A stretch of 64,000 nucleotides of DNA from Naematelia aurantialba (taxonomy: Eukaryota > Basidiomycota > Tremellomycetes > Tremellales > Naemateliaceae): NCBI GenBank assembly GCA_021527695.1, contig JAKFAO010000004.1, forward strand, positions 1-64,000. Direction: 5' to 3'. How positions within the stretch are numbered: the stretch's first letter is position 1; the number at the start of each line of letters is the position of its first letter. Below the pieces are notes generated by a model that did no database searches, was not told the DNA's origin, and was given only the letters and a program-made list of their open reading frames with translations. Positions 1-64,000 of the stretch are shown piece after piece. A program made the translations under genes and the position numbers.

Positions 1-103
1 ACCCCCTAACACCCCCTAACCCCCTAACCCCCTAACCCCCTAACCCCCTAACCCCCTAACCCCCTAACCCCCTAACCCCCTAACCCCTAACCCCCTAACC
101 CCC
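1..103. repeat. Telomeric repeat array, chromosome left end
   Basis: About twelve copies of CCCCCTAA, the C-rich strand running away from the chromosome end, which corresponds to TTAGGGGG on the G strand. This repeat type is known from Cryptococcus and related tremellomycetes. Slight irregularities are visible: an extra A between the first two units, and one unit with four C instead of five near position 84. The array stops abruptly at 103 and runs into unique sequence, so position 1 is at or very near the physical chromosome end. Confidence 0.97.
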
Positions 104-1108
104 AATACGGAGCCTGCTCAGACCGACCACCGCTGGGCAGAGCACAACGAGTGGGACATCGGCCAGAGCTTCTCCTCCCCGTTCATCTGGCTGTTCGGGT
201 CGGCAACCGGCCAGAGACATGGCTTGACACACTACCCCATGCTGGTACCGGGATCAGGTAACTACGGCACTGTCAAGCTGGCAGCCACTCATCAAGCCCG
301 CCACTTCTCTGTCAAAGTCTACCCGAGGGTTGTACACGTAATCAAGTCCTTCAACAGCCGGCTGCAGGGGTCCGTACCAAAGTCCCTCCAGGGGGTACGG
401 AACCAGGTCGCATCGAGTCTACGCATGATCCACAGCCTTACCAGTAAGGACGACCTCGCCCTGGGCGGTTTCCGTATAGAAGTCACCGTCAAAGCTCCCA
501 GTCTCAGGTCGGCCAGCCATATCGTCAAGGCAACGGGCTTCTTGAACCCAAGCTACTGGCTGGGGGTCGGGAATGGACCCCATGCTACTTACCGCCTCAC
601 CGCCAACCTCGTAACAAGGGAGGGTCTGCTCGCTAATGCCCACTGGGTCTACGAGCAGGCCACACAGGCCGACATGTTCCGAGGCAGTGCGGCAGACCAC
701 CCCACCAAGGCCCAGACCCAAGCCCTGACAGACATCCTCAACGCCGTTGGCTGGAATGCCGGGATAAGGTCACCGACTAAGTCCCTCGATCCTGATGCTT
801 GGTGGCACTCAACTCCCTCCTCCGACAGGTCGGACATCTTTAGGGAATTTACCAGGCAGTACCAGACAGACGAGGAGATCCGGGACCTATTCGAACAAGC
901 CAGGAGGAGCACGAATCCGTACGCCCTGCCTTGTAAGGCCCAGCCAGGCAACCCAGACCACCGCTACCAGGTCCACCTTCGGGCTCCATTCCGAGTACGA
1001 TGCTCAAACAAGGAGTGCAAGCATAAACTACAGAGGACCGCCCTCGTCCACTGGATCGCAGAGCTCGTTCAAGGAGGTGTTATCGATAGGACGGCACTTG
1101 GTGTCTGA
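104..1108 (+). CDS. Telomere-truncated gene of unknown function (3' part)
   Basis: An uninterrupted reading frame leaves the telomeric repeat at 104 and runs to a TGA at 1106-1108, about 334 codons. The first in-frame ATG is only at 239, yet the 45 codons before it look like ordinary protein (rich in W, D, E and F). The simplest reading is that the 5' part was lost and the end healed by telomere addition. The predicted protein is soluble and basic, has no clear membrane segment, and carries a C-terminal C-S-N-K-E-C pair that could be half of a zinc site. I recognise no family. Alternatives are a remnant of a telomere-targeted element or of a subtelomeric gene family. Telomere position makes expression uncertain. 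Confidence 0.55.
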   Translation, partial: NTEPAQTDHRWAEHNEWDIGQSFSSPFIWLFGSATGQRHGLTHYPMLVPGSGNYGTVKLAATHQARHFSVKVYPRVVHVIKSFNSRLQGSVPKSLQGVRNQVASSLRMIHSLTSKDDLALGGFRIEVTVKAPSLRSASHIVKATGFLNPSYWLGVGNGPHATYRLTANLVTREGLLANAHWVYEQATQADMFRGSAADHPTKAQTQALTDILNAVGWNAGIRSPTKSLDPDAWWHSTPSSDRSDIFREFTRQYQTDEEIRDLFEQARRSTNPYALPCKAQPGNPDHRYQVHLRAPFRVRCSNKECKHKLQRTALVHWIAELVQGGVIDRTALGV

Positions 1109-1247
1109 CCCACGATTTGCTTCCGTCCTTGGGGGTCACCTTGTCGACGTGAGCGAAGATCCTCGATATCTCTTTCCACATCTTGACCATGCATGTTTCA
1201 TTGACATATTCTGGTAGGCACCACCGCCCTCGACCAGCCCATGCCAT

Positions 1248-1272
1248 TGATCATGCATTCCATGCATGATCA
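1248..1272. repeat. Perfect hairpin, 11-bp arms
   Basis: TGATCATGCAT, a 3-nt loop TCC, then the exact reverse complement ATGCATGATCA. It sits about 140 bp after the truncated subtelomeric frame. The arms are themselves made of TGATCA and ATGCAT palindromes. It could fold as a cruciform or RNA hairpin, or be the tip of a decayed element; its role is unknown. Confidence 0.8.
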
Positions 1273-2223
1273 TTCGGTGCCCCCGTCCCGGAATCGGGTT
1301 GTAACCCCCAAAGGGGGGAACCCTTGGGACTTTGGGCCAAAATCACCCGAAATCTCGGGTCGCCAAATGACCAAGATTTCATGAGAGCTGGAAAGAACAT
1401 CAAAAATGATGACTAACGGTATATAGCATACACCTCTAACATCATTTTCGGTATCACATTTTGCGGTCGGAAGTTTCCCGTAAACGGCACTGTCACGATG
1501 CTCCGGTCTAACTTCGGCGACCTGGGACTGCTGCACAACGACTGGCTTGGAATTGGACGAGTTCCGCGCGAACTCGTTGAGAGGATGAGGAAAGCCTTGA
1601 CTTGGGACTAGGACGTGGAGTTGGGGGACGTGGACTGAGACTTGGGCGATCTAGAAGAACTCACATGAGTGGTTGTAGACCCGTCGAAGTTAGAACGAGA
1701 TCGTTGGGTCTTGGACTATGGGACTCAATCGAGGATCGCTGAGGAACCTCACTACAATCCGGTAAATTCTATATACTCTCGTCGAGACGAGTAGATACTC
1801 GCTCAACCTAGACGAGTTCCTCAAGCCCCACGTGACAGCCATGCCGCCATCCCGGTCGCATGGATAGTCACGTGACGACTCGACGACGTCTCCGTCATGA
1901 CAGGCACCTTGGTCGGGGAATCGATCGTGTGCCATCGTTCTTCCACCGACAGCTATGTGACTTAGTGTTTCTGAAAGCCCTTTTCCTGTAGTTCCGAGGC
2001 ATATTTTGATCTTGGCCACCAGTGCAATATCGGTATCAACTTTGGGGCTCGGAACGTAAATGTCTGGAAAATACCGAAAATCCCCCCGTGCTCCGTCATC
2101 TTGGCACATACTGGGGTGAGTGTTAGAGCGTTAAAAAGCTGTGATTCAGGGCTATCTTATGCACTATAGACATCCTAGAAATTTTGCAAAAAAAAAAATC
2201 CCCCACCCCCGGAACCAGCCTGT

Positions 2224-2234
2224 AACCCCCTAAC
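2224..2234. repeat. Interstitial telomere-like motif
   Basis: AACCCCCTAAC, one full telomeric unit plus flanks, in the same orientation as the terminal array and 2.1 kb inside the chromosome. It follows an A-run and a C-rich tract. It may mark an old chromosome end or the target site of a telomere-directed retroelement. Confidence 0.55.
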
Positions 2235-2775
2235 ATTCTTTTGACACTGTCTTTACTCTTGCCTCACATTCCTGGTCGACGCTACCTCATCAACCAGGCT
2301 GGTCACCGCTTGTCGTCCAACCAATCCACAAGCTTCACGGTCTACACCCGTCAGACGTAGGCCAAGCTTAGTAAACCTTTGTGGTCCATCCTGTCTCAAG
2401 CCATCACTACTTGGGACAGGTTCGTGACAGACAGCGAGGTGCCACTTCCAGACTTTGGTGCATGATTTGCGGTTGATATTTCCGAGCATTGAATGATTAT
2501 CAAAGAAGTCCAACGATGCTGAGTGAAGTATTGAAGTCAGCGATGACAATCACCTCTTTGAAAGAAAACCGCGTGACCGAATCGGATTTCCATACTTGGG
2601 AGCTTTTCGATCAGTTCTCAGAATGTCTAGATAGACCAGAGGTGAGTGTCATAAACGAGCCCGAGTCCGAAAAAATGGCGTCACTCAAGGCCAGGATCTC
2701 GATACATGAGCATACATTGAGTAACCTCGACACACTTGGAGCCGCGCCTCTTCGGATCGCGGATGCGTCCAATTA

Positions 2776-3794
2776 CTATAGCTCATCGTGCGCAGAGTCC
2801 CGTTTTAGGCTCTGCGAAGCAGCGAGACCCTTACCCGCTTTGCGCACCACATCCTCCCAGTCAGCCACGGGTGTACATGCCTGCACTCTCTTCCCTGCTA
2901 CCGTCTCTCGTGCACAACCGATGGCTAGTGACTGTCAGGTATTGGACTGTACAGGATATGTGGGACTCACGGCAAGGTGCGGACTCGTTGAACTGGTGAA
3001 TGAAGAACGGGTCGGTCTCGTTGGTCAGGACGTTGCCCAGCACGAGGGTGGCGTGTCCAAGCGAGTAGGATTTCTCCCATATGAGCGAAGACGGGATGTA
3101 TATCTGATTACGGCCGTCTATTCTCGAATGTCAGTGCGTATTACCTCGAGAAACAATGGCCGGCTTACTCTCCGCGATGGTCCGGATGCTCGTTCCGTAA
3201 ATCACCTCCTTGAACCCAGCCCAGCGGATCGCCGAGGCGCACATGGGACATCTAACGATTCAGCCCCAATCTAGTCCACCCCTCGTTGGGACTCACGGCT
3301 CCCCGTTGGTATACAGACTGAACTCCTTCCAACTCGCCAGGATTTCTTGCGGTGACAGTCCACGTTGAGTGAGTACCTCAGTACAATGTCGGATCGCCGT
3401 TATTTCGCCGTGCATGGTCGGATCTGATGCCATTAGCACAGGCATAGTCTACACTGCGAAAAGAACGGACCCCCTGTACGTCCTACGGCATTGGAGATGA
3501 CACATACAAGCTCGTCTGACGTGGTGTTGACGATTGCCGAGCCGAAGGACGCTTGGGGACAAGGGTGTCCATCGGCATACACAGCCTACCACTTCATCAG
3601 CACCGGCCGACAAAAAGTATGCAATGTGCTGCCAGGACAGAACTCACTTCATTGGCGACGCGCATCCAATGTAATCTTCGCTCAGCCGGAACATCGTTGA
3701 TGGCCAGACCCTGTTGATATTCGGGATGAATCTCGACTTGATACGCCGATACGAGACCAGCGAGTGCGCACGTAGCAGCAAAGGTGAGACGCAT
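2776..3794 (-). CDS. Secretory-pathway CMP/dCMP-type deaminase with C-terminal HDEL
   Basis: Six exons (3794-3648, 3585-3471, 3423-3297, 3251-3169, 3117-2971, 2924-2776) join without a phase error into 255 codons. The start MRLTFAATCALAGLVSA is a clear signal peptide. The cytidine/deoxycytidylate deaminase zinc fold is intact: M-H-G-E carries the catalytic Glu and a zinc-binding His, and E-P-C-P-M-C carries the two zinc Cys. By family, such enzymes deaminate a base or nucleoside amine through zinc-activated water; a guanine- or cytosine-type substrate is possible but not shown. The last codons read A-H-D-E-L-stop, a canonical fungal ER-retrieval signal, so the mature protein probably resides in the ER lumen. 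The start is chosen because it gives the signal peptide. It is divergent from the oxygenase gene at 4299. Confidence 0.88.
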
Positions 3795-4298
3795 TGCTGC
3801 TTGGAGGGAGCTGCTTGGGTGCGGTTGCAGTTGCACAACGACAGCCCTGTTGACCTAGTCTATGCGTTGGCGACCCCCCCCCTCAACATTTTTCCAAAAG
3901 GCCGGTCCATCTGACACTCAAACCGGGAATTCCTTTTGAATTCCGACGACTCCGCCGAAGGATTCCATTGGGCAAAGCTCGTTTGGCCGCCTGGCGTCGG
4001 GCAAGCTTGCCCCTGGGCCAGTTGCAAGCCATAGACACAATGCACGAGCGAGGTGCACGGCCGTGCTGCTCGGCAGGTTCTACCCAAAAGTTCCAGACCG
4101 CCGTCGGAGATGCATGAATCACAAACGGCAGAGTGATACAAAATGAGCTCACGCCTGGCCCCACACCGTGTCACCCCGCTTCAACTCGCCAACTTCCTGC
4201 CAGACACGGCAAACGAACCCGACAGCCGGTCTCAACTGACATTCTACGACGTCGACTACGCTTGACAAATCCCCGTTTGGAGAGCACCATCAAACATC
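3795..4298. promoter_or_regulatory. Divergent promoter: deaminase / 2OG oxygenase
   Basis: A 504-bp gap between two divergent start codons, holding both promoters. It contains a C9 run near 3876-3884 and otherwise mixed sequence. The open frames on the minus strand here have no family resemblance and I did not call them. No clear TATA box was recognised. Confidence 0.5.
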
Positions 4299-5631
4299 AT
4301 GTCTGGCGTGCCGGCCATCTCGTTGAGGGACTTTGAGTCCAGGAGGGATGAGATAACCCAGCAGCTCATGGAGGCGTCTATGAACGTTGGCTTCTTGTGT
4401 GTTCTTTGCATCCCCTCTTCTCTGTAGCTGCTGCTGATACGACCAAGCACCTTGTGTGACCACGGCATTTCGCCCGAAGACGTCCAGGCCGCATTTGATC
4501 TGTCCAAGGAGTTCTTTGCGCTGCCCGACGACGTCAAGATCAAAACGCCGCTGGACGGAAAGAATGCTGGCTGGGAGCGTGGGACTCAGGTTCGACCGTC
4601 GACGGGGACGGCTGACCAAAAGGTGGGCGGTTCAGGCCCTGGAGGCATCATCCACAGGACACCCCTGACCATTTGCAGGAGTCGATGCAGCTGCAATTCG
4701 CCAGGATGGATGGCCTATGGCCCTCGGACGAAGATATCGCTGGATTCAGATCGAGGGCGGAGAAGTTTATGGATCAGGTCCAGACGTGTGTGATACCCAT
4801 GCTTACACCACACGGACTCGAGCTGACACTTCCTACAGGCTGAGCGTCAAAGTCATGGAGTGTTTTGCGGTTGGGCTCGGTCTCCCAATTGAGACCTTTA
4901 CAGACGGCACCGTGGACCCTGGCGTCGGCGACTCTCAGTCGGTATTGAGACTGCTTCATTACCACTCGACCGAGGGCAAGTCGTTTGGACCCAACTTTTG
5001 GCGTGCGGGTGCACACGCCGACTTTGACGTTCTGACCATGGTACGCTGTCCGCTCACAGACTCTCTGTATGCGCCAGTCTGCTAATCCGGACATAGCTGT
5101 TCCAGCGCCGCGGCGAGGGAGGTCTCGAGGTCTGCCCAGGACGCAAAGTTGTCGGCGATTTTGGTATGGGACAAGAGTGGCTGCCTGTCGAGGCGCGACA
5201 GGATCGCATCGTGTGCAACATCGGTGACCAGCTCATGCGAGTGCGTAATACCATGTTACACAGATCTACACGCAAAGCTGATCCAGAGCAGTGGAGCGAT
5301 GACCGCCTGAAGTCGACCTACCACCGTGTTCGACTTCCAGAGGGAGGTGAATCCCGCGGGCCTAGGTACTCTATCGCCTTCTTCAACCAGGCTCGCACAA
5401 ACACCATCATCCAGGGCCCCCAGAAGAAATACCCCCCAATTGTTTGTCTTCCCTCTTTGCGCCAGATCCTGCTGACGACCAATGCAGACGGGAGGTCAAT
5501 TCATCGCCGACGCGCTCGCCCGGAACAGGATGCAGTCCCCCGAGATCGCAAAGGAAGCAGCGCTACAGCCGGCAGACAAGGTGGCCAGCGAAGTCTACTT
5601 TGTGCCCCAGCATCTCCAGGTCTCAGCATAA
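4299..5631 (+). CDS. 2-oxoglutarate/Fe(II) oxygenase, isopenicillin-N-synthase-like
   Basis: Seven exons (4299-4396, 4448-4622, 4679-4785, 4839-5040, 5097-5240, 5292-5441, 5488-5631) add up to exactly 340 codons. The N-terminal DIOX_N region ends with the family motif C-D-H-G-I. The double-stranded beta-helix core shows the iron ligands H-A-D, the distal His in S-T-Y-H-R-V and the 2-oxoglutarate-binding Arg/Ser in P-R-Y-S. The family couples 2-oxoglutarate decarboxylation to hydroxylation, ring closure or desaturation of a small molecule. The length of 339 aa is typical. No signal peptide, so cytosolic. Members occur both in secondary metabolism and in catabolism; the substrate cannot be told from sequence. 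It converges with the Zn2Cys6 regulator, 200 bp away. Confidence 0.9.
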
Positions 5632-5831
5632 AGCTCCGATCGCCGTTGTGATTTTCATGTATTCCCTGGTCAATTTGTGCCCTAGCATTTCCGGTTCGCA
5701 GCTTAAGACTGTAGTCCTGTGGTTATGGTATCCATGTATTCTCTTCTCAGTGTTGACTGTGATACTGGGTTGCATTGAAATGGAATCGCAGCTATGATCG
5801 ACACCGATTCGTATCTCTTTCGTATCTCTGA

Positions 5832-8639
5832 TCAGTTACCATCCCACGCAAAATTGCCTAAAGACCCGTCGAACAACATGGCGACATTCGGCACGCTCTC
5901 CTGCAGAGTCGATAGCAGCTGGTTCGTTTCGTCTTGTGATAGGTCAAAGATTCCTGCCCAATCTGGTGACGGCCCAGGTAATCCTACTTGGGGGGACGTA
6001 CTCGACGGCGATTGCCCCTTGGAGGCCGGTGTGGACGCGGGAGTCTCAAAAGAATCGTCAGATGGGCTAGTTAACCCGACGTCAGTCCGTACGGCACCGA
6101 TTTCATCACACTCACAGCTTTATCTTCTTGACCATCCGGGCCATGGAATCGCTCGTCCGCCGCCGCTTTGTCTTCGACAAGTCCTCTGCCTCTCGAAGAA
6201 GATCCGCGAGGACCTAGAGTTCAGCACGATCCAATTTATGACGTCGCCCAGCTCACTTGCAAGCCTCTTCTGGCGATACGACTGGTCGGCGCTAGTCGTC
6301 CTAGGGCTGCTCTGGCTCGCAGTACCCACTCCTTCCGCCTCAAAGCCTCTGGTCGTCCACTCAGCCGGATCATGTCCAACGCAAGCACGACCGACGCGGC
6401 GAGACTGTGGTAGGGGATTGTCCACAACGCTTGAACTGCATCCGAATCCTGGCTTCCCCTTTCCAGCTCGGCGATGATCGACTCTGCAGCTCCGACACAA
6501 GCCGCGTGAGCTTTTCCACGCTGCGAAGACGTGCCGCCACGAGCAAGACATGCTCGATAGATGATGAGCAATTTATGAGTGCCCGAAATGAGGATATAAT
6601 GACGCATCGAGCGAGTCCATGGCGGCGTCGTGGAAGCATCGGCTGGTCTGACACTTTCCTGTAATGGTGCCGGCAGCGAGGCAAGTAGGTTTCGAAGCTG
6701 TTGAGCGTGTTCTTCGGCTATAGAAAATGCCCTACATGCTTAGCCACCTGTTAAAGTCGGGCGGCACGCACAATTGCGGGGAAGCTGTTCGTAAACGATC
6801 AAAGACAGCTTGCACAATTGCGGACATTCGTGCCGAGAAGCGATGTTTGCTAGCCTCATCAGCGTACACTCGGACACGGAAAGCCCTCTTACAACGCAAC
6901 GGTCAGTATCGAGTCGGGTCGCTCCTGGTCTCTGCCCTCGGTGATATCAGAGTCGTGACAATTGCTCGGTAAAGGCGTATCGAAGTGACCAGGATGAACA
7001 GCTGGCTTGTCAATATTCTGTATTATGTAGCGAGTCATGAAAAGCTTACACCAGATACCTCTGAATGGTATTGCGAACCAGTCCTCCATCACCAGAGCCC
7101 ACCATACTCGCTTCCCTACTTCGACTTCAACCACGCGTTGTACAGGTGCTGGCCCTTGCTGCTTCGACAAAGAGGAAGCCGCTCGTCCCAGACTGTGTAG
7201 GTTGAGCGTTTGTGCTGTTTTGATCCCGATTGCCAGAAGAGACGACAGCAAATCCGAGTCACAAACATTATGTCCGCAGAGAGCAAGGATGGCAATGGCT
7301 TGACATGCCCAGAGTGTCGGACGGGACAGGAATTGCCCGAGATAGAGTGCATCCTCAGCCGCCGATACGAGAGCGTTGGGCAGGACATATCTGTCCGCTG
7401 CGCACGTGCATCAGCTCCGCATGACTCCGAGTCATGCACTCACCCTCAGCTAGTCCACAGGCAAGCGCATCATCGTCCGTCATTTGGTGGACGGCGATGC
7501 CCTGGAGAACGAAGAGCAACGCAACCCAGCTTGGTTCGACGCGCTCCCAACTTCCACTGTCTTTCAGAGTCGACCAGAACGTATCGAATTCTTGCCAGAA
7601 CGTGGGGAAGAAAACGCAACAGTGCTGCCAAGCTACGTGGCGCTCTGCAAAGGAAAGGATGGCGTGTACCACACGCCGTGGTAGAAGTGAGTCCGTGATC
7701 GATTCTGTGTAGGCGTATGTATGGTCCGATGTTGGTGGGACAATGTGAGAGGAAGGTCTCTGCACCTGGAGGCCGATCTCAATCAGTATCATTTTCAGGC
7801 TGTAAGATGAACGACGTACCAATGACTTGTCCGGAGAGGGAGCAATGCTCGTCTCTCCCTCTGCACCTGCCCTACGATCCAAGCCAAGCGCAAAAAACTC
7901 CAAAGTGGTTGCTTGAGCATCTTCAGCTCCGAATGCGGTGCGCTCAAGTCGCCAACTCACAAGCGTCTTCGGTTTCAACGTCCCCTTCAGCTCTTGAGGC
8001 CGATCCACTTCTTGAATTCTCATCCTCGTTCAGACTATTGACCAGACCCGGCACTCGTCCCTCGATCTCCGATACCCGCTTGCGAAGCCGATTGATTTCG
8101 TTGTACAGATCTTCTCGAAGCGCATCGATGTCTACCAAGAGGTTACCGGTGGAGATCGGTGGCCTATTCGCCAACTGTCAGCGCAGACTCCACATCCAGC
8201 GTCGCTGCTTTTGCATAATCTGCAGCGTAATGAAGGGGTAGTGGTACACCAGAGAGAGGGACTGACGCTGAAGGGACGACTGATACATATTGCGATTCGA
8301 GGCGACAAAGATGAGCTACTCCCCGCTTCAAGCACTGATTACAGGGGATCTGTTTGTTGCATCTCGTCTTCCTCCTGCGGAAGCTCGTCAGAGATGTTCA
8401 GATGCGTGTCTGCCTTTATATATGCTGGAACAGTACGATAGGACAACATACCGTATGCATTCCGTGCAACTACAGATAAGGAATGTCAGCGTGCAGGGGC
8501 ATGTTTGGCCCAGAACTCACCTTTTCGAAGGGCGTTGGCTGACTTTGACCACTCCGTCAGCGATGCCAGCACTCGCATCTACCGCCGGAGAGCCTACAAG
8601 CGCCGGCGTATGCAACATGTCTACTGAAGCTGAATCCAT
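5832..8639 (-). CDS. Zn2Cys6 transcription factor with fungal_trans domain
   Basis: The second and third exons encode a full Zn2Cys6 cluster, C-T-E-C-I-R-R-K-T-R-C then C-N-Q-C and a last Cys eight residues on (C-x2-C-x6-C-x5-C-x2-C-x8-C). It is followed by a linker and a heptad-like helix (region 8174-7990), typical of a dimerising C6 regulator. The middle homology region follows (for example the G-K-R-V-W-W-A segment near 7110). The last coding exon (about 6068-5832) is an acidic tail after an intron whose acceptor is TTAACTAG; stopping at the earlier TGA at 6112 would drop it. The start at 8639 is the only ATG ahead of the cluster. C6 factors bind spaced CGG triplets. The neighbouring GH3 gene lies on the same strand 308 bp upstream and is a plausible target; this is inference from position. 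Confidence 0.88.
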
Positions 8640-8947
8640 GCAGAAAGAGGTAAACAAAACGATTGTCGAGACTTCTGCTCAGAAAGGCTATCGTGTTTTT
8701 ATTTGCCGCCCTCTCGCTGCAGCCAAGAACCGCCGAAGAGGGGCCTTGGGCGGGGGGGGGGGGGGGGTTGTTTCTGGGATTTGGAGGCTTTCAATCAAGC
8801 AAGGTCTCTGATTCGTCATGGAGTAGTGACCTCCTAGAAAGACTAGAGCGGTGACCAAAAGTACTTTGCTCATGATCAAGGTACCAAGAGCAACTAGTAC
8901 GAGGGACCCATAGCATTTGCGCTGGCATTGAAAGTATACATGATACA
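8640..8947. promoter_or_regulatory. Upstream region of the Zn2Cys6 factor with a G16 run
   Basis: A 308-bp gap between the start of the regulator and the end of the GH3 gene, both on the minus strand. It contains an unbroken run of 16 G at 8752-8767, so the minus, coding-sense strand has C16. Such a run can stall replication and vary in length. No other recognisable element. Confidence 0.55.
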
Positions 8948-11936
8948 TCAAGCCTGCCATTCCATAGGGAAAGGCATCGTCACCGTCGCTGACAAGGTCT
9001 GAGCATCTGGAGCCGACGACTCCGCGACCAATACTTGAAAGTCACCGGCTTCGATCCTCCATTTCCCGTCTGAGAAGAACGCCCATGCAGTACGATCCAG
9101 TGTGAAGCTCAGCTTCTGGCTTTCCCCCGCTTTCAGCGTTGCCGTCTTGGCAAATCCTCGGAGCTCTACGCTAGGCCGCTCAACAGAGGACTTCAAGTCT
9201 TGAATATACAACTGGGATATTAGCTGGAACGTAACCATGCCTCACCTGGACGGATTCCTTCCCAGCAGTACTGCCAACGTTCTTCACCGACATTGTGACG
9301 ACCAGATCCCCACCGGATGAAATCTCTCTTGGGGCCTCTAGGTCCTCGTATTTGAAGGAAGTGTACGACAACCCATGTCCAAAAGCGAAAAGTGGAGCAC
9401 ACTGTGTGCCGGACCGCACTGCTCTGTACCCTACGGATAGCTTCTCCATGTACTGGACATGGCCGCCGATGCCGGGGTAGGATTCGGCGCCATTTTTTAT
9501 CGGAAGACAGTCATCGAGGGATACCGGGAACGTCACGGGGAGCTTAGCAGAGGGATTGAGCGATCCGAACAGAACATCCGCCAACGCGTGCCCGAGCTCG
9601 TTGCCGCCGTACCACCCAAACAGCACTGCTGGCGCTTCTTGAATCCATGGCATGGCGAGGGGCGTGCCACCTTGGAGCACAATAACCGAGTTTGGCTGTG
9701 CCTTTAGTACAGCAGCCACGAGATCGTTCGCTCTGCCTGGTATACTGAGGATTAGCCAAGGTCTGAGAATGGGACTTACTCCAAAGTGGGTCGATCAAAG
9801 CCTTCTCCCTCAAACTCGTCATTCAAACCTACCACGATGATCGCAAGGTCGCTGGAAGACGCTACATCTGCCGCCGTGGCTATAGAGAGGTTCTCGTCCA
9901 CTATCTTTCGACCACCAAAGCGCAAACCTCCATTTCCAGCCAAACCGCCGCCGCCAGCCTTGTCTGATTCAAAGCGAATCTGCAGCGTGTGTTTGCCGGC
10001 TTCGAGATGTGTCTGTGCCACCTTCTCTTCCGTGCCCAAGCCATAGAAGCTCAGTCCAGGAACCTATGCGCCAGTCAGCGGGCTCCTCAACTAAGCTCAC
10101 CTGGTCCTTAGTGTTATCGATTAACAAGCGGTCGTCTAGACGAACATCGCCCGTTCCTGCTACGCATAACCCAAACTCCCACGCACCGACTGCGTCCTCT
10201 GGAACGTCAAATGTGGCTTCGAGCCGTGCAAAGAATGGTGTGTGTATAGCGTCCACAGAGTCGGCAATGCCGGCAAACATGAGCTCCGGTTGATTCCCCT
10301 CCACTTCGTGCACTGGTTGCAGAGACGGATCGCTCGCAGGATCGTCATTATAGAACGACACAGTGTAGTAGCCTTTCCTACCACCGAGGCTGGTCATAAA
10401 CTCGTTCGCGTCCGGTAGGTAGCGGAATGTAGCGCAACCTTGCTCGTAGACGATGTCGACGTCGTACTGAGCAAGCGCCGCCTCGATCCCCTCTAGCGGG
10501 GAAACCGCTCGGTATGGTGTCAGAATTGCCGAGCCTCCTCCACAGAAGGATGACTTTGTAACGTTTTGGCCGATCAAGGCCAATCGCTTTCCAGATAGCT
10601 TTGATGGAGACAGAGGGAGTAATCGGTTTTCGTTCTTCAGGAGCACAACTGCCTCGCCTGCCGCTCGCCTCAGGAGCGACCTAGAGTACTCGGTCTCCTG
10701 GGCACTCTCCTCTGCATCGGGTGCGATACCGGATTGCGACGCGAATTCGACCAATTCGAGAACCTGAAGAGATGTGATGAGTGTGAAGAAGGCGCCGTCG
10801 ATGCGATCTCACCTTTCGTGTGCGCTCATCGAGTGTTTCGCGGGTAACTTTTCCTGCTTTCATCGCTCGCAACAAAGCGCCCCCACGCATCTGCTTTGTC
10901 AACTAGGTGCCTACATCTGTTTTGGATTGCTCACCTCGGCGGGAGAGGGGAACTCTAGATCCAGACCAGCGTTCATGGCACCGGATGTGCTGTATGTACC
11001 TATCTTCATCAACAACGACATACACAATGACAAGGTGATGACTTGCCGAACCAATCCGAGATGACTGCACCGGAAAAGGACCAGTCCTGGCTCGTCAGAG
11101 GATCTCTTGTAACATGACGCTATGCTCACTTCTCTCAATACTTTACGCAAAAGCCACTCATGTTCGCTGCAATGTCGGCCATTGAGAGCGTTGTACCCAG
11201 TCATTACAAGCTTGGGGGCTGCGCCTTTGATTGCAATCTCAAAGGGGCGCAAATACAGCTCCCGAAGGGTCCGCTCGTCGACATCAGCTGTTAAGATCTC
11301 AGTAACAACCGATAGCTCCATCTGGACCTACCACTTATGGAATGCCGGTTGATTTCTTGGTCATTGCAGACAAAGTGCTTGATGCTGCAAGCGACTTTCT
11401 TGCTTTGTACACCTCGAATGTACTCGGTAGCCAGGATGCCGCTGAGATGAGGGTCTTCAGAAAAGGATTCGAAACCTCGGCCACCGTTCGGAGTTCGCTG
11501 AATGTTCACAGTGGGTCCGAGTAAGATATGGACTCCTGTGGATATTAGTAATGCTGAACATTTTGCTCGCTCGCACCTTTCTCACGGCAGTCGTCGCCAA
11601 GCAACTCTCCCAGTTCCCGAACTAGGGCAGTGTCAAAGGTCGAGGCGAGTGCCGTCGCACATGGGATGCACGAGGCAGCGGCACCATCAAAATACTGTTG
11701 GCCGCGGACACCTGGCCAAGCAAGTCGTCAGCGATGAACCTGGGCGCCTCGCGAATTTATCTACCATTTGGCCCATCTGATGTCCGCAAGGATGGTATGT
11801 TCAGTCGTGAGATATCGCTGGTATGCCAGTAGTCCTTGGCTCCCAAGAGCTTGACCTTTTCGCGCTGGGTGAGGCGAGTAAGCAAGTCGTCGACCGTGAC
11901 CGATGACCCAAAGGCGGGGAATGCTGATGCGCTCAT
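8948..11936 (-). CDS. GH3 beta-glucosidase with PA14 insert, intracellular type
   Basis: Domains in order: GH3 N-terminal TIM barrel (T-S-D-G-P-N-G near the start; the nucleophile Asp in I-S-D-W-F-G near 11060); the alpha/beta sandwich, interrupted by a PA14 domain (about 10450-9990); the rest of the sandwich ([17 protein letters not shown]); and a C-terminal fibronectin-III-like domain (9240-8948). This layout is that of yeast-type beta-glucosidases, where PA14 shapes the glucan-binding pocket. No signal peptide follows the start at 11936, so it probably hydrolyses imported cellobiose or glycosides inside the cell. About six introns. A start further upstream would add unsupported residues across an A/T-rich region. 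Confidence 0.9.
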
Positions 11937-12473
11937 GGAGGCTGAACTTTTTTCTCGAGTATCCTTGCAAAGATTTTGCAAAGATTTTTGGTGATCGATG
12001 ACTGCTGCTTGGGAAGAGACAGGCTGGCTACCTCGTCTTCGCACCAATCGTTGGACACCCGTGTCTGACAGTCGCACAAAGACAGGCTCGTGGCATCAGA
12101 GAAATGTTTCCGATTGCTGTTCGGGGGATCATCGGCGGAGTTGATATCACAAAGGGAGCCCAATTAGCCAATCCCAAGATCGACGTTTAAAGTCTGGTAG
12201 CGCCGCGCCCCCCCCCCCCTTCGCCAAGACTAGGGCTCCCCCTCTCCGAGAGTGGAAATCCCCCTTACCGCATGTGGTGAAATGGGACCCGAAGCCGCCG
12301 GAGTTAGTCGCATCATGCCTCCGCCGAAGGCGTCGTCGGAGATGACAGTCTGCTTTGTGTTTGACGACTCTCTTATCCACGTAGAAAGAACTTATAATGC
12401 CACATGAGGTCTACTTCTCTGCAATTTACGGAACCTCGATAGCCTCAGCTTGCTGTGAGACATAGACACAGAC
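11937..12473. promoter_or_regulatory. Divergent promoter: GH3 glucosidase / NCS1 permease
   Basis: A 537-bp gap with a run of 12 C (12208-12219), a GATA-type site CTTATC at 12372-12377 near the permease, and several CGGAG/CTCCG words (near 12133, 12243, 12296, 12317 and 12333), including CCGCCGGAG. Triplet CGG words are the half-sites of Zn2Cys6 factors such as the one encoded next to the glucosidase; the link is inference. Confidence 0.5.
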
Positions 12474-14694
12474 ATGTTCCCCAAATTCCCAAAGATCGAC
12501 GTCGAGCTGATCAAGCGACGGACCACATCCCTCAAGGCTTGGGAGTTGGAACGCCCGCCTCAGTCGAGCTGGGCTCCCGAAGGAATTTGGATCAATCACG
12601 ACACCGAGCCAGTTCCCGAAGAGCAGCGAACATGGACTACTACGACGTTCATTGGCTATTGGGCGTCTGATATTGTCAGCACCAGTGCGCAACATTTGTT
12701 CAGATCTTCGAGGAACGTGCAAACTGACTCCGACTAGCCTCTTGGAGTGCGATCTCCTCGTTTGTATCGCTGGGATTGACATGGTGGGAGTCTGTCATCG
12801 CATACTTTATCGGTTGTGTCTTACTCGCTGCTATTGTGACTGGTAGGTCATACCCTAGGATCGCAGACTAACATTCAGTGAACGGCGTTGTCGGAACCCG
12901 ACTTCATACCAACTTTGCCATCACTGCCAGGACTTCTTTCGGTTACTGGTTTGCTCTCTTTCCCGTCTTGAGCCGCATCATCATTGGTGGATTCTGGCTC
13001 AGTATCAACACTGTGAGTTACCCACGGTGCACGTCGCCGGTCAGCACTAATTCGACCCCTTCAGTTCTCTGGTGGCCAAGGAGTGACCCAAATCATCACC
13101 GCCATCTGGCCGCAATACTCCAAAATGCCCAATCACCTATCCACGTCGTCAGGCCTTACCTCTAGCACCTTTCTTTCGTTTGTCATCTTCTGGATCTTCC
13201 AGTTCCCTTTCGTGCTCATTCACCCCACCAAACTTCGCCCCATCTTCGTGATCAAAGCAATCGCCATGCCTCTGGTTGGTTTCGGAACGCTCATTTGGGT
13301 AAGCGCCATTCCACACAAGCCAAAGAGCAGTGCTGACTTCAAAAGGCTGGTGTGCAAGCAGGCGACAAGGCAACCGCAGTTCTGACGGCTGCCTCGACTC
13401 TTGACAGTCAAGCTCGAGCACTTGCATGGTTGCAGGGAATCACGATGGGAATGGTAAGTCAAGTCAGCAACCATTGTCGTGGTTTTGACGAGCGTTCAGG
13501 CTTCTTGGGCTACCATGGCCTGCAACATCTCCGACTACTCTCGATACTGCAAGGATCAAAAGTCTATCACCTCCACCATGTGGCTGTTCCCCTTCATGTC
13601 ATCTTTTGTAACCATGATGGCCTCGATTGCTGTCAACTGCGTTTACGCCACCACTGGAGAAGTCCTGTACACTCCATTCTCGCTCATTGTGAGTGTCAGA
13701 CTCGCCAGTTACCAAGCTCCAATCCGTTGACCGGTTTCTAGGCGACCTGGCAAGGCTCTCATGGTGGGCGTGCGGCTGCCTTCTTCGCCTCCTTGGCTTG
13801 GTGCCTCGGCAACATGTGAGTCGGGGAGCACATCTAGAATCGGTCATGATATTGTCCTAGAGCATGTCACTCATAGTCCTTCAGGTGCACGAACATCACA
13901 GGCAACAGTATTGCAGTCTCTAACGATTTGTCCGCTATCTTCCCAAAATACCTTGTACGTATCCTTCGGTATTCCGGTACTCTCAGCTCATGCGATTAGG
14001 ATATCCGTCGTGCTTCCATCGTCGCTATCATTGTGGGAGTGTTCGGTTTTGCTCCTTGGAAGGTGCTGGCTTCTGCCACAAACTTTGCAAGTTTTACTCT
14101 TTATCGTTGAGGATCAGTCTCTGACGTGGTCTAGATGTCATTCGTGGCTTCTTACTCGATCATCATGTGTGCGTACCGGTCATCGTGCCATGAAGGCCTG
14201 CTGACAGGCCTCAGTGCCAATGGCAGGTGTACTTGGTGTAGACTACTTCTTGGTCAAGAAGGGCAAGGTCGATGTCAGGGAGCTGTACGACCCGCACGGC
14301 ATCTACCGCTACTGGCATGGCATAAACTGGCGAGCACTCGTCGCTGTCCTCATCGGTATCGGACCCAACCTTCCCGGCATGGCCAATGCCATCAACTCGA
14401 ACATCAGTATTGGAAACTGGTCGTGGCTGTATGCTCTGTCGGATTTGTATGGCTTGATTGGTGAGTCGTCCTGCAGACATGGATGTATACAAATGCTCAT
14501 TTGATCCAGCCGGAGGTCTGGTGTACTACGTCGCTAACAGGATGTTCCCCCACCGCACGTCCTTATTGTTGGACGGAGAAGACAAGTCTGGCGAGATGTT
14601 TACGGGCGCTACGATGGAGTATGACTCCAGCGCACAGGATCAACTGGACGACAAGTATGACGAGAAGGCCCAGGTCGTGGTTGCCACTCTGTAG
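12474..14694 (+). CDS. NCS1-family nucleobase/allantoin-type permease
   Basis: A multi-exon gene (about ten introns of 45-60 bp) encoding a protein of roughly 550 aa with about twelve hydrophobic segments. Family marks include the N-terminal D-L-x-P-x-P-x-x-x-R-T-W equivalent (E-P-V-P-E-E-Q-R-T-W), the TM1 region ahead of it, the conserved A-S-W-A-T-M-A-C-N-I-S-D-Y-S-R-Y segment and D-Y-F-L-V near TM10. NCS1 carriers are proton or sodium symporters for uracil, allantoin, cytosine, uridine or thiamine in the plasma membrane. Specificity is not readable. The start at 12474 gives the usual cytosolic tail. It ends L-stop at 14694 with an acidic tail. It heads the nitrogen-type transporter set that continues to about 26 kb. 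Confidence 0.88.
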
Positions 14695-15600
14695 TGGTAC
14701 AAAGTGCTGATTGCGGGGGACAGAGCCCTCGGTCATAGATACGTAGATCTGGTGTCATCGGGCGGGTATACATGTTGGCCGCCCGGTATGCCTCAAAGAG
14801 TAGTTGTTCGATGTTAGGTATGCCTTGGCGTATGCTCTTCCGCAAGCTGCAAAGAGACCACTTTCAGGGAAGCTAACATGCAATCAAGGCCAACCTCTTG
14901 CCAACTGAAACTGTCCTATTGACTGTCGCTCCGGCAACAATAGGGGGAATGGCCCCCCGCCTGGATCGTTCCCTCCGGCTTTGCGCGGCAGATTTCGGAA
15001 TTTGTTCAGGCTTATCACGCTTCAAGGACGCCAGTCTTTAGCATCCGGACGCCAGAGATCGTCAGATGAGAACATCCCATGTCGTGTGGAGGGCATTGTT
15101 TGTGCCTGCCAACGGACCCACGACAAGCATTTGCCACAGCTTGAGAAATGGACTCAGAATGTCACGGTGCCTCTACCGATTGGGCGTAAGAGTCCCGTCC
15201 AGACAAGGTAGTCGTCACGAGTATCAGGGATCCCAAACCTGAAGTCACGCGGGGGGCACTATTTGATGCTCCTTTTACAGCGTCCCAAGCCCTGTATCCG
15301 TCGAGTTCCTGCGCTTGTCCCTGAAGAACGGTCCGTGGCAGCGGGATTCCTTATCTCGCAGAGCACTGAAGAGGAACCAGGGGACCGATAACTGTCTCTG
15401 TAAAGCGGAGACCAGTGAATTATCACTATCGTCGGCGTCCGCCATCACGGACGCTATCGTTCGAGGTCCAAAGTGGTTCTGTAGACTTCACATGCTATAT
15501 GACTGACGCCGGGATCTCGTTTCTAACAAAACTCTTCAGCCCCCGCAGCATTCGCGGTCATTCACCGGAACAAAAGTCAACGTATTGAGCTATCACTGTC
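14695..15600. promoter_or_regulatory. Long upstream region of the FAD oxidase, with GATA sites
   Basis: A 906-bp gap without a supported gene. GATA-factor words occur at 15011-15016 (CTTATC), 15350-15355 (CTTATC) and 15387-15392 (GATAAC). In basidiomycete yeasts Gat1-type GATA factors switch on genes for secondary nitrogen sources. Open frames here are short and unlike known proteins. Confidence 0.45.
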
Positions 15601-17565
15601 ATGTCTACCTTTCCACAGCCTTGGATCTCAACCGTGTCCCACTGGCAGGCGACCAATCGGGGTCCTGAGTCTTTGTGGCTGCACAACAAGGATTCCCCGC
15701 TCCCGAAAGATGCGGATATAGTCATTGTTGGGGCTGGAATGATGGGCAGTGCTTTATCATATTTTCTGACCAGGCCTGGCGCTCATGGCGAGGGGAAACG
15801 AATTGTTTGCCTGGAAGCCAAAGACTGCGGCAGTGGAGCTAGTGAGTTCGGACAGTTCAGAAAAGGCTTGTACTGACTCATGATGAGGCGGCCGCAATGG
15901 AGGGCAGTGAGTAAATGGGCAAACACTGGAGACCAGCCTGACGATCTACTCGATCAGTGTTGGGCCAAAAACCTATCAGAGATGGGCCCTTCTCATGGAG
16001 CCGTACCCGATCGGGATAGGTTGTTCCGAAGAGGAAGCCACCTGGGTAATGCAAAACGAGCGAGACAATCTCGACTTGGTCGAGTCGATCATTCGTACTG
16101 AGAAGCTCGATGTCGACTTCTGGAGGGGCGAGCTCCTCGAGAGTAAGCCCTGCTCTCCGACTGGTTTATTGGCTGACTCGACCCTCATCAGCTCACCACT
16201 CGAAGGAGCAGACCGAGAAATGCAAGAAGCTGTATGCGGCGTGGATGAAAGCCAGAGATGCCCTTGGATTGCAACCAAATCCCGATACCTCGTTCATTGA
16301 TGACCCAGAAGAAGCTGAGAGGGTGAGTCTTATGCGGAATGTCTCGTCCTTGTAGAATGTCTGTCCCATACTGACTTCACAGCTTTCCAGGTTCAGAGGG
16401 GTGACTTCTGTCCATGTCAGGCCTGGCGGCAGTGTCCATTCGTAAATATTTCCATGGTTTGACGGCAATCACAGCTGATCCTACCAACAGTCACAAGCTC
16501 TGCTCTGCTCTCATGCGACTCGCAATTGAATCCACAACCAGCGACTTCAGTTTCTACTCGTGGGCTCCAGTAAACGGGTTTCCTACCGAGACTCCCAGCG
16601 GTCAACGGATCGTCAAGACGTCTCGAGGTGACATCGTCGCCGATCGGGTCATACTGTGTACCAACGCACATACGCCTAATTTCTTTCCCAAGGATGACCT
16701 TCTACACACTCAGTAAGTTCATTACCCCGATAGCAACGGCAACCAAACCACTGACCCTGGCTTCAGTATCCAACCCCTCCGAGGACAGTGCTCTCTGATT
16801 ACTCCCCCTCCGACGTACTCGGGTCGGCAATCGTTCAAACATACCTACAATATGATCGACGATCATTATCTGATTCAAACGCCTTCAGGCGGTATTGTTC
16901 TTGGTGGAGGTCTCCGGGCACTGATCCGTGCTGGCAAAGTCAAACTGGAAGGCAGCTACGGGGCTGTGAACGACAGCGGGGACAGTGTTGACCCTGCGCA
17001 AACTGAGCGTGAGTATAGTGATCTTCGTGTGTATGGCTGACGGGTGAAAGATTTGGGAGCCTTTCTACGGGAGAACTTTGTCGGATGGGGTCCCGAGGGA
17101 TATGGGGAAGGATTAACTCGCACTTGGACAGGCATTTTGAGCTCGGTCAAGGACTGGCTGCCCTTGGTCGGAGACGTTCCGGGAAAGAACGCTGTCTCGA
17201 TGTGTGCTGGTGTGAGTTGTACTTTAACTTAGAAGGAGATGACTAACACTGCAAAGTTCGCCGGACATGGAATGTCCCGAATCTTTGCTGTAGCGCGAGG
17301 ATACTCGGACACTCTTAAGACCGGCGCCTGGGACACCAAGTTGCTTCCAAGATCCTTCGAGCTGACGGCCGAACGACTGAAACGGGTGGCCGATTGGCAA
17401 GCTGAATACGAAGCTGTCCACAGCTCACCATGGCCACATGTCGATTCAAAGCTCTTCTCGGGGGAGGACAAGGATTTCGTCGAGCCGAAGCCGAAAAAAT
17501 TGGAGAATGGACAAAAAGCAGCAGCTACCGAGGTAACAACTGCCATGAACAGCTTGAGGGTGTAA
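15601..17565 (+). CDS. FAD-dependent oxidoreductase, DAO family
   Basis: The N-terminal Rossmann motif V-I-V-G-A-G-M-M-G-S-A is followed by the FAD-contacting G-A-S-G-R-N-G-G-H, rebuilt across two introns (donors GTGAGT near 15841 and 15908). The C-terminal half contains G-G-G-L-R and a final F-A-G-H-G-M-S-R, as in DAO enzymes. The protein has about 500 aa. The family oxidises amino acids, sarcosine or glycine-like amines to imines with release of peroxide, and the imine yields ammonia. There is no clear targeting signal; the C-terminus (S-L-R-V) is not a peroxisomal tripeptide. It lies between the NCS1 permease and the DUR3-like symporter, which fits nitrogen scavenging. The substrate is unknown. 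Confidence 0.87.
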
Positions 17566-18062
17566 AGTAGAACAGATTAGGCTGTATTATCTCTCTGTAT
17601 ATGGATAACGCTCTGCGAATGCAATATGCATACGGCTTACCTCAAAGGCTGCCTCACCGCAGATAAGGAAAGCTGGCCGAAGCTCGACTGATTGCCATTT
17701 TGACTTTTGCTACTAGTCGTCGTCCCGTATCACGTTACCACTTGTGCACCGCCTGCAGAGCTCAAATCATCTGCGAGCGACTCGGGGTCGTTGGGCAGTT
17801 GCATTTAGCAGCTGGTTCTGCAACGACTGCCTCTTCGCTTGGCCACACCGTCTGTTGACAGCCGCGGCCATTTCATTGTGCAGCGAGGGTCTCCACAGTC
17901 CTACGTCTGATCAAAACTATTCATTCTCTATATGATTTTTTCCGGAGCCACTCTAACTTCTATACTATTCCATAGTCTTGAATTCCATAGTCTTGAATCG
18001 TCCACTAAACATCGCAGTCAGGTCTCTCTTTTGGATGAGAACTGGCGCCCTCTGGTATAGGG
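17566..18062. other. Convergent intergenic region with a 15-bp tandem duplication
   Basis: A 497-bp gap between converging genes, expected to hold two 3' ends. It contains two perfect adjacent copies of ATTCCATAGTCTTGA at 17967-17996. No gene recognised. Confidence 0.5.
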
Positions 18063-20858
18063 TTATGAGTGTCCCTGACCTCTACTCTTGGACATTCCGA
18101 TTAGGCCTTTACAGATAAGAACTAATTCCCTCCGAGACTCCCATACAGGCAAGATGCTGGCACGACGATCAGTGCCAGGATACTCAGTGTTCGGTGAGAA
18201 AGACTGACATGCAGAATGCGCCAGCCGCGAATGCCCAAAGAAAGGCGACAACCATCCACAGCGTGAAAAAGCCTTTTGAATAGACGTAGTGCGAGAAGAA
18301 CAGTGGGAATGGAATGATCTGGGACAATATCAGCAGCCCGTCATGGAGGATCGCCATTGATACGGACAAGCGTAATAATGACAGCCATCGTTCCAGAAAT
18401 CCACGAAGCTCTCACAAAGACCTTTTGGAGTTGATCGCGGTCTAGCGTCTCCCCCTCGGCCTCGTCATCAAGTGCGACTCCAACTTCGGTCACCCGTGCC
18501 ATGGTCCCGGGTTGGAGGTCGCGTTCCCACACGCCCTCAGGCTGCTTTTGTTCCTTTTCAAGACCCGCGGGTGACGCGGAGCCACCATGGATGTTCGCTT
18601 GGACGTTGTCCTGATTGACGTGATCAGTCGACGAGTTGTTGTCTGCTTGAGCAATGGCACGGGTCCCGACCCAATCGTAGTCGGCTGGGAACATGTACGC
18701 CAGGACCACAGTGGCAATTGCGGATATGACTAGACCCGGTCTGTTTTCTTCTGCGTCAGTCGATCATTTAGATTCAAGAACAGAGTGGCTCACGCCGAAC
18801 CACTGATCGCGGACGTGGGGAGAGCGAGATTGGTCACGTTGATTTCCCCATTGATCTTCCAACAGCCAATCATCCAACCCAACATTCCGGCCACGGTCCC
18901 GATCAAGGTCCCGTAGAAAGCGCTCACATGCGACATCTTCTTCCAACACACAGTCAATCCAATAGGAATGACTGCCGGGGTGAGAGCCACACCTTGAACG
19001 TAGAACAACCAACCAAGATCAATATTTACTCGATGAAGAATCGAAGCCCAAGCTCCGAACCAGATTCCAAGAAAGGCGATAACGATGTGGTAGGCCCATA
19101 TGATCTGTTTGCCGGTCAAGGGTCTGTAGTAGGTACCGAGCACATCATACACGACCACACTTGCTCCGGCAACTGAACGCATCAGGTCAGTTGGGTGACA
19201 CCTAGATTTTGGCATATGAATATCTTACTGAGTTCTGCAGATGCTGCACTGGTGGCTGCCATGAAGGTGACGAGCAGAACCGCAGCCGCTCCTCCTTTTC
19301 CAAGGAGTGTAACCGCTGCTGCAGGAGCAACTAGTCCGGCTGATTGTTGAGCACTGCTTAGGGCATAGGGATACGTAGGAAATTGTGGACTGGTCTCGAG
19401 AGCCTTGGCAGCGAGACCCATGGTGGTGCCAAACGCTGTCGGATTGTCAGTTGACTGCGTAGCATTGTTAAGAAATCCTCACCCCAGGGAATGCTAAACC
19501 ACGACAGACCGCCGAGCATGTATGCTCGCGTTGTAGTTCCCGGCCTAGAGGCAATGGCACGCTGCCAGTATCCTTGGTCGCAAAAGACACCCGAGAAGCC
19601 GGAGGCAATAGTACAGCCCGCAAACAGGATCCCTAAACCCGGTCGTCAACGAAGCCACAGCTTCACACACCGTGCTCACCTCCGTTTGATTTCATGGTCA
19701 GATACGACCCGTCCTGGTTTCCAGATACTGGGCTTCTGACGGCAGCCGCGGTGAGGAGATCATAGACCTTGCTAGGCGAGCCAAGGACGTCTGAATTGGC
19801 AAAAGCTATTGACAGTCTATTCAGCTCAGAGCCAACAACCATTCGCGGCAGAGGTAAGACTTGCTGGTGAACATAAAAAGATAGATGACCACAAACAGGA
19901 TGACGGTATGGGTAAAGTCGCAGATGAAAGTAGCGCGAAGGCCACCCGCGATCACACTGCGAGAGTCAACCTCAAGCCAAGGGCACATTGTTTAGACATA
20001 CTATGCAGCGATTCCGATGGGAAGAAGGAAATTGCAAGCATAAACATCCATACCCGTTAAAGCATTGATAGCTGAATCTCTCAGCCGCGCTCACCAACTC
20101 GGAAGGCAGATCACTCACTGGCGGAAGCACCCAATACGACTGATCCAGACACAATGTGCATACATACGAGACAGTACTGAAAGTGCATAAGAGCATGATC
20201 AGATGAAGACAGCTTCAGGATGAGGCAGCATCGCGACACGCACAAATGTGAACAAGAGATGACATGGCGTCCCGTATCTTGCTCGTGCAATTTGCAAGAA
20301 GGTCGTCGCACCATTTGCATTCATCTTTACCTTTGCAGCGATGGCAGACTACGTCTGTGAGCTTGGGGAAAGGTGGTCACTCACAAAGAAGCCGATCTGG
20401 ATCGTACCTCCAACGCCATACCACCATGCACTACTGACGCCATCTTGGTAGGTGGCCGTGCTACTTTGCAGAAGGGTCGCGCTCCATGTCCATGCAGAGA
20501 CCTGTTATGTACCGTTACTTACCACCTTGGATGAATCAGAGTTGAAAACGGACTATACCGGCGCAGATGAGTCCTGGCTTGATTGATCGACTGGCGGTTG
20601 CAAATTCCGAGGCGTTGGAGGCATTGTAGCGAGTGAACCTGCTCTGCAGCCATGTGAAAGCCGCTAACGCCATCGTCAGCTGCGCACTAACGGCCGTCAC
20701 CAGGGAACGAACTCATCAGGACGGCAAACGCAGCTCTATGTCATGATTAGCAGTCGTCTAGGTCACCCAATGGAGACGCACCCCAGACCGACAACGATCC
20801 CATAGCCGGTTGCTTGTGAAAGGAGTTGATCAAAGGTCTTCGTACCGGTCTCAGCCAT
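18063..20858 (-). CDS. DUR3: DUR3-like sodium:solute (urea/polyamine) symporter
   Basis: A multi-exon gene with about 13-15 membrane segments. The start MAETGTKTFDQLLSQ is followed by T-G-Y-G-I-V-V-G-L-G, matching the conserved N-terminal helix of fungal DUR3 proteins. The centre carries A-A-T-S-A-A-S-A-E-L, the SSS core motif. A last exon after a 55-bp intron (donor GTCAGT near 18210) gives L-P-V-W-E-S-R-R-E-L and ends at 18063; reading through instead would stop early at 18184 and lose the usual tail. DUR3 carriers import urea or polyamines with sodium or protons at the plasma membrane. It shares a GATA-rich divergent promoter with the amidase at 21427. Urea versus another amide is not decided by sequence. 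Confidence 0.83.
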
Positions 20859-21426
20859 CTTGAGCGTATTGCCAGAGTTGGCGGCAGATAGTGAGGGAAG
20901 AGGTCCGCCATATTATCCTGTTCTCTTATCACTGAAGCGCCAGTAGTGCTTCTCAGATGCAAGTAGTATCGGCCGGACGACCGGCAACATCATTATTGTC
21001 GGATAGAGGCCGATGCGCTAGTAAGTTAGCGCCAGCAGCTACGCAGGGTCAAAACTCCTGTGCTCGATAAGAGCCTATGCTGGCTGGACGGCTGCTTCGA
21101 GGACAAGAGCTTGGACTAGGTGGGTTAGCTTGCCCGAATGACATGGATTGGCAAGTTCGGAGACATTCATATCCTTATGGTTTAGGTGAGATGCGGTCCA
21201 CGTGAAGCCGGAACGACGACGACCGATCGGGAACGCAGCCCGTGTTAAGTCTAAAACGCCCATTGTGCACTCACCAGGCCGTGGATGGGGGGAACAGCGA
21301 TAAGACCTCGTAGGCGCTTCCCGACGTGGGTGGGCAGGCGAGGGAAGAGGCTGGGTCGTGATAACTACACTACTGTTGCATCGTCGATTGAGCACTCTTG
21401 GCACATTTACATCATACGATACAAGC
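20859..21426. promoter_or_regulatory. Divergent GATA-rich promoter: symporter / amidase
   Basis: A 568-bp gap with three full GATA sites: CTTATC 20935-20940, GATAAG 21066-21071 and GATAAG 21299-21304, plus weaker GATAG words. A GGTGGGC near 21329 matches six of seven bases of the AGTGGGC word found in the next promoters. This fits joint control of both genes by nitrogen catabolite repression. Confidence 0.6.
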
Positions 21427-23593
21427 ATGACTGTTACATGGCAAGATAGGGCTGCGGCATATGTTGCGGCTCGCGACGAAGAACTCCCTGCCGACCTTCA
21501 ACTCACAAAGCCTCCAGCCTCGACAGTCCTCGATGTGCGAGATATACCACAGACAAGTGGTCTTCTAGGCGGTGTCGACCTTGAGATCACTGGCTCAGAT
21601 AGCATCGAGGGTCTCTTGAAGAACATCGCCGAGGGTACATGGTCAGCTTTGGAGGTGACGACTGCTTTCATCAAGCGGGCCGTCATCGCTCATCAATTAG
21701 TATGTCTACTCGTTCAGGAAGCTGGTGCTGAAGAGATTTAGACGAACTGTTTGACTGAAGTCTTCTTCAACAAAGCGCTCAAAAGAGCCAAAGAACTGGA
21801 CGAATATCGGAGCAAGACTGGTGAAACCGTGGGACCGCTACAGTATGTTCCAGCAGACAGGTCTAAACTGAGCACGATGAAGTGGGCTTCCAATCTCTCT
21901 AAAAGATCAAGTCGAAGTCGAAGGCGTCAATCAGTCCATGTGTTACGTTGGCTTTACTGGCCGAAAAGCGACCTACAATTCGGTGCTGGTAGAGATTCTC
22001 TTGAAGCAAGGTGTAAGTATTTGCCCTGATTCCCTCGCCAGCAGAGGCTTACAAGACGTCCGTAGGCTGTTCTCTACTGTAAAACGAACATGTCGCAGGG
22101 ATTGTGGTTCGGTGAAGGTTACAATAATCTCTTTGGGCGCACAACCAACCCGTTCAACGCGAGTCGGCAAGAATATCTCTTTCGTGTTCCGGCTGACTGG
22201 AGGGACATAGCGCAACCTCACATGCGGGGGCAGCAGTGGAGGTGAAGGTGCATTGATTGGACTGCGCGGGTCCTTGCTCGGTGTCGGGAGCGACCTGGGT
22301 GGCTCTATCCGTCTTCCGGTCAGTGGCCATTCAAGGCGTAGTTCATTGCCTGATGTTTCTTTAGGCAAGCTTCCAAGGTCTGTACTCGCTCCGAGGCAGC
22401 TACTCGCGGATCCCTTACTGCCGCACTTCGAACTCTTCGGAAGGTCAGGAATCTGTTCGTTCAGTGCTCGGGCCACTTTCGATTTCTATCGAAGGCGTCA
22501 AGCTTTTTGCACGCGCTGTCTATGACGGCAAGCCGTGGACCCTGGATCCATGGTCCCCTAAATTGCCTTGGAATGAGGCGGAATATCACTTGGTAGACCA
22601 CGGGGGCGAAGGAGGCAAGCTATGCTTCGCGTTTATGGAAGATGACGGGGTCGTCCGCCCCGTCAAGCCTGTAAGAAGGGCAATGGATATCACCAAAGAA
22701 GCTTTGATTCGTGCCGGACACAAAGGTCGGTCTGGCGTTCCTCCGCTGGACGGGCAGAGCTGACTGCGGAACCCAGTGATTCAGTGGCAACCATTCAAGA
22801 GCGCAGAAGGCGCAGCTCTCCTCGTACGTTCGCTTGGTTTGTGCAGCTGACGAGTGCTTTAGAGTGGGATCTACAATGCGGATGGAGGAGTGCGTTATGA
22901 AAATCTCACTCGGGGGAGAAGCTGATGCCCCAACTCCAGCGAGACCTCGAAACTCAACTTGCGCTGTCCGGCGAACCGAGACTGGGATATATTCTCAAGT
23001 CTGGTGCCCCCGAGTTGTCGACCTACGAGCTTTATCGGCTCCAGCATACGCGGACTGAATATATCAAGGAAGCGCTAGATCATTGGAATGCGACGGCATC
23101 TGAAACTGGAACGGGACGACCTGTAGACGGTATCATCTGTCCAGTCTCTGCCGGACCTCCCGGTCGTCACAATACCCCCAGGTGGGAGCCGCTTAGGCTG
23201 TTTATTTGCTACACTGACGAAGACTGTCTAAAGATACATTTACTATACTGGGTGGTGTAACCTGGCGGATTATCCCGCTTGCACCTTCCCAGTCACTGTA
23301 GTCGACCCCTCGACTGACACTTGCGACCAGCCCCAGGAGTTCCGGAACATGGACGAAAGGCGCCTCTTCGAAGAATGTATGTGTCGCAGAGAGGTCCCGC
23401 TGATATGATTAGATGACCCAGATTTCTTCAAGGGAGCTCCAATAGGTTTACAGGTGGTTGGTAGAAAGTACGAGGAGGAAGCGGTGATACGGTGCGATTC
23501 TTTGAAAGCGTCGTGGCGGTTGGCTGACATTATAGGATGACGGAGATCATAGATGTGGCTGTCAAGACTTTGTGTGCTCAGGTTGACGCCTGA
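21427..23593 (+). CDS. Amidase signature enzyme (acetamidase type), copy 1
   Basis: Once introns are removed the gene is intact. The Ser-cisSer-Lys triad is present: Lys in I-S-L-K-D-Q (near 21890), cis-Ser in G-G-S-S-G-G-E-G (near 22230), nucleophile in G-S-D-L-G-G-S-I-R-L-P (near 22290). An intron starting GTCAGT directly follows R-L-P and the next exon gives A-S-F-Q-G-L-Y. The last exon ends A-Q-V-D-A-stop at 23593. About 550 aa, no targeting signal, so cytosolic. The family hydrolyses amides to acid plus ammonia; the fungal acetamidase/formamidase branch fits best. An in-frame GTG upstream is not needed; the ATG at 21427 is preferred. Paralogue of the amidase at 37401. Confidence 0.88.
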
Positions 23594-24051
23594 TGGATCT
23601 GAAAGGCCAATAGTGCGGATGAAGCATGAGTTGAAGAGCTCGTGAGCTATCGAATGCATTGTGTAGCGTGTATGCCCCAACTGCTACTCATTTCGACCGT
23701 CTCTATACGCCAGAGTTCTCTGGCCTCCTAACACGAAACAATCTTGCCCTCGTTCTCCTCTTCAATTACCTGGAACTACTTCAAAGCCTTTAAATAAGCA
23801 GCTGGGTGAACTCAGGAATGGAACCAGACTAAGTCGGGCAGCGAAGGAATGGTTGTTGACCCCTTGCATGTTACTTTCCCCCTTGGACATACGGACAATA
23901 TGTCCTGGAATCCCGGTATACCTCTATTCGAACAAAAGGAATTATGCTCCCTCAGCCCAGCTTAGTGCTCCGTCGAGAACCGCATTCTGGTTTCGATGAC
24001 AGCTCCCATCCTCGCGCGTCTGATCCCCTCCTGCCGCCACACCCGCCTCCT
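23594..24051. other. Convergent intergenic region
   Basis: 458 bp between the 3' ends of the amidase and the MFS permease. I see no gene or regulatory motif beyond ordinary terminator context. Confidence 0.5.
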
Positions 24052-25965
24052 TCATCGCTCGTACCTGTACAAAGGAGACAAATCCCCCATGTCCGTTAAT
24101 TGCTGAGGCGTGTACTTGGCGTAGATCTCTTCCTCTGGTATCGCCGCCCTCCTCTGGTTGATCCTTCCCAGGACCCACCAATACACAATTGGCGTCACAA
24201 TGAGCCCCGCTGTGGTGAACGCAATCGTAAAGCCGAAGCCTGTCTTGTAACCGGGCGCCTCTCGGGTGAGATAAATGTTTGATCCCGCCACACCGCCGAT
24301 GTTGGAGAGAAAGACAGCGATGGCCAATGCAGCGGAGCGCTTCGTTTGTCCCGCCTGGTTAAGGGCAGCCCAGACGGCGATGCAAGATGTCAGGCAGTAC
24401 CCACCACCGCACACGAGCAGGGCACCAGTGAGGGCCAAGCCGGTGAGGCTCTTGTGGGTGACTGAACACATGCACATGATCAGGCCAACGAGGGCGATGG
24501 ACGCAGGAACGACGAGGACGAGCATGCGCTGGCGACATCGGTCAGAGATGTCTATGTACACATTAGCGCGTACAGTAAAGTGCACAAGACTACTGACATC
24601 CGTTGATGACGATACAAAAACCCGCAAAGACGTATGGCGGGACAGAAAGGAGCTGCGCATTGGCAGCGGAGAAGCCAAGGTTGGAGATGATTGTAGGCAA
24701 GGCAAAGGCAAAGCCGTAATTCAGGATACTGGTATTGATGAACATCCACCCAAAGATCCAGACGTGCCACGACTGCCGCATTAGCTGTGTTACAGCAGGA
24801 TATGACCCACCTTGAGAGCGTTCAGGTAGTCCTTGACCCGAAGTTCGTTCGAGTTCCCACTCTTGTCCCCCCCGTATGCAAACCTGTTCCGGAGGACGAG
24901 GAACTGCCGTTCCTCTTCCGTGAGCCACTTGGCCCCCTTCTCTGGTTTGTCCACCATGGTGAAGATTCCGATGATGGCAACTGTCAAGGAGACGAGCCCT
25001 TCCACAACGTAAATCCACCTCCAACCCCTGTATCCCCAAACACCGTCGGCCTGTCCAATCGCATACGCCAAGATGCCGCTAAACCCGCCTGACGTTGCGG
25101 CACCCAAGTAAAAGAGGGTCGCACGACTGTGCAGCTCATTCGGTGAATAGTAGGTCGAAATCGTGAATACCTGCATTCCTAAGCTTCATGGTCCAGACTA
25201 TAAGAATGGAAGTGGTTAGACGGGGAAAACGGATGCAATGGCTGTGGCAGAGGCCGAGTCATGTAGGGGAATGAGAGCGTTGTTATGTCCATAGATGATG
25301 TATGACATACCGAACTTGGATACATCCCGGCCTCGAGAATGCCCAAGACTACAGAGCTTTAGCTAGAGTCGAGGCGGCCGCATGGTGGAACGTACGCATT
25401 CGGAGTGAGAACCACTGAACACGGTTGTTGCACAGCCCGCCACCGATCAGGGAGAGGGAGACGCATATCATCGTTCCAGGCAAGACCCGTTTAGGACCGA
25501 AGCGTCGGAGCAGATAGCTCGCAGGGGGTCCACCAACAGCATACGCCAGGACTGCTTTGTCAGTTGTGCGCCGCCTCGCCGAACCCATGGTCTTACAAAA
25601 GATGGACAAGCCGACGTTCCAATCACTAGCAGTCATACCCATGTCTGCGATTGCACCGAACAGCTTTGCGTTGCCGACATTGCCGCGATCGATATAGGAC
25701 CATAAGACGTAGAAGAATATGGTCGGCAGCAAATGAAAGTCGACTTTACGCTGTAGAGTTTCAGCCCACCAAACGACACCAGGTAAGACACACTCACGGT
25801 AAGCTTCTTCAGCTTGTCCCCCTGAAACGTCTCTTGAAGGACGAGGTATTCGTTGTATGTCAAATTGTCCTCGACAGCCAGCTCGGTGATATTGACTTCC
25901 TGAACTGCCCCGATTGACTTTTCATCCTCGACTGACGGAGTATCAGACTGGGGCTTGCCTGCCAT
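24052..25965 (-). CDS. MFS permease of the Dal5/TNA1 anion:cation symporter family
   Basis: About twelve membrane segments over roughly 500 aa, split by several introns. Family marks: the first helix with L-W-S-Y-I-D-R-G-N-V-G-N-A, the loop with L-L-R-R-F-G-P-K-R-V-L-P, and W-R-W-I-Y-V-V-E-G in the sixth-helix region. The hydrophilic tail ends Y-R-Y-E-R. The ACS branch in fungi carries allantoate, ureidosuccinate, nicotinate, pantothenate, biotin and other small carboxylates with protons. The start at 25965 gives an acidic cytosolic N-terminus. Its promoter holds GATAAG and two AGTGGGC words. It is the likely entry point for the substrate of the neighbouring catabolic genes. Confidence 0.88.
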
Positions 25966-26230
25966 CCTGAACGAGTTGAGGGAGGATGATGGTGACTGAA
26001 TCCACGAAGCAGGGTTTTATAGACATTCCCTGAAGATAAGGTAGCATGCATCGAGGTATGATAGCCCAGAACATGTCGAAGATAGAGATAGGAGCATGGA
26101 CCAGAGTGGGCAATGTTTCAATGATTGTTCACTCTCTCCCGATGCGGTAGTCAGCCAGGGTCGCCCACTCTTTCCTATCAATGCCAATCACTATCTTTCT
26201 CGGGGAGATGTGAGTTGGGCATGAAATGCA
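25966..26230 (-). promoter_or_regulatory. Promoter of the MFS permease with GATA and AGTGGGC sites
   Basis: Contains GATAAG at 26035-26040, AGTGGGC at 26105-26111 and, on the other strand, GCCCACT at 26163-26169. The same heptamer recurs in three further gene-start regions downstream. Confidence 0.55.
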
Positions 26231-27286
26231 TCACCATCGTTTCTCTCCTCCCACGGCTGAAAGCTCTGCTGCAAACGCCTTGTTGAGTAGCATCGTGTCC
26301 ATCCCTATTGCCAACATATCGAAACCTTCAGACTTGCGCTTCTGAAACAGCTCAGGTGGCGCCCAACCCATCACACATACTCCTGCTTGCTTCGCAATCT
26401 GCCTCACATGGGCGACACTCGCCTCGACACGGGGGTCACTCATTGGTATCTGACCCATTGACTGGGCCAGATCATACGGTCCTATGAATATTGCGTCTGA
26501 AGCTCATGAGCTACACTGCCGCGATCCGGCACCTTGAACGTACCCAATCCGGGGACAGAGCAGATTTCCTCAATGTTCTCCACCCCAGCAACCGATTCGA
26601 TGAGAGCGATGATCATCGTGGCCTCGTTTGCTGTTACATAGTATTCCTCCAGTGTCAGCGTCTGACCGCGATAGGCATGGCGATGAAATGCTTGATGGGG
26701 AAGTTGCGCTCCGGTCCCCCTTGAGCCAATGGGGCCGTACTTCGCCCTGTTGACGATCATTTCTGCCTGCGCCTGTCCGGATGAGCGTTGATTCGTATCC
26801 TCGGAAGTCTCCCACCTTGCTCTCAACCATGGGGACGATGACGCCGTGAGCGCCCGCGTCGAGACACCGCTTGATCCAGAAGTGCTCGCTTCCCATACCG
26901 GGGATTCGGACGAGCTGCGACGTCAGACGTGTCCTGTGTTTCGACATGACTCTGGCTGACAGGGGACACCCCCAATCCAGAGATGGTATGGACCGCAGCA
27001 TACATGGACGCATCGTCGACATCCGAGTGTTCCGCGTCGAGGACGAGAAACTGCATCACATTCAGCCGAGCGTCATCATTTCATGCTGCCTCACGTCCAA
27101 ACCATGGCGAACCAGGCCGGCCAAGACTCGCACATGAGTTTGTCCTGCCGACGCGGAGAAGATGCCCAGGGGAATTCTGCCTTCTTTGACTGCTCCATAG
27201 AGATGGTTCACTTCGCAGACAAGATCACTTTTGGCCGGCATCGTGAGGCACCAGATGAGGAGGGATTGAACGAGTTCATTCGGCAC
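26231..27286 (-). CDS. HpcH/HpaI-family 2-oxoacid class II aldolase
   Basis: An (alpha/beta)8-barrel aldolase of about 280 aa. Visible marks: G-I-F-S-A-S-A near the N-terminus, L-D-A-E-H-S with the catalytic His, V-R-I-P-G with the pyruvate-binding Arg, I-E-S-V-A-G-V-E-N with the metal-binding Glu, and I-G-P-Y-D-L-A with the metal-binding Asp. The family cleaves 4-hydroxy-2-oxoacids (from aromatic or deoxy-sugar acid breakdown) to pyruvate plus an aldehyde. Two in-frame ATGs compete, 27286 and 27241; the second starts M-P-A-K-S-D and gives the usual N-terminus. Divergent from the TauD-type gene with a shared promoter holding AGTGGGC and GATAAG. Confidence 0.87.
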
Positions 27287-27678
27287 AATATGTGCATGAC
27301 TTCAATGACCGACTGAGGCTGCCTGGGCCAATGGTCGGCACTGGATAGCGAACAAGACTCGAGGCCCATTCCGTACATGGATTATTAGCTCGCTTGTCTT
27401 GTATTTTCCGGGTGGGCAGTTTAAACGGTACCTCTGGCCAATCGATGCACTGCAATTGGTTGAGAAGATTCATGCGCATTGCGTATCCCCACAGTGATTG
27501 TTATGCTAGTGAAAGTCTGAACATTGGAACGTTAGTGCGGGCGCATTGGCAAAAGTGGGCAGGAGGCAAGTGTGGCGCCCATCGTGATAAGCCAAGCTGG
27601 ATGCACCGCCTATTAGAGACTCCCAACCTCTATTTGGACCGTATCCCTCTGACCTGTCCACCTCACGCACTGACCAAA
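27287..27678. promoter_or_regulatory. Divergent promoter: aldolase / TauD dioxygenase
   Basis: 392 bp. Contains AGTGGGC at 27554-27560, preceded by four A, and GATAAG at 27586-27591, only 25 bp apart. The same pairing of a GATA word with AGTGGGC appears in the promoters at 34.2 and 37.3 kb. Confidence 0.55.
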
Positions 27679-29219
27679 ATGTCGACTGTCGCCACAATCA
27701 CGCTCCAGCAGCCCTCGACGGGCAAAGATGTTGGGCCGATGATGGCTACCCTGCGTCTCAGGGGAGACGAAGACTCCACCAAGGAGGCCCCAGTCAAGCC
27801 ATCGGTGCAGATCAAATCGAAGTTCTCCTCAGAAGCTAAAGAGGTATCACAGACCATCGCTAGTCACAGTCTCTTAGGGGAGGACGCAGACGCTCGAGCG
27901 GCGAGGGCGAAGTACCCCGCCTACTTGCCGGTGTGGGAGCATTCAAAATTCCCCCCCTGGGAGGAGATCCCTTACGTCGACGCTGGGACTCGCGCGACCA
28001 TAGATAAGCGACACCTCCTTGGTCCTGGGGTGACTAGAAAGGCTATCACCCCGCCCTTTGGAGAGGAACTCAGGGTCAGTGCCCGAGATGGTGATGGGGA
28101 TGTACTGATGGGACCAGGGCGTTCAACTGTCCAAGCTTAGTAAAGAGGCTCTTGACGACCTTGCCCTGTTGGCTGGAGAGAGAGGTGTGCTTGTATTGTA
28201 AGTCCTCTCAAACTTTTCAAGTGATTGGCTGAGGAGTCAGTCGCGATCAGGATTTCAAGGACATTGGCCCCGAGGCTCAGCTCGATCTGGTCCGTCACTT
28301 TGGCCGCTTGCATATCCACCCTGTGAGCTCCCGGCTTCTTACCAGTAGCACTCGGTCTAACGCGTGAAGACCATGGGGCACCCCGTGGGTTATCCAGAGA
28401 TGCATGTGGTCTACCGCGATCCTCAGGATACGACGCAAAAGTGAGTTGCAATCTATAAGAGGCTCGTCGTGCTCATAGTGCCCTAGACGGTACATCCTAC
28501 CAGGAGAGCTGGAACGATTCACTTCGACAGACTGGCACCTTGACCATTCTTCTGAGATTCAACCCCCCGGAATGACATTCTTCTGGAATCTTGAGACTCC
28601 CGAGGCGGGTGGAGACACTTGCTTCGTCTCCCTCACCGAGGCTTATAAAAAGGTATGCCGACTTGGCTTTAGACGATGGAAACCTGCTGACAGCTGTAAC
28701 AGATGTCCCCCGAATTCCAAGAGAGGATGATTGGCTTAAAGCTCGTCCATGACAACCACTGGATGGTAGAGAACTCGAGGAGGAACAATGGGCCTGTTCG
28801 GTTCGAGCCCAAGCGATACGAGTACCCTTTGGGTCAGTACAAATAATTCTCACAGTGCGGGACTGACGGCTTCTTTCAGTGCGAACACATCCCGCGACAG
28901 GTGAAAAGTACCTCTGGTTCGCACCCCGCGGCTTCTGCACTGGCTTTGCAGATCTTAAACAAGAGGAATCGGACTACCTTTTCCGCTTCTTGGGCGACTT
29001 GCTGGCCAAGAGTAACGATATCCAGCTAAGAATCCACTACGAACCAGGGACGGTTGTCGTCTGGGACAAGTGAGTCACAGTTGACCTGCCGGGAAAAAAA
29101 ACAGAGCTGATGTCCTTAGCCGTGTGGTTGCTCATACTGCTCTATACGACTTCCGTGGGGACGAGCGAAGGCACAACGTACGGATTGCAGCGATGTCTGA
29201 TGTCCCCAAGGGGCCGTAA
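27679..29219 (+). CDS. TauD/TfdA-family 2OG dioxygenase (sulfonate dioxygenase type)
   Basis: The first exon encodes a low-complexity leader and the conserved V-W-E-H-S-K-F-P-P-W segment. Later exons give F-G-R-L-H-I-H-P, then the iron motif D-W-H-L-D-H-S (near 28540), G-M-T-F-F-W-N, and at the end V-V-A-H-T with the distal His and D-E-R-R-H-N-V-R-I with the 2-oxoglutarate Arg. A final intron with acceptor CCTTAG (near 29119) is needed to reach the distal His. Fungal members (Jlp1-like) oxidise taurine and other sulfonates or aryloxy acids. About 400 aa, no signal peptide. It may oxidise the imported cluster substrate; the actual compound is unknown. Confidence 0.87.
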
Positions 29220-29528
29220 AATGATGACCCATCTTATATGGCTTGAATGTATACGTTGTTTGAACAAGCAACTGGACGTAGAGGGTGGAGCCATGCAACC
29301 AGTCTATACCCCTCTGGGGGGGGGCTCCCCTCCTCACCCTGCCAGAGTGGTCAGTCATGACTTGCCGCTGGTCTTTTGCCTAGCCAGCAGCGGTCCCCGA
29401 GACGAACAAACTGCCACAATGGGAGAGAGACATGGTGCCACAAACGTCTTACTCTCCACTTGGAATATCCTTATCATCATTTGTTTACTTTGCAAGCTGT
29501 CATTCGTACAGATGCATCTCACACGACC
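29220..29528 (+). promoter_or_regulatory. Upstream region of the C2H2 regulator
   Basis: 309 bp between the TauD stop and the regulator start. It contains an 8-G run near 29318-29325. I find no exact AGTGGGC or GATAAG here, unlike the neighbouring promoters; the closest word is GAGTGGTC. Confidence 0.4.
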
Positions 29529-32500
29529 ATGACAGCCGCAAGCAAGCATCGCTCGCGGGTCTCTATCAAAGCCTATGCTTGTACAGAATGTGACAAAAGC
29601 TACGATCGGAGGGACTATCTTCGTAGACATCAGATAAATCGTATTGTCCTTCTTTCCAAACACCCTGCCTCCAGAGCTGACAGAGCTGCAGATGATCGAC
29701 CGAATGTCTCATGTGCAGCCTGCGGAGCGGATTTCAGACGCACCGATGTTCTCAAGCGGCATATGGAGCGGTATTGTGCTGGCGCTCAGGGTGTCGCGGA
29801 GAAAGGTCCCCGGCGGCGCAGGAGGAAGAGGAAGTCACCTTCGGGAACTGCTGGAACACCCTCGGACACCCTCGATGACGAGGCACAGGAGCTCGGCTTG
29901 GAGCGTTCCAGTGCCCCTCCGTCGTCGCCATTGAGGGCTTCCACTGACCCTCCTCAACTGGTAGACTCGATTTCCTTTCCATTTGCCCAAGATACTTTCC
30001 CGCAGCTACCTCACCAAGAGCTACCCCCAGATACTGGAGAGATTCCAATCGCAACCGATAATTCCTTCGCGAACACTCTCGATATGTATGGAGCATACAA
30101 TGATGGCGGTCAGAAAGAATCGGTTAGCGACTTATTTGATTGGTTATGTGCTGCCGGTCAATCATCCTCAACAGGAGATATCGACATGTGCGCACCGGCA
30201 TCCTTTCCTTACGACTCCTTCGTCTCAACCTTGGCTGGTCCATCATTGGAGATCCCCGCCAAGTCGACTCTTCCAATACCTTTGAATGGTTCGACACCTG
30301 GTGTGCATATCTCACCGACTACACAGGACAACACCCTCCAGTCAGCCATGAATGCCCTACGAACGGATGCAACACTCTTCTCTCTGCCTTCGGCGGCAGA
30401 GCAACCATCTGTTGTTTATGATCCTGACCCATCGGGTTGGACTGCCCCAAACATCTCCACCTCCTCACCGCGACAGGACACTCTTTCTCCTCAAGCCCGC
30501 GAAGATCTACTCAATCTGTTAGGCGTGAGTGTCACGCAGCTATGATTCAAGCTAATGGTTCGTAGGCGGAAAGTCGAGCCGCTTTGGAGCCTGCTTTCCC
30601 CCTCTCTCAGATGAAAATTTGTCTCGAGCTGTATTTCATGCAAGTCTACTCCATCGCCATGTCGGTTGCTGACGACATTCCTAGTCACGCTACACCCATG
30701 TATCCCATCGTACATCAAGCTTCGCTCCCATATCGCACTCTACCTAGACATTTACTCCTCATGCTTATCTTCCTCGGATCCGCGCATTCAGACGACAAGG
30801 CCGCTTTTGACGCCGCCATTCAGTCGTCTCGTCGACTCAGGAATTTCGTGCTCGAAGTGAGTTTGGAGTGTTGCCACGCCAGCTAATTGACCTTTAGAGA
30901 GTGGAGCAGGAGAGTCCCGTAGCGATTGCCGATCTACAGACGATATTGCTGCTTGATCATTTCTGCCGGACATATTGCCCTCTTAAAATCCATGATGCTG
31001 CGCAGGTTTGTCTGCATCCGCTTCCTGGCTGACGAAGGCAGATCTATCATTCCCCGGCCATGTCCATTGCCCAAATGGCCGGTGTCTTCATGTACTCGTA
31101 AGAGTTCCGGCACTGTACAACGCATTTCTGACGCTCTGTAGTCCTGAAGATCGACAGGACCGGAGACCTGTCGCCGACGATGTGCTGGCGTGGTTGGAAT
31201 GGGTGGAAGAAGAAGAACGCATACGGATAGGATGGCATGCCTTTGTCTTAGATGCCCAGAATGCTGCCTTGTACAGGTATGCGTCTTCAGTTCGCCCAAC
31301 GGGCCTTGCTGACACCACTCAGACAGAACTTTTTGGCATGTGGCTTTCTTCCAGTCCCCTCTCACACTGACCTTGGCCCTCTCACAGCTTCACTGCATCT
31401 CCATTGATCTCCCTTTTCCCGCCGATGAGCGGATCTGGGAAGCAACCGACGTGTCCGCTTGGGCCGAGGAGATCTCTCTCGTCCGGCCGGCCCCCACATT
31501 TCGTCGAGCACTGCGAGAACTCATCGAAAAGGGTAAAATCCCGCAGAGCCCCAACGAGCAGGCGCTATTCATCATCCTTCACGGGCTGTTCTCGCTATCT
31601 CTCACTCTTCGCTGGCGGGATCTCAGTCGACTGAGCCTATTTTCCGAAGGCAAGCTTAATCGGTGGAAGGCGTCTCTGCGTCAGAGCTTTCAGGTATGGA
31701 TGGAACATGTCGAATCGGAGTTGCGAGGACCGTCGTTTGAAAATCGGAGTGGACTGCAAATGCCGGTCTATTGGGCAGGACTGGTGTTTGCCCATCTTGG
31801 TGAGAAAGATCATGGGCTGTGCGATTCGGCGTAATGACCGATAGGTACTATATCATTCGACACTGATACGACTCAGCTTCGTATTGCTGCGGGAGCATGG
31901 AGTTAGGAATCCCTTGAAAGAGATGGCACTAGCTGACTTGTCACAGCGATCGCTGGTCGACCAATTGCACCTGCGGAGAAGAACCGTGCCAATTCATATA
32001 TGAAGCATTGGGCTCGATCTGAAGATGGAGCTCATGCTTACGTTGCTGCTATCCGATGTAGGTTAAAATTTGGGAAAGCGAAGCTCACTCTATAGTACTT
32101 AATCACCTGCTGCCTCGCAGTGAAGGTGAGAGGTTCCGCGTGGCTTCAAACTTCATATCATGGGCCGCTGTGAGTACAGCATCTTCGACGGGCACGGTAC
32201 TGATGGAGGCCTCCAGTATATTGCATCCCGTGGGTATCGATGTTTTCCCCAGCCTCCTCGCTGATCCAGCTAGTCGTTCTTTGGGCATATGCGTATAATA
32301 CCGAGGGTCCTGGGCTGTACCACGAAAATACTAGCGTGGCGCCCATCTCACCTCACCCTTCTGACCCTTCGACATTGAGAATCGAGCCGTACATTGCTGT
32401 TCGTGACGCTTACATGTTTCTCGACCGCATGTCAAAGCTCGAAGATTACTCAATCAAACCTGTGGCTGATGCCAAGGGCAAAAACAAATGTGCAGGCATC

Positions 32501-32602
32501 TTGGCGTATTCAGCATACATGGCAGGGAGTATGAAGCGCGGTCGGATGGAAGAGTGTCATGGTGTTCTGATGGGGATCTTGGCGACGCAGCTTCGGTCAT
32601 GA
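29529..32602 (+). CDS. C2H2 zinc-finger plus fungal_trans transcription factor
   Basis: Two tandem fingers lie at the N-terminus. Finger 1 is C-T-E-C ... R-R-H-Q-I-N-H; its last His codon is completed by a 51-bp intron (donor GTATTG near 29642). Finger 2 is C-A-A-C-G-A-D-F-R-R-T-D-V-L-K-R-H-M-E-R-Y-C. A basic R-R-R-R-K-R-K stretch (a likely nuclear signal), a long Ser/Pro-rich middle and a C-terminal fungal_trans-like helical region with many introns follow, to the TGA at 32602. Start at 29529; the upstream frame is not needed. About 880 aa. This two-finger architecture (C2H2 followed by fungal_trans) is common in basidiomycete cluster regulators. It lies in the middle of the catabolic set and is the best candidate regulator. 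Confidence 0.85.
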
Positions 32603-32701
32603 TGTTTGATGGAGTGTAAGACATTGTTGTATGCACGAGATTATTGGTATGAAGAACCTGAACGCCATGCTACATGCTGGTGGAGCACCCCTTGGGACGT
32701 T

Positions 32702-34113
32702 TTAATACCCCTTCTCCGGATCGACTGCATTCAATGCACGCCCTCCCGACCGTATCCGCTTGACGTTTGCAATCAAGAGATCGGCCACCGCATCACCATG
32801 ACCTTTGAAGTCGCCACTCGTATGGGGGGTGACTATCACCCGCTTGTGCGATAGAAGCGGATGACCGTCAGGCAGGGGTTCTGGGTCCGTCACGTCTATA
32901 GCCGCGCCGGCCAGCCCGTTGGGCTCATTCAGCGCAGACAGCAGATCGTCTGTCTCCAGTCAGATGACGTGCCGGCCTTGACGTATGAACACATACTCAC
33001 CAGAGCGGACTAGATCTCCCCGGCCGACGTTGATAAATATTGCTCCTGGAGGAAGCAGGTCTGGTCCCCGGTCAGGTCTCACCATTATCGAGATTTCGTT
33101 GCTCACCGAAATGTTCCACATCCAACATGTACCTCGTAGCAGGTGTCGAAGGCAAGCTCGCCACGAGCACATCACACCTCGACAGAAATTCACTGAAAGC
33201 TGCGGGATCAGAGGTACTGTACCAAGCCGAAGGAATGAGACCTTCTGGGTCGCCAGTGCCAGGAACGATATACTAAACTGGTCAGCACATACTTGTCCAT
33301 CTAGGATGTACTCACTCCATCGTCCACCACACGCTGTCCGCGAGAGTTTGCAGCGATGATATTGACATTCATCGCCTTGAGTACACGGGCAGTCTCGCGA
33401 CCGATGTGCCCGTACCCCTCAGTGGGTCAGTATAACTGCACAGGCAAGACGAGAAAGGCAAATTAACGAGCAGGCCCGCTGTCTTGCCGTACATCGAGGT
33501 GCTGGGCAGGTTGCCTTCCGGTAAGAGCGGTTCTCCCAGCTCTTTCTTCTTGAGAAACCGTTTCTCGTTTCGTGAGAGCAGGATTTGCTGATGATGGAAC
33601 ATGTAGACTGCCTGTCGTCAGTCGGCCATCTTGAGCTGGAGAGATTTTTTAGCTACGATTGACAATCTGAGCAATGACATATTGAGGGATAGAGTATACG
33701 TGGATGCCTGTCGACTCATCAGCATTTTGCGTATCACAACCAGCAAGGTCGCCTTACCAGAAGATCCGCAGAGTGTGATCTGCTTTCTGGCGCGTACATC
33801 TCGGAAAAAGTCACCTTTCAGAGCGTAGTTGGCGCCCGCTATGGCTTGTTAACCCTTTGCAGCTGGAGGCATTCTCGTAAGGCCCACCTGAAGTCAACTG
33901 GATCAGCCTTAACCTCGGCATGTCCTCAAAGGAGACACCGGGGACGGGGCCAGCCCAACCGCAAAGCCAGACCTCGGCATCCTCGAGTGCTGCTCTGGGG
34001 ATCTGGCCATCGGGGTGGTAGTGAACTGTCCGGAAAACTCGCTTGAGGTCATCGAGCTTGGTCGGGGAGACTGTCACAGTGGACAGGAGGGTTTCCGAGT
34101 GTTCATAGGTCAT
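32702..34113 (-). CDS. D-isomer-specific 2-hydroxyacid dehydrogenase
   Basis: NAD-binding core with G-Y-G-H-I-G (near 33400). Catalytic residues are in place: Arg in N-V-G-R-G-D-L-V-R, Glu in D-P-E-P-L-P, His in T-P-H-T-S-G. The N-terminal catalytic half includes L-C-G-W-A-G. An intron of about 50 bp (donor GTGAGT near 32999) joins L-V-R-S to D-D-L-L-S-A-L-N-E-P. About 360 aa, cytosolic. The family reversibly reduces 2-oxoacids to D-2-hydroxyacids with NAD(P)H. It may handle the 2-oxoacid made by the aldolase or the amidases. Convergent with the C2H2 regulator (99-bp gap), divergent from the PhyH gene. Confidence 0.87.
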
Positions 34114-34484
34114 TCTGCGTCACCTTACGTTTGTCGTAGCTAATGATGCGTATGCTGGCTTTTGCGTACGTTGCGTCCAATCACTGAGGCCAGTATGGAA
34201 CACACCGCCTGCCATCAGAGACGGGCTCATTCGCGGTCGTTATCTCTTATCTGGTATGTGGCACGCTAACAGGGTGCCTCCCACAGTAGGCGGATGGACA
34301 AAAGTGGGCATCTCTAGATAGTGCGATAGCCAAATCGCCACTCCACTCTTGTCAGTGTGGGCTGTAGCATTTGTTCTCAACAGGCCCTAGCTAGTGAACA
34401 CAAGTATACTTAAAGTTCTTATGCAATGAAAGCGATGGGGATCCTCCACGAAGCCGCGTTCTAAGCGCCAGTGCGTCTACCAAG
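34114..34484. promoter_or_regulatory. Divergent promoter: hydroxyacid dehydrogenase / PhyH
   Basis: 371 bp with CTTATC at 34246-34251 and AGTGGGC at 34303-34309, preceded by AAA as at 27551. Both words fit the pattern of the neighbouring cluster promoters. Confidence 0.55.
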
Positions 34485-35644
34485 ATGACCATTCAGTACC
34501 CCAACGATGCGCCTCTTGTGATCCGACTGTCTGATGAGGAGCGCGATTCCGGCGAGATCACAGACGAACACTTGTACGATGCTGTGGATGCTCTGTTCAA
34601 CGACGGCTTTGTGGTTCTCGAGAATGGGATCAAGGATGAGCTGGTCGACAAGATGAACGCGAGGATGCTGGAAGATACCCAGAAACAGCTCAACGGGAAG
34701 GGGGAGGTTTTCTTCAAGCAAGTCGCACCCGAGGGCTGGACACGCCTCTCACTGACGAGTGCAGCAAACTCCACAAAGGGGCAGCCAAACACGGCGCGAG
34801 GGTGGGAGGCAATATGTCGCAACAACCACCCATGGAATCGGGTTCGTCTTATCCCGCTGACTGGCGAGATCTTGACTGAATCGTCACAGAATGGCTGATG
34901 CCCGAGTTCTACGCCAATCGGATCACCGCTCGCGTCCTCGAGAGCATCCTCGGCCCCAAACCAGAGCTGCGCTATATCCGTGCCAATGTTCTCATTCAGA
35001 CTTCTACTCGCCAGAACGTCCATGCCGACGTGAGGTTCAGATATCCCACCCATCCCTTTTGTATCACACAGAACGTGCCTCTGATCGATTTCACGGTGGA
35101 GAATGGCGCAACCGAGCTATGGCTGGGTACGCAAAACCATGGAATCGGGTACCACATGGGCTTAGGGAAGCCGTTGATCTCTGAGGCTGCGCTGGAGGAG
35201 AGGAGGAAGGTTCGCCCTCCAATCCAGCCGTCGGTCAAGAAGGGCTCATTACTCCTTCGCGACATGCGCATGTGGTGAGTGTCGCTCCTCGCACGTGATA
35301 GACTCACTGAAGTCTGAAGGCACGCCGGAATGCCCAATCCCACTGATAACGTACGTACGATGCTGTCGTTCTCCTTCTGGGCACGGTAAGTGGACAGTAT
35401 CAGCTCAGTACTTTGGCTGAGCAGCAGGTGGTTCAAAAACAAGGCCGCTGTCCCCATGGCCGAGTCTCTACGACCGACCGTCGAGGCATTGGAAGAGCAT
35501 GCCGGTATCACCATTGGTGCAGACTTTGTCCCGGACGAAGGGTATGACTACCTGAATTGCAAGTTCAACAACATTTTCACATCGGACCTCAAGCCAGAGC
35601 AGTGGGACAGTATAAAGGACATCCGGATCGAGGAGGACGCTTGA
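34485..35644 (+). CDS. Phytanoyl-CoA dioxygenase (PhyH) family 2OG oxygenase
   Basis: The N-terminal half holds D-G-F-V-V-L-E-N-G, the usual PhyH opening. The iron ligands are H-A-D in N-V-H-A-D-V-R-F (near 35030) and a distal His in R-M-W-H-A-G-M-P-N (near 35320), split by an intron after M-W. The protein has about 330 aa and ends E-E-D-A-stop. PhyH-family enzymes hydroxylate acyl-CoAs, amino acids, alkaloids or fungal metabolites with Fe(II) and 2-oxoglutarate. No peroxisomal signal is seen at either end, which argues against phytanoyl-CoA itself. It is the third structural type of 2OG oxygenase in the window. Confidence 0.88.
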
Positions 35645-35899
35645 TCTGAGCAGGGTCGTTGGAGGACATGCATGTGCAATTGTTTGACTAAATGAGGACA
35701 CCTGACCGGCTCACTCCTCGCCATCGTCAGCTTACTTCGAAACGGTGCACTGGGTATTGTGATACCATTTGTGCGTGAATGGACGATAACCCCTCGACGC
35801 CATAGCCACGAAGTATGGACGTTGCATGAGTCTCAAGATGGCTCGTGTCTGTCGACCTTCTTGCTTCAGTCGTTGAGGCAGAAAGTATGGGCACCTCTG

Positions 35900-37201
35900 C
35901 TATTGGGAAGATCGCTTCTCCAAGTCGAACAAAGCTTCCACGTGCGGTACTATCGTATTCTCCAAGCTCGACCAGCGTCTGATCCCAAGGTCTCTCTCGG
36001 CCTTGCTAACATCGACTGTATAACAGTCATATCTCGGTGGATTCTCCGTTACTTCCGGGAGTCTGTGCGCGTGTTGCGGGAACCGACGGCGGATGATGGA
36101 GAATATTTGGGCATAGGTGTATTCCCCTGATATCTGAGAGCTGTTAGCTTCTATCGGCCCTTGAATGCAGACACATACCATTAGATAGCGTTGATTGCTT
36201 GCGACCGGATAGAGGAAGGATTTCATGCAAACCTCGGCAGCGTCGTGAACGTTCGTAAACACCGGCCAACGGTCTTCAGGCATGTGTGACTTTGAGTCGA
36301 GGATGTGGTGCCATAAGCCTATAGATGTTGGTTTGGATCACAGAGTGCGAAGGAGACGTACGGTTCGAGGCAGCGTCCATGTCCTCGAAACACCCCCAGG
36401 CTTGAAAGACCGGTCCGTAGAGGGTACCTGGGAATTTATGAGCTTGCTTGCTTCCATGTTGTATGGATACTCACAAGGACAAAGCGTGACAACGTCAAAG
36501 CTGTGGGAATTACTTGATCGCCAGTCGGCGATGAGTAGCTCGCCCGCGGTCTTAGAGTAGTCTCCCAATTCAGCTCGGCCTGTAAGACTTCGCAACTCAC
36601 TATAGGCATAGCCTGGGAGCGTCTCCCCCCTCTTTTTCAACGACGCCAATGCCTCTTCGTCTTGTACGCATGTCTCATCATAGGTTATCCCTTTCGTCTG
36701 ATTGGTGAAATCGGCATCGTGTTGGAATACAGCAGCCACGGAAGAGATGTGGATGATCCTCCTGATCTTGGGCTCTTTGGCAGACGCAGTGAGGACGTTT
36801 GTAATGCCTTTGAGGTTCTGATCAATCACCTCTGCGCCGCCCTGCAAAGATCAGCATAACACGCCGAGAATGGCCTAGCTACCCACCAGCTTGAAAGTGA
36901 ATGGCCCCGCACAATTGAAGACCCCTTCACAACCTCGGAACGCCTCATCATACACATTGTCTCCCTTGTGATCGGCGACTACTACCCACTCGATATTAGC
37001 CGATGGCCATCGCTGCACCATCGCTGCAGCTCGGGACGCATCGCGTGTGGTCGCTCTCACGCGAAACCCCGCACGCGCAAGGATAAGCGTGACATGGGAT
37101 CCTAGCTGTCCGGTCGCGCCGGTGACGACGACGAGGGGACCACCAGCAGGTTCCGGAAACGACAACGGATCGATGGGTCCGCGCGTGGATCCGAAAGGCA
37201 T
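35900..37201 (-). CDS. Extended SDR, NAD(P)-dependent reductase/epimerase
   Basis: N-terminal V-V-V-T-G-A-T-G-Q-L-G-S-H is the extended-SDR nucleotide site; I-I-H-I-S-S-V-A-A-V is the Ser region and Y-S-K-T-A-G-E carries the catalytic Tyr and Lys. The C-terminal half contains V-F-T-N-V-H-D-A-A-E-V, as in dihydroflavonol-reductase/3-beta-HSD-like members. About 350 aa. The family interconverts alcohols and ketones with NAD(P). The start at 37201 is the only one giving the Rossmann motif in place. It shares a 199-bp divergent promoter with the second amidase. Convergent with the PhyH gene. Confidence 0.86.
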
Positions 37202-37400
37202 ACTGATGTATCTTGGTCATTGCTATTGAAACGGATCCCAAAGTTCTTATACGGCTGGCTAGTCCGTGAGGGGAAGCGGAAGGGTAGAAGTGGGCAGATA
37301 GCAAGTGCAGTGGGCGGATGTTGATAACAAGATGAATTGGGCCTGACGGCGTATTCCTGCAGCGAGGTTCACAACATCTTCAACAAAGGCGAGCTGCGTA
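37202..37400. promoter_or_regulatory. Divergent promoter: SDR / amidase 2
   Basis: Only 199 bp, with two AGTGGGC copies in the same orientation at 37289-37295 and 37309-37315 (20-bp spacing, two helical turns), an AGATAG at 37296-37301 and GATAAC at 37323-37328. This is the densest example of the shared promoter word. Confidence 0.6.
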
Positions 37401-39443
37401 ATGTCTTGGGAGCAACTGTGTCGTCAAAAGCAAGTCGGGCTTGCTGATCGCATACCCCAGGAATGGCGAATAGAGCCGGTGGACCCCAGTACGCTCGACG
37501 TTCGAGCCATCCCGGCCACCTGCGGTATCCTCACACGGCTCGAGATTGAAATCACCGAGCTCGACGAAGTGGATGATTTGCTACATAAGCTCCGGACGGG
37601 GGCTTGGTCTTGTGTGCAGGTGACGAAGGCGTATCTGAAACGAGCGCTGATTGCCCATCAACTGGTGAGCTCAGGTCGCGTAACCACGGGCTGATACCCA
37701 GGTCAACTGTTTGACCGAGTTCTGGATCGATGATGCCCTTGCTAGGGCACAGGAGCTTGACGAGACCTTAGCAACGTCTGGCCCGTTAGGACCACTCCAT
37801 GGCCTTCCTATCTCGCTCAAAGATCAGTGAGTGCAACTTGTACTCAACCAAGCTGGAAGCTCTAATGTACAGATTTCACGTCAAAGGAAAGGAGCTGAAC
37901 ATGGGCTTCGCATCGTGGATCGGACAGATCTCCCCGGCCGATGCGGCCCTGGTGACTCTGCTACGCAAGGCTGGAGCCGTCATCTACACTCGGACAAATG
38001 TGCCGCAGACCCTCATGAAACCCGAGACCGATAATCACGTCTACGGAGTGACGGTCAATCCTTGGAATCGGAATCTGACCCCAGGCGGATCGAGTGGTGG
38101 CGAGGGTGCACTCTTGGCTCTGAAGGGCAGGTCGGTGTCGATCAGTGGCTCGTGCTGATGAGCAGTCCTCTGGGTGTTGGAACGGATGTGAGAAGCGCCG
38201 GTTCATTTTAGACGTTGGCTGACTAGTCTAGGTAGGAGGATCCGTGCGAATACCTGCCTCCTTCAATGGTCTGTACGGTATAAAGCCCGTATGTAGGCGA
38301 GTCCCGTACGCTGGGGCAGCAAACACCATGATGGGCAGCGGTGAGTGTAATCCAAATGTGTTGCAGGCTGATATTTGTTACAGAGGGGATGGAGAGCTCA
38401 ATTGGACCTCTTGCACGTACCCTCAAGGGCTGCGCGACATTTCTTCGGGCTGTCGCTTGGAGCCAACCATGGGATCTCGATCCAAATGTCAACTTCATGC
38501 TGTGGGATGAGGCGTAAGCTGTCTGCCTCGAATAAAGAAACCACTCATCCACCAGGGCGTATCGTTTGAATCATCTGGAAGAGCGTGGTGGACGCCTGTG
38601 CTTTGGATACTTTATACACAACGGGCATATGCCCGTCCTCCCGCCAGTCCGCCGAGCGCTCGAGATCACCATCAAGGCACTGCAAGCTAAGGGACATACC
38701 GGTACAGCACAAGTCGTCCATGATAGAGACGACTTTCTCATAGACTCAGTAATCCCCTGGGAAACAGTCAATTACCCGGAAATGATCGACCTAGCGACGA
38801 GCCTCTATGCTGCAGGTGGTTCTGCCGATTTTGCCGAGACTATGAAAGCTTCTGGAGAGGTGCGTGAGCGCAAGTGTCTGGCTGATTGAGCAGCCTCGAC
38901 GAGAGGGTGTGAGAATGCGTCCTGACCCAGGGCTCTCCGTGTATCAGTACTGGCAGCTTGTGAAGAGGAGAAACGAGCTTGTGAGTTTGCCATGTGCACC
39001 ATAGCATTGATTGCAGAGAGCGGAACACTTGCGTCAGTGGATGAAGACGGTATCTGTCACTGGCTCAGGACGACCGATAGATGGGCTCATCTGTCCTGTG
39101 GCTCCTTGGTCGGCTCCACCTCTAGGCAACAACATCTACGGAGCATGCACGACGGTTCAGAACCTGCTCGACCTCCCGGTTAGTGTGCTGTCCAGACAAG
39201 GAACTGCTCGCTGAGCGCACTTAGTCCGTTACGATACCCGTTACGACAGTAGACGCGAGCCTGGATGGACCTCAGACACTTCGCGCCCCTGTGAACGAGA
39301 TGGACGCGTATCATTTGGAGCGGTACCAGGCAGATCTCTTCGAGAACGGGCCAGTAGGGATACAGTTGGTTGGCCGCCGAAATCGAGAGGAAGAACTGTT
39401 GGCTGTCGCGACCGTAGTAGATCAGGCAATCCGGGCAATGTGA
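37401..39443 (+). CDS. Amidase signature enzyme, copy 2
   Basis: Same architecture as the amidase at 21427. Catalytic Lys in I-S-L-K-D-Q (near 37820), cis-Ser in G-G-S-S-G-G-E-G (near 38100). The nucleophile motif G-T-D-V-G-G-S-V-R-I-P is split by an intron (donor GTGAGA near 38188, acceptor TCTAG near 38233). The end is A-I-R-A-M-stop at 39443. Both amidases begin with an R-x-I-P-x-T-x-G-x-L segment and both carry an intron directly after the codons A-H-Q-L, so they descend from one ancestor. Divergence between them is large, suggesting different amide substrates. Confidence 0.87.
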
Positions 39444-40683
39444 GAACATTCAGGAGCGGGGTAGTGACCGAGCATTCCGACGTTCTTGCTGTGTCTTGCT
39501 AATAATATATAAAGGGTTGGGCAACTGACACCCTCGCGATCTTTGCGCTCTCGCTGTACACGTCCCTTTGCCCCGATCTCCAAATCACAGGGAGCGGGCA
39601 AAGAAGCTTTGTGGCAGCTTTGTGGCCAGCTGAACATGAGAAGGAAGATTATTCGATAGCGATGGCTTTCGGCAGCCAGAGGGCGCCTAATGAAGCTTGG
39701 TACAGGTCGTCGTGATATTGTAGAGCCACCATTCTGACAAATTACCCCGAGTGCCGCGGATTGACAGAATCCTCTTAAGATCGTGAGCATTGTCAGGAGC
39801 TACTTCTAGCTCGGCAAGCTCTGCTCCACAATGGCCTAGTTTCAACGACTGACTGTCCGTCGTTTTGCCCGGCCTGAAGTGATAGCAAAGTTGGGTTTAC
39901 CACCTGAGAAGATCCATGGGCATCTTGTACTACGGATATCATCCGCAGGCATACTGCCATCCCGAGCGACCACGGGACCGCCGCTCGGAGACAGATAAGG
40001 AACAGATTCGCGCTCAAGGGTGTTTGTCCAAACCAAGCGGCAGCATGCGCGATACAGCTCTATGCCATGAGTCTCGTGAACCAAACGTAGTGTCGGAAGA
40101 GCAGTCCGAACAGGGAGATAGCTCAGCTTTCGATCTGCCTCGGTCCTTGCTCATATCTCATCGACCTGGCGGCGACATGCTTCTGACTTTTATCGTCACT
40201 CATCTCTCCCTTTGCCCTCTTCTTCCCAAACTCATCCCCGCGCCTCTGCGCCTGGGACTCTGCTGGTTCCCCTCCTCCCCCCGCTGCAGAGGGACGGCGC
40301 ACCGTGCAGACGAGTGGTGTTCAGTCCCGACGATATGCCCAAATGAGGCCAGTTTTGGAAAGATCAGCAGGCATAATCCCGAGCTCAACCGTCTTCTCGC
40401 CCGCCTTTTCGCCCGAGTGTCCTTGGAACCTATGAGCAATGGCGGATAACCCAATCGAGACGGCGAAAGCATTGTCCATTCTGTCGGTGACATCTCCCGA
40501 ATGATAGATTGGACAATCTCGACATGTCTGTATCAAAGAGCATAAAGAGCGTAGCAATTTTGATAGACCCAAGGAGCAAGTCTTTTCTACACCGGTGACC
40601 CACCTGGCGGACACCCGTGGCACCGGCGACAACCTCTCTTACGGGACTCGTACCAAGAGACACCAAAACACCTCGTTGTCAAC
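39444..40683. promoter_or_regulatory. Long intergenic region upstream of the sugar-type transporter
   Basis: 1,240 bp without a gene I can support. An AT-rich TAATATATAAA stretch lies near 39501-39511 and a GATAAG at about 39994. Open frames on both strands reach about 180 codons but lack recognisable domains. A short minus-strand frame ending near 40321 has moderately protein-like composition and could be a relic. Confidence 0.4.
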
Positions 40684-42577
40684 ATGGTCGCTGGCGCTGT
40701 CACCAAGAGTGGTCTCGGCCGACTTGATGGATTGTGTCAGTGGCTCTCACCGCGATGGTTTCCTCAGCTCACACACCTGCAGCCAACAACACCCACCGAC
40801 TCTGGTGGAAAGACCCTGGACTGCTCAGGCTGGACATTATCGTGACGTGTATCTCGATTGTCCAGGTTACCGGTGGTTATGATCAATCCGTAAGCATCGT
40901 AATAGATTGGATGTCGACAAGGGGCTCACATTTGCTAGCTCATGTCGAGTTTGCAAGCGCTCGACACTTGGCTCGAACCCATGGGCAATCCGGATTCATC
41001 TCTCATCGGCACCATCTCTATTCTTATGACGGTTGGAAACATCGCGTCTACGTGGCCAGCACAGTTCATCTGCGACCGATATGGACGTCGTTGGTGTGTC
41101 GCGTTCGGGTCCATCTTCTGCATTGCTGCGGCTCTGGTTCAGACTTTCGCCAACTCTTCGGGACAATACATGGTGAGTCAACGGATGCATCTGAAGGACA
41201 TAGCTTATCTCTGTTGTTAGGCTGGGCGTTTCCTCTTGGGCTTCGGTGTCACCCCCTCGATTGTCGGTGCTTCGAGTCTGGTGAACGAGCTGTCACATCC
41301 CCGGCAGAGACCGTACATTGGTGCCGCGTACAACGTTATCTGGTATCTTGGTGCGATCATCGTCGCTTGGCTGTGCTATGGTCTCAAGCTGCACATCACC
41401 TCCAGCTGGCAGTGGCGTGCCCCCTCGATCGTCCAGCTGGTGCCCTCGATCTTCATTCTCGTCGCCATTTTCTTCTTCCCCGAATCGCCCCGTTGGCTCA
41501 TCTCGAAAGGCCGCTCAGAAGAGGCTTTCACCATCCTGGCCAAGTATCATGCCAACGGCGACCGAGATGATGAGCTTGTCAGGGCCGAGTGAGTGACCTT
41601 TGACAAGTCGCACGCGTGTAGGCTGTATGCTGAGCGTCATGCTTCAGGTTCCAGGAGATTTCGGAGACAATCAAACTGGAAATCGAGACCCAAAATGGTG
41701 TCACTTGGAAATCCCTGCTGGCAAATCCTGGCAACCGTCGCCGTCTCCTCATCGTCGGTATTCTTTCCACCATCAACGGCTGGACGGGCCAGAGCATTAT
41801 TTCGTACTGTCAGTCACCTTTGTATGCTCCCCCCACGTGGAGTATTTGTTGACTGGAGCTACAGACCTTACGCCCGTCCTCAAGGCCGCCGGTATCACTT
41901 CCTCTCTGCAACAGCTTGGTCTAACAGGAGGTAACTCGATCTGTAACTTCTTCATCGCTGGGTTCTCGGCTTGGCTCTCGGGCAAGATCGCTCGTCGGAC
42001 CCAATTCTTCATCAGTTACGGTGGTATGGCGGTCACGCATGTCATCATGACCATCCTGTCTGCGATGTACGACAAAAATCCTTCGGTCCCGATGGGCAAC
42101 GCCATCGTTGCTTTCCTCTACCTCGAGTCGGGCTTCTACAACGTAGCCATGAACCCCTTGGTCTACGCCTACCCGACCGAGGTGCTGTCTTTCTCGATGC
42201 GAGCCAAGGGCCTGTCTTTCTTCCTTGGCGTGTCGTTCCTCTGGTCCCTCGTCACCAACTACGCCAATCCTGTGGCCCTTGACAAGATCGGATACTGGTA
42301 CTATGTCTTTTTCTGCTTCGTAAGTCCTGGAACCCCGTTGTCGTCGTAGTCTACCGATGCTGATCGCGAACAGTTGTACGTCATCGAGATTGCGCTCATC
42401 TACTTCTACTTCCCGGAAACCCGAGGACGCACATTGGAGGAGGTCAACGAGATCTTCGACGGTCCCACCGACCGAGTGAATGTATTGCCCGAAAGGGAAA
42501 CAAGCGACGAGAAAGACGAGAAAGAGACGGATGAGAAGGTGACGCTCGCTCAAGTCGTTCCCAGTGTCGACAAGTAA
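40684..42577 (+). CDS. MFS sugar-porter family transporter (hexose/lactose-permease-like)
   Basis: Twelve hydrophobic segments with the sugar-porter signatures: D-R-Y-G-R-R-W after TM2, P-E-S-P-R-W-L before the central loop, and P-E-T-R-G-R-T-L-E-E-V at the end. The central loop and acidic tail (E-K-D-E-K-E-T-D-E-K) are typical. The ATG at 40684 needs a short first intron (donor GTCAGT near 40737, acceptor CTGCAG near 40780). About 530 aa, plasma membrane. Some members of this branch carry quinate, galacturonate or disaccharides, so the substrate is open. It is the last accessory-type gene before the housekeeping block. Confidence 0.9.
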
Positions 42578-43125
42578 ATCATTTGGGCGTCTTTTGGCAC
42601 AAACAAGGTGATTCAGGCGAGGGCACAAACGCCAGGACGCACTGGCTCAGGGGGACAGAGTGGCACGAGGTGTTTGGCTATTGGGTATATGTTACGGCTT
42701 CAACGGATAGACAGCAGGTTGTTAGAGTCTGGTAGTCTGAGAATGACATGCATGTTTGAGAATGACATGCATGCTCGAGGGTGCCATCAAGTATGCCGAG
42801 AAGCATCTTGTGGCATTATGTACTTGCTGACGAGTATTTGCGACGAGCATTTGATCGACTGCCTGCCAGCCCTGTCTCTCGCGTAGAGTGACCGTCCAGG
42901 TGCCGCACTCTGGTGTCTTCCCGAAGGGTTCTGAAGGGGTTGAGAGTGTGGCTGAAGTGCATCTTGGTTGTGAGCAAGTGACAACTTGGAGGTGAGGGCT
43001 TGACTGCAGGGTCTCGATGGTGCGTGCAGTAGCCGGATCATGACGTGGCATTTTCAAACTCCGGTAATGTTGTCCTCGGACCAAGTCTTGCAGCGTTTTT
43101 AGTTGTCTCTATAAGACCTCCAAAG
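42578..43125 (+). promoter_or_regulatory. Intergenic region with a 17-bp direct repeat
   Basis: 548 bp between the transporter stop and GPN1. Two identical copies of TGAGAATGACATGCATG lie at 42738-42754 and 42757-42773. The GPN1 promoter should lie in the right half; no TATA box was recognised. Confidence 0.55.
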
Positions 43126-44754
43126 ATGTCGAGCGCCGAGACCCCTCACGTCGAGGCAGGGCCGTCGACTAGCGGTGCTCCGGCTACAGGGCTTGAGGAT
43201 GGAAGGAAGGAACCCGTCGTTATACTGGTCATTGGCATGGCTGGATCGGTAAATCCACGCACCAGTAGTCCAGTCCAGAACGTCTGACAGTGTTCCGTAG
43301 GGGAAGACAACTCTGATGCAGCGGCTCAACTCATACCTGCATGGAAAGGACAAACCGCCATACATCCTCAACCTTGACCCAGCTGTCACACACATGCCAT
43401 ATACTGCCAACATTGATATCCGCGACACGGTCGATTACAAAGAGGTGATGAAGCAGTGAGCACGCCGCTTCGACGACTGACGGGGCGTCAAGGTGCTGAG
43501 TGCATGCAGATATAACCTCGGCCCTAACGGAGGAATCTTGACGGCACTCAATCTGTTTACCACCAAGTTTGACCAGGTCTTGGGTTTTGTGGAGAAGAGA
43601 GCCAACACCGTCGAGTGAGTGTTACCCCATCAGAGGGTTGGACGCTGATCAGCTTGTGAACTAGTCATATACTTGTAGATACCCCTGGACAAATCGAAAT
43701 CTTCACCTGGTCTGCCTCGGGAGCCATTATTACCGACGCCATCGCCTCTTCATTACCCACTGTCGTCGCATACGTGATCGACACCCCACGAACCACCGCT
43801 CCAGCCACATTCATGAGTAACATGTTATATGCGTGCTCGTAAGTCCCCGCTGTAGTGATGGGTTCGTGCAATTAATAGGCGCAGGATATTGTACAAGACC
43901 CGGTTGCCCTTCATCCTCGTTTTCAACAAGATCGATGTCACACCCCATGATTTTGCGCTGGAATGGATGGACGACTTTCAGGCATATCAGAGAGCGCTTG
44001 ATGCTGAACGTGACGAGAGCGGTGAAGGAAGCTATATGAACAGCCTGATGGGGTCGATGTGTCTCGTTCTGGAAGAGTTTTATACTAATCTGCGAGTAAG
44101 CTTTTCCCTGGTTGACCTGCCGATGGATCACTCATGTACACAGGCCGTTGGGGTGAGCGCAATGTCGGGTCAGGGCATGAAAGCCTTCTTTGAGGCGGTA
44201 GAGACTGCAAAAAAGGAGTACGAAACGTGAGACCACTCTACCTCGCAGTGTGAAGCTCACAGCACTAGCGACTACCGACCAGAGATCATGCGCCTCGCAG
44301 AGGAGCGGAAGGCTCGGACAGAGGCGGATAAGAAATCTCAGCTAGACAGGTTGATGAGGGATATGAATGTGGACGACGCAGCGCCCTCAAGAGCAGGTCG
44401 TGGTGGTAACCCATTTGGGCCGTACCCGCGGGCAGATCGTGAAGACAGGTGAGCTGTTGCCTTTCGAATTCCCAATATCCAACTAAAGTGGTTCCAGGCT
44501 ATTTGATGAGGGCCAAGATGAACGGGACGATCCCGAGGAGGAGGAGCGACGGGCTAGGGAGAAGGAAGAAATGGAAGACGCTGAGTTGGCTGAAGACGTG
44601 GATCCGCAAGAACACGGTCAGTATCTTTTGGCTTGATTAGTCATGAAGCTGACTAGGCACAGAGGACGAGATGCGGCTCGGAGGTATAGGGGGCGTTGCT
44701 GGACGACGGCTGAATGACCCGCGCACGGGTATCAGTTGGCCGAAGCCGGCATGA
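43126..44754 (+). CDS. GPN1: GPN-loop GTPase 1 (Npa3/XAB1)
   Basis: P-loop G-M-A-G-S-G-K-T-T is split by an intron after G-S. The G-P-N loop that defines the family lies in L-G-P-N-G-G (near 43523). The G3 motif is D-T-P-G-Q-I-E and the guanine-specificity motif is F-N-K-I-D-V. A highly charged C-terminal tail (near 44540) ends W-P-K-P-A. The family is essential in eukaryotes and acts in cytoplasmic assembly and nuclear import of RNA polymerase II, as a homo- or heterodimer with GPN2/GPN3. About 390 aa, typical. It marks the start of the conserved housekeeping region. Confidence 0.95.
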
Positions 44755-44939
44755 AGCAAGTAAAGCCGCGGATAGAGCCTTTTACACGCACCGAAAATGA
44801 GCAGTGTCTGCACAACTGCAGAGACAAAACTCTTGGCTGTATTATAGTACTATGCATAATCACTGTATCGGGTACGCACCCCCGCACGATATGCCTCTAG
44901 GACGATGTAGGGCTGATGAGCCATGAAGGGAGCACTGTT

Positions 44940-45861
44940 CTAATCGAGGTCTTTGATGTCCATCTCGGGGAGCTTGTCGCCGCAAGTTTCCCAGCCTGGC
45001 CACCCCATGGAGACGAGCTCGAGCTTCTCCCCTGCCGTCTTCAGATCATCATTGACAATGTACACGTCGTGCCTCCCTTCTTGAGCGTATGCTATCTCGG
45101 CCTTTGCGGCTTCGAGGCGTTTCCGCATGCTTTCCTCTGTTTCGGTGCCGCGGCCCCTGAGACGTTCTTTGAGCGCTGGGAGTGAAGGCGGCGCGAGGAA
45201 GAGGAAGACGGGATCTAACGGAGGGGATTGAAGAGGGGCTTTGTCGCGAAGTTGCAGTACGCCTTGGAGCTCGATATCGAGGATGCACCGCTTCGGTGCG
45301 AGGGCCGTCAGTGCGGCAAACGTCGTTCCATAGCTATGAGCACAAGGCAGGCGGCGCGCAAAGAGGAGAGACGGGTCAAAATGGAAAGCGCGGCCCTGGT
45401 CAGCGCCGCTCTGTAGAGATGCATCCAGGCAAGACTGACCAATTGCCCCCAAATTGGGCCCACTCTAGAAACTCTCCTCGCTCAACTCGCTGCATAAACT
45501 CATCCTTGCTGACAAAATGGTACGCCACGCCGTCCTCCTCTCCGGCGCGGGGTGAACGTGTGGTATGTGAGACGGAAAACCCAAATTGGCCCGGATGTGC
45601 CGCAAAGAGGGCGTTGAGAAGGGTCGACTTGCCGGTGCCCGAAGGGCCGCACAGCACGAGGGGCTGAGGACGAGGTAGGATTGCCAGTAGACAGCGTGTG
45701 CAGCAATGAGGTCACGTGGAGGATACATTGGAGACGCACGCAGCAGGGAAGCGGGCAAGGATAGCAAGAGCAGCAGACGAATGATTAGCATGCGCCTCGG
45801 CAGACAGGCGACACCTTACACGGTTGATGACTTGTGGGTTGATACCTTTGGCTGCCGACAT
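44940..45861 (-). CDS. GUK1: Guanylate kinase
   Basis: The first exon is short, [14 protein letters not shown], then an intron leads to [14 protein letters not shown], the ATP P-loop. GMP-binding residues are present in [11 protein letters not shown] and Y-H-F-V. Later exons give D-I-E-L-Q-G-V and the lid-like [12 protein letters not shown]. About 205 aa. The enzyme phosphorylates GMP to GDP in the cytosol and is essential for GTP supply. The neighbouring divergent gene at 46261 shares a promoter containing a 24-bp perfect palindrome. The start at 45861 is the only ATG that reaches the P-loop through a normal intron. Confidence 0.93.
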
Positions 45862-46260
45862 GCTGCGTTTGGGGGCAAAATGTCCACAAGATCTAGCTGA
45901 ATGGATGCGAGAGAGTCGTCTCGCTCCTGCGAGGACTGTGATGAGGCGAATGTTTGCTGATACGTCCCCCTGTGAGAAACAACGACACTGAGAGAGAGGC
46001 TGGCATGAGAAATCAAATTAATACTTGAATGGACGCGTTGGGCAAGATGGGATGCTGCCACGTGGTTATAAAGTTGCCACACTTGTAATCCCGCGGGATT
46101 ACAAGGGTGAGCAGCATGCCTATCCCCCAGTTGCAGTGTCAACAATACAGCGCCATCTACCATCTACACCTATTTACCCTCCACTTTACGCGTCCACCCC
46201 ATCCATAGCATCGTCCACGCTCATTGGCAGCTTTTGGTCGCGTAACCAACGCAGGCAACC
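45862..46260. promoter_or_regulatory. Divergent promoter with a 24-bp perfect palindrome
   Basis: 399 bp between GUK1 and the gene at 46261. At 46082-46105 lies a perfect palindrome with half-site CTTGTAATCCCG and a CCGCGG centre. The size and symmetry suit a dimeric DNA-binding protein. No other element recognised. Confidence 0.6.
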
Positions 46261-48500
46261 ATGGAGCTCAACTCCCACTTTGACCTCTCTGGCACCCACG
46301 CTGATGGGGACCACAACGATGCCGAAGCGACTCTGGAAGCACTTCGCGTCGCCATCGCAGCAGGGGACCAGTCCGAGACCGACGTGTATGCGACTTCTGC
46401 GACTATGCCCGTCGCCACACAGCCAACCACGAGTGAGAGCGAGGCAAACGGTTTGACGGTCGCACAGCAGTTGTCGCTTGAAAAGGCCATGTCTAGCCTC
46501 GCACAACTTAGCCACACAAACCAGACCATCCTCGACAATATGAATCTCCCCGGCATGTTACAAGGTCTGGCAGGCAGTCTCAAACTGCTGGTGGAGAGCA
46601 ATCGAAGACAAGCCGATGTGGTGAAGAATCTAATCTCGCAAGTAGGAGGAGGCAGTGGAACCTCGGGAGGTACGTCTCTTCTGTCCTGCCACAACTGACA
46701 TTTCCAGTCTCTCAGTTGGATCCAACATTAACGCTTGGCTATGTGCCCAGGAGCGATTACGACGCACTGAAAGCTCGCTATGATGCTCTGGTCTCGGGTG
46801 GGAGCGTCAAGAAGTCCCGGTTGGCCAGGCAATCGACCGTCAATGACGACGAGTTTGAGAAACTCAGGGATGGCAGTACACCTTTCAATGAAGAACGGGG
46901 TGGGCGCAAGAAGCGGTCCATGAGGCTCGAGGTATGTGACGCGCGAGACCCAGCTCATATCATAGCATCTGGTGCATCGCATGGCGAATCGTCGACTGGG
47001 GGTCGAATATGCAGTCTCGCAATTCGAGTCGCTTGGTGGGAAGGACCTTCCCGATCCCAACTCCATAGCTCCACCTATTGAGGAATCAGCGAATGGTGTT
47101 CAAGAGTTCCGACCTCAATTTGGTCTGGACGTCACATCTGATTCAGTCCGGCCGTTCATTGATCAGGTGGCGGCCGACTGCTGGGATGCATGGCAGGGGG
47201 GTGTGAGTGAGGGAGAGGAAGGCGTGGATGAACGCAAGGTTAGTGCAGCCTCTGGGATGCTCTGATTCGTCCAGATCCAAGATTCAGTTGCCGTGTACTG
47301 GACTCGTTTATGTGTAAGTGGCTTAACGATGCAAAACTTGACGCCACAGAAACGCTGGGAAGAGCAGCAGACCCGCCAACGAGGAGAAATCCACAAAGAC
47401 GAACTCACTCGACGAAAACAGAATCAGTATCGACGGCAACAATCTGTATGTTTCTTCTCCGACTTTTGCTGATCCGTATAGCTTGTGGCAAGGCGCATAG
47501 CTGCTTTTGACCAGTCTCCTCTCAACATGTGCAGACTTCGTGCGCTATATCGTACTCTCCTTACGATCGACTTCGCCACCCCGACAAACGAACGTCCCGA
47601 TCGCAGTCGAGCATACACCGAGCAACAGTGGTATGCCTATCAGAAGCTCGCCGGCCATCAATCAGATACCCACGAGGTTGTGGACATCTTTTGGCTTAGT
47701 AGCAATGTAGGTCACGTTCCCTTTCCAAACTAACAACGCAGGTCCGAACGCTGCTGTCGATCTTGGACATTTCTGCACTTGACCAGAATGCACGCGCTAA
47801 GCGTAAGGGTCGGCCCAAGGCGCCGGCCCCAACGTTCCATTTGCCGGAATCATTGTGGGATCGCCGCACCCTTCCAGAACTGCGACCCAAGGACGCCAAC
47901 GGTCTTCCCATACCCGGAGGTCAAGGTATAGTTCTGTTCAGATTCCATGTGGACCAAGCGGTGCAAGATGCGAACCCGGCGTGGGCTCAAGGTCTATACG
48001 ATAATCCGCCTGTTCCGCCGGAAGACGCCCACCTATCCTCGCTGGGCGACATTATGAACACGAGCATGTACGCGTACCTCAAGCCGCGTGTCCAGAGAGC
48101 TCGCCAGGAAGCGAATGTGCGAGAGCTTTCCCCAGAAGAAGTCATCGATTGGTATAATCGGCCAGAGCCGCAGCGTCTTGATCCGGTCGTGATGGATGAC
48201 TTTGATCTCCCGGCCGATACATATTCAGCAGCTGCATCTCTCAACTTCGACCAATTCCTTGCTCCAAGCGGCACCCCTTCCCTTGGGTTACCGGGAGATC
48301 CCTTGGCCGGGCTACCTAGTCTCGACGCGAGCCCGACCGGTCCCGGGGCGGGCAGTAGCGTACGAGCGAGAAAGCAAGCGAAGCGCATGATGTCCGAAGT
48401 CCCGGGGGGAGCAGCAACGCCCGTGGCGAAAAGAGTCAAGAGGGATGGGGAAGTTGATCGGGAGGTTGAGGGCGACAAAGGATTCTTGGATACCTTATGA
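46261..48500 (+). CDS. Unknown, probably nuclear protein
   Basis: A gene of about seven exons and some 600 aa. The N-terminal 140 residues are acidic and helical with a Leu-rich segment around L-P-G-M-L-Q-G-L-A-G-S-L-K-L-L-V. Next is a basic S-R-L-A-R-Q segment and G-G-R-K-K-R-S-M-R-L, then a Trp/Arg-rich coiled stretch (R-W-E-E-Q-Q-T-R-Q-R) near 47360. The C-terminal 245 residues contain R-A-R-K-Q-A-K-R-M-M and V-A-K-R-V-K-R, likely nuclear signals. I recognise no domain. The open, well-spliced frames and divergent position next to GUK1 indicate a real gene. A chromatin or transcription role is a guess from composition only. Confidence 0.78.
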
Positions 48501-49212
48501 GGGAAGCTGTGATTGCAGAGAGTGGTGTAGGTGTATCATCGTGACCTACATCTGTATTCCGATCGGGACATGCAACTACTGTCACTGTCGTTCGACGGAT
48601 GTATCAACCATGCGCGATCCGCGAAGGCGCGTCGCTTGTCAGTGGAACAACGTCGCATGCGCAGTGGATGTCACGGTCTCAGTCAATGGAAGCAGACTCG
48701 TGAGATCCATCGTAGACTAGGTATGTGCAGAGGTTGGGAGGAAGAAAGAGAAAGGGGAATGGCAGCAGTCAAGAAGTGCCACACAACTGTCAGTAGTGAA
48801 ATGCCGAGAGCGCCGCTCCCCTTCGCGTTTCAAGTGGGCGGTGTCCCGAGCGTTTGTAATGGATGGTTTTGTAATGATTTGTAATGGGCATTAGGAAACG
48901 ACTAGGAAGCGATCCACCCCCCGGGTCTCCCGTGCTCGCCCCCCCCTTCTCATCTTGCTATCTCTCGTTTCCTCACTCTTACGGCCAGAATCATCCATCC
49001 TTCCACTGCGTTTCTCTTCGCGACTGGCAATCCATCAGTGCAGCATCCACTCACAGGCGAGGTCCAGTCGACCAGGTCTCACCAAGGTCGACGCGCTCGA
49101 GCACCCGGGCCTGTCCAGCCGATCACAACATACCCCCTCCAAGGCGGTTTGGGCACGTCAACAAGCCGCTCCATCAACCGCCCATCCCCCTCCCCCTTGT
49201 CCGTGAATCGAT
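48501..49212 (+). promoter_or_regulatory. Upstream region of CDC42
   Basis: 712 bp. Three copies of TTTGTAATG lie at 48853-48861, 48868-48876 and 48878-48886, and an AGTGGGC at 48833-48839. The stretch just before the start is C/T-rich, as is usual for strong fungal promoters and 5' leaders. Confidence 0.55.
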
Positions 49213-50015
49213 ATGCAGACCATCAAATGTGTTGTCGTGGGTGACGGTGCTGTCGGCAAGTAAGTAGCGCTCTGCATGCTGGCGTACTCGTCGATCTGCA
49301 CGGTTGATCTGATCCACCGCGTTTAGAACCTGTCTTCTGATCTCCTACACTACCAACAAATTCCCCTCGGAGTATGTCCCCACCGTGTTTGACAACTGTG
49401 CGTATAACCACTCACCTCATCGTCACACGCGCTCACTCGTTCCAGATGCTGTGACAGTGATGATCGGTGACGATCCTTACACCCTCGGCCTCTTTGATAC
49501 CGCCGGCCAAGAGGATTACGATCGACTCCGACCGTTATCATACCCCCAGACCGACGTCTTTCTCGTGTGCTTTAGCGTGACAAGTCCGGCCTCGTTTGAG
49601 AACGTGAAGGAAAAATGGTTCCCAGAAGTCCACCACCACTGCCCAGGTGTTCCGTGCTTGATTGTTGTACGTCTTTGATCTGAGTCTGAGAACCTAGCAA
49701 TGACGCGGGCTGACCCGTGTTCAAGGGTACTCAAGTCGATTTGCGGGACGATCAGGGCCATCTGGAGAAGCTGGCACGACAGAAACAGCGTCCCATCACG
49801 ACAGAACAGGGAGACCGACTTGCTCGAGAACTGGGTGCGGTGAAGTATGTCGAGTGCAGTGCTCTCACACAAAAAGGCTTGAAGAACGTGTTTGACGAAG
49901 TGAGATCCCCTAGTGCGGCTTGCGTATAACCCATTTACTCATGTCCTGGCAGGCAATTGTGGCTGCCCTTGAACCCCCTGTTGTCAAGAAGAAGAACAAG
50001 TGTCTCATTCTTTGA
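49213..50015 (+). CDS. CDC42: Rho-family GTPase Cdc42
   Basis: Starts [16 protein letters not shown], with an intron right after the P-loop Lys. Switch I is E-Y-V-P-T-V-F-D-N, switch [10 protein letters not shown], the specificity motif G-T-Q-V-D-L, and the Rho insert lies at R-Q-K-Q-R-P-I-T. The end is K-K-K-N-K-C-L-I-L, a polybasic tail plus a CAAX box ending in Leu, which specifies geranylgeranylation. Five introns, about 190 aa. Cdc42 sets polarity, budding and morphogenesis at the plasma membrane. Cryptococcus carries two paralogues (CDC42 and CDC420); which one this is cannot be told here. Confidence 0.96.
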
Positions 50016-50362
50016 TAGACGCACTCAATCACCTCGCCAACCCTCACATCTCGACACCTAAACTTGAATCCTCTGTGCCGCTCTACCTCGTGTCTTTCCG
50101 CATCATATACCACATACCCTCGCGTCCCACTTTCTCCTTTCCGACGCGCGGCCTGTACCCTTTCTGGTTGTGGGTGGCGTTTGCTTAGATTGGCTGGCGT
50201 GCCGGGACAGCGTTTGACCCGTTGATGAGAATGACGAATGTATACAGATATCCACCGGGTTTGTCACACATTTTTGGCCTCATGAGGCTATTCACATCTG
50301 ACCCAGCAAGTCACAGTGTGCGACATGATCTTCCAGATGCTGTACAATGCAACAGGGGCAGA
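50016..50362. other. Convergent intergenic region
   Basis: 347 bp between the 3' ends of CDC42 and QRI7, starting with a C/T-rich 3' leader. Nothing else recognised. Confidence 0.5.
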
Positions 50363-51870
50363 TTATTCTGATGGTTCGATGTCGTCATACAAATCCTCCA
50401 GACTCCACTTGGGTCGTATTGGTAGGTCATAACGCTCTCCCTGTCGGCCGTCTCGTATGCGCAGAATTGCGGCACTGGCAATCATCACTGCGTTGTCTAG
50501 ACGATAATCAGTCGGGGGGAACTGCTCTGGCGGGCCTGTGTAACCTACCGGTGCAAAGTTCAATTGGTGGATAGTAGGCCTGTATCTTGGGACAATTACC
50601 GTGCAGCGCGCGCTCCTCGAGCATCTGCTTCATTCTGCATCTCTTCAGCTTCAATTCGTCAACTGGTCGTTTTCAAGGGTACGTACCGCTGTCGCAACAA
50701 AGAGTTCGCTCCCACACCACCACTGATGACTAGCCCTTGCAGACCGGTCAGCCCTTGCGCTTCGAGGCTCCGAATCGCTTGGCGCGTCTTGCCGACCAGG
50801 TGCTCTACCGCCGCGATCTGAAACAATCGGCTGCCCTCGCGTTTCTCCGCCTCGTTGATTTCCTGCTTGTCCAGGGCTCGACTGACAGCTGACACAACTC
50901 CCGAGAAGGTGTAGTCTAGACGAGCGCGCTCTTGGGGAGAAGCAGACAGGGGTATGGTGAGAGGCGAGAGGGGCTGCGTGTCGTATGGCGCAAGAGGGGC
51001 CAGCGCGGCATAGCGAGAGAGGACAGCGCCTGGAGATTCGGTGGACGAAGCGGGGAGGCAGAGGAATCGTGCGACCTTGTCAAACGCGCGTCTGGACATA
51101 GTCAGACAAAGTCACCATAGAGGTATTGAGCGGGCAAGGTGGCTTACCCTACTTGCAGATCGAGGGTATTGCAGATGATCTTGTATGCGTTCAGAGAGTT
51201 GACCAGTACCAGCTGTGTGTGGCCGCCGCTCGCCAAGAGGGTGAGGAAAGGGAAACGAGGCGGATCTTGCTCAGTCAACAGCGGCGTCAAGGCATGTGCT
51301 TGCTGGACGACGTCAGTGTAGCGCGGGGGCGATCAACTGGGATGGACTCTCACCATGTGGTGTATGCCGAAGAGTGGTTTCCCATGAGCAGCGGCCAGCG
51401 CCTTGGCGCTTGTCGCGCAAGCTGCGAGGCACGAGCGCATGCCAGGTCCGCGAGTATACGCAATGGCATCAACTTGGTCGACGCCGAGTTTGGCTTGATC
51501 TAGCGCCTGCCGCAGCGCCCGCGGCTGGACAGTGTGTGAGCGCGCACGCGACACGGGTGGCAGAGAGGACGATAAGGGCAACATACGATATTAGCCTCAT
51601 GAGCGTGCTGCGCCTCCAAAGGGTAGATTCCACCCCACTTTGCATTGAGGTCATGCTGCTTGATCACGACGTTGCTCAGGATCCGGCGGTCAGAGTCGAC
51701 GATGGCAGCGCAAGAGTCATCCGCTGACGATTCCAGTGCGAGGACGCGAAAGTAGTTGGACGACGAGCCGGACAAGTGTGTGGAGCGATGGGGCGAGGTG
51801 GACGAGAACAGTCGGATATGTGGAAATGGGCGGCAGGTTGCAGACTTTGCCGAATCTCGTCGTAGTGAGA
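50363..51870 (-). CDS. QRI7: Mitochondrial tRNA t6A threonylcarbamoyltransferase (Qri7/OSGEPL1)
   Basis: Core motifs of the TsaD/Kae1/Qri7 family: A-L-E-S-S-A-D-D-S-C near the N-terminus, H-A-H-E-A-N-I, Y-T-R-G-P-G-M, the metal ligands in H-H-M-Q-A-H-A (rebuilt over an intron), L-L-A-S-G-G-H-T, and the C-terminal S-G-G-V-G-A-N then C-T-D-N-A-V-M-I-A, rebuilt over a 51-bp intron. The start region is basic and Ser-rich (R-L-F-S-S-T-S-P), fitting a mitochondrial presequence. The enzyme makes t6A37 in mitochondrial tRNAs. The 5' end is uncertain: no in-frame ATG lies between the conserved core and 52156, and that upstream frame overlaps another gene. Confidence 0.88.
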
Positions 51871-52137
51871 CTATGCCTTTGCAGGCCCCCGCTCTGCTTC
51901 CTGTCCAGCCGCTGTGTTGGACTTGACTGTCGCTTTGGACGGATCCATCAGTGCCATCATGCGCTTCCGGCTCCTCTCGTCTTCTGGAGTAAGCTTGACC
52001 GGTGGAGGGTCCTCCAAGTCGATCCCGTACATCCTGGCCGTATACTTTTCGATGCCTAATGGATCCCAGCGGGTCAAGAGGATGACGCCGGGGACCATGA
52101 TAATGAAAAGGCGCGTACGAGTGAGTAGGGGAGCCAT
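51871..52137 (-). CDS. Small single-pass membrane protein, 88 aa
   Basis: An unspliced frame of 89 codons including the stop. Residues 8-22 form a hydrophobic helix (L-F-I-I-M-V-P-G-V-I-L-L), followed by W-D-P-L-G-I-E-K-Y-T-A-R-M-Y-G and a charged L-T-P-E-D-E-R-S-R-K-R segment. It looks like the small basidiomycete inner-membrane or mitochondrial proteins, but I know no function. It ends at 51871, directly before the QRI7 coding region on the same strand, and the two frames overlap upstream. A shared transcript is possible. Confidence 0.62.
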   Translation of the reverse strand: MAPLLTRTRLFIIMVPGVILLTRWDPLGIEKYTARMYGIDLEDPPPVKLTPEDERSRKRMMALMDPSKATVKSNTAAGQEAERGPAKA

Positions 52138-52894
52138 GTCGGCAGATGTGGTGCATGTGTCGGAGGGGACAAGAAGAGGGTTGCGTCTCGAATCGTTTCG
52201 CCAGGTAAGAGAGAGCGATGAAACTTCCGATGGAGGAACTGGCCCGTGCGTGCACTGTTTGGTCTCGTTTGGACAACGAGCAGCAGGCAGCTCAGTCGGG
52301 CACGTATGAGCCTGCTACATGCACGACGCTGCCGAAGCGGTATCCACTTAGTGTGTGACTTCGTACATGTGACAGGTGTGGATGTACAGGCTGGATGAGA
52401 GCCACTCCTCGAGTTCGAGACAGTACGTGGAGTTCACCACTGGGCGCGAGGTGCTCGAGCAATACGACTGCTGCCTAGGCAAGTTCAACCCATGCATTCA
52501 GTCATTCGGGCAGTCCATTATATCAGAATAAAGCCCCCCACCGCCAGCGTCTATCTACTGATCCATTTCATCATCCGAAGATGGCTCCGGCGGCTCCACC
52601 TAGGCGGCTTTGGACCGCTGACCACCTCCCGGCCTGTTTCTCGCCGAAACATCACATAGCTCTTCCTGCTTTTGCGCTTCTAACATCCAGTGCACCAAAG
52701 AGATCGAAGGTGTCTGCACGAGACATGGGAGGCATATGTGACTACCATGGCTGGCCACAGATCCCAGTGGCGAAACGGGTTCCTCCAGCCTTCACATGCT
52801 GACTGGCACAGAGACGTCTAACACCATTTACATTCAGTCATCGCTGAATATGCATGCCATCATCTCGTTGCAAGAGGATACAGAGATGCGCTCT
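52138..52894. other. Intergenic region
   Basis: 757 bp between the small membrane protein and the next minus-strand gene. A plus-strand frame 52581-52802 (73 codons, Pro/Ala/Lys-rich start) is open but unlike known proteins. The promoter of the small protein and QRI7 should lie at the left side. Confidence 0.4.
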
Positions 52895-53810
52895 TTACAA
52901 GAACAATTCGCCGTAATTGTCCTTCAAAGAGTCTCTGTAGTGAACGGCGAGATGCAGTTCCCCTCTGAGTCTCGCTTCTCGGGACGGGGTCTTGCGGGAC
53001 AGTTGGGTCCCGTACATTTCACGATGTAGTTGGGATTTGAGGTGCTGAATTGCTGCTTTACCGACTGTGTTGAAAGTAACCTCATCTGACATGGACACGA
53101 AGAGTTTCCTGCGATTGATGTAGCCCTCTTCGTCGAGACCGTCCAACGTTTCAGTGGCGGCCTCGATGGCGAAGTATGTGAGCTCAGGCGCTTTGGTGAG
53201 TTCGGCCAGCCCCAGGGTTGTCTGGTCGTGCGTGTCATTCTCTAACTGGTCAAGCAATGGGCGGAAGGAATCTGCCAAGCCAGGTTGCAAGGAGATGAGG
53301 GTTTTCAGGATGAAACTGGCCTCCTCTCGCGTACACCGTAACGGGCGTGTTTGCGACCAGATGTCCAGCTTGCCGTGAAGCTTGCGCTGGTACGTCTCTT
53401 GAGCAGATTGGAGGATTCTTGACCAGTCCGGATCCTTGAGACTAAGCCAGCTCGCTAGAACAACAATCAGCTCAAGCGAGCAGAGTAGGTGTACACTCAC
53501 GACCATTCGCAGGGTCCAAGTGAAACAGAACTTCGACTAGGTCGGCAAAGATCGTTTTATCATACGTCGATTCCTCACTGGCAGTCAACTGGGTATTACT
53601 TCCCTCCTCCCATAAACCTTCAGATTCAGACGAGGACAGCGATCTTTGGTCTACCTGGCAGAAATATTGAGTCAAGCAAGAGAAACTCACCATTGCGGAA
53701 CACTTGGGCTTTGGGCGACGTGTGAGCGGCCGGGGACCGTCTTATGCGTGGCTGGCTCCGAAGGCGTCTGGGAGAGTACCTTGACAAATGGGCAACACGG
53801 GACCTGAATT
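52895..53810 (-). CDS. Unknown protein, 5' end unresolved
   Basis: The 3' exons are clear: 53504-52895 gives about 200 helical residues (for example D-W-S-R-I-L-Q-S-A-Q-E-T-Y-Q and E-A-A-T-E-T-L-D-G-L-D-E-E-G-Y-I-N-R-R-K-L-F), and an exon before it (about 53660-53520) is acidic and Ser-rich. A further exon (about 53805-53697) is Arg/Ser-rich, as in a mitochondrial presequence, and its acceptor follows CTAATTCAG. I could not fix the start. No domain is recognised. Upstream to 54326 there are only unsupported short frames. Confidence 0.6.
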
Positions 53811-54326
53811 AGTCACGAACACCACGGAAGAAGAGCAAGAAGCTCCATTGCGTTTTTGGTATGAAGTCGTTCATAGACGGGAGCTCCACCGGGAGGCAGC
53901 CCTGCGCGTTCTGAAGGAAGTCGCAGGCTGCTCGCCCCTTTCTTGTTCCTTGTAGTGTACCCTGGCCCGAAAAATCCAGAATATGAGCATAGTCGCGCTC
54001 ACCCCAATGACGTTGCGTGTCAGTTTTCGCCACTCGCAGGTAGCCTTCGAACGTGAGCAATTAATTCAACGCCCAGAATCTTTGTCACGAAGTCTTCATT
54101 CACGATCAGCCACCAAGCTAACAATGTTGAAGAAGATGAAAAGGCAGGTTGCAGACCCCACGGCCACAACGGCGCTCTTCGCAAAGACTGTTGTTATATC
54201 CCCTCGCAGCGACGCCTGTCTAATCGGTTCCAACAAGGGTCTCAGATGCCGATAACAGTGCAGAATAGGCTTTACATTGTTTACAGTCACGGATACTGTA
54301 CATAGGTACACCAAGTCACGACCGCC

Positions 54327-55543
54327 TCATTCATAGACTCGCAAGGCGTTGATCTCCCAGAAGGCTTCGGTGAAACCACTGGGAGTCTGCTTGACGTAAT
54401 CCGCGCAGCTCAGCCCGTTTGCTTTTGAAGAACAGGAGCCTGAGAACGAGCTGCCTGCCCAGTCTCCGCAGAACGTGAGGTCGAAAACGATCTGATGGGC
54501 CTGCATCTCGGTGCTCAAGTCGCACTGCGAGACGGGGAACGAGGCCATGGGTGTGCCCCACTCGGTGGGGTCGACCGTGTCGCACGCCCCTTCGACGTCG
54601 TCGGGCACCTGGCCGCTGGCGGGGAAGAACCAGACGTTGAGACCGTCGGTCGAGGAACGTTGGTAAACGTACCTGATACCGCTGCGTCAGCGGGTTAGGG
54701 ATACGCGCAAAAGATGCCTTGCTTACCAGCCACCTCCGGCGCTGTTGAAAGACGGACCAAAATTCCCCGACCCACTGGTGGTGACCGAACATCCCTCGTT
54801 GCCGGAGCCATAGTCGGTGTAACAGCTTGTCCCGCTGGCCGTGCCAGTCATGCTTCTCCCACTAGAGGGCATGCTACAGCCTTGGCCGGTATGCAGGCTG
54901 ACGAGATTAGTCCCGGCACTATTGACGCCTTCGATAATGTCGACTTCGCCACCATTGGGCCAATCGGGACCCACTGTCCAGAAGGCTGAACCGCAACCGT
55001 CAGCCTGGCTGCAGCGACAGCACCGCGTCAGTCACTTACCAGGCCAGGTCGAGCAGCCTTCTGGCATGTGGACCAGATCAAGAATCAGAATGACCTACAC
55101 CGTGTCTCAGCATTTCGTTCCGGCGTCGAGGGACAGAGCGTACATCGGAAAAACTCTCCGTGCTAGAGATGCGCACCGAGTCCCTGCCTCGAGCCCCACC
55201 GGTGACCGTGCTGTTGGCATCGGCCTTCATGTAAAATGTGTCACCGTCCACATAGGCGAGCTTCTCGGATTGTGCGGTGCCTTTGTCCACGTAGCTGCAA
55301 GTACGTGATCAGGGGGAGTATGTATACACCGGTCGCGCGAAGCCAAAGCCACTCACTTGACCTCTCCGTGGGTGGGATCATCGAAAGTGTCAAATCCAAA
55401 TGCGTCGAAGAAATCATTTCCTTTCCAGTCATACTGCAAAGTCAGTTGGGAAACGACAGAGGTCAACTCGCCTTTAGCTGCCAGGCCAGCGACTGGGAGG
55501 ACACAAAGAGCGACGAAAGAAGGAGACGAGTAAAGAGGGGCAT
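54327..55543 (-). CDS. GH16-family glucanase/glucan-modifying enzyme, secreted
   Basis: The catalytic signature G-E-V-D-I-I-E-G is present (Glu nucleophile, Asp, Glu acid/base, near 54935). Around it are W-P-A-F-W and W-P-N-G-G. The N-terminal half has N-D-F-F-D-A-F-G-F-D-T-F-D-D-P-T-H-G-E, and the C-terminus holds W-E-I-N-A-L-R-V-Y. The family cleaves or transglycosylates beta-1,3/1,4-glucans in the cell wall. The 5' end is odd. The ATG at 55543 opens a perfect signal-peptide-like frame (M-P-L-F-T-R-L-L-L), but the hydrophobic stretch F-V-A-L-C-V-L-P-V-A-G-L-A-A that joins the mature protein is in another frame. A frameshift, an unresolved intron or a distant start (55868) could explain it. 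Confidence 0.8.
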
Positions 55544-56042
55544 CTCTGACTGATTCTGGGCCGGTAGAATTATTATGGGACGGAACGTATGACACCGCAA
55601 CGGCGACTGCGAACTGCACAGTTAGGCGAGGGCTGAGGTCTAGAACAGCGGCTTTTGAGACCTTTTGAGAGCTTTTGGACGTGTTGATGCCAAGGATGTT
55701 CACATCGTCGCGGTGGACAATCTGTCCAGTAACCCCTGGGCGCCCCTGAGCGCTCCTTTCACGTCTCCGTGTTCCACGGTCGGGAAAAGGATACTTGGCA
55801 AGGGGCTCTTGATCCATATAGGACTGTATCGTATCATCCTGTGAGCCTGCCTCATGTGCCATGGACACTGCAACCTCTTATCATGGGAATGGCCGCCGCC
55901 TCCTGTGTACTCGAGGAACGGCCACGCAGAGTGCCACAGTCTGGCATGCTCATTTCACTTTATGCAGGCTATGTACTCGTGTCGCCTTCGTCTGGCTTGC
56001 TCCGTACCTCGCAGATCTCTCTGACGGGGCATACATGGCTGC
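55544..56042 (-). promoter_or_regulatory. Upstream region of the GH16 gene / 3' flank of the cyclophilin
   Basis: About 500 bp. A continuous minus-strand frame covers 55868-55544 and could be an N-terminal extension of the GH16 protein, but it lacks protein-like features apart from one hydrophobic patch. It contains three repeats of an AGAGC/TTTTGAGA word near 55650-55670. Confidence 0.35.
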
Positions 56043-57002
56043 TCAGACCGCGCCACAGTCAGCGATGACAGGCCTGTTCTTGTCCGCGACTTTGCCGTCG
56101 CGACTTCCAACCTTCTCCAAAGCCTTGACAACCTCGAACCCCTTGACGACCTCGCCAAAGACGACGTGCTTACCACTAGTGACTGCATCAGCGAGTCATC
56201 ATTGTAGCCGCACAGAGTATGGTTTATAAAGGCAAGGCGGCCCCACTCACTCTAGCCAAGGGCATTTGGCGAGCGTAATGAAGAACTGCGAGCCATTGGT
56301 GTTGGGTCCCGCATTCGCCATGCTCAAGAGTCCGGGCTTTTCGTGTTGCTTGGTAAAGCCTTCATCAGGGAACTGCGTGGACTAATCAGCACTGCCAGCC
56401 TGAGGGATAACAGCGGAGTGGAAACGGTCCCACTCACCTTGCCACCATCAATGCCGAATCCGCCAGTGCCGTCACCTCGCTCAAAGTCCCCACCTTGGCA
56501 CATGAAGTCTGGGATGATACGGTGGAAGGTAGAGCCTCTATAACCTGCGGTTTTCTTCTTGTCGTTGGACTTCTTTGGATCCGTCGAGGCGGGGATCTCC
56601 AGGGGCTTTCCGTCGTTCCTCTGTTCACAAAGGTTAGCTTGCACCATGTAGGACCAGACAGATGTCAGGAATCTTCAGACAACTTTGCCGGGATGGAAGG
56701 AAGGCAAGGCGGACAGCGCACCTTGCCTGTACAGAGAGCACGGAAGTTTTCGGCCGTCTTGGGCACGACGTCGTCGTAGAGCTTGATCTCGACTCTCTGG
56801 GCTTCGGCATCTATGTAGAGGGAGGCAAAGCATAAGTAAAATGTCTGTCCTGGTGGCTGACTCTGCGTCGAGCGAAGTAGAGGTCTACTTACCGCCAACC
56901 TTGATGTCAAGGAAGACGTTACTACTCCAAGTCAAAAGACGCAGGGCAACAAAGCGGTGATCAGACTTACGGGAGCGCTTTCTTCTCAGTCTCAACAGCC
57001 AT
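56043..57002 (-). CDS. Cyclophilin-type peptidyl-prolyl isomerase with extra loop
   Basis: Active-site residues are all present: [30 protein letters not shown], and C-P-W-L-E with the cyclosporin-contact Trp. The protein starts [11 protein letters not shown] and has about 190 aa, no signal peptide, so cytosolic or nuclear. Compared with human cyclophilin A there is an insertion of about 15-20 residues ([15 protein letters not shown]) between the C-T-G-K loop and G-Y-R-G-S. It catalyses proline cis-trans isomerisation in protein folding and would be a cyclosporin target. Several introns; ends C-G-A-V-stop. Confidence 0.93.
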
Positions 57003-57293
57003 GTTTGTGAGTTGATTGAAGAGTAGGACGTGTTAGAACGATAGGCGGATCGTGGGGAGCGTTGGTCGAAGCTCTTTATCAGAGTACCGAGGGGGGGCAT
57101 GCAACCTTCCTTTGTGGTGCTGCCGGCCCAAGGGATCCTTTCAACTCGACGAACTTGCCAGGAGGGGACGTTCTTCCAGATCGCCGAGGAGTGATGTCGG
57201 TGGAGAACCCCAAAACGAGTGATGGGTCAGTAGAACGAGGTGATTGTCCGCAGCAGGCCTAGCCTTGCCTTGTTCTCATTCCAAGGATGCATA

Positions 57294-58860
57294 CTACTCA
57301 CTCTCTACATCCATATCCATGTCCTCTTCCTCCTCGCTCTCGCTGACATATTCTCGACTCTTTTTAACGCTTCCCCCCTTTTCCTTCCGTGCTCTCTTCT
57401 TCTCTCGCTCCCTCTCCTCAATCTTCCTCTCCATCTCCTCCATGTCATCGAGACTCTGGTCGCTGCCCCGTCTCTTCTTCCCCCCTTTGCTCTTCCGCCT
57501 ACTTTGCCCCGCGTCTGAGTCCTCCTCGTCTGTGTCTGCCACGACGAACCCGTCGTCCTCGTCATAGTCGGCGACATCTCGTTCCCTGGCGGCGCGGCGT
57601 GCATGAGGCGCGTCTGAAGCGTATCCACCCTCGCTGTGGCTATCGTAATCAATGTTACGTTTCTTTGTCTTTCTTGTCCCGGAAGCACGGGACCTGGACT
57701 TTGCTACACTGAAACCTGATGCTTTGAGTAAAAGTTCATTGACCTTTGCAGGATCAGAGACCTCGTCGAGAAGCTTCATCCGGGCATGTTTGACGTGTTG
57801 CAATCCGACGTGCTTGACGAGCTCCATATGTGTCTTGCTCGTCATCGACGTCGGCAGCAGCGAGAGCTGCCCGGCGATCGCGGTTTCGGTGACGAGGATC
57901 CGCTCAGTTGGAGCCGCAACGCAAAGGAAGGTAGTGGACGAGGCACCGGCAGGTTGGGCAGGAGTGGCTGGCTGGGAGAGTGGGAGAGGTTTCGCGTCAG
58001 TCTGTCGTGTTGGGTCGCCTGGTCGTGCCAACGTCGCTCCTTGTGAAGGGGCCAAGTCGAAGAGATCAGACCCAAGCTGGAGCGACACAGATCCGTCCGA
58101 CCAACGAAGCATACGTGCATTGCTCTCACGGATCTACAAGTGCATGATCAGCGCCGCGAATCCATCAAACGCGAGTCGTTCACTCACCGGCTCGTCATTG
58201 GGACCGATACCCCACTTCCACCTGATCGTGTTCTTAACTCCAATCATCCGGCTCTTCGCCCTGACAGGTTCCGCCTTGCCATCAATCTCCTCCTCGTCCA
58301 ATGTAGCACGGTAATAGGCCGAATCATAAGGCTTGGAGTCGATATTGACGTAGGCCGGGAGTTTCAGGTGCCAGACCTGAGAGATGAGCATAGTGGCAGG
58401 ACCAGTAGGCTAGACGTGGCAGACGCACCTTTCCATCCGTCGCGTGCATTTTAGGCCATTGAGGAACTGCAAGGTTCGCCCACGTCTCTTCGATCGTGTG
58501 CTCGACCGGTGCATCCTCCTCTTCGTACTCTAGGGGATTCCGCTCCGACTGAGGTGTACCGGTGGACGAACGGCCGCGCGAAGCTGGTCTAGGGGGCTCA
58601 TCGTCGTCGTCACCAAACTACGCAGGTATCAGCTCTACCCTTTGTAGCTATAGGTACTGGGGACTCTGAGCGGTACGCACGAGATCTTTTCCCTCCTCAT
58701 CGTCCTCCAGCCCATCCTCGACTTTGGGGGCGGGAGGCGATGGAGATTCTTTGACCGGCAGAGGAGATTTAGAGCTTGAGGCTATCGGAGATGGTGCCAA
58801 TGGAGGCGAACCTCCGTCTGACTCGCCGAAGAGGTCATCCGCCAGGCCATTGTCAGACAT
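57294..58860 (-). CDS. LEO1: Leo1, Paf1-complex subunit
   Basis: The N-terminal 70 residues are acidic and Ser/Pro-rich (M-S-D-N-G-L-A-D-D-L-F-G). The Leo1 core follows: H-L-K-L-P-A-Y-V-N-I-D-S-K-P-Y-D, then N-T-I-R-W-K-W and E-S-N-A-R-M-L-R-W-S-D-G-S-V-S-L. The tail is alternately acidic and basic, with G-G-Y-A-S-D, D-E-E-D-S-D and an end in E-S-E-E-E-E-D-M-D-M-D-V-E-S-E. About 470 aa, nuclear. Leo1 binds Paf1 and RNA in the Pol II elongation complex and influences histone marks. Start at 58860, the only good ATG. Divergent from ATP4. Confidence 0.94.
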
Positions 58861-59118
58861 TGTACGTGTGTCGTTCAGACCGGCGAGTCCAGACGACGTG
58901 AGCCAAGGGGTTTAGTGAAAGTGGCATAGGCGTCCAAGTTGCTGGGATGCCTATATATTTGCAAGCCTAATATGACGCCAATCGCCGGTGAATTTCGGCG
59001 TTATCGCTGCTCGGCTCTACTCGCTGTTGCTTCCGTGTCTTTGTGTGTGGTAATCCCCTACGGCATCTTGGGAGTCTCTTCCTCTCTCACACTCACTAGG
59101 GACACCGTCTTTCTCGCC

Positions 59119-60161
59119 ATGGCATCTCGATTCGCCATCAGGAGCCTCCGGACTGCCGGTATGTTGCGCACAGCTGCGACCAGGTGTTTCACTGGGTGGT
59201 GTTCTACAGGAATGGGAGACTAATGGACATAGGGGTTCGGCCGACCGTGGCTCGTTCCGTTGCCCTTCCCTCGTATGTCGCTTTGCCCTGTCATTGTCGC
59301 TCAAAGCCATATGCTAACAGCTGCAGCGTCCGTTTCATGGCATCTCGTGCGTGGGCCCGTCTCCAAAGTTATGTAGCGGCACTGGGCTCACAGACGTAGA
59401 ACCAACCCCAGATGAGAAGGCCGCATCTATCATCAACTCCGTTCCCTCCTCCAGTCTCTGGACCAAGACTGGCGGCATCGTGCTTGGTACAGCCGTAGCT
59501 GCGACCGCCGTCTCGACCGAATTCTACGTGCGTCTTCGAACTGTCGCAGAGTAGGACGGTGCAACTGACTCGGACGGTGCAGGTTGTCAACGAGGAGACA
59601 GTGCTGTTGGTTGGTTCGGCTATCCTTTTCACCGCGATCGCGAGGAGCATCGGTGCGCCATACAACGCATGGGCGAGCGGCCACATTGAGGTGAGGCGTG
59701 GATCTTGCAATCTGGTGGTTGTCTGTTCACACTGATCAGCGCATCAAATCCGTCCTGTACGCGGCTCGAGACGAGCACGCTCAAGCCGTCACTTCCCGCA
59801 TCGACAGCGTAAACCAGCTCAAGGAGGTTGTTCCTCTCACTGAGCAGCTGTACTCTGTCGCCAAGGACATCAATGCTGTGGAGCACGAGAACTTTGTCCT
59901 GTCGCAGGAGCAAGCTATCAAGTCTGAGCTCAAGGCTGTGCTAGACAGCTGGGTACGATACGAGCAGCAACAACGAGAGGCGGAGCAGGCGGCACTGGTG
60001 CAGAGTGTGCAAGAGAAGATCGAGGCGGAATTGGCCAAGCCGGCATTCAAGTCGCGCTTGTTGGAGGAGGCTTTGACCCAGGTTGAGCGTGAGTCGTTTC
60101 GTAGTCGGAAAGGGGCGGTAGCTAATTCCATGCAGAGCTTTCCAAGTCGAAGGCCATCTAG
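59119..60161 (+). CDS. ATP4: Mitochondrial ATP synthase subunit b (Atp4)
   Basis: The first exon M-A-S-R-F-A-I-R-S-L-R-T-A is a basic mitochondrial presequence. After two introns comes E/Q-P-T-P-D-E-K-A-A-S-I-I-N-S-V-P-S-S-S-L, the conserved N-terminus of the mature subunit, then two membrane helices (G-G-I-V-L-G-T-A-V-A-A-T-A-V and V-L-L-V-G-S-A-I-L-F-T-A-I-A-R) and a long helical stalk. The last exon after a 45-bp intron gives L-S-K-S-K-A-I-stop at 60161; without it the frame runs on into unrelated sequence. The subunit forms the peripheral stalk of F1Fo-ATP synthase in the inner membrane. Exon 2 boundaries are less sure. Confidence 0.92.
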
Positions 60162-60536
60162 ACAGCCGGGAAGCGGGATAGATGAAGCTAGGCAGTCGTG
60201 GTGGTGGGAGAGCACGCGGCGCAGCTGGAGAAAATGCAAAGGAATAGGGATGTTTTCCGATGCAGAATTGGACCAAGTCTGTCTGTGCAATGAGCTTGAC
60301 ATCCTCAAGAGGGACTTGGTCTTGTTGATTTGTCCGGCCATTGACTTATCCCATGGCCGGGCAGCGCAACGGATGTTTAACTTTGAGACTGATGGTTCTT
60401 GCATCGTTGTTGTACGACCGACTCGAGTGCTGCATGCTTTGCTGATCTACAGCTCCTCCCGATGCCTCACACCGCATTGGATGTATATGTAATACAGTCT
60501 TCTCCGGCCACTTCAGAGTCTCCTCATATCATCCCG
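60162..60536. other. Convergent intergenic region
   Basis: 375 bp, T/G-rich 3' flanks of ATP4 and the small stress-type protein. Open frames here are artefacts of the ATP4 frame extending past its true stop. Confidence 0.5.
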
Positions 60537-61223
60537 CTACTTTTGCAACCCTTTCATACCCGCCGTGAGCTCGTCTGCGCCACTGGCGGCGACCTGAGCG
60601 GGCCGTTGACCGCCTTCTGTGCGGGTTGTAGCCTGCGTCGTGGTCGATTCATCGCGTCCGGCAAGTTGTTCACCCACTCTGTCCGCCACGTTGTTGAAGT
60701 TTCCTCGCAGGGCTTCGCCGGTACCTATAGGGGTGGTGCATGCAAACGGGGCACGAGTCGCGGAGACGCAGGGGAGCACGCAAAGATGATGTGGCAAGGC
60801 GAGTCAAAGTCAGAGGATAGTCCGGAGAATGGGTCCGCGCGACGGAATGCCGAGTAAGCGGTTTTGGGAGGGAAGATGTGTGAGCAGTCAGTCACAAGAA
60901 GGGACGAAGACGAGAGGCGAGTAGTGGAGATGCCGTTGTAAGCTTTGCCTCGTGTCCCAGAGACCACGGGAATGTCACGCACCGTGGAAGACGTTCCAGC
61001 CAGCTTTCACCTTGTCCGCGACCCCTGTCGTCGTCAGCCTGAGCGCCTCTTATGCTGAACGAGTCGGCGACCTACCGTCCCCTGCAGTCGTCCCTGTAGC
61101 TCCGGTGGTGTCCCTTGTCGTCGTGGACCCGAGCGAGGGGTGCTGTGGCGGCGCTTCGTGGGTCTTGGTGGACAGCGGGTCAGGACCGGCAGTGGGGTGG
61201 CCAGGGTTGTTGAGGCCGCTCAT
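60537..61223 (-). CDS. Small hydrophilic protein with a G-T-G-E-A-L-R-G-N motif
   Basis: Three exons: M-S-G-L-N-N-P-G-H-P-T-A-G-P (61223 down), then V-A-D-K-V-K-A-G-W-N-V-F-H, and after a long intron of about 245 bp, G-T-G-E-A-L-R-G-N-F-N-N-V-A-D-R-V-G-E. About 140 aa, Gly/Thr-rich, no hydrophobic helix. The motif resembles the short H-G-x-G-E-x-x-R-G-N repeat found in uncharacterised basidiomycete proteins that look like LEA or stress proteins. I assign no function. The intron is unusually long for this window and may hide another exon. Confidence 0.65.
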
Positions 61224-61654
61224 CGTGGATGGATGTGGTGGGTGTCAATGTCGTTTGCCAGTCGGTCGTGATGTGAGAAGAGGAGCTATGCGCTGTTGGG
61301 TCATATAACGAGTACTTGCCTCCTTGGTCTTAGAAGCAGTTGACGTCATTGTCTCGGCCAGCTGCAGACAGCACACAACACCTTCATGCATGAACAACGA
61401 GCAGAGCAGCATAGACATGTCATGCAAGGCCATGTCTTCGCTAGGTGAGCTTGCTGGCAAGGATGCATAGACAAGTTGGGCTGCGCTGTGACACCTAGTC
61501 ACAAAGTTGACTCGGCGAGGCTGCGAAGAGAACCGCGCGTCTCTCTTCTCTCTGTGTCTCTCTCTGCACAGCCATTGCTCTAGAGCGCCTTTCATCCCAT
61601 TTTCATCTTGATTCAGAACATACTACTGTCAGTCAGTCGAACAGAGCAGCAACG
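61224..61654. promoter_or_regulatory. Divergent promoter: small protein / CUE protein
   Basis: 431 bp. The right half before 61655 is rich in CTCT words (near 61540-61566), as in active fungal promoters. No specific site recognised. Confidence 0.45.
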
Positions 61655-63448
61655 ATGTCTGCATCTCCACCGCCTGGCACCTCGCCTGCTCGCACACCTA
61701 CCCCGACGGCAACGCCTCACACGCCAACCGACACCTCGACGACCGCTTATGCCTCGCCGGCCGATGCACCGCCGCCACCGTGGACAGCTGCTGCAGTACT
61801 CACAGCGCCCACCCCGACCACGCCGCAAAGTACCAATCCCAAAGTCGCCGAGCTGCAGGTCATGTTTCCCAGCGTAGACCCGACGGTGATTGAGCTTATC
61901 CTGGAATCGTCCGGAGGGAGTCAGGACCGTGCCATTGAGCAGCTGTTGAGCATGACCGACGAGAACTTTAGACCAGACGAGCTCGTCTCTGTCCAGAGGG
62001 AAGAGGATGTGCGTCTCTACTATCTCTCCAGGCCCGCCTCTGCGCCGAATGATGACTGCGATTGACCATGCACAGTCCCAGGTCGACCTCGATGCCGAGT
62101 TCGCACGTTCCCTGCAACTACAGGAAGAAGAAGACATGAGGCGCAATGGACAACGTTCGCAGCGTCAACACTCGTCAAGAGGCAGCGGGGAGCTACCTTA
62201 CCAGCCTAGAGTGCGCCGCAGCAGACCGCAAGCACAACACGGCGGCGAGGGAGATCCGTTCTCGTATGGCACTAGTGACAGGCAAGCGCAAGGAGAGCAA
62301 GGCGGGAACCCGCCTGGAATGCTCGCACTAGAGGAAAAGCTGGGGCAGTATGCAGAGGGTACGTCTGAATCGACCATCTCCCACAGACATGGGTGAGTAG
62401 TGTGGGAATGCTGACACGGGTATCTGTCTCTCAGTTGGCAAGCAGACATTCTCATCGCTGTTGTCCAAGGCTAAAGCCAAATACGCCGATTTCCAAACAC
62501 AGCAAGCTGTCAATCGCGACGCCGGAGCACGAGAGACCAACTGGAGCAAGGGAAACCAGAATGCGGCATGGAGGCGGCCATCTCAGGATTATGTGCCGGG
62601 GGGCGGTCGAGGAGGAGAGCAGAACAGGGCGGTTTGGGGCGATTCCGCTTCGTAAGTTACATCAACGGCTTCAGAACGTGCTCTACAGGACCCTTTACTG
62701 CTCGCGAAAATGCTGGGCGCAACTGACGACTCAGGTTCAGCAACTCGTCCCGCTCTGGTTCCTTTTCATCCCAGTCCACCATCGACCCGGGGCCGATGCC
62801 AATCTCCAACCTTGCGGCGCAGACTGCTCCTCTGCGTCAGAGCGCCAGTCGCTGGCAACCAACTGATACTTATGGTGGGTTGCGGTTCCCCTCGACAGAG
62901 CACACAACTGACAGGCTCGTCCAGTGGACCCACTACCGCCTGCCAGGACAACTCCGACTCAAGCTGGAGGTTCAAACTTGATCGAGATCGTCAATGGGTC
63001 CGGCGAAGGACGTAGAAGCCCAGGTGCAGGTTCTGCTGGCAGTCCAGACAAGCCTTTCACCGGCAAGATCGATCCTGGTGAGTTTACAGATCTTGGCACG
63101 AGTGGTTGAAACCAACTTCTGTAGCCAAATTGAACAACCTTGGATTACTGCCAAAACGAAAAGTTCTCCTTGGACAGTCGCCGCAGTCATCCACCGCCAT
63201 CCAAACGCCTCCGAAGAGATTGCTCATTGACCACGACGAGGAAGACGAGAATGACCCTAATCCCTCGCTCCCATCCGCGCCCCGGGACCTGGTGGCAAAG
63301 ATCCCACCAACGCCGCCGGCTACAAGCCCGTACCGTCTCGAGGACAGTGACGATGAGTTGGAATATACCAAGTGAGCCTATAAGCATTTATCAGCATGGA
63401 CTCAAGATGTGCTGACTTTGCCGTAGGAGCCCTTTTGAAGGGAAATGA
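61655..63448 (+). CDS. CUE-domain ubiquitin-binding protein (Cue5-like)
   Basis: A Thr/Pro-rich N-terminus of about 60 residues is followed by a CUE domain: N-P-K-V-A-E-L-Q-V-M-F-P-S-V-D, then R-A-I-E-Q-L-L-S-M. The M-F-P and L-L motifs contact ubiquitin. A conserved segment A-L-E-E-K-L-G-Q-Y and S-S-L-L-S-K-A-K-A-K-Y follows, then a long polar tail. The last exon is only six codons, S-P-F-E-G-K, joined by an intron with acceptor CCGTAG. About 440 aa. Yeast Cue5 and animal Tollip link ubiquitinated aggregates to autophagy; this gene has the same layout. Confidence 0.87.
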
Positions 63449-63616
63449 TGCAGTTGTAGACTTTAGACTTGACGGTCTGGAACTGGCTCAGGTTTGTGAT
63501 ACGATTGTTGTGCTCGTGGACGGGTAATGCATCGACCTATTGCGCTACACCTATGCTATCATTGACCACTGACTTTTCCTCAACGACGACGACTACTGTC
63601 TGCCAAGGACGATGAT

Positions 63617-64000
63617 CTATATGTCAAAGGCGACAACGACTTTACCAATGTGCTGTTGCGCTTGGAGATGCTGATATGCTTCTTTGAGCTGTTCAAAGCC
63701 AAAGACTGTCTTATCCACGACGGGGTGGATGTTATTCGCCTCGATGGCTTTGACCATCTCCTCAAACTGTAGTCTCGAGCCTACGAACAAGCCGCGAACG
63801 ATACAGACTGCGCTCATCGTGTCGAACAGGGTGGGTATGCCCTGTTCGGCCTTTGTGAGCAGTCCGACGACACTGATGACACCTTCGTAGGCGACGGCTT
63901 TGATCGACTCGCTCAGCGTACCGGGACCGCCAATCTCGATGATATGCTGGAACCCGTCTCCGCCGGTCAAGGCGCGTGCGGTCGCGGACCACGACGGGTC
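63617..64000 (-). CDS. MDR/zinc-type alcohol dehydrogenase, C-terminal part
   Basis: The frame enters from beyond the window at 64000 and ends at 63617, 127 codons. Visible are G-G-D-G-F-Q-H-I-I-E-I-G-G-P-G-T-L, A-Y-E-G-V-I-S-V-V-G-L-L and the C-terminal H-P-V-V-D-K-T-V-F-G-F-E-Q-L-K-E-A-Y-Q-H-L, the typical end of a zinc-binding dehydrogenase or quinone-oxidoreductase-like fold. The N-terminal zinc residues lie outside the window, so the subtype cannot be decided. Confidence 0.88.
   Translation of the reverse strand, partial: DPSWSATARALTGGDGFQHIIEIGGPGTLSESIKAVAYEGVISVVGLLTKAEQGIPTLFDTMSAVCIVRGLFVGSRLQFEEMVKAIEANNIHPVVDKTVFGFEQLKEAYQHLQAQQHIGKVVVAFDI

Follow-up and report, generated by a model that had tools for sequence, protein, structure and literature searches.

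Gene content of the cluster

The window analysed here covers the opening 64 kb of contig C10 in the Naematelia aurantialba genome (~21 Mb). Gene models were built with a splice-aware finder trained on the fungus's own genome, those of the cluster were then refined by hand, and Pfam served as a cross-check. The Pfam assignments give a gene order of amidase, MFS transporter, HpcH/HpaI aldolase, TauD, regulator, D-2-hydroxyacid dehydrogenase, PhyH, SDR/epimerase, amidase and sugar-type transporter:

21427..23629, plus strand, amidase 1 (PF01425)
24052..25965, minus strand, MFS transporter, modelled as two pieces with PF07690 on the larger piece
26231..27241, minus strand, HpcH/HpaI-type aldolase (PF03328)
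27679..29219, plus strand, TauD/TfdA dioxygenase (PF02668)
29529..32602, plus strand, C2H2 and Fungal_trans regulator (PF00096 on finger 1, PF04082)
32702..34113, minus strand, D-2-hydroxyacid dehydrogenase (PF02826)
34485..35644, plus strand, PhyH-family dioxygenase (PF05721)
36027..37201, minus strand, SDR/epimerase-type reductase (PF01370)
37401..39443, plus strand, amidase 2 (PF01425)
40755..42577, plus strand, sugar-type transporter (PF00083 on one exon)

According to these models, the regulator gene is physically linked to the remaining cluster genes. Its intron at 29641-29691 splits finger 1, and its exons beyond 31802 are modelled only in part. The best relative of the regulator is Kwoniella dejecticola I303_106965 (P0001; 38% identity over 57%), which has a Fungal_trans domain and, in its deposited model, no zinc fingers; the locus tags of the PhyH and TauD relatives in Kwoniella show no linkage to the Kwoniella regulator. 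We note that the best relatives of the TauD protein come from Tremella, Cryptococcus and Cryptotrichosporon. In a search against Rfam, nothing reaches the gathering score.

GTGGGC and GATA words in the cluster promoters

Seven promoters of the cluster were considered (20912-21426, 25966-26230, 27242-27678, 29220-29528, 34114-34484, 37202-37400 and 39444-40683). The first-pass annotation had described the heptamer AGTGGGC as shared by four adjacent promoters, those of the MFS transporter and of the aldolase/TauD, hydroxyacid dehydrogenase/PhyH and SDR/amidase pairs. All six copies of the heptamer lie at the positions and on the strands reported there, and the gene models and Pfam assignments place every one in intergenic DNA, 5' of the genes it had named. 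The four promoters are, however, not strictly adjacent, since the regulator's own promoter, which lacks the word, falls between them. The heptamer is enriched but slightly over-specified, its core being GTGGGC. This core occurs at:

21330..21335, plus strand, GTGGGC, amidase 1 promoter, 97 bases before the ATG
26105..26111, plus strand, AGTGGGC, MFS promoter, 140 bases 5' of the gene start
26163..26169, minus strand, AGTGGGC, MFS promoter
27412..27417, plus strand, GTGGGC, aldolase/TauD divergent promoter, second copy
27554..27560, plus strand, AGTGGGC, aldolase/TauD divergent promoter
34303..34309, plus strand, AGTGGGC, hydroxyacid dehydrogenase/PhyH divergent promoter
34357..34362, plus strand, GTGGGC, hydroxyacid dehydrogenase/PhyH divergent promoter, second copy
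37289..37295, plus strand, AGTGGGC, SDR/amidase-2 divergent promoter
37309..37315, plus strand, AGTGGGC, SDR/amidase-2 divergent promoter, second copy

The nine copies are distributed over five promoters, with two in each of four and one before amidase 1. The latter had been overlooked because its preceding base is G, and with it the amidase gene at 21427 joins the GTGGGC set as well. Both the regulator's own promoter and the sugar-type transporter promoter contain zero copies. The earlier list of other AGTGGGC copies in the window was also incomplete, as it lacked the copy at 21881, inside the amidase 1 gene.

Enrichment was calculated against a background of 81 non-convergent intergenic regions (51.6 kb), taken from the remainder of the window and from 20 genome stretches, each 10 kb long; the Poisson p-values given below ignore clustering of sites. 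In the four promoters first singled out, AGTGGGC occurs six times against 0.12 expected from the real intergenic rate, in keeping with the chance expectation of about 0.15 copies estimated earlier. Across all seven promoters, the same six copies compare with 0.32 expected, and the nine copies of GTGGGC with 1.23. Random promoters do not reach a similar density, with AGTGGGC present in 5 of the 81 background regions.

What is unusual about the AGTGGGC copies is their promoter location and not the occurrence of six per 11 kb. Over the whole window the heptamer is at chance level (10 copies vs 9.1 expected). The genome holds 2631 copies in 21.0 Mb, so that 1.4 are expected per 11.2 kb, and C1:548-560 kb also carries six, five of them inside predicted genes. 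The 20 random genome stretches contain 20 copies in 121.6 kb of coding DNA, 6 in 60.5 kb of intergenic DNA and 1 in 17.9 kb of intron, with no promoter enrichment. Given the equal density within genes at C1:548-560 kb and the result for the 20 stretches, density by itself was dropped as evidence.

The choice of word was corrected for by comparing the best of 6552 words with that in 1000 length-matched sets of real intergenic DNA. On total count, the observed value is reached by 2.1% of sets for all seven promoters, by 0.3% for six, and by none of the 1000 for the four promoters of the first-pass annotation, a biased set because these were chosen for carrying AGTGGGC. On the number of promoters holding the word, the corresponding values are 1.0% (seven), 0.5% (six) and 0.1% (four); the best word by presence in all seven is CGAATGA, not AGTGGGC. 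With a cruder null, in which simple repeats are unfiltered and regions re-drawn, the proportion of sets as extreme is 32-62% for total count and 0-8% for presence.

The promoters are also rich in HGATAR, which is given as the AreA word in PMC8478523. This word occurs 25 times in the seven promoters against 6.5 expected, and none of 2000 dinucleotide shuffles reaches 25. Eight of these sites read GATAAG: 20925 (minus strand), 21066, 21299, 26035, 27586, 29470 (minus strand), 34246 (minus strand) and 39994. A GATA-type word had been reported in each of the four regions, and HGATAR is indeed present in all of them (6, 1, 4 and 2 copies); the sugar-type transporter promoter contains seven. Between 11.0 and 20.2 kb of the window, intergenic DNA is rich in HGATAR (17 vs 9.1) but has GTGGGC 0 times in 4.7 kb, and the two signals are therefore separable. 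This intergenic DNA adjoins a purine/cytosine-type permease and an FAD oxidoreductase.

Related regulator loci elsewhere in the genome

A search with the C10 regulator protein listed 12 matches at four loci, namely the gene itself, C4:3383-5661, C14:1444550-1445395 and C4:40228. Every locus listed was taken in, and the other three were all fetched. The region C4:1-20 kb was picked by protein homology alone, after the core had been fixed on C10, whereas the C14 copy and a triple at C4:42649 had been seen in motif searches before those loci were fetched, so that these two are not blind. The first-pass annotation had proposed looking for the word at related clusters; within this genome, GTGGGC lies in promoters next to all three regulator relatives, most strongly at C4:1-20 kb.

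At C4:1-20 kb, GTGGGC occurs 11 times in five promoters against 1.28 expected (p 1.2e-7), of which four fall within a 51-base stretch of the dioxygenase/permease promoter, five precede the reductase and two lie ~550 bases before the regulator; two of the five promoters contain zero copies. It ranks second of 1870 hexamers, behind TAGATA, itself a GATA word, while the AGTGGGC heptamer (4 vs 0.34) ranks only tenth of 6552 words. The counts are 5 vs 0.49 at C4:37.5-46.5 kb and 1 vs 0.11 at C14. The nine promoters of the three other loci together contain 17 copies against 1.9 (p 2e-11), and among the 1831 hexamers present in them GTGGGC ranks first. HGATAR is abundant in the C4:1-20 kb promoters (19 vs 6.8) and is not enriched at C4:37.5-46.5 kb (3 vs 2.6) or C14 (0 vs 0.6).

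The genes at C4:1-20 kb comprise a dioxygenase, a cytosine/purine permease, an aldo-keto reductase, an amidase and an MFS-like transporter (by eye). The best solved relative of the dioxygenase is a thymine dioxygenase (5c3p, E 4e-70), which does not settle thymine as the substrate because HxnY of the hxn pathway, too, is structurally closest to thymine-7-hydroxylase (PMC9304392). At C4:37.5-46.5 kb we find a permease of the same family as that at C4:1-20 kb, together with a hydantoinase-type gene. The C10 and C4 clusters hold related genes.

When the 16 promoters of the four loci are pooled, GTGGGC is the top hexamer, with 26 copies against about 3.2 expected, and is present in 12 of the 16. 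Its 18 one-base variants occur 1-7 times each, against 2.8-6.0 expected. Half of the promoters (8/16) carry at least two copies, as opposed to 2/81 elsewhere. Around the 26 copies, A or G stands just 5' in 20, A two bases before in 16, and A or G just 3' in 23; strands are mixed, flanks are otherwise varied, and the six core bases alone are constant.

Control intergenic DNA came from upstream of the amidases at three of the five loci that have no listed regulator relative (1.75 kb) and from around two of three other C2H2 genes (3.25 kb). In these 5.0 kb, GTGGGC occurs 0 times, against 1.8 expected at the background rate or 15 at the regulator-locus rate; with so few copies expected at background, the controls exclude a high rate and not a weak one. 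The three amidase loci each have HGATAR upstream, with GTGGGC at 0 in 1.75 kb where ~0.6 would occur by chance. Two of them lie <20 kb from a contig end, and position alone is therefore not the cause. The contact residues of the two control C2H2 genes differ from those of the regulator family, and an AGTGGGC among the control loci, at C15:304264, lies inside a predicted gene.

Genome-wide searches revealed no clear further regulon with GCAAAAGTGGGCA at one mismatch (43 places vs 26 for a reversed control), with AGTGGGC pairs (13 vs 38) or, among the 100 matches listed, with GTGGGC pairs (249 vs 383). GTGGGC triples (28 vs 99) include many tandem repeats, as well as C4:7870 and C4:42649. In the literature collection searched, no paper was found to combine AGTGGGC with 'promoter', and searches for GTGGGC with fungal zinc fingers returned other subjects.

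A candidate operator of a C2H2 regulator family

The C10 regulator contains two N-terminal C2H2 finger sequences, of which Pfam scores finger 1 only; finger 2 ends in Cys. Fungal_trans (PF04082) is found in three of the four proteins (C10, C4:3-6 kb and C14). The C4:40 kb models, which match the C10 query via the fingers, gave no hit to it, and we therefore count the C4:40 kb gene as only a probable member of the regulator family. C2H2 fingers usually contact bases through positions -1, 2, 3 and 6. At these positions all four regulators agree: finger 1 has R, D, Y, R and finger 2 has R, D, V, R. In the two ascomycete relatives aligned, the finger 1 contacts differ, and P0003 differs in finger 2 too.

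By the usual finger code, RRDYLxR and RxDVLxR fingers read GTG and then GNG, giving GTGGNG. GTGGGC agrees with this prediction save for its final base, C, and GTGGNG itself is not enriched (9 vs 9.0 at C10; 7 vs 9.4 at C4). Either the code does not hold for finger 1 or the last base is set by another determinant, and it is here that the link from word to protein is weakest. The site of yeast ADR1 is G-rich and differs from GTGGGC. The two-finger C2H2 domain of ADR1 (PDB 2adr) matches that of the C10 regulator with an E of 1.5e-6.

Word enrichment, its recurrence at related loci, identical contact residues and, at two of the four loci, enrichment of GATA words are shown directly by the analysis. 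From the sequence evidence, we consider it likely that GTGGGC is the operator of a pathway-specific C2H2 regulator family acting with a GATA nitrogen factor; for this model we infer binding, activation rather than repression, and an inducer. The earlier proposal of an operator to which the two-finger protein would bind, with adjacent GATA sites, thus gains support from the promoter enrichment and from the recurrence at three regulator-relative loci.

The C2H2/Fungal_trans activator encoded mid-cluster (29529-32602) would read GTGGGC, usually in the form [AG]GTGGGC[AG], by binding to one to several copies that lie mostly 60-400 bases 5' of start codons, often in shared divergent promoters. With inducer present, the amidases, dioxygenases, aldolase, dehydrogenases and transporter would be switched on, and the GATA nitrogen factor, through neighbouring HGATAR sites, would confine this induction to nitrogen shortage. 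The same operator would be used by the relatives at C4:3-6 kb, C14:1.44 Mb and probably C4:40-41 kb. More tentatively, and with a probability that we place slightly below even, at least three and probably four paralogous C2H2 regulators may have retained GTGGGC, each having acquired its own nitrogen-scavenging genes (an amide/hydroxyacid cluster, a cluster with a thymine-dioxygenase-like gene and a nucleobase permease, and a permease/hydantoinase locus). In these regulators, finger 1 (RRDYLxR/RRDYRDR) would read a C-ending triplet, against the code.

Alternatively, GTGGGC could be a real operator to which a different factor binds, such as a global regulator of nitrogen or carbon use acting on catabolic clusters of this kind, with the linked C2H2 proteins binding a different site. 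The misfit of the final base would agree with such a factor, as would the position of the word among enriched GATA words at two loci. We nevertheless regard it as unlikely: GTGGGC occurs at all four regulator-relative loci listed, but is absent both from the GATA-rich DNA at 11.0-20.2 kb and from the three control amidase loci with HGATAR. The CreA/Mig1-type operator word is SYGGRG, which is not enriched in the C10 promoters either (10 vs 13.6).

A further reading is that one among thousands of words happens to be repeated in this cluster. The chance-level count across the whole window, the like density elsewhere in the genome, the corrected value of 0.02 for the unselected seven promoters and the frequency with which the crude null is reached on total count are all consistent with it. 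However, the core was fixed on C10 before the homology-chosen C4:1-20 kb yielded its 11 copies, and replication over the nine promoters at other loci already renders chance unlikely; we now hold it to be very improbable. Equally improbable are functionless remnants of duplicated promoter DNA or of a repeat: around the word, 16 of 19 bases do agree between the promoters at 27554 and 37289 (AGTGGGCAGNNNGCAAGTG; ≤3 mismatches genome-wide, 350 vs 304, exact only at its two C10 source sites), and the C10 and C4 clusters have genes in common by relation, but the 26 copies vary in all except the six core bases and in strand, and between related regulators, identity in the matched parts is only ~42-44%.

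The operator model can be compared with known fungal systems. The architecture of HxnR includes a Fungal_trans domain. HxnR is the regulator of the Aspergillus nidulans nicotinate (hxn) regulon, in which AreA is the GATA factor, and the hxn papers (PMC5746545, PMC8478523, PMC9304392) describe several features also seen at C10: a cluster of nitrogen-source genes that encode, among others, an amidase, MFS transporters and a 2-oxoglutarate dioxygenase; promoters shared by divergent genes; a Cys2His2 regulator gene linked to the cluster; and HGATAR beside the regulator sites. HxnR is the best studied of the fungal C2H2 regulators dedicated to a single pathway; its sites were predicted, not determined (PMC8478523), and the predicted word GHGGGG is not enriched in the C10 promoters (8 vs 6.5). 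The enzyme set at C10 differs from that of hxn, consisting of an HpcH aldolase, a hydroxyacid dehydrogenase, PhyH and TauD, and no nicotinate hydroxylase HxnS was found among the scanned cluster proteins. By analogy, the C10 cluster would appear to work like the hxn regulon. AmdX, the C2H2 regulator of the A. nidulans acetamidase gene amdS, on which PMC5746545 and PMC3998117 cite a paper, offers a second likeness, that of a C2H2 protein in amidase gene regulation. Single-pathway C2H2 regulators are described as unusual in fungi (PMC5746545).

In sum, a six-base site that can be read from sequence recurs within a single genome and is linked to four regulators whose contact residues are identical. 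This makes the candidate operator directly testable, and with it a possible departure from the zinc-finger code. The occurrence of GTGGGC near HGATAR provides a handle for finding further genes of these regulons, and its recurrence at three loci suggests that a small family of such switches governs the use of unusual nitrogen compounds.

Words in the window's promoters and intergenic DNA

Two divergent promoters of the cluster, those of the aldolase/TauD and SDR/amidase-2 gene pairs, have AGTGGGCAGNNNGCAAGTG in common (window 27554-27572 and 37289-37307), a pattern built from these same two sites and without any further exact match in the genome. Ranked by presence, the top word is CGAATGA, found in five of the seven cluster promoters (20912-40683). 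The GATA-factor word HGATAR occurs 17 times in the intergenic DNA at window 11010-20198, versus 9.1 expected, and the nitrogen-controlled stretch of the window seems to extend beyond the GTGGGC cluster. Two of the following genes lie beside this HGATAR-rich DNA, and the first is another dioxygenase gene.

4299-5631, dioxygenase of the DIOX_N type (Pfam, first 60 residues)
12474-14694, purine/cytosine-type permease, beside the HGATAR-rich DNA
15785-17565, FAD-dependent oxidoreductase, beside the HGATAR-rich DNA

A reading frame at contig starts

One open reading frame is common to the starts of the window's contig (239-1108) and of a second contig, C4 (252-686), and the last 144 residues are identical as translated. 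It is a repeat near contig ends. The AGTGGGC copy reported at 638 in the first-pass annotation falls within this frame and recurs at C4:216.

Relatives of the regulator and a second cluster

The deposited Kwoniella dejecticola relative of the window's C2H2 regulator (I303_106965) contains Fungal_trans and lacks the fingers. Since the finger-coding exons of the window regulator are split by an intron, the deposited gene model may have missed them.

A further C2H2 gene, at C4:37501-46500, has the same finger contact residues as the window regulator and lies next to a hydantoinase-type gene and a permease of the purine/cytosine type; GTGGGC occurs there three times within 36 bases (C4:42649-42684). 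Close to one end of the same contig (C4:1-20000) lies a second gene cluster, comprising a thymine-dioxygenase-like enzyme, a cytosine/purine permease, an aldo-keto reductase, a transporter and an amidase, together with a relative of the window regulator. This cluster is a candidate for pyrimidine or nicotinate-type catabolism.
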